The notes under the pieces: generated by a model
Databases searched by the model: none
What the model was told of the DNA's origin: nothing
Seen by the model: only the letters and a program-made list of their open reading frames with translations
Part shown: piece after piece, positions 1 to 48,606 of the stretch
How positions within the stretch are numbered: the first letter of the stretch is position 1
Layout: every line of letters begins with the position of its first letter
Source of the DNA: Egicoccus sp. AB-alg2
GTDB taxonomy: Bacteria > Actinomycetota > Nitriliruptoria > Nitriliruptorales > Nitriliruptoraceae
Length of the DNA stretch: 48,606 nt
Assembly: GCF_041821065.1 (NCBI RefSeq)
Contig: NZ_JBGUAX010000016.1
Coordinates: 1-48,606, forward strand
Direction: 5' to 3'
Program-made: the position numbers and the translations under genes

Positions 1-1
1 G

Positions 2-2626
2 CGCGTCCAACCCCGCGACACCCTGTGGGGCATCGCCGAGACCGTCCTCGGCGACGGCCTGCGCTGGCGAGAGATCCACGACCTCAACATCGGCCGGCCG
101 CAACCCGACGGCGGCACGCTGCGCCGCGACGACGACCTCATCCGCCCCGGCTGGCTCCTCGCCCTCCCACCAGACGCCATGACCTCAGAGACACCTGACG
201 GCAGCCCGCCCACCGACCGGCCGGAAGCGACCAACCCGGGAACGTCAACGTCCACGATCACGGTAGAACCCGGCGACACCCTTTGGGACCTGGCCGCCGC
301 CCACCTCGGCGACCCGCACCGCTGGCCCGAGCTCTACGAGGAGAACCGACACCGATCACAGCCCGACGGCAGACACCTCACCGACCCCGACCTCATCCAC
401 CCCGGCTGGCAGCTCACGGTCCCAGCTACCGGCGACCACCGACTCGAACCGCCGGACGACGCCGACACGGAGACCGCCCCAGCCCAGGACGACACCCCGG
501 TTGCACCGGCGACACCAGCTCCGGCCGAGCAGCGTCCCACCCCTTGGGCGACGCTCGAACCTGGCCCCACCCCATCGCCCGAGCCGAGCGCCGAAGCCCG
601 CGCGGCCGACGACGACACCACCGCCCCACCCGACGCGGCACCGTCGACCAACCGCAGCACCACCCCGAAGCCACCAGCCGACGGTCCTGCCGAGGATCCA
701 GACGGGCTACACGAGAACGCGGACAACAACCTGGTGCTGGTGGTCGGCGCCGGCCTGCTCACCGCCGGCGCGATCGCGACCCTCGACCGCATCCGTCGAG
801 GCAAGCTCCGCCGCCGCCAGCCAGGCCAGCGCATCGTGCTCCCGAAGGGAAGCCTCGCACGCACCGAACAGCGCGTCCGCGGCCTCGCCGACGCCGAGAC
901 CGCCGACATGCTCGACGTGGTCCTGCGGTCGCTCGTCGCCGTCTGCAACGACGGCGGCCGCGACGTGCCCCAGATCGCCCTCGTCTCGGTCGGCCCCCAC
1001 GACGTCGCCATCCACCTCACCGACCCCGACACCGAAGCGCCGGACGGCTGGCACCTCGAGGACGCCGGCATGACCTGGGTCACGCCACGGCCCGCGGACC
1101 TCGACGAGCTCCGCGACCTCGCCGCCAGCGCCCTCGCACCCGTCCCGCTCCTCGTGACCATCGGCACCCGCGCTCACGGGCAGCGACGGGTGCTCCTCAA
1201 CCTCGGACACGCGCGTCTGCTCGACCTGGACGCCGACGCCGAGACCGCCAGAACCGTCATCCTCGGCCAGGCGCTCGAACTAGCGACCTCGGCCCGAGCT
1301 GACGCGCTCAGCGTCCTTCTCGCCGGCGCGGGCGACGTGCTGGCGACTCTCGAACGGGTCCGGTGCCTCCCCGAGGACGCAGCAGTCGAGCTGCTGCGCC
1401 GCGCCGCTGAGGACGCTGAGGCCGACGACCCCGAGGCGACCGCCGCGCTCTTCGTCACCCCGCCCCCACCCGGCATCGAGGAAGCGTTCTCTACCCGAGT
1501 CGACGGGCGGACGAACACGGTCGCGGCCGTCGCCCCACAACTGCCGGGAGCGACCTGGCGGCTCACCATCGAACCCACGATCATCCGGGTCGCTCCCTAC
1601 GGCCTCGAACTGCAGCCACTCGAGCTCACCGGCGACGACCTCGACGCCATCGCCGACCTGCTCGAGGACGCCGCCATCCCCACCTTCGTCGAGGCCACAC
1701 CAGACGAGCCAGACGAGCCCGACGAGCCCGACGGAGCCGGCGGGGCAGATGTGGCTCAGGACGCTGGCGAGCTCCCACTGGTCGCCCACTCGACCAACGG
1801 TCAAGAGGCATCGGATCCCGCACCTCGAGCTGCCGGAGACCAGGAGTGGCATGTCGAGGTGCGCGTCCTCGGCCCCGTCGAGGTCGCCGGTGCGGACGAG
1901 TTCGAGTCGGCCAAAGCCGAGGAACTCGTGGTCTACTTGGCGCTGCACCGAGACCCCGTCGACGCCGACACGCTGCAGGAAGCCCTGTGGCCGGGGCAGC
2001 CCCCGAACGTAGGGCGTTTCCACACCACCGTTTGGCGCGCCCGCCAGGCGCTCGGCGACGATCCCGAGGGTAGGCCGTACCTCCCCAAGGCGCATCAGGG
2101 CCGCTACCGCCTCTCCCCCAGCGTGACGTCGGACCTCGACCGGTTCTATACACACACCCGGCGGGCACGATCTGATCCTGCAACCGCGGTCGACGAGCTT
2201 CATTCTGCCCTCGAACTCGTCCGCGGACGACCCCTGTCTGCCACCAGCGGCGAATACGTATGGGCAATCAACAACGTCCACGCGATAGAGCAACTCGTGA
2301 GTGACGCTGCACACCGGCTCGCGCAGCCCTACCTCCAGCAAGCCCAGCATCACGAGGCGCGGTGGGCCGCTGAGCGCGGGCTGCTCGCAGACCCATACTG
2401 CGAACTTCTCTACCGCGACCTGTTGCTCGCCGCGAAGGCAGCTGGCAACACCATGGAGCTCCACGCGATAATGCGCCGCCTCAGACAGGTGCTCGACCTC
2501 GACGCTGAGTCGAACGATGCTGACGACTTCATCGATCAGGCTACCGCACGGCTCTTCAAGGAACTCACCGCCGACCGAACGACACTTTCTGATCATGCAG
2601 ATGATGTCGGCCCCACAACTCGCTGA
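2..2626 (+). CDS. LysM / transmembrane / SARP-BTAD regulator, 5' end outside window
   Basis: The frame is open to the window edge, so the first internal ATG (179) is not the true start; 59 codons precede it. Those 59 codons hold one LysM repeat (RDTLWGIAE...RPGWLLALP) and a second follows (GDTLWDLAAAHLGD...HPGWQLTVP, 264-425). A Pro/Ala/Thr-rich linker leads to one membrane segment (NNLVLVVGAGLLTAGAIATL, about 725-784). After a central region of unknown fold, the C-terminal third has a SARP-type winged helix (VRVLGPVEVAG...LWPGQ...VWRARQALG) and a BTAD helical repeat domain. LysM binds peptidoglycan and SARP/BTAD domains bind DNA, so this may be a wall-sensing, membrane-anchored regulator; that role is inference. 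A gene of this type next to actinobacterial transfer genes is expected. Stop TGA at 2624. Confidence 0.8.
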   Translation, partial: RVQPRDTLWGIAETVLGDGLRWREIHDLNIGRPQPDGGTLRRDDDLIRPGWLLALPPDAMTSETPDGSPPTDRPEATNPGTSTSTITVEPGDTLWDLAAAHLGDPHRWPELYEENRHRSQPDGRHLTDPDLIHPGWQLTVPATGDHRLEPPDDADTETAPAQDDTPVAPATPAPAEQRPTPWATLEPGPTPSPEPSAEARAADDDTTAPPDAAPSTNRSTTPKPPADGPAEDPDGLHENADNNLVLVVGAGLLTAGAIATLDRIRRGKLRRRQPGQRIVLPKGSLARTEQRVRGLADAETADMLDVVLRSLVAVCNDGGRDVPQIALVSVGPHDVAIHLTDPDTEAPDGWHLEDAGMTWVTPRPADLDELRDLAASALAPVPLLVTIGTRAHGQRRVLLNLGHARLLDLDADAETARTVILGQALELATSARADALSVLLAGAGDVLATLERVRCLPEDAAVELLRRAAEDAEADDPEATAALFVTPPPPGIEEAFSTRVDGRTNTVAAVAPQLPGATWRLTIEPTIIRVAPYGLELQPLELTGDDLDAIADLLEDAAIPTFVEATPDEPDEPDEPDGAGGADVAQDAGELPLVAHSTNGQEASDPAPRAAGDQEWHVEVRVLGPVEVAGADEFESAKAEELVVYLALHRDPVDADTLQEALWPGQPPNVGRFHTTVWRARQALGDDPEGRPYLPKAHQGRYRLSPSVTSDLDRFYTHTRRARSDPATAVDELHSALELVRGRPLSATSGEYVWAINNVHAIEQLVSDAAHRLAQPYLQQAQHHEARWAAERGLLADPYCELLYRDLLLAAKAAGNTMELHAIMRRLRQVLDLDAESNDADDFIDQATARLFKELTADRTTLSDHADDVGPTTR

Positions 2627-2669
2627 TAGACGAGTCGGCGCAACTTCGACAAGCCAGCCAGCCGTTTGG

Positions 2670-2699
2670 TTCATACCATCTGGCTTCAGCGGGTACTGT
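2670..2699 (+). promoter_or_regulatory. Candidate promoter and dyad before the LexA-like gene
   Basis: TTCATA (2670-2675), 18 bases, then TACTGT (2694-2699) is a plausible -35/-10 pair. It would start a short leader before the GTG at 2726. The -35 overlaps a small dyad TGGT-TCAT-ACCA (2668-2679) that could be an operator for autorepression. The actinobacterial LexA box (GAAC-N4-GTTC) is not seen. Inference only. Confidence 0.3.
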
Positions 2700-2725
2700 C
2701 AAGTCATGAGAGGTGGGCTCTAGTC

Positions 2726-3361
2726 GTGACATCCGCAAACCCCCTGACGAGGCAGCAGGAGCGCGTTCTCCGAGCGATCCACGAACATGTGGCGCTTCGT
2801 GGCTACCAGCCCTCCATTCGCGAGATCGCTGACGCCTTGGGGCTCCGTTCAGCGGGTTCCGTCCACTTCCACCTGCGAAACCTAGAGGCGCAGGGCTATC
2901 TGACGCGATCCGCTCCGAGGGGACTTGAGCTTCAGAGAGACGTTGAAACACACCTGCAGCAGCAGCTGCTACCGGTTCGTGCTGTGCCGCTGGTGGGAGA
3001 CGTTTCCGCAGGATTACCAATCGTCGCCGAGGAGCGAGTCGAGGCGGTCTACTCGCTCCCGGTCGACCTTGTCGGCGACGGCCCGCACTTCATGTTGAGT
3101 GTGCGCGGGGAGTCAATGGTCGACGCCGGGGTTCTCCCTGGGGATTACGTCGTCGTTCGGCAACAACCAATGGTCGAAAGTGGAGAGATGTGTGTGGCCC
3201 TCCTGGAGGGGGACGCGACCGTCAAGTATTTCCGGAGAACGGGGCAGGGCAGCTGGGCTCTAGAGGCGGCTAACGACGCCTTTGCTCCGATAACTCTAGA
3301 TGATTCATCGCCGATGTCCATCATAGGCAAGGTTGTAGCCATCATTCGAACGCTGCCGTGA
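2726..3361 (+). CDS. LexA-like self-cleaving repressor
   Basis: 211 residues from GTG 2726, chosen over an in-frame ATG at 2666 because GAGAGGTGG (2708-2716) is a good ribosome site and the LexA homology starts at LTRQQERVL. An N-terminal winged helix (SIREIADALGLRSAGSVHFH, about 30-50) is followed by an S24/LexA peptidase domain. Cleavage bond Ala95-Gly96 (DVSAGLP), nucleophile Ser130 (RGESMVDAG) and general-base Lys167 (TVKYFRR) are all present, with the Ser-Lys spacing of 37 seen in E. coli LexA. It is probably an element-borne regulator that senses RecA/DNA damage rather than the host lexA. Its stop overlaps the start of vsr, so the two are made together. Regulation of the convergent restriction operon is possible but not shown. 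Confidence 0.88.
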   Translation: MTSANPLTRQQERVLRAIHEHVALRGYQPSIREIADALGLRSAGSVHFHLRNLEAQGYLTRSAPRGLELQRDVETHLQQQLLPVRAVPLVGDVSAGLPIVAEERVEAVYSLPVDLVGDGPHFMLSVRGESMVDAGVLPGDYVVVRQQPMVESGEMCVALLEGDATVKYFRRTGQGSWALEAANDAFAPITLDDSSPMSIIGKVVAIIRTLP

Positions 3362-3828
3362 ACAGGCCGGAGCCGGACAGTGACGTGACTCGGCGCCGCA
3401 TGGAGAGCCAGCGGCGACGTGATACGCAGCCCGAGCTCCGATTGCGTCGAGAACTCTTCCGACGTGGCTACCGGTACCTGGTCGATGCCCAGCCGATCCC
3501 AGGAATGAGACGCCGGGCTGACCTCGTTTTTCGCGGCCCCAAGGTCGCCGTGTTCGTCGACGGCTGCTTCTGGCATGGATGCCCCGAACACGGCACACAA
3601 CCGAAGACCAACGCGAGCTGGTGGTACAACAAGCTCAAGACGAACCGCCAGCGCGACACTGACACCAACCAGCGCCTTCACGACGCGGGCTGGGAGGTCG
3701 TGCGGATTTGGGAACATGATCCGTTGGACAACGCTGTAGCGCGCGTGCAGGAGATCGTGGATGCTCGGTCTGAGCGGAAGCGAGTCACCGTTGAGGCCGC
3801 CGAAGGTCGAGCTAGAAGAGCTCGGTAG
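3358..3828 (+). CDS. vsr: Very short patch repair (Vsr) mismatch endonuclease
   Basis: 156 residues; GTG start overlaps the preceding TGA (GTGA at 3358-3361), implying translational coupling. The Vsr signature is clear: RADLVF with the catalytic Asp55, then VDGCFWHGCPEH (67-78) carrying the zinc-binding Cys/His residues, WWYNKL and the closing GWEVVRIWEHD. Vsr nicks next to T:G mismatches arising from deamination of 5-methylcytosine. It therefore fits the two C5 methyltransferases encoded on the opposite strand at 7232-9642. Length matches the family. Confidence 0.92.
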   Translation: MNRPEPDSDVTRRRMESQRRRDTQPELRLRRELFRRGYRYLVDAQPIPGMRRRADLVFRGPKVAVFVDGCFWHGCPEHGTQPKTNASWWYNKLKTNRQRDTDTNQRLHDAGWEVVRIWEHDPLDNAVARVQEIVDARSERKRVTVEAAEGRARRAR

Positions 3829-3843
3829 GTACCAAGGATGCCG

Positions 3844-3871
3844 TCCAGGCGCCGCGTCGGCGTGGCCTGGA
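3844..3871. terminator. GC-rich hairpin after vsr
   Basis: TCCAGGC (3844-3850) pairs perfectly with GCCTGGA (3865-3871) around an inner GCC/GGC pairing. It lies 16 bases after the vsr stop. There is no T tract, so it may be a T-less actinobacterial terminator. The rest of the convergent gap (3872-4102) shows no gene I can support. Confidence 0.35.
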
Positions 3872-4102
3872 TGGAAGAGACTCGCGACGCGCCGTCGAAT
3901 GGGCGCCAGGCACGGCACCAGCGCATCACCTACCGTCGCCAGAACCCGACCAGCAGGACCTGACCGTCGTAGGGGTTTCGCCGCCGAGATGCCGCAGCAT
4001 TAGCCCAGACGCACCTCATGACGAGGGTAATAGTCCGTCCTTCATGTCCTGCCCGGAGGATCGCTCTGCAGGTCTGACTGGACGTGCCGAGTCCGCAGCC
4101 AC

Positions 4103-5500
4103 TCAGGAAACTATGGATGAGATGGCGACCGATGAACCCGCCCCGGGGGCCAGCCCTGTTACTTCGATCCGCGAGAGCGTCTGATCGAACATCGGTCCCC
4201 CACCAGCGGGGGCTGCGACAACTACCCGGTCGACAGCAACCGTAGCCACCGCTCCAGGCGAACTGCGGCGAAGACCCCACACGTACTTGCTCGCAGCCTC
4301 GGCCACATCACCGGCGTCCATCGCTGCCTGCCGCTTCTTCGCGTCGACGGCAACCACTCGCGGCGCGATGCCATCCTCCTCGACCACGACCACGCAGTCC
4401 GGCCGCAGAACGCTTGAGATCGAGAAGATGCCGAGGTGGGCTAGAGGCGCGCACGCATCAGGATTGGCGGAGAACCTCGCCTGAGCCACGACGTGGTACG
4501 TCACGTGTCCGTTGGTAGCCGACGCAACCCATTCACACCCCTTCGCCGGACGGGGGGGGACAAGGGCCGTGCACCCATTGTCAAGCAACCAGGTCCAGAT
4601 CGTGACTGCTACCCATGCCTCGTATAGACGCCACAAGTAGCACAGCGGCGCTTCGACCGAACCAATTCTTGCTGACTCAACGTCGGCAGCTACCGCCAGC
4701 AATAGGCGATGAGCGCGAGCCGCTTTGGGTGGCCACGAGGAGAGCGGTGGTTCGGCACGGTGCCGTGCCTCGGGCTTCGCCAAGCGGTGTACTGTCCAGA
4801 ATGGCGCACTGATCGTGGAACGGTCGGTGAGCCCCGCTTCAAGGCCGTCGAGACCCTCAAGTGCATCGCGGACAGCCAAGGCGGATGCGGACAATCGCAC
4901 GGAGCTCCATCGACGGGTCGCGGCGAAACGTCTGGCCGTTCGCTCAGGTAGGGTTCGCCCCTCTTTTTCGATAGACGGCCAACGACCAGCTGCTCTCTCG
5001 GTCCAGGCGACGTCCTCTCTTCCCCCGGCCAGTTCGACCCGGCGCCAGTAGGTAACGGTCGACTCTTCCTCGGGCCACCGTGCAATCAGGGCGCGCGTCG
5101 CGGCGTGAGCCCGAGCGAGGAGATCCAAGTCGAGCTCGGCGGATCTCGCGTTGAGTGCGCGCCCGCGAAACATGCGGCCTTGTCCCCGGATGCTGGAGGG
5201 TATAGGCACCTCCGCGGCGGATATGGCCTTCCACATAGCTGCTGTGGCGCCTACGTCAAAGGGGGCTGGAGCGGGCAAGTTCAAGTCGACGCGCCGCAAC
5301 TGGGGGCCATCCAAGCAGTGGACGGGGAGACGCCCCACCAGAACATCTGGTCCGCTCGTGTCGTCCGTGACCGCGGGTTCAACGACTATGAGACTTTCGT
5401 CCTGCTTCACAACCCGAACGGACGGCGGCAGAACCGCCAACTTGCCCGGCAACTGGATACTGACGATGCGCGTTCCGTCGCGGAACTCCAAAGTTGTCAC
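4103..5500 (-). CDS. McrC-like / DUF2357-type PD-(D/E)XK nuclease subunit (LlaJI R2-like)
   Basis: 465 residues, last gene of the minus-strand operon; its start overlaps the end of the McrB-like gene by 4 bases (ATGA). The C-terminal region shows a PD-(D/E)XK core: RPDCVVVVEEDG, then VVAVDAKKR, then SKYVWGLR (about 365-411), preceded by YLWRLYEAWV, a pattern typical of McrC/DUF2357 nuclease partners. The N-terminal half looks like the beta-rich partner-binding part. Inference from family and context: the DNA-cleaving subunit driven by the AAA+ motor encoded upstream. Confidence 0.75.
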   Translation of the reverse strand: MTTLEFRDGTRIVSIQLPGKLAVLPPSVRVVKQDESLIVVEPAVTDDTSGPDVLVGRLPVHCLDGPQLRRVDLNLPAPAPFDVGATAAMWKAISAAEVPIPSSIRGQGRMFRGRALNARSAELDLDLLARAHAATRALIARWPEEESTVTYWRRVELAGGREDVAWTERAAGRWPSIEKEGRTLPERTARRFAATRRWSSVRLSASALAVRDALEGLDGLEAGLTDRSTISAPFWTVHRLAKPEARHRAEPPLSSWPPKAARAHRLLLAVAADVESARIGSVEAPLCYLWRLYEAWVAVTIWTWLLDNGCTALVPPRPAKGCEWVASATNGHVTYHVVAQARFSANPDACAPLAHLGIFSISSVLRPDCVVVVEEDGIAPRVVAVDAKKRQAAMDAGDVAEAASKYVWGLRRSSPGAVATVAVDRVVVAAPAGGGPMFDQTLSRIEVTGLAPGAGSSVAISSIVS

Positions 5501-7227
5501 GAGAGGGCGGCCCAGAAGTCCAGCGCTTCAGGGAAGGGATCGTCCTCTGCGATGGCTACGAGGCGACCGATCCTCGGCGCAAGCAGGCCACCCAACTGCC
5601 CGATGGGTGCCTCTTCAGCTAGTTCTGCGCCGTTCAACCGGTTCAGTGCCTCCGAGAAGCTTGCCTCGGCGAGATTCGGAAGAATGAAGTGGAGGTACGC
5701 GTTCTCAGCCGCGAGCCGGCGAGCCTCACCGTTGTCGGGCACCAGCCGACGGTAGTAGGCCATGTAGTTGGTAACCCGCTCCACGTCGCGTCGGCTGACG
5801 GGTGACGGCTTAGCTTCAGCGAGCGCCTTCACATCCAGGAACGCCTGGATGTCTTGCGCAACATCAGTCACATCGAGTTGGTGTCTTGCGAAGTCCGGTG
5901 CACCAAGAAACGCCATGCCCTGAGATGGGACCGGTCCAGGGTTAGGCTCGGGATCCGCAACGAGGCGTTGGGCTTCAATATCGGCACTCTGGAGGAGTTC
6001 GGGCTCAAGCAGTATCACGCAGCTACGGCTCGTCACTTTCCGCGCCGGCGCCTTGGCCGTCTCGTCAATGTTGGTGGTACCGAGAACCCGCGGGTACGGG
6101 CCGAGGAGAAGCGTTGGGGGCACCGAAAGGGTCTGTTCCTCGTTCTCGACGGCCCCCTCCCACGCGTGGAGCGGCCATCGTAATAGCGGCGAGGAAGGTC
6201 GGGACATGCCATGGACAACAGGTGAGAGATAGCCATCGATTGCGGACAGGTTTGCTTCCTCGACGAGCAGCATCGGCGTCGGCGGGGAGCTGCCCTCCAG
6301 CTCCATCGAGTTGACGCTCACATCTTGGAGCGCGAGCAAGCTCGCCGTATCGATGGTGAAAGCGAACTCGCCAGTGATGGAGCTGTAGAACCCTGCGACG
6401 TCTTCGGGCCCGATCATCTGACGTCGAGCCTCGATGATGTCCCAGGCGTCGACGCTCGTGAAGAACTCCATCAGCAGACGCGCCACCGTCGACTTACCCG
6501 AGCCACTAGCGCCGGCGAAAAGCAACAGCTGGTTAGACAGGGTTGAGGCTAAGAGGTCGACGGCAACACTACGGCTGAGCGTGACTCCCGATGCAATTGC
6601 GAAATCTAAGAACTGATCCGGCAACGCTTCCAAGCCATCAAGAGTCGGCTCTGAGTCGCGGCAGAAGTCGAAAAAAACGTCCTCGTCGACGCTAGGTACG
6701 ACGGGACCATCTTCCTCTTCTTCGAACTCGTCGTCGACCCTCTTAACCCACTCATTCTTGATGGCTGGGAAGGCGTCACGGATTGCATCCACGGACTCAA
6801 AACCGTCTCGATACACAAACCCCCGTACGCGCCAAGTCTCTTCCACGAGGTCCGCGATGATCACCGCCCGGACGTTCGGGAACCGACTTACGCGGTCCGC
6901 TGCGGCAGGGACGAACTGCTTGATGGTGTAGGGGGCAACACAGAACACGAGGTAGAGGTCGATGTCCTTATCGTTGCTCTCCGTCAAGACGTTGGCTGCC
7001 CGCCCCGATCCGGCGGCCTTCTTGCAGCGAGTGTTATTGACTGGCAGCGCCTCGATGAGAAGCTTGTCGACCGCATTCCAAGCGTAACCCGTCTTCCCAG
7101 CAGCTAGAATTGGGTTGGCCTTCGCCGTGATGGCGACTTCGAGATCCGTGGCCTCTGGGGGGTCGCCGGCGGCCGGTTCGATGGCAGTCATGCCGGTGAG
7201 CCTAGGCTCCGCTGGCTGTGGCAGCAA
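5497..7227 (-). CDS. McrB-like AAA+ motor subunit (LlaJI R1-like)
   Basis: 576 residues if started at TTG 7227, 4 bases after the methyltransferase stop; an ATG at 7191 (residue 13) is an alternative and neither has a strong ribosome site. The N-terminal domain (about 30-170) probably recognises DNA. The AAA+ domain has Walker A GASGSGKST (239-247), Walker B MLLVEEAN (319-326) and the McrB-type sensor GTTNIDET (383-390). McrB proteins hydrolyse GTP and translocate DNA; nucleotide choice cannot be read from this sequence. The order methylase-methylase-McrB-nuclease matches LlaJI. Confidence 0.8.
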   Translation of the reverse strand: MLPQPAEPRLTGMTAIEPAAGDPPEATDLEVAITAKANPILAAGKTGYAWNAVDKLLIEALPVNNTRCKKAAGSGRAANVLTESNDKDIDLYLVFCVAPYTIKQFVPAAADRVSRFPNVRAVIIADLVEETWRVRGFVYRDGFESVDAIRDAFPAIKNEWVKRVDDEFEEEEDGPVVPSVDEDVFFDFCRDSEPTLDGLEALPDQFLDFAIASGVTLSRSVAVDLLASTLSNQLLLFAGASGSGKSTVARLLMEFFTSVDAWDIIEARRQMIGPEDVAGFYSSITGEFAFTIDTASLLALQDVSVNSMELEGSSPPTPMLLVEEANLSAIDGYLSPVVHGMSRPSSPLLRWPLHAWEGAVENEEQTLSVPPTLLLGPYPRVLGTTNIDETAKAPARKVTSRSCVILLEPELLQSADIEAQRLVADPEPNPGPVPSQGMAFLGAPDFARHQLDVTDVAQDIQAFLDVKALAEAKPSPVSRRDVERVTNYMAYYRRLVPDNGEARRLAAENAYLHFILPNLAEASFSEALNRLNGAELAEEAPIGQLGGLLAPRIGRLVAIAEDDPFPEALDFWAALS

Positions 7228-7231
7228 CCAG

Positions 7232-8377
7232 CTATGCCCCCGCGATGAAGGCGATGTCGTCCAGGAACTCTGAAGGGAAGTTGAGCGTGGTCGACCGACC
7301 GGCGCGGGAATAGAAGCCCGCTGCCGCTCTCGTCGAAAGCGGCTTCAACGGCATCGACAGGAACTTCTTCAGGTCGATTGGGTCCGCGCGCGGGTACATG
7401 GAGACCTGAACGGCCGAGCGCTCCCCCCGCCGTCCTTGCGCCGCGGAGGGCCAGCGAGCGCCATCGCGCAGCGGTCGGACGTCGCCGGCGGGGTCCCCCG
7501 GGGCGCTCAGCCGCGAGCCGATCCACTCGGCCATGTCAACGCACACTGCGTTGCCCACCAACCGCCAGCGAGCTCCCCGCTTGAAGCTGGCCTGCTCGGC
7601 TGCGGCGGTCCAGTCCGCGGCGAAACCCTGCAGCCTCTCCGCGTCTTCGATCTCAGGCGTCCCGATTTCTCCCGTCGTCGGATCCCACACCGCAGGCGGC
7701 GAGGGGATTCCGAGGGCAGATCCTCCCTTGATCGTAGGAACTGCATTCCGTGTCCAGCCGAGGCCGCGGAGGCCTTCGGTCCAGTAGAAGCCATAGACAG
7801 CATCGCGGTCGACGTTCGTAGTCGTGTCGTCGAACGTCGCTGTCGGTGCATCGTCCGCGAAGAGCACGCGACCCGGATCCTCGTTCAATGAGGCCAGAAG
7901 GACGACGCGCTGCCTCCGCTGCGGGACCCCAAACGCCCGAGCATCCACCACCCGGTAAGCCCATCGGTACCCGAACGATTCAAGGCGGCTGACCAAGAAG
8001 TCCATCGCCTGTCCCTTATCGAGACGCAACATGTAGGAGACGTTCTCAAAGAGAAGATACTCAGGCCGGGTCGCTCGCTTACGGACGAGGCGAAAGACCT
8101 CACTTACTAGGCTCGATTGAGAGCCGCGGATCCCAGCCTTGCCACCCGCTTGACTGAGATCCTGGCAAGGGAAGCCAGCGGCGAGGAGGTCCGCCTCGGG
8201 AAGGGACCGTAGAGCCCGAACATCGTTCTCTACCTCGCTCTCGAAGTGCCGATCCAAGACGGCGCGCGCCGCCGGATCGATCTCACACAGCAGCGTCGAT
8301 GCGTGGCCCGAGGCCTCCAGCCCCTTCTCGATACCGCCGATACCAGCGAACAGACCCACCACTCGGAGACTCGTCAT
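7232..8377 (-). CDS. C5 cytosine DNA methyltransferase (second of pair)
   Basis: 381 residues. All landmark C5 motifs are visible in order: motif I GLFAGIGG (8-15), catalytic GFPCQ with Cys71, ENV (111-113), QRRQRV (153-158) and motif X GNAV (275-278). A roughly 100-residue C-terminal extension follows motif X and could carry specificity or partner contacts. The start ATG overlaps the stop of the upstream methyltransferase by 4 bases. Paired C5 enzymes in LlaJI methylate the two strands of an asymmetric site; the site here is unknown. Confidence 0.93.
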   Translation of the reverse strand: MTSLRVVGLFAGIGGIEKGLEASGHASTLLCEIDPAARAVLDRHFESEVENDVRALRSLPEADLLAAGFPCQDLSQAGGKAGIRGSQSSLVSEVFRLVRKRATRPEYLLFENVSYMLRLDKGQAMDFLVSRLESFGYRWAYRVVDARAFGVPQRRQRVVLLASLNEDPGRVLFADDAPTATFDDTTTNVDRDAVYGFYWTEGLRGLGWTRNAVPTIKGGSALGIPSPPAVWDPTTGEIGTPEIEDAERLQGFAADWTAAAEQASFKRGARWRLVGNAVCVDMAEWIGSRLSAPGDPAGDVRPLRDGARWPSAAQGRRGERSAVQVSMYPRADPIDLKKFLSMPLKPLSTRAAAGFYSRAGRSTTLNFPSEFLDDIAFIAGA

Positions 8378-9642
8378 GACAGCAGCAAAGTCATGAAGGC
8401 GGCATAGGCGAGACGGGATGGCACAGCGTTTCCGATCATGCTATGGAGGCTGACACGGCGATTGCAGGACGAGAAATCGAAGTAGTCGGGGAAGCCTTGG
8501 ATCCTGGCAGCCTCATGAGGCGTCAGTGTGCGCCGCTCATGTGGGTGGACGAACCGTCCCTGCCCGGTTGAGCCAAATCCCCTGGTAATCGTCGGTGCGG
8601 GTTGGTCCCCGCGCATCCGGCCGTAGACAGCCTTGTACGAGTGCTTGCGGAGGCGGTGACAGTCAGGACGCTCAGCGTCGGGAAGATCCCACAGACCATG
8701 ATCGAACAGATAGTTGATTCGCCGCCGGTTCTCGGCGGAATGGTTCGAAGACGTGTCGAAGATGCCTGTACTGGCAACGGGAACATCGTGGAGCGCTTGG
8801 TCGACGGTAAGGGCAGCTTCTGTGAACTGGCCAGACACCGCGTCGATATCAATCATTGAGTCGCGAGAGGCAAGGAGAAGGTGGCGCCTCCTCGTCTGCG
8901 CGGCGCCAACACGGTCCGCCCTGATTACACCGCTGGAGACGAAGTAGCCGGCCCGCGCTAGAGCCTGCGTCGCCGCAGGAACGACCCCCCGTCGGTCATG
9001 AGCTACTCCAGGAACGTTCTCGACCAGCACGAAACGGGGGCGGACGATCTCCGCGAACCGTGCGACTCGAAGGTAGAGAGCGTTCTTCGGATCACGCCTT
9101 CTCGTGTGGTTGTTCAGATCGGAGTGGCCCTGGCATGGAGGCCCACCGATTACGAAATCCACGCCATCGAACTCATCTCGCAGACGTCTCTCTGCGAATG
9201 ACGGCGCCTCTCCGAGGCCGCCATCCACGAGACGCGTCACGTCGCCGTCGAAGAGGGCGGACGGCGAGAAGTTCCGTTCAAAGACGGTCAGCGCGTCGAC
9301 ATCCGTGTCGACCGCCAAGATCGATTCCAGTCGGCGCCCAATCGCCTCGGCAGCCGCCTCAAGTCCGAGACTCAAGCCGCCACAACCCGCGAAGAGGTCG
9401 ACCGAGGTCAACGGTCGGGCCGTCTCATCTCGCGGAGGGCGCACCGCCCGGGCCAGCCAGCCCTGGGAGAAGGCCGTGAAGGGCGCCTCGCCGACACCCG
9501 GGGGGGCAAGCACTCGCGTTACATGCCTGTTCCCATCCCTGTCGACAATCGTCCTGCGGACGTGTGCACCGTCGAAGGCGTAGGCCTCAGCGGCCCCGGC
9601 GAGGGGGCGGGGATCTGTGGTGACATCCATTGATAATGACAT
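8374..9642 (-). CDS. C5 cytosine DNA methyltransferase (first of pair)
   Basis: About 422 residues from ATG 9642; ATG 9630 is almost as good, and the open frame continues upstream to 9744 without homology. An unusual N-terminal segment of about 90 residues precedes motif I (VDLFAGCGGLSLGL). Then come GGPPCQGHSD with the catalytic Cys, VLVENVPG, QTRRRHLLLAS and the final SMIGNAVPSRLA. It heads the restriction operon and begins 14 bases after the end of the peptidoglycan hydrolase gene. It may therefore be read through from there or have its own promoter inside that gene. Confidence 0.92.
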   Translation of the reverse strand: MSLSMDVTTDPRPLAGAAEAYAFDGAHVRRTIVDRDGNRHVTRVLAPPGVGEAPFTAFSQGWLARAVRPPRDETARPLTSVDLFAGCGGLSLGLEAAAEAIGRRLESILAVDTDVDALTVFERNFSPSALFDGDVTRLVDGGLGEAPSFAERRLRDEFDGVDFVIGGPPCQGHSDLNNHTRRRDPKNALYLRVARFAEIVRPRFVLVENVPGVAHDRRGVVPAATQALARAGYFVSSGVIRADRVGAAQTRRRHLLLASRDSMIDIDAVSGQFTEAALTVDQALHDVPVASTGIFDTSSNHSAENRRRINYLFDHGLWDLPDAERPDCHRLRKHSYKAVYGRMRGDQPAPTITRGFGSTGQGRFVHPHERRTLTPHEAARIQGFPDYFDFSSCNRRVSLHSMIGNAVPSRLAYAAFMTLLLS

Positions 9643-9656
9643 GGGTGGAACTCTAC

Positions 9657-11111
9657 CTAGGGGTGTGACACAGCGGCGGCAGGCCGGGGCGGGGGCGTCG
9701 GCCAAGACCAGAGCGCAGGCCCCACGACGCCCGCCGGTGGGCACGAAGCAGCCGCTAGTCGGCGGTCATCGTGCCGCCCCGCACGACTCTCCGCGGGCGC
9801 TCGTTCTCGAGGAGGGGGTGTCCCTGGAGGTGTTGTAGACGCGGTGGCCGGCATCGATTGTTCGAAGGTGAACCGGGCCACACGCGCTTCGTCCGCCCAC
9901 GCTGACACCTCGCGCGTGTAGCCGGCTCTTCGGAAGGTCACGGGGCGGCCAGGGGTGATGGCGGCGAGTTTGGACCAGTCGGGACGGCCGGCGTAGAGCA
10001 GAACAAGGACTTGCCCGTGGGTCCAGTTCGTGATGCCGAGATTGGTTGGGTCGCTCCAGCCGAGGTGCAGGTGTCGGGTGTGGGCGTCATCGGAGAAGAA
10101 GCCTGGAAGTCGTGCAAGCTCGGGCCAGGGTGTCCCGATTTCGCTGGGTCGGAGTGGCGGCCGCAGAGCGTGGAGTCGTTCGGCGAGCGCGCGAGCCGTC
10201 GGGTTGGTCACGTCTACTCGTCGCCCGTCCACCCCGGCGATGTCGACGGCACGGCCGTGCCAGTGGTGAGAAACGCGGCAGCCGGGGTAGTCGCCGCCGC
10301 CGATGCAGCGGGAGTGACCGGTCTTGAGGCTGACGACCGTGAGCGTGTGGTCCTGGCTAAGGCGCTGGAGCACGGTGAGGACTCGTGCGTCGATGCGTCC
10401 GGCGGCGATGTCGTCGCGACCAGCGGGGTAGATGTCGAGGCGCGGATTGGCGAGCACCATCGCGATCAGCGTGGGCGAGGCCAAGGTCGACTCGGTGCCG
10501 GCGGCCGCGTAGCTCGTGGCGATCTCGAGGACGCGGTCGCGGTACGCGGTCGACCGGTTGTAGGCGAGGATCGCCTGCGGGATCCGTGCCGGATCGCTGG
10601 CTCCGACCGCGCAGAGGTAGTGGGCGGCGGAGTGAATGGCGTCGACGGCGTTGTGCGGGTCGGCGCCCCCGCTGCCGGTCGCGTCGATTCCGTAGGCGGA
10701 CCAGGTGCTCGGGATGAACTGCATCGGCCCGACGGCGCGGTCGTAGGTGGTGTCGCCGTCGTAGCGACCGCGGTCCGTGTCGAGGATCCGCGCGATGCCG
10801 GGTGAGCCGTCGAGGGCCACGCCGATGATGGGCGGCGCCACGGTTCCGTCTGGCTGGAGCCGTGCGCCGCCGAGGCGGCCGTGATCGGACTCGACCTTGC
10901 CGACGGCGGCGAGTACGGACCAAGGGAGGGTCGGGCAGCGGCGGTTGGTCGCGTCCTGGTAGAGCGCCAGATAGGCAGAAGGGATGTCAGCCCTCGCGCT
11001 ATCGATCGGGGTGAGCCCGGCGCCGCCGGCGGCCGCGGCCAGGACGAGCACCGGGAGCGAGAGAACCGCGAGCAGGCCCAGGACCGCGACCACGCCCAAG
11101 GCCCGCAGCAT
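9657..11111 (-). CDS. Two-domain peptidoglycan hydrolase: lytic transglycosylase plus M15-like peptidase
   Basis: 484 residues from ATG 11111, preceded by GGGGGGAGAGG; a GTG at 11138 is the alternative. An N-terminal hydrophobic anchor or signal (VVAVLGLLAVLSLPVLVLAA) is followed by an SLT domain with catalytic Glu in VGKVESDHG, GPMQFIPSTW and AILAYN. After a linker, SHHWHGRAVDIA and HTRHLHLGW give the H..G.A.D and H.H zinc-ligand pattern of M15/VanY-like peptidases. Such enzymes open the wall for a type IV secretion channel. The Pro/Arg-rich tail after about residue 430 is low complexity and may be an artefact of the adjoining restriction island. It is divergent from the T4SS operon. Confidence 0.8.
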   Translation of the reverse strand: MLRALGVVAVLGLLAVLSLPVLVLAAAAGGAGLTPIDSARADIPSAYLALYQDATNRRCPTLPWSVLAAVGKVESDHGRLGGARLQPDGTVAPPIIGVALDGSPGIARILDTDRGRYDGDTTYDRAVGPMQFIPSTWSAYGIDATGSGGADPHNAVDAIHSAAHYLCAVGASDPARIPQAILAYNRSTAYRDRVLEIATSYAAAGTESTLASPTLIAMVLANPRLDIYPAGRDDIAAGRIDARVLTVLQRLSQDHTLTVVSLKTGHSRCIGGGDYPGCRVSHHWHGRAVDIAGVDGRRVDVTNPTARALAERLHALRPPLRPSEIGTPWPELARLPGFFSDDAHTRHLHLGWSDPTNLGITNWTHGQVLVLLYAGRPDWSKLAAITPGRPVTFRRAGYTREVSAWADEARVARFTFEQSMPATASTTPPGTPPPRERAPAESRAGRHDDRRLAAASCPPAGVVGPALWSWPTPPPRPAAAVSHP

Positions 11112-11188
11112 CCTCTCCCCCCTCACTCCCAGGACCACGCCCGGGTGGTCTCACCGGCGGCTTGTCCACAGCCTCGACGAGGTCTCTC

Positions 11189-11262
11189 GTTGACCGGTTC
11201 CGGCTGCTGCCCACGATGGGGCTCGGACTGTCTGGATCGCATCGTCCGACGACGGCAGCAGC
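11189..11262 (+). promoter_or_regulatory. Divergent promoter region with 9-bp inverted repeat
   Basis: The gap between the hydrolase (minus) and the T4SS operon (plus) contains TTGACC (11189-11194), 17 bases, then CACGAT (11212-11217), a weak -35/-10 candidate. A perfect 9-bp inverted repeat GCTGCTGCC / GGCAGCAGC (11203-11211 and 11254-11262) could be an operator or leader hairpin. Inference only. Confidence 0.3.
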
Positions 11263-11292
11263 TGTCGAGGACGTCACCGCCGGGGGTTGTGG

Positions 11293-11511
11293 ATGAACGA
11301 GGGCCTTGAGCGGGACGCACATGACGAGCCGGTGCCGCTCACGCTGGTCGAGCAGTCACTCGGCACGGCAGGCGCGCGGCCCGGGCCGACGGCGGCTTCG
11401 GGGCCGTGGCCGTTCATCGCGACGGTCGGGCTGCCGCCCGGTTCAGAGGGCAACGGACAGGTCGCGGTCGTGGATGACCGTCGCCGCTCGGATATGGAGG
11501 TGGATGGATGA
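11293..11511 (+). CDS. Small leader protein of the T4SS operon, unknown function
   Basis: 72 residues from ATG 11293 (GGGGG just upstream); a TTG at 11287 is in frame. Sequence is acidic and Pro/Gly-rich with no recognised domain. Its TGA overlaps the ATG of the pilin-like gene (ATGATG at 11508-11513), which has GGAGG at 11496-11500. The overlap argues for a real, coupled gene, but composition alone could also explain the open frame. Confidence 0.45.
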   Translation: MNEGLERDAHDEPVPLTLVEQSLGTAGARPGPTAASGPWPFIATVGLPPGSEGNGQVAVVDDRRRSDMEVDG

Positions 11512-11810
11512 TGCTCGTGAGCGTGAAGCTGTTGGGGGCGGTCGGGGGGCGCCCCGATCCGAGCCAGCTCCCTGGGGGTCAGGTGCTGCAGAACTTGACG
11601 AACGGGGTGATGGGCTGGGCGCTGGTCCTGGCGCTGGTCGCGATGATCGTGTCGGCCGTGGCGTGGGCGCTCGGATCGAACTCGAACAACTACCAGTACT
11701 CGGTCGCCGGTCGGCGAGGTGTGGTGATCTCCGGGCTGGCGGCGCTACTGATCGGTGCCGCGCCCGCGATCATCAACTTCTTCTTCGACACCGGGACCAC
11801 GGTGAGCTGA
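11508..11810 (+). CDS. Small two-helix membrane protein, VirB2/TrbC- or DUF6112-like
   Basis: 100 residues with two hydrophobic helices (GWALVLALVAMIVSAVAWAL, about 36-55; VVISGLAALLIGAAPAIINF, about 72-91) separated by a short polar loop. Size, topology and position at the head of the conjugation operon fit the prepilin/TrbC group. Family assignment is by layout, not by a strong motif. GGAGG lies 7 bases before the ATG. Confidence 0.65.
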   Translation: MMLVSVKLLGAVGGRPDPSQLPGGQVLQNLTNGVMGWALVLALVAMIVSAVAWALGSNSNNYQYSVAGRRGVVISGLAALLIGAAPAIINFFFDTGTTVS

Positions 11811-11811
11811 C

Positions 11812-12525
11812 GTGGACCGCCGTCGCCTCCTGCGCATGACCGGTCTCGTCGTCGGTGTTGCGCTTCTCGTCCTGGCGGTCGGCCGGCTCGCCTCGTCGCC
11901 GGCCCGAGACACCGAGGAGATTGCTGCCGGTCCGGCCGACGGCATGAATACGGCGACGGACACACCTGCCGAGCCATCAGGTGGCGCTGACGCTGGCGAG
12001 TACCCGCGGTCGCGCGAGGGCGCGGTCGCGGCGGCGACGGCGTTCGCGCTGGCGCTCGACAACCGGGACGTCTTCGACGCGGGCTACCGGCGAGCGGTCC
12101 TCGAGGAGGTCGCCGCCGAGGCGGCGTGGGCCGAGCTCGTCGCGGCGTTCGACGAGGGGCTGGCGCTGATCGGCTCGCAGCTCCACCTCGACGCGGAGGT
12201 CGCGTCCGATCCGGGCTTCGTGTGGCGCGCGGTCCCGGGCGGGTGGCAGGTGTCTGAGTACGACCGCACCGACGCGACAGTGGAGCTGTGGACGGCGGTC
12301 ATGGCCATCGCAGACGGGCGTCTGTTGGTGCAGCCGAGCTGGCGCACCACCGAGGTGACGCTGACGTGGGAACGCGGCGGGTGGCGGTTGGTCGGCTTCC
12401 ACACGGGCGCGGGACCTGATCCGGCGGCAACACCCGGCGAAGCCGGGGTGTTGGCAAGGCAGATCAACGCCTTCGAGCCCTACTGGCACTGGCCGGACAC
12501 CTCGGCGAGCGAGGTCGGGCGATGA
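11812..12525 (+). CDS. Membrane-anchored VirB8/TcpC-like conjugation protein
   Basis: 237 residues from GTG 11812, one base after the previous stop. One N-terminal membrane helix (MTGLVVGVALLVLAVGRLA), an acidic linker, then a soluble domain of about 160 residues with alternating helix and strand (WRTTEVTLTWERGGWRLVGFH near the end), as expected for the NTF2-like fold of VirB8/TcpC proteins. Those link the inner-membrane complex of the transfer channel. Assignment rests on topology and operon position. Confidence 0.6.
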   Translation: MDRRRLLRMTGLVVGVALLVLAVGRLASSPARDTEEIAAGPADGMNTATDTPAEPSGGADAGEYPRSREGAVAAATAFALALDNRDVFDAGYRRAVLEEVAAEAAWAELVAAFDEGLALIGSQLHLDAEVASDPGFVWRAVPGGWQVSEYDRTDATVELWTAVMAIADGRLLVQPSWRTTEVTLTWERGGWRLVGFHTGAGPDPAATPGEAGVLARQINAFEPYWHWPDTSASEVGR

Positions 12526-14135
12526 GACGTCTGCTTCTCCTCGTTCCCATCATCGGGCTCTGGCTGGTGAGCACGGCAACCGCCGCGTCGGCGCAGGAGA
12601 CCACGCTGCCTTCGGAGCCCGAGGCGGACACCGGGGTCACCGCGGAGGAGCCAGGCGGTGCTTGCCAGCGGTTGCCGGGGCTCATCGAGTCGGTGTGCAA
12701 CGGCGTCGGCGGTGCGCTGGCTTGGGGAGTGCAGCCGGTCGTGGCCGGTGGCGCGCAGGCAGTTCTGCACGAGATGGTGTCGTTCGTGGTGGAGGGCGCA
12801 GGGTGGCTGCTGGAGCAGGTCGCGTCGTTCCTCGACACCTCGACACGACCGCAGCTGACCTCGTCGTGGTTCGAGCGGGCCTACCAGGACATGGCCGTGG
12901 TCGCCGTGTTCGGGCTGCTGCCGTTCCTGCTGCTGGCAATCGTCCAGGGCGTGGTCCGACAGGATCCTGGGATGCTGCTGCGGGCGACGTTCGGGTACGT
13001 GCCGCTGGCGGCGATCGGGACGGCGGCCGGCGTTGTGGTCGTCGATCTGCTGGTGCAGCTCACCGACGAGCTGACCGCGTGGGTGGGACGTTCGCTCGGA
13101 TCCGACCTGGCCGGGTTCTCGACCGGGATGGGCGAGTCGTTGGCGTCGCTGCCCGCGGGGATGGGTGGGCCGGTGGCAGGGCTCGCGGCGCTGCTCGCGG
13201 CGGGGGTGGTGGCGTTCGCGGCGTTCGCCATCTGGCTCGAGCTGTTGTTGCGGCAGGCGGCGATCTACGTGGCCGTGCTGTTCCTGCCGCTGGGGTTCAT
13301 GGCGATGGTGTGGCCGGCGACCGCGCACTGGCTACGGCGGCTGGTCCAGGGGCTGGTGGCGATCATCCTGTCGAAGTTCGTCATCGTCGCGGCGATGGCG
13401 CTCGCCGCGGTGGCGCTCGGTGAGCCCGCGTCGGAGGTGGCGGCCGACGGCGACAGCGGCGGGTTCGGAGTGGTGCTCGCCGGCGCGTCAATGCTCGCTC
13501 TGGCAGCTCTGGCGCCGTACGTGTTGCTGCGCCTCATTCCGGTGTTCGAGGCAGGTCTGTCGGGTGACCTCGAGGGGACCTACCGGCGTCCGACCGCGGC
13601 GGTTGCTTCCCCGACCGCTGGGCATCATGTGCTCCAGAGCGTGCGTGCCCATGCTGGAACGAGCCGTGCCAACGGCCACGGAGTGCCCGGTGCCGGCGGG
13701 CATGCCGGTGCTGCTGCTGGCGCGGTTACGCCGGAGACGGGTGGTGCTTCCACCCGACCGGGGACGGGATCGACGGGGTCCGGCTCGACGGGGCCCGGCG
13801 CGGGATCGCCAGCGGCGGGGTCGGGCGCGGGCGGAGCGCCCGCCGGCAGGACGGTCTCGTCCGGTGCTGCGGTCGGGACCGGCGTGGTCGCGGCAGGCGT
13901 CGGGACGGTGGCTGCCGGCGCGGCTGGCGCGAAGAAAGCCGGGCAGGCCTTGCAAGCGCATGGTGACGAGCAGCACGCGGCCGTGGGTGGGGTTCGGTCT
14001 GCGGACGGAGCGGGGACGGCTCACTCGGCTCCCGCACCTGCGCCATCGTCGCCCCGTCGAACACTCGGTCCGGCTGGGTCAACGTCGCCGCGCTCTGAAC
14101 CGACGCCGCGCCGGCAGTCGCGGGAGGAGGGGTAA
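12522..14135 (+). CDS. Polytopic VirB6/TrbL-like channel protein
   Basis: 537 residues, ATGA overlap with the previous gene. A signal-like start (LLLLVPIIGLWLVSTATA ending ASAQE) is followed by at least six hydrophobic segments between about residues 120 and 345 (for example VAVFGLLPFLLLAIVQGVV, AAGVVVVDLLVQL, FAIWLELLLRQAAIYVAVLF). The cytoplasmic tail of about 180 residues is Gly/Ala/Ser/Thr-rich and of low complexity. This is the layout of TrbL/VirB6 proteins that form the inner-membrane core of a type IV secretion system. Confidence 0.75.
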   Translation: MRRLLLLVPIIGLWLVSTATAASAQETTLPSEPEADTGVTAEEPGGACQRLPGLIESVCNGVGGALAWGVQPVVAGGAQAVLHEMVSFVVEGAGWLLEQVASFLDTSTRPQLTSSWFERAYQDMAVVAVFGLLPFLLLAIVQGVVRQDPGMLLRATFGYVPLAAIGTAAGVVVVDLLVQLTDELTAWVGRSLGSDLAGFSTGMGESLASLPAGMGGPVAGLAALLAAGVVAFAAFAIWLELLLRQAAIYVAVLFLPLGFMAMVWPATAHWLRRLVQGLVAIILSKFVIVAAMALAAVALGEPASEVAADGDSGGFGVVLAGASMLALAALAPYVLLRLIPVFEAGLSGDLEGTYRRPTAAVASPTAGHHVLQSVRAHAGTSRANGHGVPGAGGHAGAAAGAVTPETGGASTRPGTGSTGSGSTGPGAGSPAAGSGAGGAPAGRTVSSGAAVGTGVVAAGVGTVAAGAAGAKKAGQALQAHGDEQHAAVGGVRSADGAGTAHSAPAPAPSSPRRTLGPAGSTSPRSEPTPRRQSREEG

Positions 14136-15628
14136 TGGACGGGTCGGTTCGCCGCTACGAGTTCGGTGCTGCCGGTGAGGATCACACGGTGGTGCTCGGC
14201 CTGCGGGCCGGTCAGCTCGGGGTGCTGGCGGTGGCGCTGCTGATGGCGGTCGCGACGGTGCGAGTCGATGGCAGCGCGGTCGGGTTCAGTCTCGCGATCG
14301 GCGTCGTCGTGATCGCTGGGGTGGTGGCGTTCTGGCCGGTCGCCGGCCGAACGCTCGAGCAGTGGGTCCCGACCGTCGCGCGCTGGGCGACAGTCCGCGC
14401 CCTGCGTCGTGACCGCTACCTCTCCCCCATGCCGCTGCTCGGCCACGGCCCAGACGGCTCAGCCGTGCAGCATCCGCCACCGACGCTGACCGACGTGCGG
14501 CTGCTCGCCGCCCCGCTCGCCACGGGAGGACGGGAGGTCGGAGTCATCCACGACCGCCGGAGCGGGACGTACGCGGCGGCGCTCGTGGTGCGCGGGCGCT
14601 CGTTCCAGCTCGCCGACACGCCGGAGAAGCAGCGCCGGCTGGCCGCCTGGGGCGGGGTGCTGGCTGGGCTCGCCCGTGCCTCCTCGCCGGTGCACCGGCT
14701 GCAGTGGATCGAGCGCACCGTGCCGGAGGATGCAGACGTGATGGGCCGCTACCTCGCCGAATCGGTTCGGGTCCCTCGGCAGCATCCGACGCTCGCGTCC
14801 TACCTCGAACTGGTCGACCGTGGAGGGCCGACCGCACCGCAGCACGAGACGCTGCTGGTCGTCGCGATCTCGAGCGTCCGGGCCCGCCGGGCGATCAGGC
14901 TGGCCGGCGGCGGCGATGCCGGCGCCGCCGAGGTGGTGCTCCGCGAGGTGGTGTCGGTCCAGCGCACGCTGCAATCGGCGGACATCGTGGTCGACGGGAT
15001 CCTGACGCCGAGGTTGCTGGCAGGGGCGCTTCGGACCGCGTTCGACCCCTCGGCCCGCGTCGGGTTCGCCCGCCGGGCCGCAACCGCCGGCGACGAGGCT
15101 GGGACCGACCCGGCCAACGCGTGGCCGCTCGCCACGGCGACGTCGTGGGCCAGCTACCGCACCGGGGACGTGTGGCATGCGACCTACTGGGTGGCGCAAT
15201 GGCCCCGAAGCCCGGTCGGGCCGGACTTCCTGACGCCGCTGCTGGTCGGGGTCACCGGGATGCGGTCGATTGCGGTCTCGATGGAGCCCGTCTCCCCTCT
15301 GCGGGCTCACCGGGAGGTCGAGCACGCGGTCCTCAAGGGGCTGGCCGACGAAGAGCTCCGTGCCCGAGCCGGGTTCACCTCGACCGCCCGCCGTCGGCGT
15401 GCCCAGGAGACCGCCGCCCGCCGCGAGCAGGAGCTCGCCGACGGGCACGCCGACTACCGACTCGCCGGCTACGCGACCGTGACGGCCGGTTCGCTGGAGG
15501 AACTCGAGGCCGCCTGCGGTGAGGTGGAGCAGGCGGCCCAGCAGTGCTCACTCGAGCTGCGCCGGCTCGACGGCGAGCAGGACGTGGCGTTCACCTGGAC
15601 GCTGCCGCTCGGGAGGGGGCTGCAGTGA
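14135..15628 (+). CDS. SCO6880/PrgI-like T4SS protein (N-terminal partner of the VirB4 ATPase)
   Basis: 497 residues; start overlaps the preceding TAA (TAATG) behind a very strong GGAGGAGGGG. Two membrane helices near residues 28-68, then a large soluble domain without a nucleotide-binding loop. This matches the actinobacterial SCO6880-type conjugation proteins, whose N terminus is PrgI-like and whose body resembles the N-terminal half of VirB4/TraC. The following gene supplies the ATPase half, so VirB4 appears split into two chains. Confidence 0.7.
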   Translation: MDGSVRRYEFGAAGEDHTVVLGLRAGQLGVLAVALLMAVATVRVDGSAVGFSLAIGVVVIAGVVAFWPVAGRTLEQWVPTVARWATVRALRRDRYLSPMPLLGHGPDGSAVQHPPPTLTDVRLLAAPLATGGREVGVIHDRRSGTYAAALVVRGRSFQLADTPEKQRRLAAWGGVLAGLARASSPVHRLQWIERTVPEDADVMGRYLAESVRVPRQHPTLASYLELVDRGGPTAPQHETLLVVAISSVRARRAIRLAGGGDAGAAEVVLREVVSVQRTLQSADIVVDGILTPRLLAGALRTAFDPSARVGFARRAATAGDEAGTDPANAWPLATATSWASYRTGDVWHATYWVAQWPRSPVGPDFLTPLLVGVTGMRSIAVSMEPVSPLRAHREVEHAVLKGLADEELRARAGFTSTARRRRAQETAARREQELADGHADYRLAGYATVTAGSLEELEAACGEVEQAAQQCSLELRRLDGEQDVAFTWTLPLGRGLQ

Positions 15629-16878
15629 GCCCCCGGGCCGGGGCCGGCGCGCATCGGGTGTCGACCGCGCACCTGCAGGCTGCCTACCCGTTCGTGTCAG
15701 AGGGCGGACTCGGCGGCCGTGGCGTCTACATCGGGCGGGAGCTGCTCGGCGGGGCGTTCTGCTACGACCCCTGGGACCTGTACGCCCAGGGGGTGCTAAC
15801 CAACCCGAACATGCTCGTCGCCGGGCAGGTCGGTCGCGGCAAGTCGTCGTTCATCAAGACCTACCTGTGGCGCCAGCAGGTGTTCGGCCGGCAAGCCTGG
15901 ATCATCGACCCCAAGGGCGAGTACGGGCCGCTCGCCGACGCCTGCGGCGTCCAGCCGGTCCGGCTCGGCCCGGGGCTGCCGGTTCGGCTCAACCCGCTCG
16001 ACGCCACGGCGTGGGGCAGCTCGCTCGATGAGGGCGAGGTGACCCGCCGGCACCTGAGCCTGCTGACCTCGCTCGCCGCCGCCTCGCTCGGACGAGGGCT
16101 GACTCCCGACGAGCAAGCCGCCTGCGAGGCCGCCATCGTCACCGCCTCGGCGCGAGCCGCCGGTGGGGTACTGACCTTGCCGGCCGTGGTCGAGGCGCTG
16201 CTGTGGCCCGACGACGATGCCGCCTCACGGATCGCCGCCGATGCCGCCGAGCTGGCGGCAGCCGGCCGACAGGTCGCGCTCGAGCTACGTCGGTTGTGCC
16301 AGGGCGACCTCGCCGGGATGTTCGACGGCCGCACCACCCCCGGCCTGGCCTTGGACGGGCCGCTGGTCGTGCTCGACCTCTCCGCGCTGTACGGCTCCCC
16401 GGCCCTCGGCCTGCTCATGCTGTGCGCGACCGCCTGGCTCCAGGCGTCGCTGCATGCGCACGCCGACCGGCGGCTGATCCTGGTGATCGACGAGGCCTGG
16501 GCGATCCTGCGCCACCTCGAGATCGCACGGTGGCTGCAGGCCTCGTGGAAGCTCTCCCGCCAGTACGGCGTGTCCAACATCGCGGTCATCCATCGGCTTT
16601 CCGACCTGCGTGCCGCCGGGGCGGACGGATCCGAACAGGCCGTCCTCGCTCAAGGGCTGCTCGCCGACTCCGAGACCCGGGTCATCTACGGCCAGTCCCC
16701 CGCCGAGACCGCCCAAGCCCGCGAGCTGCTCGGCCTCACCGACGTCGAAGCAGAGGTCCTGCCTGAGCTCGGCCGCGGAGTCGCGCTATGGCGGGTCGGG
16801 AACCGCTCCTTCCTCGTCGAGCACCACCTCGGCGCGCACGAACGCTCGCTGGTGGACACCGACGCGAGGATGACATGA
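15625..16878 (+). CDS. VirB4-like conjugation ATPase
   Basis: 417 residues from GTG 15625, overlapping the previous TGA (GTGA), with GGGAGGGGG upstream; the open frame extends back to 15544 but that part overlaps the neighbour. Walker A GQVGRGKS (67-74) and Walker B LILVIDEAW (284-292) are clear, as is the HerA/VirB4-type IIDPKGEYGPLADACG after Walker A. The protein is only the C-terminal ATPase part of VirB4. It should power assembly or substrate transfer of the type IV channel. Confidence 0.85.
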   Translation: MSPRAGAGAHRVSTAHLQAAYPFVSEGGLGGRGVYIGRELLGGAFCYDPWDLYAQGVLTNPNMLVAGQVGRGKSSFIKTYLWRQQVFGRQAWIIDPKGEYGPLADACGVQPVRLGPGLPVRLNPLDATAWGSSLDEGEVTRRHLSLLTSLAAASLGRGLTPDEQAACEAAIVTASARAAGGVLTLPAVVEALLWPDDDAASRIAADAAELAAAGRQVALELRRLCQGDLAGMFDGRTTPGLALDGPLVVLDLSALYGSPALGLLMLCATAWLQASLHAHADRRLILVIDEAWAILRHLEIARWLQASWKLSRQYGVSNIAVIHRLSDLRAAGADGSEQAVLAQGLLADSETRVIYGQSPAETAQARELLGLTDVEAEVLPELGRGVALWRVGNRSFLVEHHLGAHERSLVDTDARMT

Positions 16879-18596
16879 ATACCGGCCCGCGAGTCCAGCG
16901 TCCAAGCCCCGACCGGGTGGGGCACGGCGGGTCGTCCTTATCGCCGCTGGAGCTCATCGCCGCGTTCGCGCTCGTGGTCGTCGCGACGGCCGCTGGTCTG
17001 CTGTGGGCGACGGCACAGCTCAGCGGCCGCGCCACGTCCGGAGGGTGGCTCGACCTCCCTGCCAGTTCGATGCTCCGTGCGACCGCCCGCGTCGTCGCTG
17101 AACCAGGCGACCCGGCGGCGGCGTTTGGGCCCGAGCTCGCCTCACTACTTCCGGGGCCGGTCGCCTTCTGGAGCGTGTTCACCGTCCTGGGCGGTGTGTT
17201 GCTCACGGTGGTCGCAAGGGTCGCCATGTGGCGCTGGTCACACCGACGTGCCGCGGAGCCAGGAACGGCCCGGTGGGCAACCAAGCGCGACGTCCGGATG
17301 CTGCTCGTGCGTCGTCCGGTCCCCGGCCGTCTCACCCTCGGACACGGGCCGGGTGGGAGGCTGCTCGCGACCGAACCTGGCCACTCGCTGCTCGTGCTGG
17401 GGCCGACCCAGTCCGGGAAAACCTCCGGGCTCGCGATCCCGGCGATCCTCGAGTGGCCCGGCCCGGTCGTCGCCACCTCGGTCAAGACCGACCTGCTCGC
17501 CGACACCCTCGCCGACCGCAGCGAACGCGGCACCGTGTGGACCTACGACCCCACCGGCAGCGTCACCGGCATCCCCCGCGCTGGCTGGACCCCGCTCGCG
17601 AACTGCGGTACCTGGTCCGGGGCGCTGCGGACCGCATCGTGGCTCACCTCCGCCGCCCGCGACGCGCAACTCCAGGAAGCGGACTTCTGGTACGCGAACG
17701 CCGCCAAGCTCCTCGCACCGATGCTCTACGCCGCAGCCACGGCAGGTCTGACGATGACCGACGTCGTGCGGTGGATCGACCTCCAAGAGGACACTGAGGT
17801 CCGGATGCTTCTTCAAGCCACGGGCAACGAGGCCGCGATCGCCGCCGCCGAAGCATCCTGGCGACGGGAGGAACGTACGCGCTCGTCGGTGTTCACCACC
17901 GCCGAGACCATCCTCGCCGCGTTCTCCGATCCAGCCGTCGCCACGTCCACCGAGCAAGCCGACATCGACCCGGAGCAGCTGCTCGACGGCGGCGCGCACA
18001 CGCTCTACATCTGCGCTCCGCTGCACGAGCAGGATCGGCTCCGCCCCCTGTTCACAGCCCTCGCCCAGCACGTGCTGGTCACAGCCTACGAGCGGGCCGC
18101 CGTCCGCGGCCGGCTCGACCCGCCGCTACTGCTGGTCCTCGACGAAGCCGCCAACATCGCACCGCTACGCGACCTCGCTCAGGTCGCGTCTACGGCCGCC
18201 GGGCTCGGCATCCAGCTCGTGACCATCTGGCAGGACCGAGCCCAGATCACTGCTCGTTACGGCCATCACGCGGGCACGGTGTTCAACAATCACCGCGCGA
18301 AGCTGGTGCTGTCGGGGATTACCGACGCCAACACCACGAGCGACCTCGCCCAGGTCATTGGTGACACCGAGGTCATGCGCCAGTCGACGACCATCGACGC
18401 CGAAGGCCGAACCAGCGCTACCCGCGCCAGCCAGACCCAACTCCTCGCCAGCGCCGCCGCCCTCCGCCAGCTCCGGCCCTTCGAAGGCGTCCTCGTCTAC
18501 GGCCATCTGCCCCCGGTGGCCGTCAAGCTCCGACGCCCTGACCGTCCGGGCTCTATGGGTCGAGAGGGCCGATCGTCGCGCGCGCGAGTGGGGTGA
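16875..18596 (+). CDS. VirD4/TraD-type coupling protein
   Basis: 573 residues from ATG 16875, ATGA overlap with the VirB4-like gene; an upstream in-frame ATG at 16788 would overlap that gene and is rejected. Two N-terminal membrane helices (about 25-48 and 95-117) precede the motor domain with Walker A GPTQSGKT (176-183) and Walker B LLLVLDEAANIAPL, and the family motif TIWQDRAQITARYG. It couples the relaxase-DNA complex to the secretion channel. Last gene of the plus-strand operon; the cargo region begins directly after it. Confidence 0.9.
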   Translation: MNTGPRVQRPSPDRVGHGGSSLSPLELIAAFALVVVATAAGLLWATAQLSGRATSGGWLDLPASSMLRATARVVAEPGDPAAAFGPELASLLPGPVAFWSVFTVLGGVLLTVVARVAMWRWSHRRAAEPGTARWATKRDVRMLLVRRPVPGRLTLGHGPGGRLLATEPGHSLLVLGPTQSGKTSGLAIPAILEWPGPVVATSVKTDLLADTLADRSERGTVWTYDPTGSVTGIPRAGWTPLANCGTWSGALRTASWLTSAARDAQLQEADFWYANAAKLLAPMLYAAATAGLTMTDVVRWIDLQEDTEVRMLLQATGNEAAIAAAEASWRREERTRSSVFTTAETILAAFSDPAVATSTEQADIDPEQLLDGGAHTLYICAPLHEQDRLRPLFTALAQHVLVTAYERAAVRGRLDPPLLLVLDEAANIAPLRDLAQVASTAAGLGIQLVTIWQDRAQITARYGHHAGTVFNNHRAKLVLSGITDANTTSDLAQVIGDTEVMRQSTTIDAEGRTSATRASQTQLLASAAALRQLRPFEGVLVYGHLPPVAVKLRRPDRPGSMGREGRSSRARVG

Positions 18597-18790
18597 CAGC
18601 AGGCCGCGAAGCCCTCGACCGCACCGAAGTCCCCGATGCGAGCGCTTCCGCTGCGATGATCCGCACACATGTCCTGCAGTTGGTTCTCATGGACTTCAGC
18701 GGCAGGATCGCAGCTCCCGGTCCGGGTCTGACTTGCGCTTCCGCTCGGCCCTGTCGGTGCCTTGCTTCCGAAGTGTCGACCCGGCCTGGG

Positions 18791-18817
18791 GTGCTGCGCG
18801 ACGGTGCGGCGTGACCT
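18791..18817 (+). repeat. Boundary repeat 1, left half (split by IS110 element)
   Basis: GTGCTGCGCG followed by GGTGCGGCGTGAC (18803-18815). That stretch can pair with GTTACGCCGAACC on the far side of the IS element (two mismatches or wobbles in 13). Together they look like one boundary repeat opened by the insertion. Alternatively these are subterminal inverted repeats of the IS. The rest of the 18597-18790 gap shows no gene. Confidence 0.45.
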
Positions 18818-20001
18818 CATAGGAACGTGCGATGTTGGCCCATCGCAGTGCTGTCCACCGCACCGCCGGCAGCGTCACTTCGCTGACCAAAGGAAGCGAC
18901 ATGGACAACATGCCACACGTCTCGGACTACGTCATCGTCGGGTCGACACCCACGCCGACGAGCACGTTGCTGTGGTCCTCAACCTGCTCGGCAAGGTCCT
19001 TGGTGGCCGCGCGTTCCCCACCACCCGGGCCGGCTATGCCCGGCTGCTCGAGTGGGCCTCGAGCTTCGGGGTGATCGACCGGATCGGGATCGAGGGCACC
19101 GGCAGCTGGGGCCGCGGCCTCACCCTGTTCTGCCTCTCACGCGGGCTCGCGGTCCGCGACGTGGACCGTCCCGATCGCCGTGCGCGACGCAGCCGCGGTA
19201 AGACCGACCTGCTCGATGCCGAAGCGGCCGCCCGGGCAGTACTGGCCGGGACGGCCGCGACCCTGCCCAAGACCGGTGACGGGCCGGTGGAGATGATCCG
19301 GGTGCTGCACATCACCCGTGAAACGGCCGTCAAGGCCCGCACCCAGGCGATCAACCAGCTCCGGGCCCTGGCCGTGACCGCGCCGCTCGAGCTCGCCGAG
19401 CAGCTGCGTGGACTGTCCCGCCGCCAGCTCGTGGCCACCGCGACCTGCTTCGAAGCCGCCGCGCCCGTCACCGACCCCACCGGCGCGACCAGGCTCGCGA
19501 TGCGAACGCTGGCCCGCCGCATCGAAGCGCTCACCGACGAGATCGCACGGCTCGAGACCGAACGCGACCGGATCATCGACGCCGCCGCGCCGGCACTGCT
19601 CGAGATCAAAGGCATGGGCTACCACGCAGCCGCAAGCCTGCTCGTCGCCGCGGGCGACAACCCCGACCGGCTCCGCTCCGAGGCCGCGTTCGCCAAGCTG
19701 TGCGCGGTCGCGCCCATGCCCGTCAAGTCTGGCCGAACCGAACGTCACCGGCTCAACCACGGCGGGGACCGGCAAGCCAACCGGGCCTTGCACACCATCG
19801 TGGTGTCACGGATCCGCTGGCCCGATGAACGCACCCGCGACTACGTCACCCGCCGCAACCGCAACGGCCAGTACAAAGCCGACCTCGACACCATCCGCCG
19901 TCTCAAGCGCTACATCGCCCGAGAGGTCTACCCGATCCTCATCGACGCGCTCAGCACACCACCCGAGAAGAGCGTCACAGCGGCTTGACATCCATAGGAA
20001 C
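18818..20001 (+). mobile_element. IS110-family insertion sequence
   Basis: The transposase reading frame is flanked by a 9-bp direct repeat CATAGGAAC (18818-18826 and 19993-20001), as expected when an IS110-type element recombines at a short core. The ends are inferred from that repeat only. Non-coding flanks inside these limits are short (74 and 13 bases). A standard-length bridge RNA would therefore need the true left end to be further out. Confidence 0.6.
18901..19988 (+). pseudogene. IS110-family DEDD transposase, frameshifted near the start
   Basis: ATG 18901 begins MDNMPHVSDYVIVG, the usual IS110 N terminus, but the next conserved residues VDTHADEHVAVVLN are read in another frame from 18942. 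Adding one G to the GGG at 18940-18942 restores a continuous protein of about 362 residues. From there on the protein is complete: DEDD RuvC-like domain (VDTH...IEGTGSWG...KTDLLDAEAAARAV) and the C-terminal transposase domain (LLEIKGMGYHAAASLLVAAG, RHRLNHGGDRQANRAL). A sequencing error in a G run is an alternative to true inactivation. Confidence 0.85.
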
Positions 20002-20045
20002 TTCGGAAGCACCGAGTTACGCCGAACCGCCCATAGTTGACGCTC
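20002..20045 (+). repeat. Boundary repeat 1, right half
   Basis: TTCGGAAGC, then GTTACGCCGAACC, then the conserved arm CCGCCCATAGTTGACG (20027-20042). The last 22 bases (20024-20045) match repeat 2 (20128-20149) at 19 positions. Confidence 0.6.
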
Positions 20046-20092
20046 GAGGCGGCGGAAGCCATCGTCGCCGCCGACCCGCTCGCGAGTCCCCG

Positions 20093-20150
20093 CTACGCGC
20101 GGGGCCGGGTGCTCACTCGGAAGCGCGGAACCGCACATAGTCGACGGTCA
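20093..20150 (+). repeat. Boundary repeat 2
   Basis: Left arm CTACGCGCGG (20093-20102), right arm CCGCACATAG (20131-20140), tail TCGACGGTCA. It lies 178 bases beyond the stop codon of the minus-strand nuclease at 20328. The remainder of this gene-free stretch (20151-20327) holds nothing else I can support. Confidence 0.7.
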
Positions 20151-20327
20151 TCCGCACACAGGGCGAGACCCGCGGGCTACTCCCCGCTCTGCGCGTGTGT
20201 GTGCTTCCGCGGATTGCGTCGATCCGCAAGACGGACAAGTGTCGTTGTCGCCACTGCGCACCGCCGGTCTGCTCGTCGACGACGAACCGACCGAATGTTG
20301 CTCGGCCCGGTTTCCCGACCGGTGACG

Positions 20328-21755
20328 TCACAGCTTCGAGGCGGAGTCCTTCTGTCGGGCGTCAACCCACACGACGCTGACGTCGAGACCTGCGGTGTCG
20401 GCGAGCATCTCGCGCGCTTCCTCGATGCGTTCGACCTTGTCGTCCGACTTGTCGTTGTCGTGGAACCGCATGATGAGCAGCACCCCGGCCTGCACTTCCT
20501 CGGCGTCCTGGTAGGCGGGTAGCTGCTTGGCGATCCCGCTAACGAGCTTCGAGTTGTTCGCCTTCTTCATCTCCACCAGTGCGCGCCGCGTCCATCCGGC
20601 GCTGAACTTGAAGTCGACTGGCCCGCGGCCCGCGTTGGACTCGGGTGACAGGTCGATGTCGTGCGCCTTGCAGTAGTGACGAACGATTGAACTGAAGAGC
20701 CGCTGGCACTTCATTTCGGACACATCCCGATTGCCGTTCCAGAGAATGTCCCAGTCGCCCTGTTTCTCGACGCTGTGGCGGAACACCTCGACTAGCTCGC
20801 GGACCCACCCGACGAAGTCGTCGTCGGGGTCGGCGGACAGGGCGCCGATTCGGTCAGCGATGTGCCGCCCGTCCTCCCACCAGTGCAGCTCGTACCTGGG
20901 GTCGTTCTCAACGTCGTACGGATCCACTGAACTGTGCCGCAGACTCTCGATGTAGCCCTTCACTGAGTCTGGGTGGCGGCGCGCCACTCGTGCGATCTCG
21001 TCGGGATCGACCTTGGCACCCAACTCGTAGTTGAGGTCGCCGCGGAGTGCCTCATTCTCGTCGTGGGCGTAGACCCAGAACTCCTCAGGGTCGACCGTGG
21101 GCAGATCACGCAGGAACCGCCTAGGCGATAGCAGGACGCCCTTGCCGTTGAACGGGTTCATCGGCAGTTCTAAAACTCCATCACGCCATCGGAGGCGCTT
21201 CTCGTCCCACGCCGCGTGGCGCACTGGGAGCGGCTGAACGGGCACCCCGTGAGCTGCGGCCACCTGCGAGGTGTAGGTGACAAATCGGTGCTTGAGGATG
21301 TTGCACACGATGTCGCTGATGCGGTCGGCGCCGACGCCCCCCTTGATGAGCACCAGCTCCTCAAACGCCTCCACCCGCTGGAGGCCTGCCTCGATGGCGT
21401 CCTCCGCGGCGGCGGCCATCTCTTTCGCGATGCCCGCGCCGCTTCCTGCACCGGCAGTGCTGCCAACCGCGTAGCCGAGGCAGAACTCCTCAGGCTCGGG
21501 GAAGTCCAGCAGTCGTGTGGCCTTGCCGTGGTGCTGGGAGGTGGTGTCCTTGCCGGCCTTCAGTAGCAGCGTGAGGACGTGGTTGAAGAATCGGACCACC
21601 TCGTCGTGGGCACCTGCCCACACGCCGGTCGTGCCGTTGTCGTCGGCGACGAGGAACGGGTCAACGAACAGCCTGGTGTCCTCACGCAATAGGGCGTCGA
21701 ACCAGTCGTCGTCATGCGTGGGTGTGAGGCGGAAGTGCTCAGTGAAGCGAGCCAT
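20328..21755 (-). CDS. PD-(D/E)XK nuclease-like protein, unknown family
   Basis: 475 residues from ATG 21755 (GGAGG five bases upstream); the open frame runs back to 21854 without support. It starts MARFTEHFRLTPTHDDDWFD and continues DTRLFVDPFLV. Near the C terminus GRGPVDFKFSAG followed by RRALVEMKKANN has the spacing of a PD-(D/E)XK active site (Asp ... Glu-X-Lys). No helicase or methylase partner adjoins it. Probably a restriction-like or anti-phage nuclease by fold and context; target unknown. Confidence 0.6.
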   Translation of the reverse strand: MARFTEHFRLTPTHDDDWFDALLREDTRLFVDPFLVADDNGTTGVWAGAHDEVVRFFNHVLTLLLKAGKDTTSQHHGKATRLLDFPEPEEFCLGYAVGSTAGAGSGAGIAKEMAAAAEDAIEAGLQRVEAFEELVLIKGGVGADRISDIVCNILKHRFVTYTSQVAAAHGVPVQPLPVRHAAWDEKRLRWRDGVLELPMNPFNGKGVLLSPRRFLRDLPTVDPEEFWVYAHDENEALRGDLNYELGAKVDPDEIARVARRHPDSVKGYIESLRHSSVDPYDVENDPRYELHWWEDGRHIADRIGALSADPDDDFVGWVRELVEVFRHSVEKQGDWDILWNGNRDVSEMKCQRLFSSIVRHYCKAHDIDLSPESNAGRGPVDFKFSAGWTRRALVEMKKANNSKLVSGIAKQLPAYQDAEEVQAGVLLIMRFHDNDKSDDKVERIEEAREMLADTAGLDVSVVWVDARQKDSASKL

Positions 21756-21968
21756 CGCCACCTCCTCTACTCGCGCGTCGATCAGCGTACGCCGCACGCC
21801 GGGCGCCACCTCGTAGGCCAGCGCCCTCCAATCCGCGGAGAACGGGGTCAACACCCGACGCTTCCGACGAACACTGATCCCCGACTGATGATGCGCCGGA
21901 GTCCGTCGTCCGAGGGATGGGCGGTCGGGAAAGCTGGTGCGGCCGAACGGCTGCGCGTGTCGGTATTG

Positions 21969-22012
21969 CTATGCGCGTCTGCAGCTTCGCTCCCAACTGC
22001 CCGTAGTAACGG
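21969..22012 (+). repeat. Boundary repeat 3
   Basis: Left arm CTATGCGCG (21969-21977), right arm CTGCCCGTAG, tail TAACGG. It lies 25 bases beyond the stop of the zinc-ribbon nuclease gene (22038). Confidence 0.65.
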
Positions 22013-22037
22013 TCGTTTGCTTGCCGGCAAGAACCGA

Positions 22038-23126
22038 CTAACGACGCCGGAAGCTGCTCGCCCCGATCGTGGTCTCGCCCCACAGTCGAAGGAGCGACTC
22101 GTAGACGGCTGAACCGTGCCAGCGTCTCTGTGCTTTCCACTGCGCGACTGCTTCGGATTTGGTGGAATCAGCCTCTAGGAGACGACTCATGATCTCTCCG
22201 ACCACTGTCAGGTTGAGGCCAGTGGGGGCTGCTACGACGTCGGCTCCATGGTCGCCCGTGTCGACCTTGGCTCGAATCACGCGCCAACCGCTCTGGCGCA
22301 GGGCCTCGTCCTTGTTTTGGTCAAGCCCTGGGTCCTTGCGATGTCCGCCGCCGTCCCACTCCACGGCGACCTGGAGGTCGGTGATCAGAATGTCGGGCGT
22401 CACGAACGGCTGGTCCATGACGTATCCGCGAATCCGGACGGCGTCATGATCGAGGTCTACGGGGAACACCTGGGCCAACTCAGCGGCGAGGCGAAGCTCT
22501 TCCTTCGATCGCTGACGCGCACGATCGAGCCGGAAGACCCCGCCGCTTTTCGCTCGTTGGGAGACCCGGCTGTCGTGCTGCCTCCGCACCCAGCACCTCG
22601 GGCATGCATAGCCCTTCTCGATCTCGGTCGGCCTTCGGACGAACACGTGCGCCTCGCTGCACTCCCATAGCCAGGTAAGGCGTTCGTCGCCTGATGCTTC
22701 CGCCAAGGGGACAGGGTTTCGGTCCGAGAACCTCACTCCGTAGTGGCGGGCTCGCTCCACAAGGGTCCCGCCGGTGCTTTCACGCCGGCGAGCGAGTTGA
22801 GTGTCAATCTCGCACCAGGGACATCGCCGCCCCCGCTCGCTCTTCGCCCGTTGGACGACGGGTTGCTGCCAGCGATGGCGGACACCTTGAGGGCAAGTCC
22901 ACCAAGCGGCGTACGTACTTGATGCGCCGATCGTCGCCGGGGTGACCTCGCCGTTCCGCTCGTCGTCCCACTCGCTTACGAGCCACGGCGCCTTCTCAGC
23001 GAGTGACTGACCAGGGCGAGCGCGACGTGTACTGGCTGGGGGTCGGACGCGACTGACGGACTGCCAGTCCGGCTCCCACTGGGCCAGCCACCTAGCAACT
23101 TCGGGGTCACGGTATTGATTGGACAT
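22038..23126 (-). CDS. Zinc-ribbon (DUF4379-like) protein with Vsr/DUF559-like nuclease domain
   Basis: 362 residues, ATG 23126. The first half has two treble-clef/zinc-ribbon units: WWTCPQGVRHRW...CPWC and LWECSEAHVF...CPRC, in the style of DUF4379 repeats, preceded by WLVSEWDDERNGEVTPATI. The second half has VTPDILITDLQVAVEWDGGG and SGWRVIRAKVD, the core of small Vsr/DUF559-type PD-(D/E)XK nucleases. Likely a DNA-binding plus DNA-cutting protein; defence role is inference. Confidence 0.7.
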   Translation of the reverse strand: MSNQYRDPEVARWLAQWEPDWQSVSRVRPPASTRRARPGQSLAEKAPWLVSEWDDERNGEVTPATIGASSTYAAWWTCPQGVRHRWQQPVVQRAKSERGRRCPWCEIDTQLARRRESTGGTLVERARHYGVRFSDRNPVPLAEASGDERLTWLWECSEAHVFVRRPTEIEKGYACPRCWVRRQHDSRVSQRAKSGGVFRLDRARQRSKEELRLAAELAQVFPVDLDHDAVRIRGYVMDQPFVTPDILITDLQVAVEWDGGGHRKDPGLDQNKDEALRQSGWRVIRAKVDTGDHGADVVAAPTGLNLTVVGEIMSRLLEADSTKSEAVAQWKAQRRWHGSAVYESLLRLWGETTIGASSFRRR

Positions 23127-23184
23127 GGATCGAACCCTACTTGGGCCCTGCGACAGCGCTCAGGCCGCACTGACGACGCCCGTA

Positions 23185-23245
23185 GCTTCGCGCGGGTGTC
23201 CGCACACGCGCAGCCGCACGCAGAAGCATGGCAGTCACGGTTCCC
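23185..23245 (+). repeat. Boundary repeat 4 (degenerate)
   Basis: Left arm CTTCGCGCGGG (23185-23195) and tail GCAGTCACGG (23231-23240) fit the family, but the right arm (GCATGG) is poor. It separates the zinc-ribbon nuclease from the HEPN-like gene. The rest of 23246-23556 holds no gene I can support. Confidence 0.45.
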
Positions 23246-23556
23246 GAGCGCTCAGACCGCTCCGCGAGCCACGAAGACGGGTCCCCGCAGTAGAACTCGC
23301 TGGTCGACACCGCCAGCTCCGAGGCCGGCAATCACAGCGCGCAGGTCGGAGTCGGCGCAGGCGACTGCGGGCTAGCCTTCCATGGGGACACTAAGGTCGC
23401 TGACGCCGCGTGGCCGGACGAGAGCGGGGCCGTGCGAATCGCGGCAGGGGCTGCAGAGGTCGGTGGCAAGCGGCCACCGGAGTGCAGCTCGGCTTGTGCA
23501 CCGGCGGACTGATGAGCCCATTGGGTAGATGCCGCCTAGAGGGGAGTCGGGTAGGC

Positions 23557-24390
23557 ATGACAGTAGTGTGGTATGAGGAATTCCGCCGTCACGATGAGCG
23601 TCGAATTGCCGCAAACGACTCCATGATGGCGCTGCTAGCGGGGTCGAAACTGGCCGCACATACATTGCAGCTAAACCAGGGTTCGAACCATCGATTGTCG
23701 GAGCTGTTTCCTAGTGTTCCCCACATCCGCAGGCTCGACATTACTACGGAATCAGCTCAAGAAATTCTGGAGGACGCGGAGGGTCAGTTGGGCGCCATGG
23801 CCGTTCCTTATGTCCTGGCGCTGCACGAAGACCTAGTCGTAGGCATGGGATCCCTACTGCTCGGCGAGGGGCTCATTTCAAAGCAGCGGCTGGCAGGTTT
23901 GAAGTCAGCAAATATGCATGCTTGCCTCGAAGAAGCTTCGAAACAGCACTTCTCGGTAGTGCTGCTTGACCTATTCCACCTGGTTCGGCTCTCAAGAAAC
24001 GCACACATCCACTCGGGAGGACGAGCCGAGTCCCCGCTGGTCAACCGGATCACGAAGGTAGCTGAGAGTTCGTTTTCTAGCTGGGAAGCCTTTACAGGAG
24101 ACACCTTTCCTCGCTATAGCATTGGCGACAAGGTGCGACTTGGGCTCCCCGAGTTGATTGGTTGCTTGGCGGTTACGAAGCGACTCGCTGAGGAAGCCAA
24201 CCAATTCCTTCAGTCGGCGATCTCGAGAGCAACGTGGGCAGATATGGTGGTTGCAGAGTGGAGACGGGAGCCCTCGCCCGGCAATCCTGCGCAGACTCTG
24301 CGCAAAGTCCGTGGGCTTGCACGGCACCGGTTTGCGGCGCTTTCTCTATCGGAGGATGAGTTGAAACAAGCTTTGGGGAGGGCCCAATGA
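23557..24390 (+). CDS. HEPN-like protein, candidate RNase
   Basis: 277 residues from ATG 23557; an upstream extension to 23410 is Arg/Gly-rich and unlikely. Mostly helical. FHLVRLSRNAHIHSGG contains Arg147-Asn-X3-His152, the R-X4-6-H signature of HEPN domains, many of which are metal-independent RNases in toxin, CRISPR and abortive infection systems. Base composition is clearly less GC-rich than the neighbours, suggesting recent transfer. It is the main plus-strand gene among minus-strand cargo. Its stop is followed at once by a strong hairpin shared with the convergent RNA gene at 24391-24564. Family assignment rests on one motif. Confidence 0.5.
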   Translation: MTVVWYEEFRRHDERRIAANDSMMALLAGSKLAAHTLQLNQGSNHRLSELFPSVPHIRRLDITTESAQEILEDAEGQLGAMAVPYVLALHEDLVVGMGSLLLGEGLISKQRLAGLKSANMHACLEEASKQHFSVVLLDLFHLVRLSRNAHIHSGGRAESPLVNRITKVAESSFSSWEAFTGDTFPRYSIGDKVRLGLPELIGCLAVTKRLAEEANQFLQSAISRATWADMVVAEWRREPSPGNPAQTLRKVRGLARHRFAALSLSEDELKQALGRAQ

Positions 24391-24422
24391 AGTAGGGCCG
24401 GTCCGATTGGACCGGCCCTACT
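24391..24422. terminator. Perfect 14-bp hairpin, bidirectional terminator
   Basis: AGTAGGGCCGGTCC pairs with GGACCGGCCCTACT around a 4-base loop, directly after the TGA of the HEPN-like gene and at the 3' end of the minus-strand structured RNA. T-rich tails are weak on both sides. Confidence 0.75.
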
Positions 24423-24564
24423 GACGAAGCGGGGGCTCTACCGTTGAGCTACGTCTCAGCGAACTGAGCCGCCAGGAGTCGAACCTGGATCTCCCTTTCG
24501 TTCTGTCGGATTCCCCAGTTGTGAACTGGTAGGCCCGGAGCCGAATCCGTGCGGAGCTACCGCG
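24391..24564 (-). ncRNA. Structured RNA with circularly permuted tRNA-like module (Y RNA / YrlA-like)
   Basis: Read on the minus strand. A possible -10 TAACAT (24570-24575) precedes a GCGG/CCGC hairpin (24551-24563). Next comes a junction closed by CGGATTC/GAATCCG (24543-24549 with 24507-24513) holding two hairpins. One strand of a helix (24493-24501) follows, then a canonical T arm CCAGG-TTCGACT-CCTGG (24472-24488). An acceptor-like hairpin closed by a TTCG tetraloop comes next (24452-24471; TGAGACG with CGGCTCA, six of seven pairs). After TA lies a canonical D arm GCTC-AACGGTA-GAGC (24435-24449), then the other helix strand (24424-24433) and the terminator. T and D loops carry the bases needed for a tRNA elbow. 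The order T arm, closed acceptor, D arm, with a helix in place of the anticodon arm, is that of the tRNA-mimic module of bacterial Y RNAs. No Rsr/Ro60 gene is in the window. Confidence 0.6.
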
Positions 24565-24705
24565 CAGACATGTTACCAGGCGGCGCGCCCGTCGGGCGAG
24601 GAGGTCCCTGCGCCACCCGGGGGCCGGCGTCCGGCCGGCGACGTTGGGACGCACACGTCAAGCATCGCGGCGCGCTGCGCGCCACGCACCGGAGCCCGCC
24701 CGCCG

Positions 24706-24752
24706 CTATGTGCGGCAGCCGTGTCGCCGGCCCGCACACAGTCACGGCGATG
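24706..24752 (+). repeat. Boundary repeat 5 (near-consensus)
   Basis: Left arm CTATGTGCGG (24706-24715), right arm CCGCACACAG (24732-24741), tail GTCACGGCGATG. TGTGCGG and CCGCACA pair perfectly. One of the best-preserved copies. Confidence 0.8.
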
Positions 24753-24905
24753 ATCGCGGTCGGAGTTCAAGGCTGGTGCGACCCAGCAGGAGGCCAGCTG
24801 CCGCGCGGAGCGTCCCGGGCAGTTGGAAACCTGCCGTGTCGGCGTGTCGCGTTCCAAGGGTCAAGTGTGCTCCGTGTCGCACACGTGGCTGGATATGGTT
24901 CTCCA

Positions 24906-25184
24906 ATGAGACTCCCGCGCCCAACCGGTCGACCGAAGGACGATGCGGTCGCCTGCCCTGAGTGCAACCGCGAGCTGCCCTTCAACTGGGACGTCGTACC
25001 ACCCTCAGACGTCAAACTCGAAGGTCGCTTCGATTACGGCGAAGCGCTCCACCCTCCAGACGAGGGCTGCGCGGTCGCCCGCGTCGCCATCTCGCGGTCC
25101 GACGTGAACACGGTGATTCCCGTGGAGTGGCATTGGCGTGACGGCACCGCGGTCAACCGCACGTGGGATGCGCCAGACCGATAA
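24906..25184 (+). CDS. Small hypothetical protein with CxxC motif
   Basis: 92 residues from ATG 24906; upstream frame extension to 24549 overlaps repeat 5 and the RNA gene and is unlikely. ACPECNRELPFNW near the N terminus has a single CxxC pair, perhaps half a zinc site. The rest (IPVEWHWRDGTAVNRTW) is not recognised. It sits alone between repeats 5 and 6, as the other cargo genes do, but in plus orientation. Confidence 0.4.
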   Translation: MRLPRPTGRPKDDAVACPECNRELPFNWDVVPPSDVKLEGRFDYGEALHPPDEGCAVARVAISRSDVNTVIPVEWHWRDGTAVNRTWDAPDR

Positions 25185-25310
25185 CACCCGCGGTGCTGAC
25201 TCGCGCCACGAGCGACGCTTTCCGCCCGGCCTCAGTCGGCGCGAGTGCATATAGGTGCCCGTCGCGGTCGTCTGCCATCGGTGCCACGTGCACGCGCCCA
25301 CGCCGCGCCG

Positions 25311-25358
25311 TTGTGTGCGCTAGTGCCATGGCGGGTGGTGCGCAGAATCACGGCGATG
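25311..25358 (+). repeat. Boundary repeat 6
   Basis: Left arm TTGTGTGCGC (25311-25320), right arm GTGCGCAGA, tail ATCACGGCGATG. Ends 19 bases beyond the stop of the SnoaL-like gene (25377). Confidence 0.75.
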
Positions 25359-25376
25359 GACGCAGGCGGATCATCC

Positions 25377-25820
25377 CTACGGACGGGAGGCCCGGGCTTC
25401 CAGAGGAGGGCGCTGCTTCCGATAGGAGTCCTTCTTGATGATCTTCCCGCGGTGCACCGTGAGGAAGTCACACCCGTTGACTTCGATTCGGCGCCCATCG
25501 ATCAGAGTCCCGGTGAGCGTCCACTCGGAGACGCCGTAGTCGGGAGCGAGCGCGTGGTGACGTCCACCCGCCCACTCGGCGTCGGGCATCGACTCAAGGA
25601 CCTTCGCGAAGGCTCTGCGCACCTCGCCCTTGCCCGTGTACCGCGTACCGCAGATCTCGTCACCACCCGAGGCTTCGAAGACGCAGTCCTCGGCGAAGAG
25701 GCTCATCAGGGCATCGAGGTCGTGACCGTTCCACGCCTTGGTGTGGTTCTCAAGGAGGGCCAACAGATCGGATTCACGTTCAGACACGCTAGATGCCTCC
25801 GTGGGCGGAAACTGAAGCAT
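25377..25820 (-). CDS. SnoaL-like / NTF2-fold protein
   Basis: 147 residues, ATG 25820. ALLENHTKAWNGHDLDALMS followed by FAEDCVFEA, a central DYGVSEWTLTGTLIDG and VNGCDFLTVHRGKIIKKDSY is the standard SnoaL-like pattern, a cone-shaped alpha+beta fold used by small enzymes and binding proteins. Substrate cannot be inferred. It is a solitary gene between repeats 6 and 7. Unlike its neighbours it has no obvious link to nucleic acids. Confidence 0.8.
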   Translation of the reverse strand: MLQFPPTEASSVSERESDLLALLENHTKAWNGHDLDALMSLFAEDCVFEASGGDEICGTRYTGKGEVRRAFAKVLESMPDAEWAGGRHHALAPDYGVSEWTLTGTLIDGRRIEVNGCDFLTVHRGKIIKKDSYRKQRPPLEARASRP

Positions 25821-25844
25821 CTCAGAGAAAGGGATTTGCGGTCC

Positions 25845-25895
25845 GTTGTGCGCGGCGGCTGCAGAAGCCCCGTCCGCCCATGATCACGGCAATGT
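25845..25895 (+). repeat. Boundary repeat 7
   Basis: Left arm GTTGTGCGCGG (25845-25855), right arm CCGCCCATG (25875-25883), tail ATCACGGCAATG. Lies between the SnoaL-like start and the stop of the OLD-family gene (25973). Confidence 0.75.
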
Positions 25896-25972
25896 CACCC
25901 CCGGGCCATCATGGTGCGGTGCCCTCACTGTAGGCGACCGAGGTCCTCGACCTGCTCGCCGAGATGATCTAG

Positions 25973-28216
25973 CTACCTGACAGTCGCGTTCGCGGCCCGG
26001 ACGATGTCGGCGACGACGGTGGGTAGATCCCCGCGAGGTGACAACCCGAGCTCCTTCATGGCTGCCACCGTTCGCTTGGCGAAGTGCATACCGAGGCGCA
26101 TCTCATGCATCCGCTCAGTCACCTCCTTCAAGGTCTCATGGCCTCGACGGGCCCCACGGAGTCCCTCCCAGCTGCTGAACTCTGGGTAGACCGCCCGCAC
26201 GGCCTCGTCCTCGATGTAGACGAGGATGTCCTCCCCGCGGAGACCGAAGAGATCCATGCGGCGACCCCGTCCCCTCAGGCGGCGCCGAAGGTCAATTAGG
26301 GCCCGCTCCTCCTTGGTACGGGGCTTTCCTCCTGCTTCTAGCCTGCCGGCATCGGCGTGGTCCAGCATCACGCCCATGCCGACATCTAGCACTAGCTCGA
26401 GGAGCTCCATCTGGGCGAGGGAAACAACCTCATTGGCTCCACGCATAGGCACGACGACAACGCCCGCCTCGAACAACAACTCCCGATAGAAGGCGCCGAG
26501 GACCAACGCATCAACGGGCCCCTCAACGAAGAGCACATAGCGGGTCAGCGCGAGGAGCTCACCGTGCGTCAGACCCAGTTGGGCGGACAGCGGCGAATCT
26601 ATATCGATGGCCGCCGGTTCGAAGGCCGTCACCACAGCGCCTTCAGGCGTCGGACTCAGATGCAAGTGGCGCCACCCCGACCGGCCCAGGAACAAATGCG
26701 AGTGGGTCGCGATCGCCACGCCGTGGGGGCGAGGGTGGGTGAAGGAGTCGATGATCCGCCGCTGAGCGCCCGGGTGCAGGTGCCGTTCAGGTTCGTCGTA
26801 GAAGTGCAACACCGCTGGTGGTGTGATCACATCCCTCCAGTCAGGAAGGCCTTCGAGAAGGAGTTGCACGAGCACGTCCCGCTTCTCTGGTGGCGCGTTC
26901 GACGATCCGCCCAGAACGTCGTATGCATCACCAACGGATCTGCGGATCTGGGAGAGCGCGGCGTCGAGATCCGCGACCAGCCAGGAGGCCTCGCCCCCTT
27001 CGCCGGACAGCTGCTCCTCGAGCTGGACGCCAATCGCGAGCTGCTGATCGCTGGTAAGGCGGTGAAGGCTCGACGCCAGCCAACCCATGTCGGTCTGTAG
27101 TTGCTCGAGTTCTGCAGCGCCCTGCGCAAGACCGATGTCCAACCAGGTCCTCTGCCCCGAGGACAAGCTCTCGAAATCGCCTCTTCTGGTGAGACGGAGG
27201 GCCGGCGCAGGCTCAGACCCGCGTGTGTCGAGCATCAGGCCTGTCGGGTACTCGCCGTCCGGGTAGAGCTCCAGATGCGGCGCGACCAGCTGTAACGCCT
27301 CGGTGGCCACACGACACGCCCGAACGAGCAGCCAGAAGCGAACGTCGCTTTCGAGTCTAGGACGCTCCTCTGAGGTGTCTGGAGGGTCGCGGAGCAGGAC
27401 GCCCTCGAAGGCCTCGGCAAGGGCGACCGCTGGAAGAACGGCATCCTCGAAGACGTCCACGAGGTCGAAGACTGCTTCATCTGCCGTGCGCTCCGACGCG
27501 AGCCATACCACATGGATCGGCGCCCGATCCCGCGGCGGCAGAGATAGGAGATCCACGTATCGACCCCGCCGCGGTTCCGACTCCTCCAACCAACGTCTCA
27601 GCGGGGCGAAAGCATCGGGCAGATCGGGAGCGAGGTCAACGAGCCAACCGGGGGGAGGACCTTCCAAGACGAGGGTTCTTGAATAACTGCGCCGGAACTC
27701 CACCTCGCTGGCAGCCTGCCACAGGTCGTCGTCGAACCAGCCCCGGCTCAGCCCCCGGGCCTCCTCGACGCCCTCCAGCTCAGAAAGGCGATACCGCACG
27801 AGCGGGCGGTCGGCGAAGGACCTGAACAGGTCGGCCAGCGCAGCCGGCTCGATCCCCGAGACCGCTTCTCTCCATGACGTTCCCGCCTCCACGCCGAGCA
27901 TGTTCCAGAACGCGGTAGCGCGCCGAAATGACTCGGGTGTTCCGCCAGATACGAACGAAGGGGGCAAGGGCAGCTCGGACGCGTCACCGCGGACAACCAC
28001 GGAGATCTCTGCATGCAGCGGGACTGCCGCTCGTCGCGCCAGTTGCCACAGACTCGCCTTGGATCCGAAAGCGAGCGCGATGGCCTCAAGGAAGTTTGTC
28101 TTTCCGCTGCCGTTCTGACCGTAGAGCACGACTTGACGGTCCCACTCGACCCGCACTTCTTGAAGGTTCTTGTAGCGGTGGACCTCGAATTCGAGGACTT
28201 CAACGGAGGGGCGCAT
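25973..28216 (-). CDS. OLD-family ATP-dependent nuclease (ABC ATPase plus TOPRIM)
   Basis: 747 residues from ATG 28216, where homology begins (VEVLEFEVHRYKNLQEVRV); the open frame upstream to 28420 is Arg-rich and rejected. Walker A GQNGSGKT (33-40), an ABC signature LSSGQRTW, Walker B FYDEPERHLHPG and the H-loop IATHSHLFL are present. They are followed by a TOPRIM domain (YVLFVEGPVDALVLG, GVMLDHADAG). OLD proteins cut DNA in an ATP-regulated way and occur alone or with a UvrD helicase (Gabija). No helicase adjoins it, so this is a stand-alone type. Likely an anti-phage nuclease. Confidence 0.82.
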   Translation of the reverse strand: MRPSVEVLEFEVHRYKNLQEVRVEWDRQVVLYGQNGSGKTNFLEAIALAFGSKASLWQLARRAAVPLHAEISVVVRGDASELPLPPSFVSGGTPESFRRATAFWNMLGVEAGTSWREAVSGIEPAALADLFRSFADRPLVRYRLSELEGVEEARGLSRGWFDDDLWQAASEVEFRRSYSRTLVLEGPPPGWLVDLAPDLPDAFAPLRRWLEESEPRRGRYVDLLSLPPRDRAPIHVVWLASERTADEAVFDLVDVFEDAVLPAVALAEAFEGVLLRDPPDTSEERPRLESDVRFWLLVRACRVATEALQLVAPHLELYPDGEYPTGLMLDTRGSEPAPALRLTRRGDFESLSSGQRTWLDIGLAQGAAELEQLQTDMGWLASSLHRLTSDQQLAIGVQLEEQLSGEGGEASWLVADLDAALSQIRRSVGDAYDVLGGSSNAPPEKRDVLVQLLLEGLPDWRDVITPPAVLHFYDEPERHLHPGAQRRIIDSFTHPRPHGVAIATHSHLFLGRSGWRHLHLSPTPEGAVVTAFEPAAIDIDSPLSAQLGLTHGELLALTRYVLFVEGPVDALVLGAFYRELLFEAGVVVVPMRGANEVVSLAQMELLELVLDVGMGVMLDHADAGRLEAGGKPRTKEERALIDLRRRLRGRGRRMDLFGLRGEDILVYIEDEAVRAVYPEFSSWEGLRGARRGHETLKEVTERMHEMRLGMHFAKRTVAAMKELGLSPRGDLPTVVADIVRAANATVR

Positions 28217-28376
28217 CACACCATTCTGACAGACGGAGGGCGGTGGATCACCGTCCTGGTCACCCCTTCGGGCGAGTCGGCCCCTCCTCCTCGTCCAGCG
28301 AGGCGCCCGTCGGCCGTACGCCCGCCTTCCTAGAATCAAGCCGGCTCGTCCTAACCCTCCGGAAAGAGGGGGGAGG

Positions 28377-28427
28377 CTTATGTGCGGGTGACGGTGACTC
28401 GGCATGGCGCGCAGAGTCACGGTGATG
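28377..28427 (+). repeat. Boundary repeat 8
   Basis: Left arm CTTATGTGCGGG (28377-28388), right arm GCGCGCAGA, tail GTCACGGTGATG. The TGA stop of the 5'-nucleotidase gene (28417-28419, minus) lies inside the conserved tail. Confidence 0.8.
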
Positions 28428-29385
28428 GATGGTCACCAAGTGGCCTAGTAACAGCCTGAGTGCTCTCCTGTTCGGTGCGCGAGGGATCCAGGCGGTACTC
28501 GGCCGGAACCTGCGCAGCGGGTGTCTGGGATCGAGCTGGCTCAAGATGAGCAGACTGGTCATCGAAGAAGATGTGCGGTCGGAGTACCCGTAATACGCCG
28601 GCCTTCTCCAGCCCGCCGAGGTAGAACGTCTCGTTCAGGTGGATGCCCCAGGAGCGCAGGGTCCGGATGACCCGCTTGTGAGCAGGTGCGTTGCGTGCCG
28701 TCACCAGGGACATTCGAAGAGGGTTGTCAGCCTCCGGAAACCGCTGCTGGATGCGCGAGAGCGCCCTGAGGAATGGCTGCAGCGGGCCAGGACTGAGTGG
28801 TTGATCGGCGTGAGCTTCTTCATGTTGCAAGAAGGCATCCAGACCACCGGCCCGGTAGATCGCTTCTGATTCTGCACTGAACAGAACAGCGTCGCCATCG
28901 AACGCAATCCTCACCTCCGATGGAATTTCATCCGTCGCCTCGTCGGGGACGCGAAGGATGCGTGCCGCCGCCACACCGTGTTGCATGGCTCCGGCTACGT
29001 CCTCCTCGTTTGCTGAGAGGAAGAGGTCGCAGCTGAATTCACGTAGGTAAGGGCCCGCGCTGGTCCCGTCAGTGAAGGCCCACCGGGGCACTTCGAGGCC
29101 ATGGTGTTCTACGGAGTTCATGACGCGCAGGCCGGTGTCGGCATTGTTCCGGGAGATGATCAAGACTTCGACGAGCGCCTCATCGGCTAGTTCGTTGATG
29201 CGCAAGAGTCCGCGCACGAGTGGAAGGGCTGTCCCTGCCGCTAGTGGCTCGTCCTCGTTGGCTGTCTGGTGCTCCCGGTAGGCCGCTAGCCCCTCTGTCT
29301 CAAAGATGCGGTGAGCTTCATCGAGGTCAAAGAGCGCGCGAGACGAAATGCCAACGACGAGTTTGTCCGCTAGATCGTAGGGCAA
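28417..29385 (-). CDS. 5'-nucleotidase, cytosolic cN-I type (PF06189-like)
   Basis: 322 residues, ATG 29385. LVVGISSRALFDLDEAHRIF at the N terminus, LIISRNNADTGLRVMNSV, IAFDGDAVLFSAESEAIY and HIFFDDQSAHLE are the hallmarks of the bacterial cN-I-like 5'-nucleotidases, HAD-fold enzymes that dephosphorylate nucleoside monophosphates. Its placement among nucleases could indicate a nucleotide-depleting or salvage role during phage attack; that is inference. The last about 40 residues are low complexity, and the stop codon falls inside repeat 8. Confidence 0.8.
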   Translation of the reverse strand: MPYDLADKLVVGISSRALFDLDEAHRIFETEGLAAYREHQTANEDEPLAAGTALPLVRGLLRINELADEALVEVLIISRNNADTGLRVMNSVEHHGLEVPRWAFTDGTSAGPYLREFSCDLFLSANEEDVAGAMQHGVAAARILRVPDEATDEIPSEVRIAFDGDAVLFSAESEAIYRAGGLDAFLQHEEAHADQPLSPGPLQPFLRALSRIQQRFPEADNPLRMSLVTARNAPAHKRVIRTLRSWGIHLNETFYLGGLEKAGVLRVLRPHIFFDDQSAHLEPARSQTPAAQVPAEYRLDPSRTEQESTQAVTRPLGDHPSP

Positions 29386-29521
29386 GAGTGACTCCTAGCT
29401 CACGGGAAGCGTAGTCCCTGACGTGACCGAGAACCTCGCCAGCCGTCCACGCACGCCCGCGCGGATGGAAAGTGGTGCTGAACCGTCGGAGCGAGCGATT
29501 GGCGCAGCAACCACGGTCAAC

Positions 29522-29576
29522 CTCCGTGCGATCATCAGGGCCGCTCAGTCGGTCGCGCACATCATCACGGTTTCGG
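29522..29576 (+). repeat. Boundary repeat 9
   Basis: Left arm CTCCGTGCGA (29522-29531), right arm TCGCGCACATC, tail ATCACGGTTTCGG. Ends about 12 bases beyond the stop of the membrane protein gene (29589). Confidence 0.7.
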
Positions 29577-29588
29577 AGAGCCCCTTCG

Positions 29589-30044
29589 TCATCGGGCGGC
29601 GCCGCACACGGCGAACACGGCTGCGGTCAACGCGCCCACCGTGAAGGCCGCGTAGATGGCACGGAAGGCCGTGCTGTACGTCAGTCCGGCGGGGGCACGG
29701 TCGTCAGCGATTGCCGTGAGGTGCGCAGCCTCAAGGCCGGTCGTTTCAGCCAACCTGCCCTCGACGGCCTTCATGGCCGCTTCGCCCACATGCACGAGTT
29801 GACGGGTTCGGGACTCGAGCGTCCAGAAGGCGCCGGTAGCCACCAAGCCGAGGACAGCTACCAAGGCCGCGACGACATGACGTTCGTCGTCTAGGGCTCC
29901 GATGTAGCTGACGGTGAGGAACGCGGCTGCGACGAGGAAGAAGTTCATGGCCCTCATTCGCTGGTCGGCGTGGAGGCTGAACCACCGCCATCCGTGGTCG
30001 AAGACCCGGGCCTCGTCCGCGCTCAACCTCGAATCGTCTGACAT
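29589..30044 (-). CDS. Small three-helix membrane protein, unknown function
   Basis: 151 residues, ATG 30044. Amphipathic start FDHGWRWFSLHADQRMRAMN, then hydrophobic helices FFLVAAAFLTVSYIGAL, VAALVAVLGLVATGAFW and, after a cytoplasmic loop of about 60 residues, FRAIYAAFTVGALTAAVFAV. Small multi-helix membrane proteins are common effectors in defence islands, but nothing specific identifies this one. Confidence 0.65.
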   Translation of the reverse strand: MSDDSRLSADEARVFDHGWRWFSLHADQRMRAMNFFLVAAAFLTVSYIGALDDERHVVAALVAVLGLVATGAFWTLESRTRQLVHVGEAAMKAVEGRLAETTGLEAAHLTAIADDRAPAGLTYSTAFRAIYAAFTVGALTAAVFAVCGAAR

Positions 30045-30130
30045 CTTTCGAGTCCTTCTCCATGTCCGTCTGCCTCTGCGTACGTGGACAACGGAGGGTA
30101 CGAGGAGGATGTGACTCGGAAGCGTAGGCA

Positions 30131-30178
30131 GTTATGCGCGAATCGGTACGCCGTGGACACACGCATCGTCACGGCTTC
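30131..30178 (+). repeat. Boundary repeat 10
   Basis: Left arm GTTATGCGCG (30131-30140), right arm ACACGCATC, tail GTCACGGCTTC. ATGCG and CGCAT pair. The rest of the 30045-30436 stretch shows no gene I can support. Confidence 0.7.
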
Positions 30179-30436
30179 TGTGCTCACGTGGCCTGAGACT
30201 ATTCACCAGATGGTCTCATGTGACTGGAATTCGGTTAGTCGGGCAGAGATACCGCGACCCTGTAAGCGCCGAGTCAGCCCGCTCGAGACCGTGATGTTGG
30301 GCGACGGCTTCGATGGGCTCCCCGCGCATAGTTCGCCGTCGCTCCTAGCGCCACGAGAGGTGGAGCCCGCCGATCCCCCACGCATCGGGACAGGTGAGCC
30401 TAGGGTTGATGGCCCCACCCGTTGTGTGAGGCACTG

Positions 30437-30955
30437 ATGCGGCTTTCCGAGAAGACGATCGAACTGAACTTCTGCCATCAGATGTCGCTCGTTCTGGGCC
30501 AACCCAGTTGGTGGTTCGGTACTACGCAACGGCAGGAGCGCGACCTCGGCTGGGACGTAGCGGGTCACGTTGCGGGTCGGTGGGTGAAGTTTCAACTGAA
30601 AGCATCCAACGAGGTGTTGACCAACGGTCGACGTCGCTTCCGCGGGCACCACGAGCAACTGGTTGAACTGCAGGCGCAGGCAGCAGCGCCTGGGGAACCG
30701 CATGCCCCGGAACAACGTGGCTGCCGCCGTGGCGCGGCTCGCCGGGGAGGCTGGCATCGCCCGGCGGATGACCCCACACACGTTGCGGCACGCGGCGATC
30801 ACCGCTGCACTGAACACCGCGCGCACCTACGTGATGTGCAGGACTTCGCCCGCCACGCCGACCCGAAGACCACCATGCGCTACGACCGCAACCGTCACAG
30901 CCTCGACCGTCACGCCACCTACGCCATCGCCCAGTACATCGCCGGCTCCGAATAG
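30437..30955 (+). pseudogene. Truncated unknown gene fused to a frameshifted tyrosine-recombinase C terminus
   Basis: From ATG 30437 the first about 80 residues (RLSEKTIELNFCHQMSLV, then WVKFQLKASNEVL, RRRFRGHHEQL) look like the start of a real but unrecognised protein. From about 30702 the DNA instead encodes an integrase end. MTPHTLRHAAITAALNT (box II, HxLRH) is in one frame. LRDVQDFARHADPKTTMRYD with the catalytic tyrosine is in another, ending AIAQYIAGSE. Restoring one base near 30818-30822 joins the two. So this is the 3' third of a XerC/D-like integrase, broken by a frameshift and joined to an unrelated truncated gene. Confidence 0.75.
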
Positions 30956-31121
30956 AAGTCCGGCGTTTCCGCAAGGTCGGGGATGCCCTGTGCTCGTGAG
31001 CGTCGGCCAACCTGGGCCCGTCTACTCCCGATCCTCGACGGAGGCTTTCGAGGTCCTCTGTCGCCCGTTGGACCTGGCGCTGCGTCGCCGCAGCCTCCCG
31101 GGCGTAGCTGCTCGTGCCCGC

Positions 31122-31153
31122 AAGACGCCCGTCCACGAAAGGACGGGCGTCTT
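31122..31153. terminator. 13-bp hairpin terminator
   Basis: AAGACGCCCGTCC (31122-31134) pairs perfectly with GGACGGGCGTCTT (31141-31153) around a six-base loop, 18 bases beyond the stop of the minus-strand gene at 31172. It also follows the broken integrase on the plus strand. Confidence 0.75.
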
Positions 31154-31171
31154 CGCGCATGGACGGCTGCC

Positions 31172-31609
31172 TCAGCCGAGCTGCTCGAGGATGTGCTGGC
31201 GGGCCGGGCCGTACATGACCTGCCGGCCGTCTGGGGTGTCGTCGATGAGCTGGCGGGCGAACCGCAGCCCGCCGTTGGAGCGCCAGCCTTTCTCGATGCT
31301 CGAGTGCGTGCCGCCGTAGCGCTGCGGGCTGCGACCGAAGTGGGTGTCGCGGAGTTCGGCGATGCTCACCCCCTCGTCACCGGCTGCGGCTACCAGGCGC
31401 AGGTAGTCCAGCCGGTTCTGCCCGTACCCGGGACCGGCGACGACGCGCAGGATGTCGGCGAGCTCGGGCCCCGCCTCGCCCGGACCGGCGGTGCGGGATG
31501 CCAGCGGGCTCGTCGCCGGGCTGGCCGTGTTGGCGATGTGCTCGAGCAGCGCGATTGCGCGCGCGATTTCCGCGGCATCGTCGGTGTCGATTGTCAGTTC
31601 GATGTGCAT
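31172..31609 (-). CDS. Hypothetical protein, possibly winged-helix
   Basis: 145 residues, ATG 31609 behind AGAGGA. Starts MHIELTIDTDDAAEIARAIA; the middle (LDYLRLVAAAGDEGVSIAEL) and end (LRFARQLIDDTPDGRQVMYG) have helix-turn-helix-beta hairpin character suggesting a winged helix. No named family recognised. The upstream region has tandem copies of ACTAGAG (31645-31659, minus), a possible operator. Confidence 0.6.
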   Translation of the reverse strand: MHIELTIDTDDAAEIARAIALLEHIANTASPATSPLASRTAGPGEAGPELADILRVVAGPGYGQNRLDYLRLVAAAGDEGVSIAELRDTHFGRSPQRYGGTHSSIEKGWRSNGGLRFARQLIDDTPDGRQVMYGPARQHILEQLG

Positions 31610-31644
31610 CGGCGTCCTCTAACTGGCGCAGCAGCAGCGTTGCA

Positions 31645-31659
31645 CTCTAGTTCTCTAGT
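31645..31659 (-). promoter_or_regulatory. Tandem ACTAGAG repeats upstream of the 31609 gene
   Basis: On the minus strand ACTAGAGA is followed directly by ACTAGAG, about 36 bases before the start codon. CTAG-containing direct repeats are rare in this GC-rich sequence, so they may be a repressor or activator site. Inference. Confidence 0.25.
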
Positions 31660-31852
31660 GAAGCACACTGCATGCACTACTACAACTGCGTTCGCTCCGG
31701 CTCGTATGCGTTGCGTCCGGCGCGGTAGCGGCCACGGTCTGTAGCCCCTCGCGTCCGGGAGTCGCGGTACGCAGCGCTTGCGACGCCGACCGGCTTAACC
31801 AGGTGGGTACGCCGGCCGATGACCTGACGGGGAAGGCGACGAAGGGGACAAT

Positions 31853-32377
31853 GTGGAAGCGCCCGTGGAACCGCTGTCGTGGCGGACTCGCGTCGTGGAG
31901 GCCGGGCTGGGGCTGTGCGCCGTGGTCGGCACTATCGCGCTGGTCAGCACCCGCTGGCTGGTCGTGTTCGCGATGCTGCCGCTACTGGTCGGCGGGCTGC
32001 TCCTGCGCGAGCGCACTTTGAGCCCGGAGCAGTTTGCGAGGGAGCAGCGGGTCTGCGAGGAAGCACGCGCGGCCAAGGCTGTGCGGGTCGACCAGCGGCG
32101 GGTCGAGGCTTACCGCGCCCAGGAGCTCGCTCGCCTGGCCCGCGAGGCGCAGCTGCCGCCGCTGCTGCGCGAGGTGGCGCTCGACACCGACGCAGGCCCG
32201 GCCTGCCCTGCGTGCAACTCGACGCAGTTCGTGCTGCGCCGGGCTGACAGCGCCCGTCGCCGTGTCGGTGTCGCGGCCGTGCTCGGCGGTGTGGTCGGTG
32301 GGGCGGCGCTGCTCGCTCTAAACCCGCGCGACTGGATCGAGTGCGCCGTGTGCGCCAGCGTCTACCGGCGCGGCTGA
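31853..32377 (+). CDS. Membrane protein with coiled coil and zinc ribbon
   Basis: 174 residues from GTG 31853. Two N-terminal hydrophobic helices (VVEAGLGLCAVVGTIALV, WLVVFAMLPLLVGGLLL), a charged helical stretch rich in Arg/Glu/Ala (about 60-110), then CPACNSTQF, a third hydrophobic segment (VGVAAVLGGVVGGAALLAL) and a closing CAVC. The two CxxC pairs form a zinc ribbon interrupted by a membrane segment. Function unknown. Confidence 0.6.
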   Translation: MEAPVEPLSWRTRVVEAGLGLCAVVGTIALVSTRWLVVFAMLPLLVGGLLLRERTLSPEQFAREQRVCEEARAAKAVRVDQRRVEAYRAQELARLAREAQLPPLLREVALDTDAGPACPACNSTQFVLRRADSARRRVGVAAVLGGVVGGAALLALNPRDWIECAVCASVYRRG

Positions 32378-32751
32378 CCCGAAGGCGATCAGGCGACGGC
32401 GCCGGGGAAGTGGCCACGCAGGATCTGCCCGTCTGACGGTGCGGGCGACCCGTGGCATGACGCGGCCGTCAGCGCCTCCCTCCGACAGCGCCTCAGCCCG
32501 CCGGGTCTCCGGCCACAGCTCCTCCGAGCATCCCGACCACCGTCTCCACCAGCACCCGGTGTAGACGTCACGGACCGCCTCGGTGATCACGCTGCGGGCC
32601 GCCCAAATCGTCCGTTTACCGCGCCTGCCGATATACCCGGCACGTCGGAGCTCAGCTGCCCGCCGGCCCCCCGTGTGATCGCGTTGGTAGGTTGCCGCAC
32701 CATCAGCGTGGTGCGAGTACCAGCACGCCTCGCCGGCCGCGTGACCGTCAG
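32378..32751. other. Gene-poor stretch
   Basis: No convincing gene. A minus-strand open frame across 32318-32590 (starting ITEAVRDVYTG) could be a remnant but has no recognisable domain and overlaps the end of the membrane protein gene. Confidence 0.4.
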
Positions 32752-32790
32752 GGGGCGGCGTGGCCGGTCCGTTCCGGCCACACCGCCCCC
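32752..32790. terminator. Strong hairpin terminator after the propeller gene
   Basis: GGGCGGCGTGGCCGG and CCGGCCACACCGCCC pair with one mismatch around a short loop, 11 bases beyond the stop of the minus-strand propeller gene (32801). Confidence 0.75.
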
Positions 32791-32800
32791 GTCGAAGGTG

Positions 32801-34792
32801 TCAGCGGGGTAGCCGCAGGATGCCTTCGGGGTCTGCCGCGTAGACGTGCCCGTCGAGCCCGGAGCCGAGCCGGTAGACCTTCTCGGTCCCGGCAATCGAC
32901 TGCCACGTGCCGTCGCGGTAGGCGACCACGCCACCGTCGAGCACCGCCCAGGGGCTCCCGTCGGTCGCGACCGTAAGGTCGCGGACGGAGCGGGTGGCAG
33001 GCAGCCCGGTACCGAGCGTGTGGTGGGCCCAGCCGGTCTCCGGGTCGTAGCGGTGGATGCCGTCCTCGGTGCGGGCCCAGACACGCCCTTGCTGGTCGAC
33101 CTGCAGGTCGCGGCACTCAGTGGGCAGGTCGTCGTGGTCGCCGACGCGGTGGTTGTACCCACCGATCGGATGCCGGTTGAGGCCGTCCCAAGCGACCCAC
33201 ACCACCTCGCCGTCCACGGCGAGCGGCTCGTTGCCGTCCTCAGCCGCGAACACCTGCGTGTCGACCCAACCCGACGCCTCGAGCCGAAACACGCGTCCGT
33301 CGCGCGGCGCGAGCAGCCGTGCGTGCTCATCGACCGTGACACGGAGGATGGCCAGCGGCATCGGACCGCCGGATGGCAGTTCGCGCACCGATAGCCCTGC
33401 GGCGAGCGTGAAGGTCCACAGGCGGCCCGCATCAGGCCGCCACTCCCCGGGCTGGTCCACCCGGGTGTAGACCACCACCGTGCCGGCCACTGTGGACCCG
33501 GCCCAGAGGACGCCTCCTTCGGTGCGGTGCAGGTGCCAGCGGTCACCGTGATGGACCGCGATCCCGGTCGGCGTCACGGCCACGAGCGTGCCGTCGCGCA
33601 TCGCGGTGAGATGCCACACGAACGCCGGCGGCAGCCCATCAGCGAGGATCTGCGGGCCGGTCGATCCCGGGCCGAAGCGGGTGACGCCGCGGTCGTGCGC
33701 GACCCACAGGGACCCGTCGTCGCTCACCGCTGATGCGCGGATCTTGGTCGTTTCACCGGGAACGGGATCGATCGGGTGGTCGCGCTCGCCGTCGTTGAGC
33801 GGCACGACGGATCGGCGCGTGACGAGCCGCAGCCGGTCTCCGCCGGCGTGCAGCGCGACCCAGGGCCGATTCAGGTCTCCCTGCGGTAAGTGGCGCCGCG
33901 TCGCGTGCCAGCCGTCTGAACGCTTGATCGCGAGCCGACCGCTTGCGGTGAGGCACCAGATGCCGTCGAAGCTGTCGATGACGGCATCGACCTCCTCGCC
34001 AGCGAGCAGGTCCGTGGTGTGGAAGTGGAGGAAAGCGCCACCTGCCTCTGTCGTCGCGAACCCGCCTTGGATACCGATCCGCAGGCTTCCGTTGACGGAC
34101 ACCGCGATCGCAGACGAGGGCAGATCACTGATCCGTGGCAGGCCGCGCCAGGTGAGCTTGTGCCATCGGTCGCCGTCCCAGTGGCTCGCGTGAAGGTCGC
34201 ACCCCTCATCGTGCCACCGGCCGGCCGAATCGGTCAGCGACCAGAGCTGTCCAGCCGCATTGGTTACACCTCCCGCCCTGGCCACCTCGATGGGAACGCT
34301 GACAACACCGGCCTGCGCCTGCGGCTGCGCCGGCCGCTGAAACTCCGGGATGCCGGCGACCGCGCCGACGGAGGCGTCGCGAGGCGTCGGGTACAGCCGG
34401 TAGTCCATGAAGCTCACGAACGTGCGGTCCTCGCCGACGAGTTCCCAGCCACCGTCGATGAACCTGAAGTAGCCGTTCGCGTCGCCCCACAGGACGCCGT
34501 CAGCCGCGACCGCCACGTCGAAGAGCGGCCGGTCGCTACCGAGCTCGGGCGTGTGGCGGTGCCAGCGACCGTGCTGCAGCTGATACAGGCGCGAGAGCGC
34601 TATCGCCCAGACCTCGCCGTCGGGCCCAGCGGCAAGAGCGGTTGCAGCTGCGTAGGGGAAGCCGGCCATCGGCACTCGGCCCGGGCCTGTGGTGATGGGG
34701 GCGGCGGCGAGCCGCTCCAGCCCATGGCGGGCGAGGTCCTCCCAGACGGTGGGCAAGGACAGCGAGCGAGGGACCGGCAGCTCGCCGGTCAC
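32801..34792 (-). CDS. Beta-propeller protein
   Basis: 663 residues; ATG overlaps the end of the upstream J-domain gene by 4 bases. Repeating units of the type DGEVWAIALSRLYQLQHGRW, DGVLWGDANGYFRFIDGGWE, DGSLWVAHDRGVTRFGPG and QGRVWARTEDGIHRYDPETGW recur along the whole length at roughly 40-60 residue spacing, as in sensor-type seven-bladed or larger propellers (Reg_prop-like). No signal peptide, no enzymatic motif. Likely a protein-binding scaffold acting with its operon partner. Confidence 0.75.
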   Translation of the reverse strand: MTGELPVPRSLSLPTVWEDLARHGLERLAAAPITTGPGRVPMAGFPYAAATALAAGPDGEVWAIALSRLYQLQHGRWHRHTPELGSDRPLFDVAVAADGVLWGDANGYFRFIDGGWELVGEDRTFVSFMDYRLYPTPRDASVGAVAGIPEFQRPAQPQAQAGVVSVPIEVARAGGVTNAAGQLWSLTDSAGRWHDEGCDLHASHWDGDRWHKLTWRGLPRISDLPSSAIAVSVNGSLRIGIQGGFATTEAGGAFLHFHTTDLLAGEEVDAVIDSFDGIWCLTASGRLAIKRSDGWHATRRHLPQGDLNRPWVALHAGGDRLRLVTRRSVVPLNDGERDHPIDPVPGETTKIRASAVSDDGSLWVAHDRGVTRFGPGSTGPQILADGLPPAFVWHLTAMRDGTLVAVTPTGIAVHHGDRWHLHRTEGGVLWAGSTVAGTVVVYTRVDQPGEWRPDAGRLWTFTLAAGLSVRELPSGGPMPLAILRVTVDEHARLLAPRDGRVFRLEASGWVDTQVFAAEDGNEPLAVDGEVVWVAWDGLNRHPIGGYNHRVGDHDDLPTECRDLQVDQQGRVWARTEDGIHRYDPETGWAHHTLGTGLPATRSVRDLTVATDGSPWAVLDGGVVAYRDGTWQSIAGTEKVYRLGSGLDGHVYAADPEGILRLPR

Positions 34793-36483
34793 AGGGTTGC
34801 CATCAACAGTAGCTCGTCCTGCAGTTCGTCTCGCTCGCGGGTCAGCTCCTCAGCGAGGTCGGCGAGCACATCGCGACCTGCAGCTTCAGCGGTCTCGACC
34901 TCGACCATCAGGGCCCACATCGCCCGGGCGCGGATCTCGTCGTGCTCTTGATCGAGTTGCACCAGCCGCCGCTCGAGCCGCGCGATCTCCGCGCACAGCT
35001 GCCCTCGGTCGCTGGTGGTCGCCGCGGGTGCTGCTGCTCCGGCTCGCCAGTCCGCGACGACGCGGGCCAGCAGGTCCTCGTCGCGGGCGGCGTACGCCCC
35101 GTTGAGGCGTGCCATGTGCTCGGTCCGGCGGGCCCGGTCGTCCTCGTCTTGCGCGAGATCGGGATGCATTGCCCGGGCAGCCTGGCGGTACGCCCGCTTG
35201 AGGTCTTCGCTCGCGGGCGGTGGCGACCCGCCTTCTGAGGTCTGCCGGCAGGCGTCCTGGTGCTGTCGGGCCTGCTCACGCGCGGCGCGGGCCTGTTGCT
35301 GGAGCAGTTCGTCGTGGGGCGCGTTCGCGGCCCGCGCCTCCACGAGCCGTGCCCGCAGGTCCGCGACGGCGGACAGCAATCCGCCGACGCGGGCGAGGTA
35401 GCGCCGAGCGAAGGTTTCGAGCCGGCTGACGTCCTCCGCCAGCTGCCGTTCTCGCTCCACCACCTGCTCAGTGAGAAGGTCATGTCGTGCCTGAGCTGCA
35501 GCCAGCTGCTCGGCTGCGACGGAGACGACCTGCGAGCCGGCAGACGCGGAAGGGCCGCTGTCGAGAACAGGATGGTCGGGATCGAGCCGACCGATCGCGC
35601 GCCGGCAGGCATCCGCCAGATCATCGCGGCCAGCTCGACGTGCGAGGTCGAGCCGGCAGGTTAAGGCGGCCACCCTGACCGAAGCAGCGGTCTCGCCAGC
35701 CGCGAGAACTTGCCGCAGCCGCTCGTCGGCGGCGTGCAACTCTCCGGTCGCCGTCGCAGCGACCGCGAGGTAGACATCCAGGAGCCTGCCGGTGTCGCCT
35801 TCCAGCCGCGGCAACCCGTCGAGTTCCTCCAACAGTTGTGCGAATCGACCGAGTTCGCACAACAGCTCAGCGACCGACAGGGCGGCCGCGTCGGTGGGAT
35901 GCAGCTGCTCAGCGACCTCGAGGGCGCGCTCGAGCCTGCCGCCGGCCTGCAACGTCTCCACGAGCATGTGCATGGCCGCATCCGTGCCAGCTGGCAGGTC
36001 CACCTCCACACCAGGGGCGACCGTGACGGTCACCGAGCGCTCTTGAGAAGACCAGCGGGTCTCGACCAGCGGCCGGAGCAGACGTTCGGCGCTCATGAGG
36101 TCATCGTTCGCCAAGGCGTCGAGCGCCACGTGAAGAGCTGTGACGCGGTCTTCGTTCTCCCGCTCCTCATGTGCTGACACCACCCCGCCTGCAGCAGCAC
36201 GTCGATGCTCGGCTGCCGGCCGCGCCGCTCGCGCCGCACCGTCGCCCGTGGCCGCTGCGGCAGAGGCGCTCGCCTCCCCACGCCCGTCGGCTGGCCGCCA
36301 GCGGAAGTCCTCGCGCCAATACATCCCGGTGCCGGGCAGCCCGACCGAACGGGTCCCTCGACCTGAAGAATGGAACGAGACGCCGGCACCGCGCGGGCCA
36401 AGCCGCACACCGACCCCCCGGTGGGTGACGTTCAATCGAACACCGGGCAACATCTTCATCGATCGCCGGAACCGGAACCCCAT
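34789..36483 (-). CDS. DUF4236 / helical repeat / J-domain protein
   Basis: 564 residues from ATG 36483, where DUF4236 begins; the frame upstream to 36690 is low complexity. Domain order: DUF4236 (GFRFRRSMKMLPGVRLNVT through SVGLPGTGMYW), a basic linker, helical repeats from about 120 to 300 with TPR character, a coiled coil, then a J domain with an intact HPD (SEDLKRAYRQAARAMHPD), and a final coiled coil. J domains stimulate DnaK/Hsp70. With the overlapping propeller gene it forms a two-gene operon. Function unknown; a chaperone-linked sensor is one reading. Confidence 0.75.
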   Translation of the reverse strand: MGFRFRRSMKMLPGVRLNVTHRGVGVRLGPRGAGVSFHSSGRGTRSVGLPGTGMYWREDFRWRPADGRGEASASAAAATGDGAARAARPAAEHRRAAAGGVVSAHEERENEDRVTALHVALDALANDDLMSAERLLRPLVETRWSSQERSVTVTVAPGVEVDLPAGTDAAMHMLVETLQAGGRLERALEVAEQLHPTDAAALSVAELLCELGRFAQLLEELDGLPRLEGDTGRLLDVYLAVAATATGELHAADERLRQVLAAGETAASVRVAALTCRLDLARRAGRDDLADACRRAIGRLDPDHPVLDSGPSASAGSQVVSVAAEQLAAAQARHDLLTEQVVERERQLAEDVSRLETFARRYLARVGGLLSAVADLRARLVEARAANAPHDELLQQQARAAREQARQHQDACRQTSEGGSPPPASEDLKRAYRQAARAMHPDLAQDEDDRARRTEHMARLNGAYAARDEDLLARVVADWRAGAAAPAATTSDRGQLCAEIARLERRLVQLDQEHDEIRARAMWALMVEVETAEAAGRDVLADLAEELTRERDELQDELLLMATL

Positions 36484-36495
36484 AGCCCGCCCTCG

Positions 36496-36525
36496 TACGC
36501 CAGCCGTAGCTACGCCAGCCGTAGC
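36496..36525. repeat. Perfect 15-bp tandem duplication
   Basis: TACGCCAGCCGTAGC occurs twice head to tail just upstream of the DUF4236 gene start (36483). It may be a duplicated regulatory site or a simple slip event. Confidence 0.6.
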
Positions 36526-36656
36526 ATGCCGTGCACCGCACCCGGCCGCGCCCTCCCCTGACTGCACGCCGCGCCGGATCGCTGGTCCGCCGCGGGCGAG
36601 TGTCACCCCCCTTCGATGAGAGTGGTTCTCGATCCCGGCGCAAACCGCCGGTATCG

Positions 36657-36705
36657 CTATGTGCGGCTCGGTGTCGACGTCGACGCGCACGAAGTCACGG
36701 CGATG
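36657..36705 (+). repeat. Boundary repeat 11 (near-consensus)
   Basis: Left arm CTATGTGCGG (36657-36666), right arm CGCGCACGA, tail AGTCACGGCGATG. Arms and tail closely match repeat 5, 12 kb away, while the centre differs. Confidence 0.8.
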
Positions 36706-36780
36706 GCGCCGGACGCCGGAGCGCCCCTGGGGTCAACGACTTGGCGGCCTGCCCCAAGCACTGCGATGCGCGGCAATCTC

Positions 36781-37344
36781 CTACTGGCGCCGCGGCCGAG
36801 CCGGCAGCGGATTGCGCCAGCGCCGACGTTCGCCCTCGCCCTCCTCGCTCCACGTCACGGTAACCGTGCGGTCCCGGGTTGCCATCGAGGGGGCGGCAAT
36901 GAAGCTCAATGCCTCACCGGAGCCCACCTCGGCGGTATCGCCCTCGAAGCCGACTAGAGGCAACGTCTCGTCTGTGGCAACATCAACGGATCGCGCGGCG
37001 AGGTCCCCTTCGTTGGTCAATCGATATCGGTCCCCTTGCTCGTGCTGAAGCCCCCACTTCACCCGCGCCGGCGGCGCCACGAGACCGCCGCCGACGCCCT
37101 TGGTGGCGATCTTCTCCAGGGCATCCACGATGCGACTGGAGTGCTCTTCAGCCACTTCGGCAGCCGCTTCAGAGCGGGCAGCCGTCGCTTCAGCCACAGT
37201 TTGGTCTTGCTCCATACGTTCCCGAGCCAAGGTGCGGTCCTGCTCCAGTCCCTCGCGGGTCAGCCGGTTGGACCTCATGTTCAGCACGAAGGTCACAACC
37301 ACACCGATGAGCGCGACGATTGTCGCGATCGCTTCCCAGTCCAC
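36781..37344 (-). CDS. Single-pass membrane protein with coiled coil, unknown
   Basis: 187 residues from GTG 37344, chosen because GGAGG lies six bases upstream; longer ATG starts (37377, 37614) lack this. N-terminal membrane helix VDWEAIATIVALIGVVVTFV, then a charged coiled coil (LTREGLEQDRTLARERMEQD and following, to about 85), then a small beta-rich domain (VKWGLQHEQGDRYRLTNEGD ... DRTVTVTWSEEG) that could be an Ig-like or beta-sandwich fold. No family recognised. Confidence 0.6.
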   Translation of the reverse strand: MDWEAIATIVALIGVVVTFVLNMRSNRLTREGLEQDRTLARERMEQDQTVAEATAARSEAAAEVAEEHSSRIVDALEKIATKGVGGGLVAPPARVKWGLQHEQGDRYRLTNEGDLAARSVDVATDETLPLVGFEGDTAEVGSGEALSFIAAPSMATRDRTVTVTWSEEGEGERRRWRNPLPARPRRQ

Positions 37345-37419
37345 GGTCGACCTCCTCAGAGGGAAGCCTACGGCCATCGGGTGACAAGACATTGGAGCTC
37401 TGGCGACCCAGGGGCAGGA

Positions 37420-37467
37420 TTGTGTGCGGGTCGGCCAGCTGGACCGCCGCCCATCATCACGGTAGTG
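37420..37467 (+). repeat. Boundary repeat 12
   Basis: Left arm TTGTGTGCGGG (37420-37430), right arm CCGCCCATC, tail ATCACGGTAGTG. The TGA stop of the minus-strand gene (37457-37459) lies in the same conserved position as in repeat 8. Confidence 0.8.
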
Positions 37468-38014
37468 AGTACCCAGAGCCTCGCGGAGCCGAGAGCGCTT
37501 CGAGTGTCGCCTGGCCGAGTTCATGGCGACAGGCATCTCGCATCCGCTCGATGGCGAACCCGATGCGTCTTGCACGGTCATCAGGCAAGCCCGCTGTCCC
37601 CTGTGCCCGCCCATGTCGCGTCACCGAAGAGAGCTCCTGCTCAATGGTGGCAAGGGTCTCCTCGGCTGCCGCCACGACGTCGCTGGTCCCGAGCAGCCGG
37701 ATCTCGGCCTGTGATTTCGTCAGGGAGGCCCACGCACCGTGAAGTCGGGGGATGTGCCGAGTGAGCCACATCCCAACGAGGGGCTCCCAGGGGCGGAGCC
37801 GCGAACCGGACGCCAAGAGGTTGGCGTGGTTGCCTATCAGCGCGGAGAGTTCGGTTGCCGTCGCCAGGAATTCAACGTACGCAGGGAACCGACGATCGGC
37901 GTGCCACTGCGCCTTTGCTCCACGCTGGTCTCGATGATGCAGTGCCCATTGCGCCGCCGTAGTGATGATCGCCACGGCTACTGCGCCCAGCAGGGCGATC
38001 ACTGGATCCTGCAA
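37457..38014 (-). CDS. Membrane-anchored helical protein, unknown
   Basis: 185 residues, ATG 38014. One N-terminal membrane helix (VIALLGAVAVAIITTAAQWAL) and a helical cytoplasmic domain with the frequent actinobacterial pattern RRFPAYVEFLATATEL, then SDVVAAAEETLATIEQEL. No catalytic motif. Its stop codon is inside repeat 12. Confidence 0.65.
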   Translation of the reverse strand: MQDPVIALLGAVAVAIITTAAQWALHHRDQRGAKAQWHADRRFPAYVEFLATATELSALIGNHANLLASGSRLRPWEPLVGMWLTRHIPRLHGAWASLTKSQAEIRLLGTSDVVAAAEETLATIEQELSSVTRHGRAQGTAGLPDDRARRIGFAIERMRDACRHELGQATLEALSAPRGSGYSLP

Positions 38015-38092
38015 CGGTTCTCCTCAGATCGGCGAAGGGCGTGGATCACGAGCTCCGCCAGTCTGCCAAGCCACTGCGACATGCAGTCGGCG

Positions 38093-38142
38093 CTTTGCGC
38101 GGTGTTGCTAACCGAGCCATCAGCCCATCGTCACGGATGTGA
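38093..38142 (+). repeat. Boundary repeat 13, rightmost copy found
   Basis: Left arm CTTTGCGCGG (38093-38102), right arm CAGCCCATC, tail GTCACGGATGTG. No further copy is seen to the right, so the cassette-like region appears to end here. Confidence 0.65.
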
Positions 38143-38260
38143 TGACACTCGGTCCGTCGGGTCGGGCCTCGCATGCAACGCCGTCAACAGCGTCGCTCAG
38201 CGAGGGATTGGCATCGGTGCCGGCCGGGTGTATGCCCTGGTGGATGTATGGGAGGGCGGT

Positions 38261-38557
38261 GTGACCGGTGACCCGCTGTTCGAGGTGTCTGCTGACCGAT
38301 ACCGGGAGGAGTTCCTGGTGGCGCTGGAGGCCGCACGCGCGTTGCACGACCCGGCAACCGAGTGGGAACTGTTCCGCGACACCTTGTGGGACCACCTGTC
38401 GCGGGTGTTCGGTGTCGAGATCCAGGAGGGCTGGCCCGAGGGGCTGCCCGACCACGAGCACGTACCAGTCGGTGATGCGCGTGCCGTGGCGGGGTGGCTT
38501 CGACAGCGTGACGAGGACTTTCAGCGTTCGGCGGCGATCCCCCGGGGTTGCATCTGA
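38261..38557 (+). CDS. Small acidic hypothetical protein
   Basis: 98 residues from GTG 38261 (GGAGGG upstream); GTG 38228 is also possible. FEVSADRYREEFLVALEAAR through LWDHLSRVFGVEIQEGW reads as a compact helical protein with natural codon use. It ends by overlapping the convergent gene at 38521 by 37 bases. No family recognised. Confidence 0.45.
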   Translation: MTGDPLFEVSADRYREEFLVALEAARALHDPATEWELFRDTLWDHLSRVFGVEIQEGWPEGLPDHEHVPVGDARAVAGWLRQRDEDFQRSAAIPRGCI

Positions 38558-39492
38558 CGTCGTTGCCGAGGGCGTGGATCGGGCTCACGCGCCGTGCCGT
38601 TGCGGTTGGTCCCGAGAGCGCGGGCGGCGGCTCGGAGGGTTCGGGCGAGCTCGTCGCGGTCGTGCTGGTGGTCGGGATCGTCGGGGGCGGAGCCGAGGAC
38701 GCTGCGGGGGTCGGTGACGTTCCAGCGTCGGCGGTAGGCGTGGATCTCCTCGATCACCCCATCGCGCAGGCCGCGGCGCCACTCGTGGTCGGGGCTGGGG
38801 CCGAGGAGTGCGTCGAGCTGCCGGTCGTCGAGTTCGGTGGGATGCCGATCACGTCGCAGGTCGACGTCCGCGAGGGTGTCGCGCAGCTCACGTGTGTGGC
38901 GCAGGGTCGCGAGTTCGGTGTCGAGCTCGCTTCGGAGCCGCTTCCAGGCCTTCTGCTGCGTGCGCAGCTCGCGGGTCTGGTCGCGGTCGGCTCCGGCTGC
39001 GCGGAGCTCTCGGACCCGGGTCGTGGTAGCGCGGTGGGCGGCGTCGACGAGCCGGCGCTCCTCCTCGATCACCCGCACCCGGGTGTCCAGGTCCTTGGTT
39101 TCCGGCGGGGTATTGGGGGTGTCGCGAGCGACGGTGGGTCGGGTGAGCCGTTCGAACTGGTCGATGCGCCAGCGGCCAGCATGGTTGCGGGCGAAGTGCA
39201 GGACCAGCGCGCCCCAGTGCTCGCCGGTCTCACGGGTGGGGATGGCCGCGGTGATCTGACCGGGAAGGTGCCGATCGAGGTGGATGCGCCCGACATCGGT
39301 GGGCCGGACCGGCTCACGGGCGCGGGCAGCAGGATGCTGAGGGCGGCTGCGGTGGCGGCGGTACTCAGCCGGGGTGAGGAACTTCTCGAGCTGCTCAGGA
39401 GGCCGCAGGCCACGTTCGACCTCGAGATAGACGCGGGTGATGCGGTAGACGTCGGCGCGGACCTGCCGATCGGTCGGTTCGAAGGACGGCAC
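38521..39492 (-). CDS. Rv3235/DUF6459-like N terminus with helical tail, mobilisation module
   Basis: 323 residues. The N-terminal about 120 residues (ADVYRITRVYLEVERGLRPP, then LEKFLTPAEYRRH, GRWRIDQFERL) resemble the small Rv3235-type domain; the remainder is a highly charged helical region (coiled coil) of unknown role. It follows the relaxase gene by 17 bases on the same strand, so it is probably co-transcribed with it. Confidence 0.55.
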   Translation of the reverse strand: MPSFEPTDRQVRADVYRITRVYLEVERGLRPPEQLEKFLTPAEYRRHRSRPQHPAARAREPVRPTDVGRIHLDRHLPGQITAAIPTRETGEHWGALVLHFARNHAGRWRIDQFERLTRPTVARDTPNTPPETKDLDTRVRVIEEERRLVDAAHRATTTRVRELRAAGADRDQTRELRTQQKAWKRLRSELDTELATLRHTRELRDTLADVDLRRDRHPTELDDRQLDALLGPSPDHEWRRGLRDGVIEEIHAYRRRWNVTDPRSVLGSAPDDPDHQHDRDELARTLRAAARALGTNRNGTAREPDPRPRQRRQMQPRGIAAER

Positions 39493-39509
39493 GGTTCACG
39501 ACCTCCCGC

Positions 39510-42383
39510 TCAAGCGACGTCGCGGCCGACGTCACGCCGCGGCGTCAGCGGCAACTCGGCTGGCGGGAGACGAAGGGCGCGGCGCGCCGCGAGCAGCCCA
39601 CGGACCGCCTGCTGGTAGACGTCGCGCGCGGCCTCGTCGGCGGGAACGGCTCCGAGCGGGAGCCGTGCGTCGTGGATGGCGTGCTGCTTGCGGTAGGTGT
39701 CGATCGCGGCGGCGGCCGTGTCCCAGACCTGTTGTCGGTCGGGGTCGGCGGGGCGGGGGCCAAGCGCCCGCGTCAGGTGCCCGCCCGAGGCGGCAACGAC
39801 CTCGGGTGTCGTCTTCGCCGGGGCGTCGTTGTCGGGCTGGTGGTCGAGCGCGAGGGTCTGTTGGTGGCTGCGGTGCAGGTCGGCGGTGAGCCGCTCGGCC
39901 GGGCTGCGGGGGTCGTGCTGGTGGACCTCGGGATGGGTGGGGTCGTCGATCGGGTCATGGTCGTGGTCGTGGCCGACGAGGTAGAGGCGGTTGTCGGTAC
40001 GGCCACGGGAGAGGGCGACGTAGCCCCATTCGCGGTAGATCTCGTCGCTGCCGAGCACGAAGGTCGCGTCGCAGCTGAGCCCTTGGGCCTTGTGGGCGGT
40101 GAGTGCGTAGCCGTGGGTGAGGTGGCCGGCGTCGAGGTAGTCGGCCGGCAGATCCACCAGGTCGTGCGTGTCGTCGCGGCGGACGGTGAGCTGACGGGTT
40201 CGGTGGTCGATGGCGGTGACGGTGGCGCGGGTGCCGTTGAGGACGCCCAGGTGGCGGTGGTTGCGCAGGCACAGCACCCGGTCGCCGACCTGGAACTGGT
40301 GACCGGCGGCGGTGAGCGGCCGGCCGGTGAGCTGCCCGTCGGCGGCCATCCGGGTGCGGGCACGGGCGTTGAGGTCGTCGATGTCGATGCGGCGGGCAGC
40401 GACCATGACCGCATCGCGACCGTGCTCGGCGCTGGCTTGCCACCAGTCCCCCACGAGCTGTTCACGCACCGTGTCGATGGTCTCGGCGACCACGAGCCGG
40501 CCGTGCTCGGCGTAGGCGTCGACGGCGGCGGGCAGGTCGCCGTCGCGGAGCTCGTCGAGCGCGGCGATCTCCCACTGGTGGTGCTGCCGGCGGTTGTCGG
40601 TCAGCTCGACGGCGGGCAGCCGGGCGGTGAGGCCAGCGAACGCGCCGCCGGCGTCGATCTCGGGCAGCTGGTGGTGGTCGCCGACCAGGACCAGCTTGGT
40701 GCCCGTCTGCTGGATGGCGTCTAGGAGCCGGGCGAGGGTGCGGGTGCCGACCATGCCGGCCTCGTCGACCACCAGTACCCCGCCGGGCGGGAGCGCTGCG
40801 CCCGGGCGGGCGAGCTCGGCGAGCAGCCGATCGATCGTCGAAGCCGGGATGCCCGAGCCGGTCTGCAGCTCGAGGGCGGCGCGGGCCGCGAGCGCGCAGC
40901 CGACCACGTCGATGCCGGCTTCGCGCCAGGCGTCGTAGGCGGCGCCGAGGGTGTAGGTCTTGCCCGTGCCCGCCCGGCCCACCAGCACCTCGACGCCCTG
41001 CCCGGAGCGGGTCAGCTGCTCGACGGCGCGGCGCTGCTCGCCGGTCAGCGTCGCCCGCTGCGCCAGGACCCTGTCGACGGTCTGCTCGTCGACGACGGCC
41101 CGGCCAGCGCCAGTGAGCCGGGTGGCGGTGTCGACCAACTGCTGTTCGAGGGCGAGCAGCTCGGGCGTGGTGTAGCGGGGCTCCCCGGCGCCGAGGTGGA
41201 CGAGCCGGCCGTCGGCAAGGCGGATGCCAGCGGCGTCCGCGAGCCGGGTCACGGGCGCGTTGGTGCCTGTGAGCCGGATCGTGCCGGGCTCGGCCGGATC
41301 GAGCAGCCGGTCGGCGAGCCGTTCGACCGCGATGACGTCCGCACCGTGGCGGAGCTGTTCGCACCAGCCCCGCAGCGCATCCCGGCGGGTGAACGTCGAG
41401 GCCTTGGCGGTCAGCCCGGCGGGGCCGAGCAGCCAGCCGACCTGCCGCACCCAATCCGGATCGCCGACCGTCTCGCGGGCCGCGCGGGGGTCGGTGACCG
41501 CGGCGACCTCCCGGCCGCGAAACCCCAGGGCGGCGGCCCGTTCCCGCCAGCCGGCCCGTAGGCGGTCGGCGTCGGCGTGGGACTTGGCGGCACGGGTCGC
41601 CAGCGTGGCGACCTGCGCCGCCCGGGCGGAGGTGTGCCCGTGGCGGTGGAGGGCGGCGAGGATGTCGGCACGGCGGCGGGAGAACGCCTCGATCAGCGGC
41701 CGCGGGATGCCCTCGAGGTCGGCGTAGCCGTTGGTGACCGGCCCGAAGGCCACGTCAAGGCGGCGGGTGAGCTCGGCGCGGAGCTGGGCCTGGTAGAGGT
41801 AGCCAGCGGTCTTGCCGTGCAGGTACAGATGCCGGGCATCGAGCGACCGCCACCGGCCGTCGTCGGTCGTGTGGGCGAGGTTGGCGACCAGGACGTGGGT
41901 GTGCAGCAGCGGGTCGTCCGCACGGGAGGTGCGGTGCCGGAACGCGGCGGCGACGAACCCGTCAGCCTGAACCTGTTCGTGGCCGCCCTTGCCCCGCCGG
42001 GCGTGGGCGGCATGCCGTTCGAGGTAGTCCAGCGCCGCGACCACGGCGGCATCGTGGGCCTGGCGCACCTGCCGGGAGACGTCCGGGTCGGCAAGCGCCC
42101 ACAGCAGCGATACCGACTTCGGCGCCCGGAAGGTGAGATCGAACCCGGGGACGGTGCGGGCATGTCCCACCAACGGCTGCCCGTCGACCGGCGACGCACC
42201 GGCCAGCACCGTCCGGAGCGTTTCGGCGGTGACCAGCCCGGACAACCCGAGTCGGGTCGAGGCGGTGCCGAGCCACCGGCCGGGGGCTTCGCCGACGCCG
42301 GTGTAGTAGGCCTCGACCGAGGTGGCGACCGTGGTCAGGTAGTACTCGGCGCCGCCGTGGGCGAGCTTGCCGATGTTCAGCAT
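39510..42383 (-). CDS. MobF/TrwC-type relaxase-helicase
   Basis: 957 residues from ATG 42383, where homology begins (MLNIGKLAHGGAEYYL), with GGGAGG upstream. Relaxase domain: paired tyrosines at 14-15 and 26-27, and the metal-binding histidines His150, His161 and His163 (LLHTHVLVANLAH), the same numbering as in TrwC. Helicase domain: Walker A GRAGTGKT (469-476), DEAG (540-543), LVGDHHQLPEIDAGGAF, then ALTAHKAQGLSCD and YVALSRGR. It nicks the transfer origin, stays bound to the 5' end and unwinds the strand for transfer by the coupling protein at 16875. The origin itself was not identified. Confidence 0.95.
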   Translation of the reverse strand: MLNIGKLAHGGAEYYLTTVATSVEAYYTGVGEAPGRWLGTASTRLGLSGLVTAETLRTVLAGASPVDGQPLVGHARTVPGFDLTFRAPKSVSLLWALADPDVSRQVRQAHDAAVVAALDYLERHAAHARRGKGGHEQVQADGFVAAAFRHRTSRADDPLLHTHVLVANLAHTTDDGRWRSLDARHLYLHGKTAGYLYQAQLRAELTRRLDVAFGPVTNGYADLEGIPRPLIEAFSRRRADILAALHRHGHTSARAAQVATLATRAAKSHADADRLRAGWRERAAALGFRGREVAAVTDPRAARETVGDPDWVRQVGWLLGPAGLTAKASTFTRRDALRGWCEQLRHGADVIAVERLADRLLDPAEPGTIRLTGTNAPVTRLADAAGIRLADGRLVHLGAGEPRYTTPELLALEQQLVDTATRLTGAGRAVVDEQTVDRVLAQRATLTGEQRRAVEQLTRSGQGVEVLVGRAGTGKTYTLGAAYDAWREAGIDVVGCALAARAALELQTGSGIPASTIDRLLAELARPGAALPPGGVLVVDEAGMVGTRTLARLLDAIQQTGTKLVLVGDHHQLPEIDAGGAFAGLTARLPAVELTDNRRQHHQWEIAALDELRDGDLPAAVDAYAEHGRLVVAETIDTVREQLVGDWWQASAEHGRDAVMVAARRIDIDDLNARARTRMAADGQLTGRPLTAAGHQFQVGDRVLCLRNHRHLGVLNGTRATVTAIDHRTRQLTVRRDDTHDLVDLPADYLDAGHLTHGYALTAHKAQGLSCDATFVLGSDEIYREWGYVALSRGRTDNRLYLVGHDHDHDPIDDPTHPEVHQHDPRSPAERLTADLHRSHQQTLALDHQPDNDAPAKTTPEVVAASGGHLTRALGPRPADPDRQQVWDTAAAAIDTYRKQHAIHDARLPLGAVPADEAARDVYQQAVRGLLAARRALRLPPAELPLTPRRDVGRDVA

Positions 42384-42597
42384 CCCCCGCCCCCTCCCCC
42401 GTCGCCGTCGCAGCGGTCGGCGGGCGGGTTGTCGGCGCGCTCCGCGGGCGGGTCGGTGGGGTCCGGGCGGGGTGGCTCGCACTGGGGTGCAAGTCTGTGT
42501 CGGGGCTTGTGAGGGTCGCGGGCGGGGCGGACAGGGACGGGAGGTCGGTTGGCGGGACCAGCGGGTCCGGTCTCGCAGCGAGGTCCGGGAGCGGCGC

Positions 42598-43143
42598 TCA
42601 TCGCAGCGACGTTTCGGGGCCGGGCAGCTCTCGGGTCAGCTGCCGGACGGGCGGACGGCCGGCTTGTCGGTCGACGGTGCGGTCGGCGTCGCGAGCGGCG
42701 CGGCGAGCGGCGACGAGCCGGTCGGCGACCTCGACCGTGCTGCTGCCCGTGGTCTCGGCGAGCAGGTCGATCAGCACGCCGGGGGTGAGCCGCCCGTCGC
42801 GGCGACGTTCGATCGCCTCGGCGAGAAGCCGGTCCAGGCTGGAGGTCGCGATCTGCCGGACCGGGCGGCCACCGTCGACGGTGTAGGTGCCGTCGAACCA
42901 GACCACCGCGGCCCGCTCGGGGTCGGGGCGGGCGGCGGTGTGGCCGAGCTGGCCGAGTAGCTCGGCGAGCCGGTCGATGTCGGCGCGGTACTCGGCAGCG
43001 GAGGAGGGTCCGAGGTCAACGTCCCGGTCGGCCGCGACGATCGCGCGGGCCTCGAGGTCGTCGATGGTGCGCTGCAGTGCGAACGTGACGGCCGGCAGCG
43101 CGTCGGGGTCGATGTCGAGACGGATCGGTGGTTCGGCGGGCAT
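42598..43143 (-). CDS. Hypothetical protein of the mobilisation module
   Basis: 181 residues, ATG 43143. MPAEPPIRLDIDPDALPAVT, AAVVWFDGTYTVDGGRP and RLTPGVLIDLLAETTGSSTV are readable, but no family is recognised. Size and position just upstream of the relaxase would suit an accessory or relaxosome protein; that is inference. The 214 bases between it and the relaxase hold no gene and could include the transfer origin. Confidence 0.6.
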   Translation of the reverse strand: MPAEPPIRLDIDPDALPAVTFALQRTIDDLEARAIVAADRDVDLGPSSAAEYRADIDRLAELLGQLGHTAARPDPERAAVVWFDGTYTVDGGRPVRQIATSSLDRLLAEAIERRRDGRLTPGVLIDLLAETTGSSTVEVADRLVAARRAARDADRTVDRQAGRPPVRQLTRELPGPETSLR

Positions 43144-43184
43144 GGTGTCTCCTTCCGGGTGGCGGCAGGCGGTGAAGGGCCGCG

Positions 43185-43931
43185 TCAGCGGCCGGGCGGT
43201 GGCAGACCGGGCTCGTCGCGACCGGGCGGCGGCGACGTGCGGTCGGTCGTGTGGGCGCGGGCGATCACGGCGGCGAGGCGGGCGAGCTCAGGCGGGTCGC
43301 CGTCGAGGACCACCAGCTGCTGGCCGCGGTGGGGGCGGCACCCGAACGCCGGCGGGTTCGATAGGCGGCCGCACAGGCAGCGGCCACCGCCTGCCCACGT
43401 CTCCCGCGTCTCGCCGCGGACCTCGAGGTGCTCCTGGGGACGGCAGTACGCGCAACGGCAGGGGCGGGCGATGCCTGGGCCGAGCCCGGCCGGGTTGGAA
43501 CACCCGATCGCCTGACGGCGGTCGAAGTCGGCCTGCCGCCGGGCCCGAGCTGCCGCGTTCGCCTCGGCGAGCGAGGCCAGCGCGCGCTCGCGGTCCGGGT
43601 CGAGGTAGCGATTGAGCTTGGCCGGGTCGACGCCGGTGCCGTGCCCCGAGTTGGCCGCTCCGAAGCACACCCGCTCGGGTGTCAGCACCTGCCCGTCGTG
43701 CGACGCCCCGGCGACCGCGCGGACGTCCACCACGTCCTTCGCTCGGGCGGCGGCGTTGGCGAGTCGCTCGGCGACCCGGCGTGCCCGGGCGTACGCGGTC
43801 CGCCAGCGGGCGCCGCCGGCGACCACGGAGGTGAGCTGGACCGTGTACTCGACCGCGTTGATGAACTCACGGGTCTCGTGCGGGCTCACGGTTCGCTCAC
43901 GGGCCGGGTCTCGGGTCGGGTCAGCGGCCAT
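43185..43931 (-). CDS. Cysteine-rich hypothetical protein
   Basis: 248 residues from ATG 43931, which overlaps the end of the preceding gene by 11 bases; the frame extends to 44219 but that would overlap it heavily. PCRCAYCRPQEH and GGRCLCGRLSNPPAFGCR give a cluster of six to seven cysteines consistent with a zinc-binding module. The N-terminal half is helical. Part of the minus-strand mobilisation operon; function unknown. Confidence 0.6.
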   Translation of the reverse strand: MAADPTRDPARERTVSPHETREFINAVEYTVQLTSVVAGGARWRTAYARARRVAERLANAAARAKDVVDVRAVAGASHDGQVLTPERVCFGAANSGHGTGVDPAKLNRYLDPDRERALASLAEANAAARARRQADFDRRQAIGCSNPAGLGPGIARPCRCAYCRPQEHLEVRGETRETWAGGGRCLCGRLSNPPAFGCRPHRGQQLVVLDGDPPELARLAAVIARAHTTDRTSPPPGRDEPGLPPPGR

Positions 43932-44772
43932 GCCCGACCCCCTCACCGAGCGCACGAGCCCGGGCGTCGCCCGCCCGCTCGTGAGTCGGCGTCCCGGGCC
44001 GGGCGAGGTCCGGCCGGCGGGCCAGCAGCCGCGTGAGCCGCTCTGTGAGGTCGTCCTCCGGCTCACGAGCGGTGCCGGGAACCGGCGGCAGCGGCCCCTC
44101 GAACGCCGGTGCTGCGACCGTGCGGCGGGGTCCGACGAGGTCGTCGGCCAGTACCTCCGACAGGCGGCGGTCCGGAGCTGCGAGGTGCCTCGTAACAGCC
44201 CACGCGAGCAGCTGTGCACGCACGACCGGAAGCGACCGACGACCCAGCCCGGCGACCGGGGTCGTCACCCGGTCGACCGCGACGGCGAGCTGGTGGTCGT
44301 CAAGCGCCCCCGACAGCGCCGCCCGCCAGCCCGCCGCGCAGGACTCGCGGGCACGCCACCGGGCAGCAGCACGGTCGCGGTCGGCCCGTTCACGTTCCCA
44401 GCGGGCGTAGCGGGCTTCGAGCTGTCGCCGCTCGGCGAGCAGCCCCTCGAGATCCCACCCCTGCCGGATCGCCGAGACCACCCACCCCGCCCGGCGGCGG
44501 ACCTCCCCATCCCCCAGCGTGTCGACCGCATCGAGCGCATCGACCACCCGCGCCTGACCGTGCTGCTCGATCAGCGCCCGCGCGGTCGGCTCCGCGACCC
44601 CGAGCGCCACCAGCCGCTGCTGCGGCGACGGTGACTTCGCTGGTGGTGGGAGTCCGGTCGGTCTCGCACTCGCCGGCTCCGCCCGCACCGACTCCGGCGG
44701 CCGCGGCGCCGGCGCGGGCGACCGCGCGGGACGCAGCGCGTATGAGGAAGAAGGTCGCGCAGCCTCGGACAT
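43921..44772 (-). CDS. Hypothetical protein with possible winged-helix replication-type domain
   Basis: 283 residues, ATG 44772. A Pro/Ala/Ser-rich N terminus leads to LVALGVAEPTARALIEQHGQ and RAGWVVSAIRQGWDLEGLLA, a pattern seen at the C terminus of some Rep and primase-like proteins where a helical domain marks the partner. The assignment is weak. It is the first gene of the minus-strand mobilisation module. Confidence 0.5.
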   Translation of the reverse strand: MSEAARPSSSYALRPARSPAPAPRPPESVRAEPASARPTGLPPPAKSPSPQQRLVALGVAEPTARALIEQHGQARVVDALDAVDTLGDGEVRRRAGWVVSAIRQGWDLEGLLAERRQLEARYARWERERADRDRAAARWRARESCAAGWRAALSGALDDHQLAVAVDRVTTPVAGLGRRSLPVVRAQLLAWAVTRHLAAPDRRLSEVLADDLVGPRRTVAAPAFEGPLPPVPGTAREPEDDLTERLTRLLARRPDLARPGTPTHERAGDARARALGEGVGHGR

Positions 44773-44922
44773 CGCACAGCTCCTCGTGGGCTTCGACGAG
44801 GACGCTGCGGACGGCGACTCACGAACGGCTCACACTGCATGTGGACCGGCAAGGCACCGGAGATGTCTCATCCGGCAGCAATGCTGGTCCGCGGCATCGA
44901 CATACACCGAGAGGGACGTCAC

Positions 44923-45837
44923 ATGGACTTGCTGCACTCGCTAGGTGCCTACGGCGATGACGGCGGCCTTCTTGCAGCTGCGATGGCTGCCTCGGGGTAC
45001 GGCGCGACTTCCGAGGCCGCACGCGTGCAGGTGCCGACCGGGTTCGATGACGTCGACCGGGTGACCGGCGGCGGGCTACCCGCGGGGGTCCACTTGTTGT
45101 CCGGTGAGATGGCGTGTGGGAAGACCGGGCTTGTTGCCAGACTCGCCGTGCACTGCGCAGACAGCGAGACGCCGGTGCTGTTCGTCTGCAAGATGGACGA
45201 CACCGTCGCGATCGCCCAGCGGATGGTCGCCGCCCACGCTCGCATCGACCGAAGCGAACTCCTCACGAGCACCGGGCAAAGCGCCGATCGGGTCCAAGCG
45301 GCGTATCGACGACTCAGCGACCAGCCGCTGGCCGTCGTGCCCGCTGAACGTCTCGAGTTGTGGTCGGTGGGCTGGGCGCTTCGCGAACTCGCCTCCAGGG
45401 TCGTAGACCAGCCTCGGCTCCTGGTAATCGATGATCTCGATGACCTGGCTGGCGGCGCCGGCCAGGGCGATCTAGGCCTTGTACCGAGATCGCTCGCGGA
45501 CATGGCACGGCGGCTCGGCATTGCCATCGTCGTCACCACGACCGCGACGCTGATCGGCGAACGACGCGACCGAAGACCCGAGCTCCGCGACGTCCATGGG
45601 TGGCCGCAGATCGCACCCCATCTACGCAGCGCCTGGTTGCTCTACCGAGCCGATCAGCACGATGCGGACTCGCCGGATCGGGGCATTGGGGAGGTGATCC
45701 TGGCATGGCAAGCGAACGGACCGACGGGGACTGTCAGGCTCGCGCACCTGCCGCATCTGGGCACCTGGGCCAATCTCCACCACAGGACTGGGTCTGGCCC
45801 CTACGGTGCTGCGTCGGTTCGTGAAGGAGGCGAGTGA
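44923..45837 (+). CDS. RecA/DnaB-fold ATPase
   Basis: 304 residues from ATG 44923 (GAGGGA upstream); an earlier ATG at 44839 is less likely. VPTGFDDVDRVTGGGLPAGV is the classic entry to a DnaB/RadA-type RecA fold, followed by Walker A GEMACGKTG (61-69) and Walker B RLLVIDDLDD (165-174). It lacks the N-terminal DnaB domain and a Lon domain, so it is a bare ATPase module. It is immediately followed by the OGG-fold gene, suggesting a two-gene operon acting on DNA; target unknown. Confidence 0.75.
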   Translation: MDLLHSLGAYGDDGGLLAAAMAASGYGATSEAARVQVPTGFDDVDRVTGGGLPAGVHLLSGEMACGKTGLVARLAVHCADSETPVLFVCKMDDTVAIAQRMVAAHARIDRSELLTSTGQSADRVQAAYRRLSDQPLAVVPAERLELWSVGWALRELASRVVDQPRLLVIDDLDDLAGGAGQGDLGLVPRSLADMARRLGIAIVVTTTATLIGERRDRRPELRDVHGWPQIAPHLRSAWLLYRADQHDADSPDRGIGEVILAWQANGPTGTVRLAHLPHLGTWANLHHRTGSGPYGAASVREGGE

Positions 45838-46818
45838 GTGGCTTCACTCGAGGGCATCAAGGACGACGACCTCCAGCGGTTGCCACGGGCGAGCGAGCAG
45901 CGCATCCCTCGCCGCGTGGATGGTTGGCGGGCACACCTCGCCGAAGCTGGTGCCAGCCCACCCGTCCATCGAGCGGTCGACCAGTACGCCGAACTCACGG
46001 ACCGATCGCGAAGGCGCGTGCGTGAGTTGCTCCTCGAGTACCAAGGTGCTCCACAGGCGCGGACCGCCATCGTCTTCCTGTGGGGCGGCGCCCGCGGCAA
46101 GAACCCCTCCCTTGCCGTGATCGGCAACCCGCGTGTACGCAGTGGGAGCGGCGCCCCATGGCTTCGGGCCGCAGATGACCACCGAGACGCCGCACACACA
46201 TTCCTCTGGAACCCGCGCATCGCGTCGGACGGCATCGAGCAAGACAGCCTCGTCGCACCCAGAGCCGCATTCGAAAAGCTGTGGTCACACCCCAACCTCT
46301 CGCAGGGGTTGCTGCCGGGCTGCGGAACCGCCTTCGGGACCAAACTCCTGTACTGGGCTGCACGGTGCGAGCTGGGGTTCGACGTCCCCCCCGAACACCC
46401 GATCCCGCTCATCTACGATCTCCGCGTCTTCGAAAGCCTCCGTGCGCTGGGCCTCGCCTACCCGTCCGATGAGGGTCACCCGACCGCATTCACGAACCCT
46501 CAGCGGAAGATGCCGTTCGCCACCTACGAGGCCTACTGCAGGATCGCCTACGAGTGGTCGAACCGATTGAACGAGCGAGTCGCCAACATCAACCACGAGG
46601 GACTGGACGCCTTCGTGCCCGACGACGTTGAAGTGATGCTGTTCGCCGTCAACGGCGTGGGCCTGCGAACCTCGCAGTGCACCGACGAGCCTGCCACCGA
46701 GGGCAGTGACGGAGGTGGACCGGAGATCGATGAGCCACAGGTCGATCCCTCATCTACAGGCGACTTGGACCTTGCAGCCGCAGCACGCGTGCTCAATGCG
46801 TTAGCAGCAGCAGCCTAA
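45838..46818 (+). CDS. OGG-fold (8-oxoguanine DNA glycosylase-like) protein
   Basis: 326 residues; GTG 45838 directly abuts the stop of the ATPase gene. AIVFLWGGARGKNP, then LWSHPNLSQGLLPGCGTAFG, TKLLYW and PLIYDLRVFESL match the bacterial OGG-fold family. Lys169 and Asp194 would be the catalytic pair corresponding to Lys and Asp of OGG1. Proteins of this fold are common beside transfer and defence genes. The acidic tail is low complexity. Assignment is from motif order only. Confidence 0.6.
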   Translation: MASLEGIKDDDLQRLPRASEQRIPRRVDGWRAHLAEAGASPPVHRAVDQYAELTDRSRRRVRELLLEYQGAPQARTAIVFLWGGARGKNPSLAVIGNPRVRSGSGAPWLRAADDHRDAAHTFLWNPRIASDGIEQDSLVAPRAAFEKLWSHPNLSQGLLPGCGTAFGTKLLYWAARCELGFDVPPEHPIPLIYDLRVFESLRALGLAYPSDEGHPTAFTNPQRKMPFATYEAYCRIAYEWSNRLNERVANINHEGLDAFVPDDVEVMLFAVNGVGLRTSQCTDEPATEGSDGGGPEIDEPQVDPSSTGDLDLAAAARVLNALAAAA

Positions 46819-47417
46819 GATCCGCCGCCATGCCTGTAGCGGGGCACCGGTGGAGCAGTTGTGTACGCCGCGAGCAGACTCGTGTCGCAGACCGCGCATA
46901 GCCTCGGGACTCGGTATGGCTCGAGGTGATGGAGTGCTCGGTGTCGTGAGGTGGATCGAACTCGAGCGTCTCTATCCCGGCGATGCGTGGCGCGTCTGGC
47001 TGCTGCATGAGCTGCTCCAGGTTGCCGCACGAGAGCCGAGGTCTATTACGGGCATCGCCGTAATCCGCCAGACGACGGTCGAGGAGTTCCCGTACGCGGC
47101 CCGGACTCGGCCACCGCAGCCAGCCTTTCTCGCCGTGGCAGAGATCTCCGATGGGGGCTGAGGTGAGGCCGGCGGTCCGTTGCTGACACAAGCAGAGGCG
47201 TGCGGGACGTTCGGCTGCGACACCGAGATCTCCTGCACGCACCTACTCGCTGTTGACAACGGGGTATTCGCTGCGGTGCCCCTCCCATGCGGGAGGCTCC
47301 GGTACGTGCGATAGCTGGCTCAAGGGACGCGGTTCGACGAGCTCGTGATCCATCGCCTCCCGCCACTATTCGGGCGATCTGAACCGCCCCGGGTTCATGC
47401 ACCGTCTCCCGGTCGAG
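46819..47417. other. Gene-poor junction between element and chromosome
   Basis: Open frames on both strands (for example 46850-47161 plus, 46793-47242 minus) lack any recognised domain and overlap each other. No tRNA, direct repeat or integrase was identified. This is the likely location of the right attachment site. Confidence 0.5.
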
Positions 47418-48605
<1,188 letters not shown>

Positions 48606-48606
48606 A

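Follow-up and report, generated by a model that had tools for sequence, protein, structure and literature searches.

Bacterial RNAs that mimic a circularly permuted tRNA are known as partners of Ro60/Rsr, and the question raised by this locus is whether the tRNA-like RNA on its minus strand is a Y RNA of that kind and, if it is not, with which protein it works. By the window is meant the whole 48,606-nt stretch of Egicoccus sp. AB-alg2 DNA that was analysed, and positions refer to it unless another locus is named. The analysis suggests that the RNA and a convergently encoded protein with a HEPN motif make up an undescribed RNA-protein module on mobile DNA.

Structure of the minus-strand RNA

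The RNA mimics a tRNA that has been circularly permuted, in the topology of bacterial Y RNA (YrlA), and its flanking strands can pair, as GGG/CCC plus ACGAA/UUCGU, where the anticodon stem would stand. The original prediction had read a T arm, an acceptor hairpin sealed by TTCG, a D arm and pairable flanks from this strand, and had added a 5' hairpin domain, a −10-like box and a 14-bp 3' hairpin over 24575-24391; all of these are present where it placed them. The features of the RNA are as follows.

24575-24570, minus strand: −10-like box TAACAT; the homologous RNAs are preceded by similar TANNNT boxes
24530..24569, minus strand: 5' leader with more hairpins, part of a three-way junction predicted in the MFE fold
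24515..24529, minus strand: conserved 5' hairpin P1, CCAGT-TCACA-ACTGG; 5/5 pairs kept in 4/4 homologues
24493..24503, minus strand: 5' strand of helix P2, GAACGAAAGGG, at the anticodon-stem position, pairing with 24433-24423; compensatory changes in homologues
24435..24488, minus strand: circularly permuted tRNA-like core; 59 bits with core model R1, 30.7 bits with YrlA
24488-24472, minus strand: T arm CCAGG-TTCGACT-CCTGG
24471-24452, minus strand: sealed acceptor hairpin CGGCTCAG-TTCG-CTGAGACG, 8 pairs, one a G·A mismatch
24451-24450, minus strand: U8/A9 (TA) spacer
24449-24435, minus strand: D arm GCTC-AACGGTA-GAGC
24423..24433, minus strand: 3' strand of helix P2, CCCGCTTCGTC; compensatory changes in homologues
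24391..24422, no strand assigned: 14-bp inverted repeat lying between RNA and gene, seen in the window copy only

Directly 3' of the P2 5' strand lies AGAT, a 4-nt variable region, and the Levitt pair is A15-U48, as in other sealed RNAs. In P1 two of the pairs show changes on both sides across homologues, and its loop can alternatively be read as the 7-nt UUCACAA. A relaxed descriptor of T arm, acceptor and D arm matches the window once, at this RNA, and simulated sequence once in 4.86 Mb; the folding z-score is −4.8, and the tRNA-like fold lies 2 kcal/mol above the computed MFE in a calculation that leaves out tertiary contacts. The RNA is not a translatable tRNA or tmRNA, as had been predicted from its acceptor end, which is sealed and not open: ARAGORN makes no tRNA call in the window and an Rfam search of the window, tRNA and tmRNA models included, gives nothing over threshold.

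The proposed transcript of about 170 nt fared less evenly, since its elements are there but the inverted repeat and the far 5' hairpins have no counterparts in the homologues and no sigma-70 consensus promoter was found for the minus-strand RNA. The leader at 24530..24569 is not kept and aligns poorly (alignment A4). With the inverted repeat and the hairpins 5' of 24533 absent from the homologues, the conserved RNA is about 24424-24533 on the minus strand. The repeat at 24422-24391 lacks a U-tract and drew no terminator call, and it is possible that it acts as a bidirectional terminator.

Y RNAs, Ro60/Rsr and sealed RNAs elsewhere

The structure of YrlA is reportedly 6CU1, from Wang et al. in 2018, and the conserved Ro-binding stem has the consensus GNCGAAN0-1G. 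Bacterial Y RNA (YrlA) superposes on tRNA by circular permutation (PMC11472068) and RNAs of the type bind Rsr and PNPase (PMC8394870). The window RNA shares with them the permuted order of T arm, sealed acceptor and D arm, entered via the anticodon-stem position (PMC11472068, PMC8394870), and differs in its extra hairpin P1, in having a convergent HEPN-motif gene as partner in place of Rsr/TROVE, in its sub-threshold Rfam score and in a Ro-site-like helix that is not conserved. YrlA (RF02553) is its best Rfam match at 30.7 bits, below the threshold of 69, and the RNA is the best and only YrlA match in its genome. As sealed RNAs from genomes with Rsr genes often score just 32-45 bits against the same model, the sub-threshold score is weak evidence, and lies not far below the broad class.

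The original prediction of a Y RNA thus stands as to topology and fails at the defining partner, on the genomic side. That no Ro60/Rsr gene lies nearby had been noted from the start and is borne out by Pfam TROVE across the window; by the same model no such gene was found elsewhere in the genome (98.5% complete) or in 65 relatives of the class. A 17-sequence Rsr profile, which detects divergent Rsr beside many other such RNAs, also gave nothing in the genome, and an orphan Y RNA with a hidden Rsr was rejected because both searches came back empty. A good-looking Ro-binding site, GA(A)CGAA/TTCGTC, was likewise rejected since the Ro-site-like AACGAAAG (CGAA) occurs in the window copy alone and is missing in the three homologues described below. 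Descent from Y RNAs and convergence on them are both quite plausible origins for the RNA, a choice beyond what four sequences can tell.

A pattern scan of 85,000 genomes gave some twelve loci that are truly sealed, with Streptomyces, Embleya, Glycomyces and Myxococcus among the hosts, and many sealed RNAs occur in phages (IMG/VR). In many cases a TROVE/Rsr gene is 25-600 nt away, and 85 of the 157 collected sealed cores have an Rsr gene within 3 kb. Their 15-48 (Levitt) pair co-varies as within one tRNA body, unlike in tandem tRNA neighbours. Where identical tRNA genes stand in tandem, perfect "sealed acceptor" hairpins arise from one copy to the next, a source of false positives when permuted tRNA-like RNAs are sought (L193-L201, L203, L204, L211, L212).

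Phage sealed tRNA-like RNAs from IMG/VR (L127, 6451-6502, minus strand; L085, 2352-2400, plus strand; L069, 3837-3880, minus strand; L076, L115 and L130), several of them beside Rsr genes, have an apparent full anticodon arm just 5' of the T arm and inside an outer stem, with loops CUUUUAA, CUUGUAA and CUGUGGA, so that the whole tRNA would be circularly permuted between positions 26 and 27. In other phage sealed RNAs (L059, L133, L020) the acceptor loop starts like a discriminator base plus CCA (GCCA, UCCA), as if opening a permuted tRNA there could yield an end fit for charging. Streptomyces-type genomes (L191, L192 and L197, same phylum; L178 and L190) have sealed Y RNAs with UACUUC as a motif on the 5' side of the T arm; some of these RNAs come in tandem twos spaced by about 240 nt, and in one genome, S. 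lasiicapitis (L178), no full-length Rsr was seen in the genome.

The convergent gene, its homologues and their surroundings

The RNA ends beside the stop codon of a gene on the opposite strand.

23557-24390, plus strand: convergent partner gene, 277 aa, with an RN-x3-H motif of HEPN type; homologues on plasmids
23995..24012, plus strand: RNAHIH, the motif R147-N148-x3-H152, invariant in the alignment

By tblastn three homologues of this protein, with identities of 39, 31 and 26%, were found on plasmids. The plasmids are those of Mycolicibacterium arabiense (pJCM18538), Rhodococcus sp. USK13 (pUSK13_1) and Streptomyces sp. NBC_01483, and each homologue has a homologous RNA on the opposite strand, convergent with it. 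The RNAs were located via the protein and not the protein via the RNA, and core model R1, which predates knowledge of the plasmid loci and is independent of them, scores 59 bits in the window, 49.6 in Rhodococcus, 25.1 in Mycolicibacterium and 23.7 in Streptomyces, at the exact expected place. The convergent and nearly overlapping order is found in 4/4 copies; the homologous RNAs run up to the stop codon, with 9-22 nt from D arm to stop codon against 44 nt in the window, and are without the window's inverted repeat. When the window RNA itself was searched by blastn against plasmids, phages and the genomes of its family, no relative was found, and matches of R1 in the family and class, the window excepted, were rejected as tandem tRNAs.

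The RNAs all have the P1 hairpin with UUCR in its loop, the sequence GGAGAYC on the 5' side of the T arm, a D arm that is invariant and a sealed acceptor whose loops differ, and the P2 pairing is kept while its sequence varies (GCGGG/CCCGC, AGUUGG/CCAACU, GUGGG/CCCAC). Over 27 pairs in four RNAs 90.7% of cells are paired and 11 of the 27 pairs show compensatory, both-side changes, a result that no shuffle matches (0/500) and that falls to 32-45% in slid controls. The acceptor is the least certain part of the alignment (74% paired; four sequences), and with the unambiguous helices alone 98.5% of cells are paired and 5/17 pairs have both-side changes. Covariation is present in acceptor, T arm, P2 and P1, and one T-arm pair occurs in all four Watson-Crick types. 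The original prediction had made the conservation of arm pairings in homologous loci its own test, and the outcome favours the structure. The P1 loops, UUCACAA, UUCGUAA, UUCGCGA and UUCGCUG, follow an anticodon-loop-like UUCRNNN, and in the Rhodococcus copy ARAGORN mistakes P1 for an anticodon arm; this likeness is a lead and not a result.

The partner protein belongs to no Pfam, NCBIfam or PHROG family. HEPN RNases are marked by Rx4-6H with a polar residue, usually giving RN or RD, after the arginine (PMC3710099), and the R-x4-H with N after R found here fits that signature. R147, N148 and H152 are invariant in 5/5 sequences (the four pair proteins and a remote Rhizobium homologue), G155 is likewise common to them, and RN...H has a background of 2% among ORFs of that size in the collected loci. 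The Streptomyces copy gives a weak match over the motif to the PADLOC RTasHEPN (DRT-associated HEPN) model (E 0.003). On the motif and this one weak profile match the protein is a probable HEPN RNase. A single-sequence AlphaFold model of it is all-helical, at a confidence (pLDDT 44) too low to count as evidence for the four-helix HEPN fold, and no solved structure was found to match the protein. The remote proteobacterial homologue, on Rhizobium beringeri plasmid pRlX4 (L358, 1761-2696, plus strand), reads RNCIVH with the same GR follow-up, and no tRNA-like RNA was detected near it; no further homologues were found in phages or IMG/VR.

Conjugation genes share the contig with the RNA, in the form of a TrwC relaxase (39510-42482), a TraG-type coupling protein (16788-18596) and an additional TraG/TrwB-like ATPase (15544-16878). 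Among the defence-like cargo an AAA ATPase (815 aa) gene overlaps a PF06189 5'-nucleotidase gene, the latter matching a phage-defence candidate (PADLOC PDC-S08), as a candidate two-gene defence operon at 25973-29385 on the minus strand; the ATPase has no match elsewhere among 396 phylum genomes. This ATPase (25973-28420) was ruled out as the RNA's partner, since searches of plasmids and of the phylum gave no match to it; that the plasmid homologues have unrelated large neighbours counts further against it. A protein with a treble-clef zinc finger (DUF4379) and a DUF559 (Vsr-like nuclease) domain is encoded among the cargo genes at 22038-23126 (minus strand), and two C5-cytosine DNA methylase genes stand side by side on the conjugative element at 7232-9744 (minus strand). 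The Mycolicibacterium pair adjoins a Pycsar effector and a NACHT-type ATPase gene, and the neighbourhoods of the pairs look like defence cargo. No third gene common to the neighbourhoods was found, which makes gene plus RNA the unit of the module, and as the three homologous pairs come from a plasmid-only collection they give no basis for a restriction to mobile DNA. We conclude that the module is a two-part one of probable HEPN RNase and tRNA-mimic RNA, in neither Rfam nor Pfam, and no description of the pair was found in the open-access literature.

What the RNA may do to the RNase

The HEPN-related toxin AbiF is neutralised through direct binding of the non-coding RNA RCd22 (PMC12373285), and it is by analogy with this pair that an antitoxin role seems the most likely one, with about even confidence: the RNA would bind and restrain the HEPN RNase, whose release would lead to cutting of tRNA or other RNA and a stop to growth. 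AbiF (Abi_2) with RCd22, the abiF motif RF03085, resembles the present module in that a HEPN-type toxin and a structured non-coding RNA go together on mobile DNA, but the partner protein falls outside the Abi_2 family by Pfam and the RNA, a tRNA mimic and not a set of abiF hairpins, has no RF03085 match and lies convergent and not upstream. Type III toxin-antitoxin systems (ToxIN, CptIN) share the proposed logic of an RNA antitoxin that binds an RNase toxin, and differ in a ToxN fold where here there is a HEPN-type motif and in tandem repeats where here there is a single tRNA-like RNA. PrrC and RloC, HEPN anticodon nucleases, share the RNase motif and have tRNA as substrate, in contrast to which the partner protein lacks an ATPase domain and has a tRNA-like RNA encoded beside its gene. 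Against the antitoxin role stand the convergent order, where in type III and AbiF systems the RNA gene precedes the toxin gene, the small number of protein-RNA pairs known (four, three of them from the plasmid-only collection), a HEPN assignment made from the motif and one weak profile match, and the remote Rhizobium homologue with no such RNA nearby.

In the proposed scheme the elbow formed by D and T arms, the closed acceptor arm, P2 in place of the anticodon stem and the extra P1 loop would present the RNase with a tRNA look-alike, and the RNA would bind and keep it inactive as a substrate-like antitoxin. Were the RNA lost, consumed or displaced, for which phage shut-off of host transcription, phage attack on tRNAs or loss of the mobile element are possible triggers, the RNase would be set free to cut tRNA or other RNA, and growth would stop. 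With the tRNA elbow and acceptor kept and the anticodon stem replaced by a helix, such an RNA could occupy a tRNA-cutting HEPN enzyme without offering it a cleavage site. It is a more tentative proposal, possible but rather doubtful, that the RNA is a non-cleavable decoy on the RNase's tRNA-binding surface, its anticodon-like loop moved to P1, and that the module senses the tRNA pool as a new class of immune or addiction system.

The same pairing and structure, with the tRNA recognition features kept in the RNA, would also suit the opposite polarity, in which the RNA is a required cofactor or bait and its alteration by phage enzymes that attack, modify or repair tRNA switches the RNase on. The anticodon-loop-like P1 of all four RNAs and the ARAGORN reading in Rhodococcus speak for such a sensor or guide, which we nonetheless consider unlikely, as stand-alone HEPN toxins are restrained by those RNA partners that are known (PMC12373285).

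Less probable again is a divergent orphan Y RNA of YrlA type, its Ro60/Rsr acting in trans or lost and the HEPN gene a chance neighbour. The shared permuted topology, YrlA as best Rfam match with similar scores in Rsr genomes, and the frequency of Rsr beside sealed cores are in its favour, but no TROVE is present in the genome or in 66 class genomes, the window's Ro-site-like CGAA is not in the homologues and the HEPN neighbour is kept in all four copies. Among 72 sealed RNAs without a nearby Rsr none has an RN...H ORF within 2 kb, and so the association with this protein is specific.

Equally improbable is regulation in cis only, with the convergent RNA, read on into the gene, acting on the HEPN mRNA as antisense or as a terminator, and its tRNA-like fold giving no more than stability. 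This would account for the nearly overlapping order and for the homologous RNAs that reach the stop codon without an inverted repeat, yet antisense pairing needs no covarying tRNA-like architecture of acceptor, T arm, P2 and P1, and the RNA core is outside the coding sequence. That the RNA is a functionless leftover from an integration site or from tRNA genes in tandem is scarcely credible, for although tandem identical tRNAs can mimic a sealed acceptor and the D half, taken with the 10 nt after it, agrees with host tRNA-Gly(CCC) at 25/27 positions, there are no flanking anticodon arms, ARAGORN calls nothing in the window and a structure with compensatory changes is kept in three other genera.

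Overall the locus links a covariation-supported permuted tRNA mimic not to Ro60/Rsr but to a mobile-element protein that is probably a HEPN RNase. Should the RNA restrain this enzyme, as in the antitoxin role favoured above, the module would be a new RNA antitoxin architecture and an example of a tRNA look-alike that controls a tRNA-cutting enzyme, and if the decoy proposal is true the Y RNA fold would have a Ro60-independent role. The finding suggests that some of the "Y RNA-like" matches without Rsr belong to other systems.
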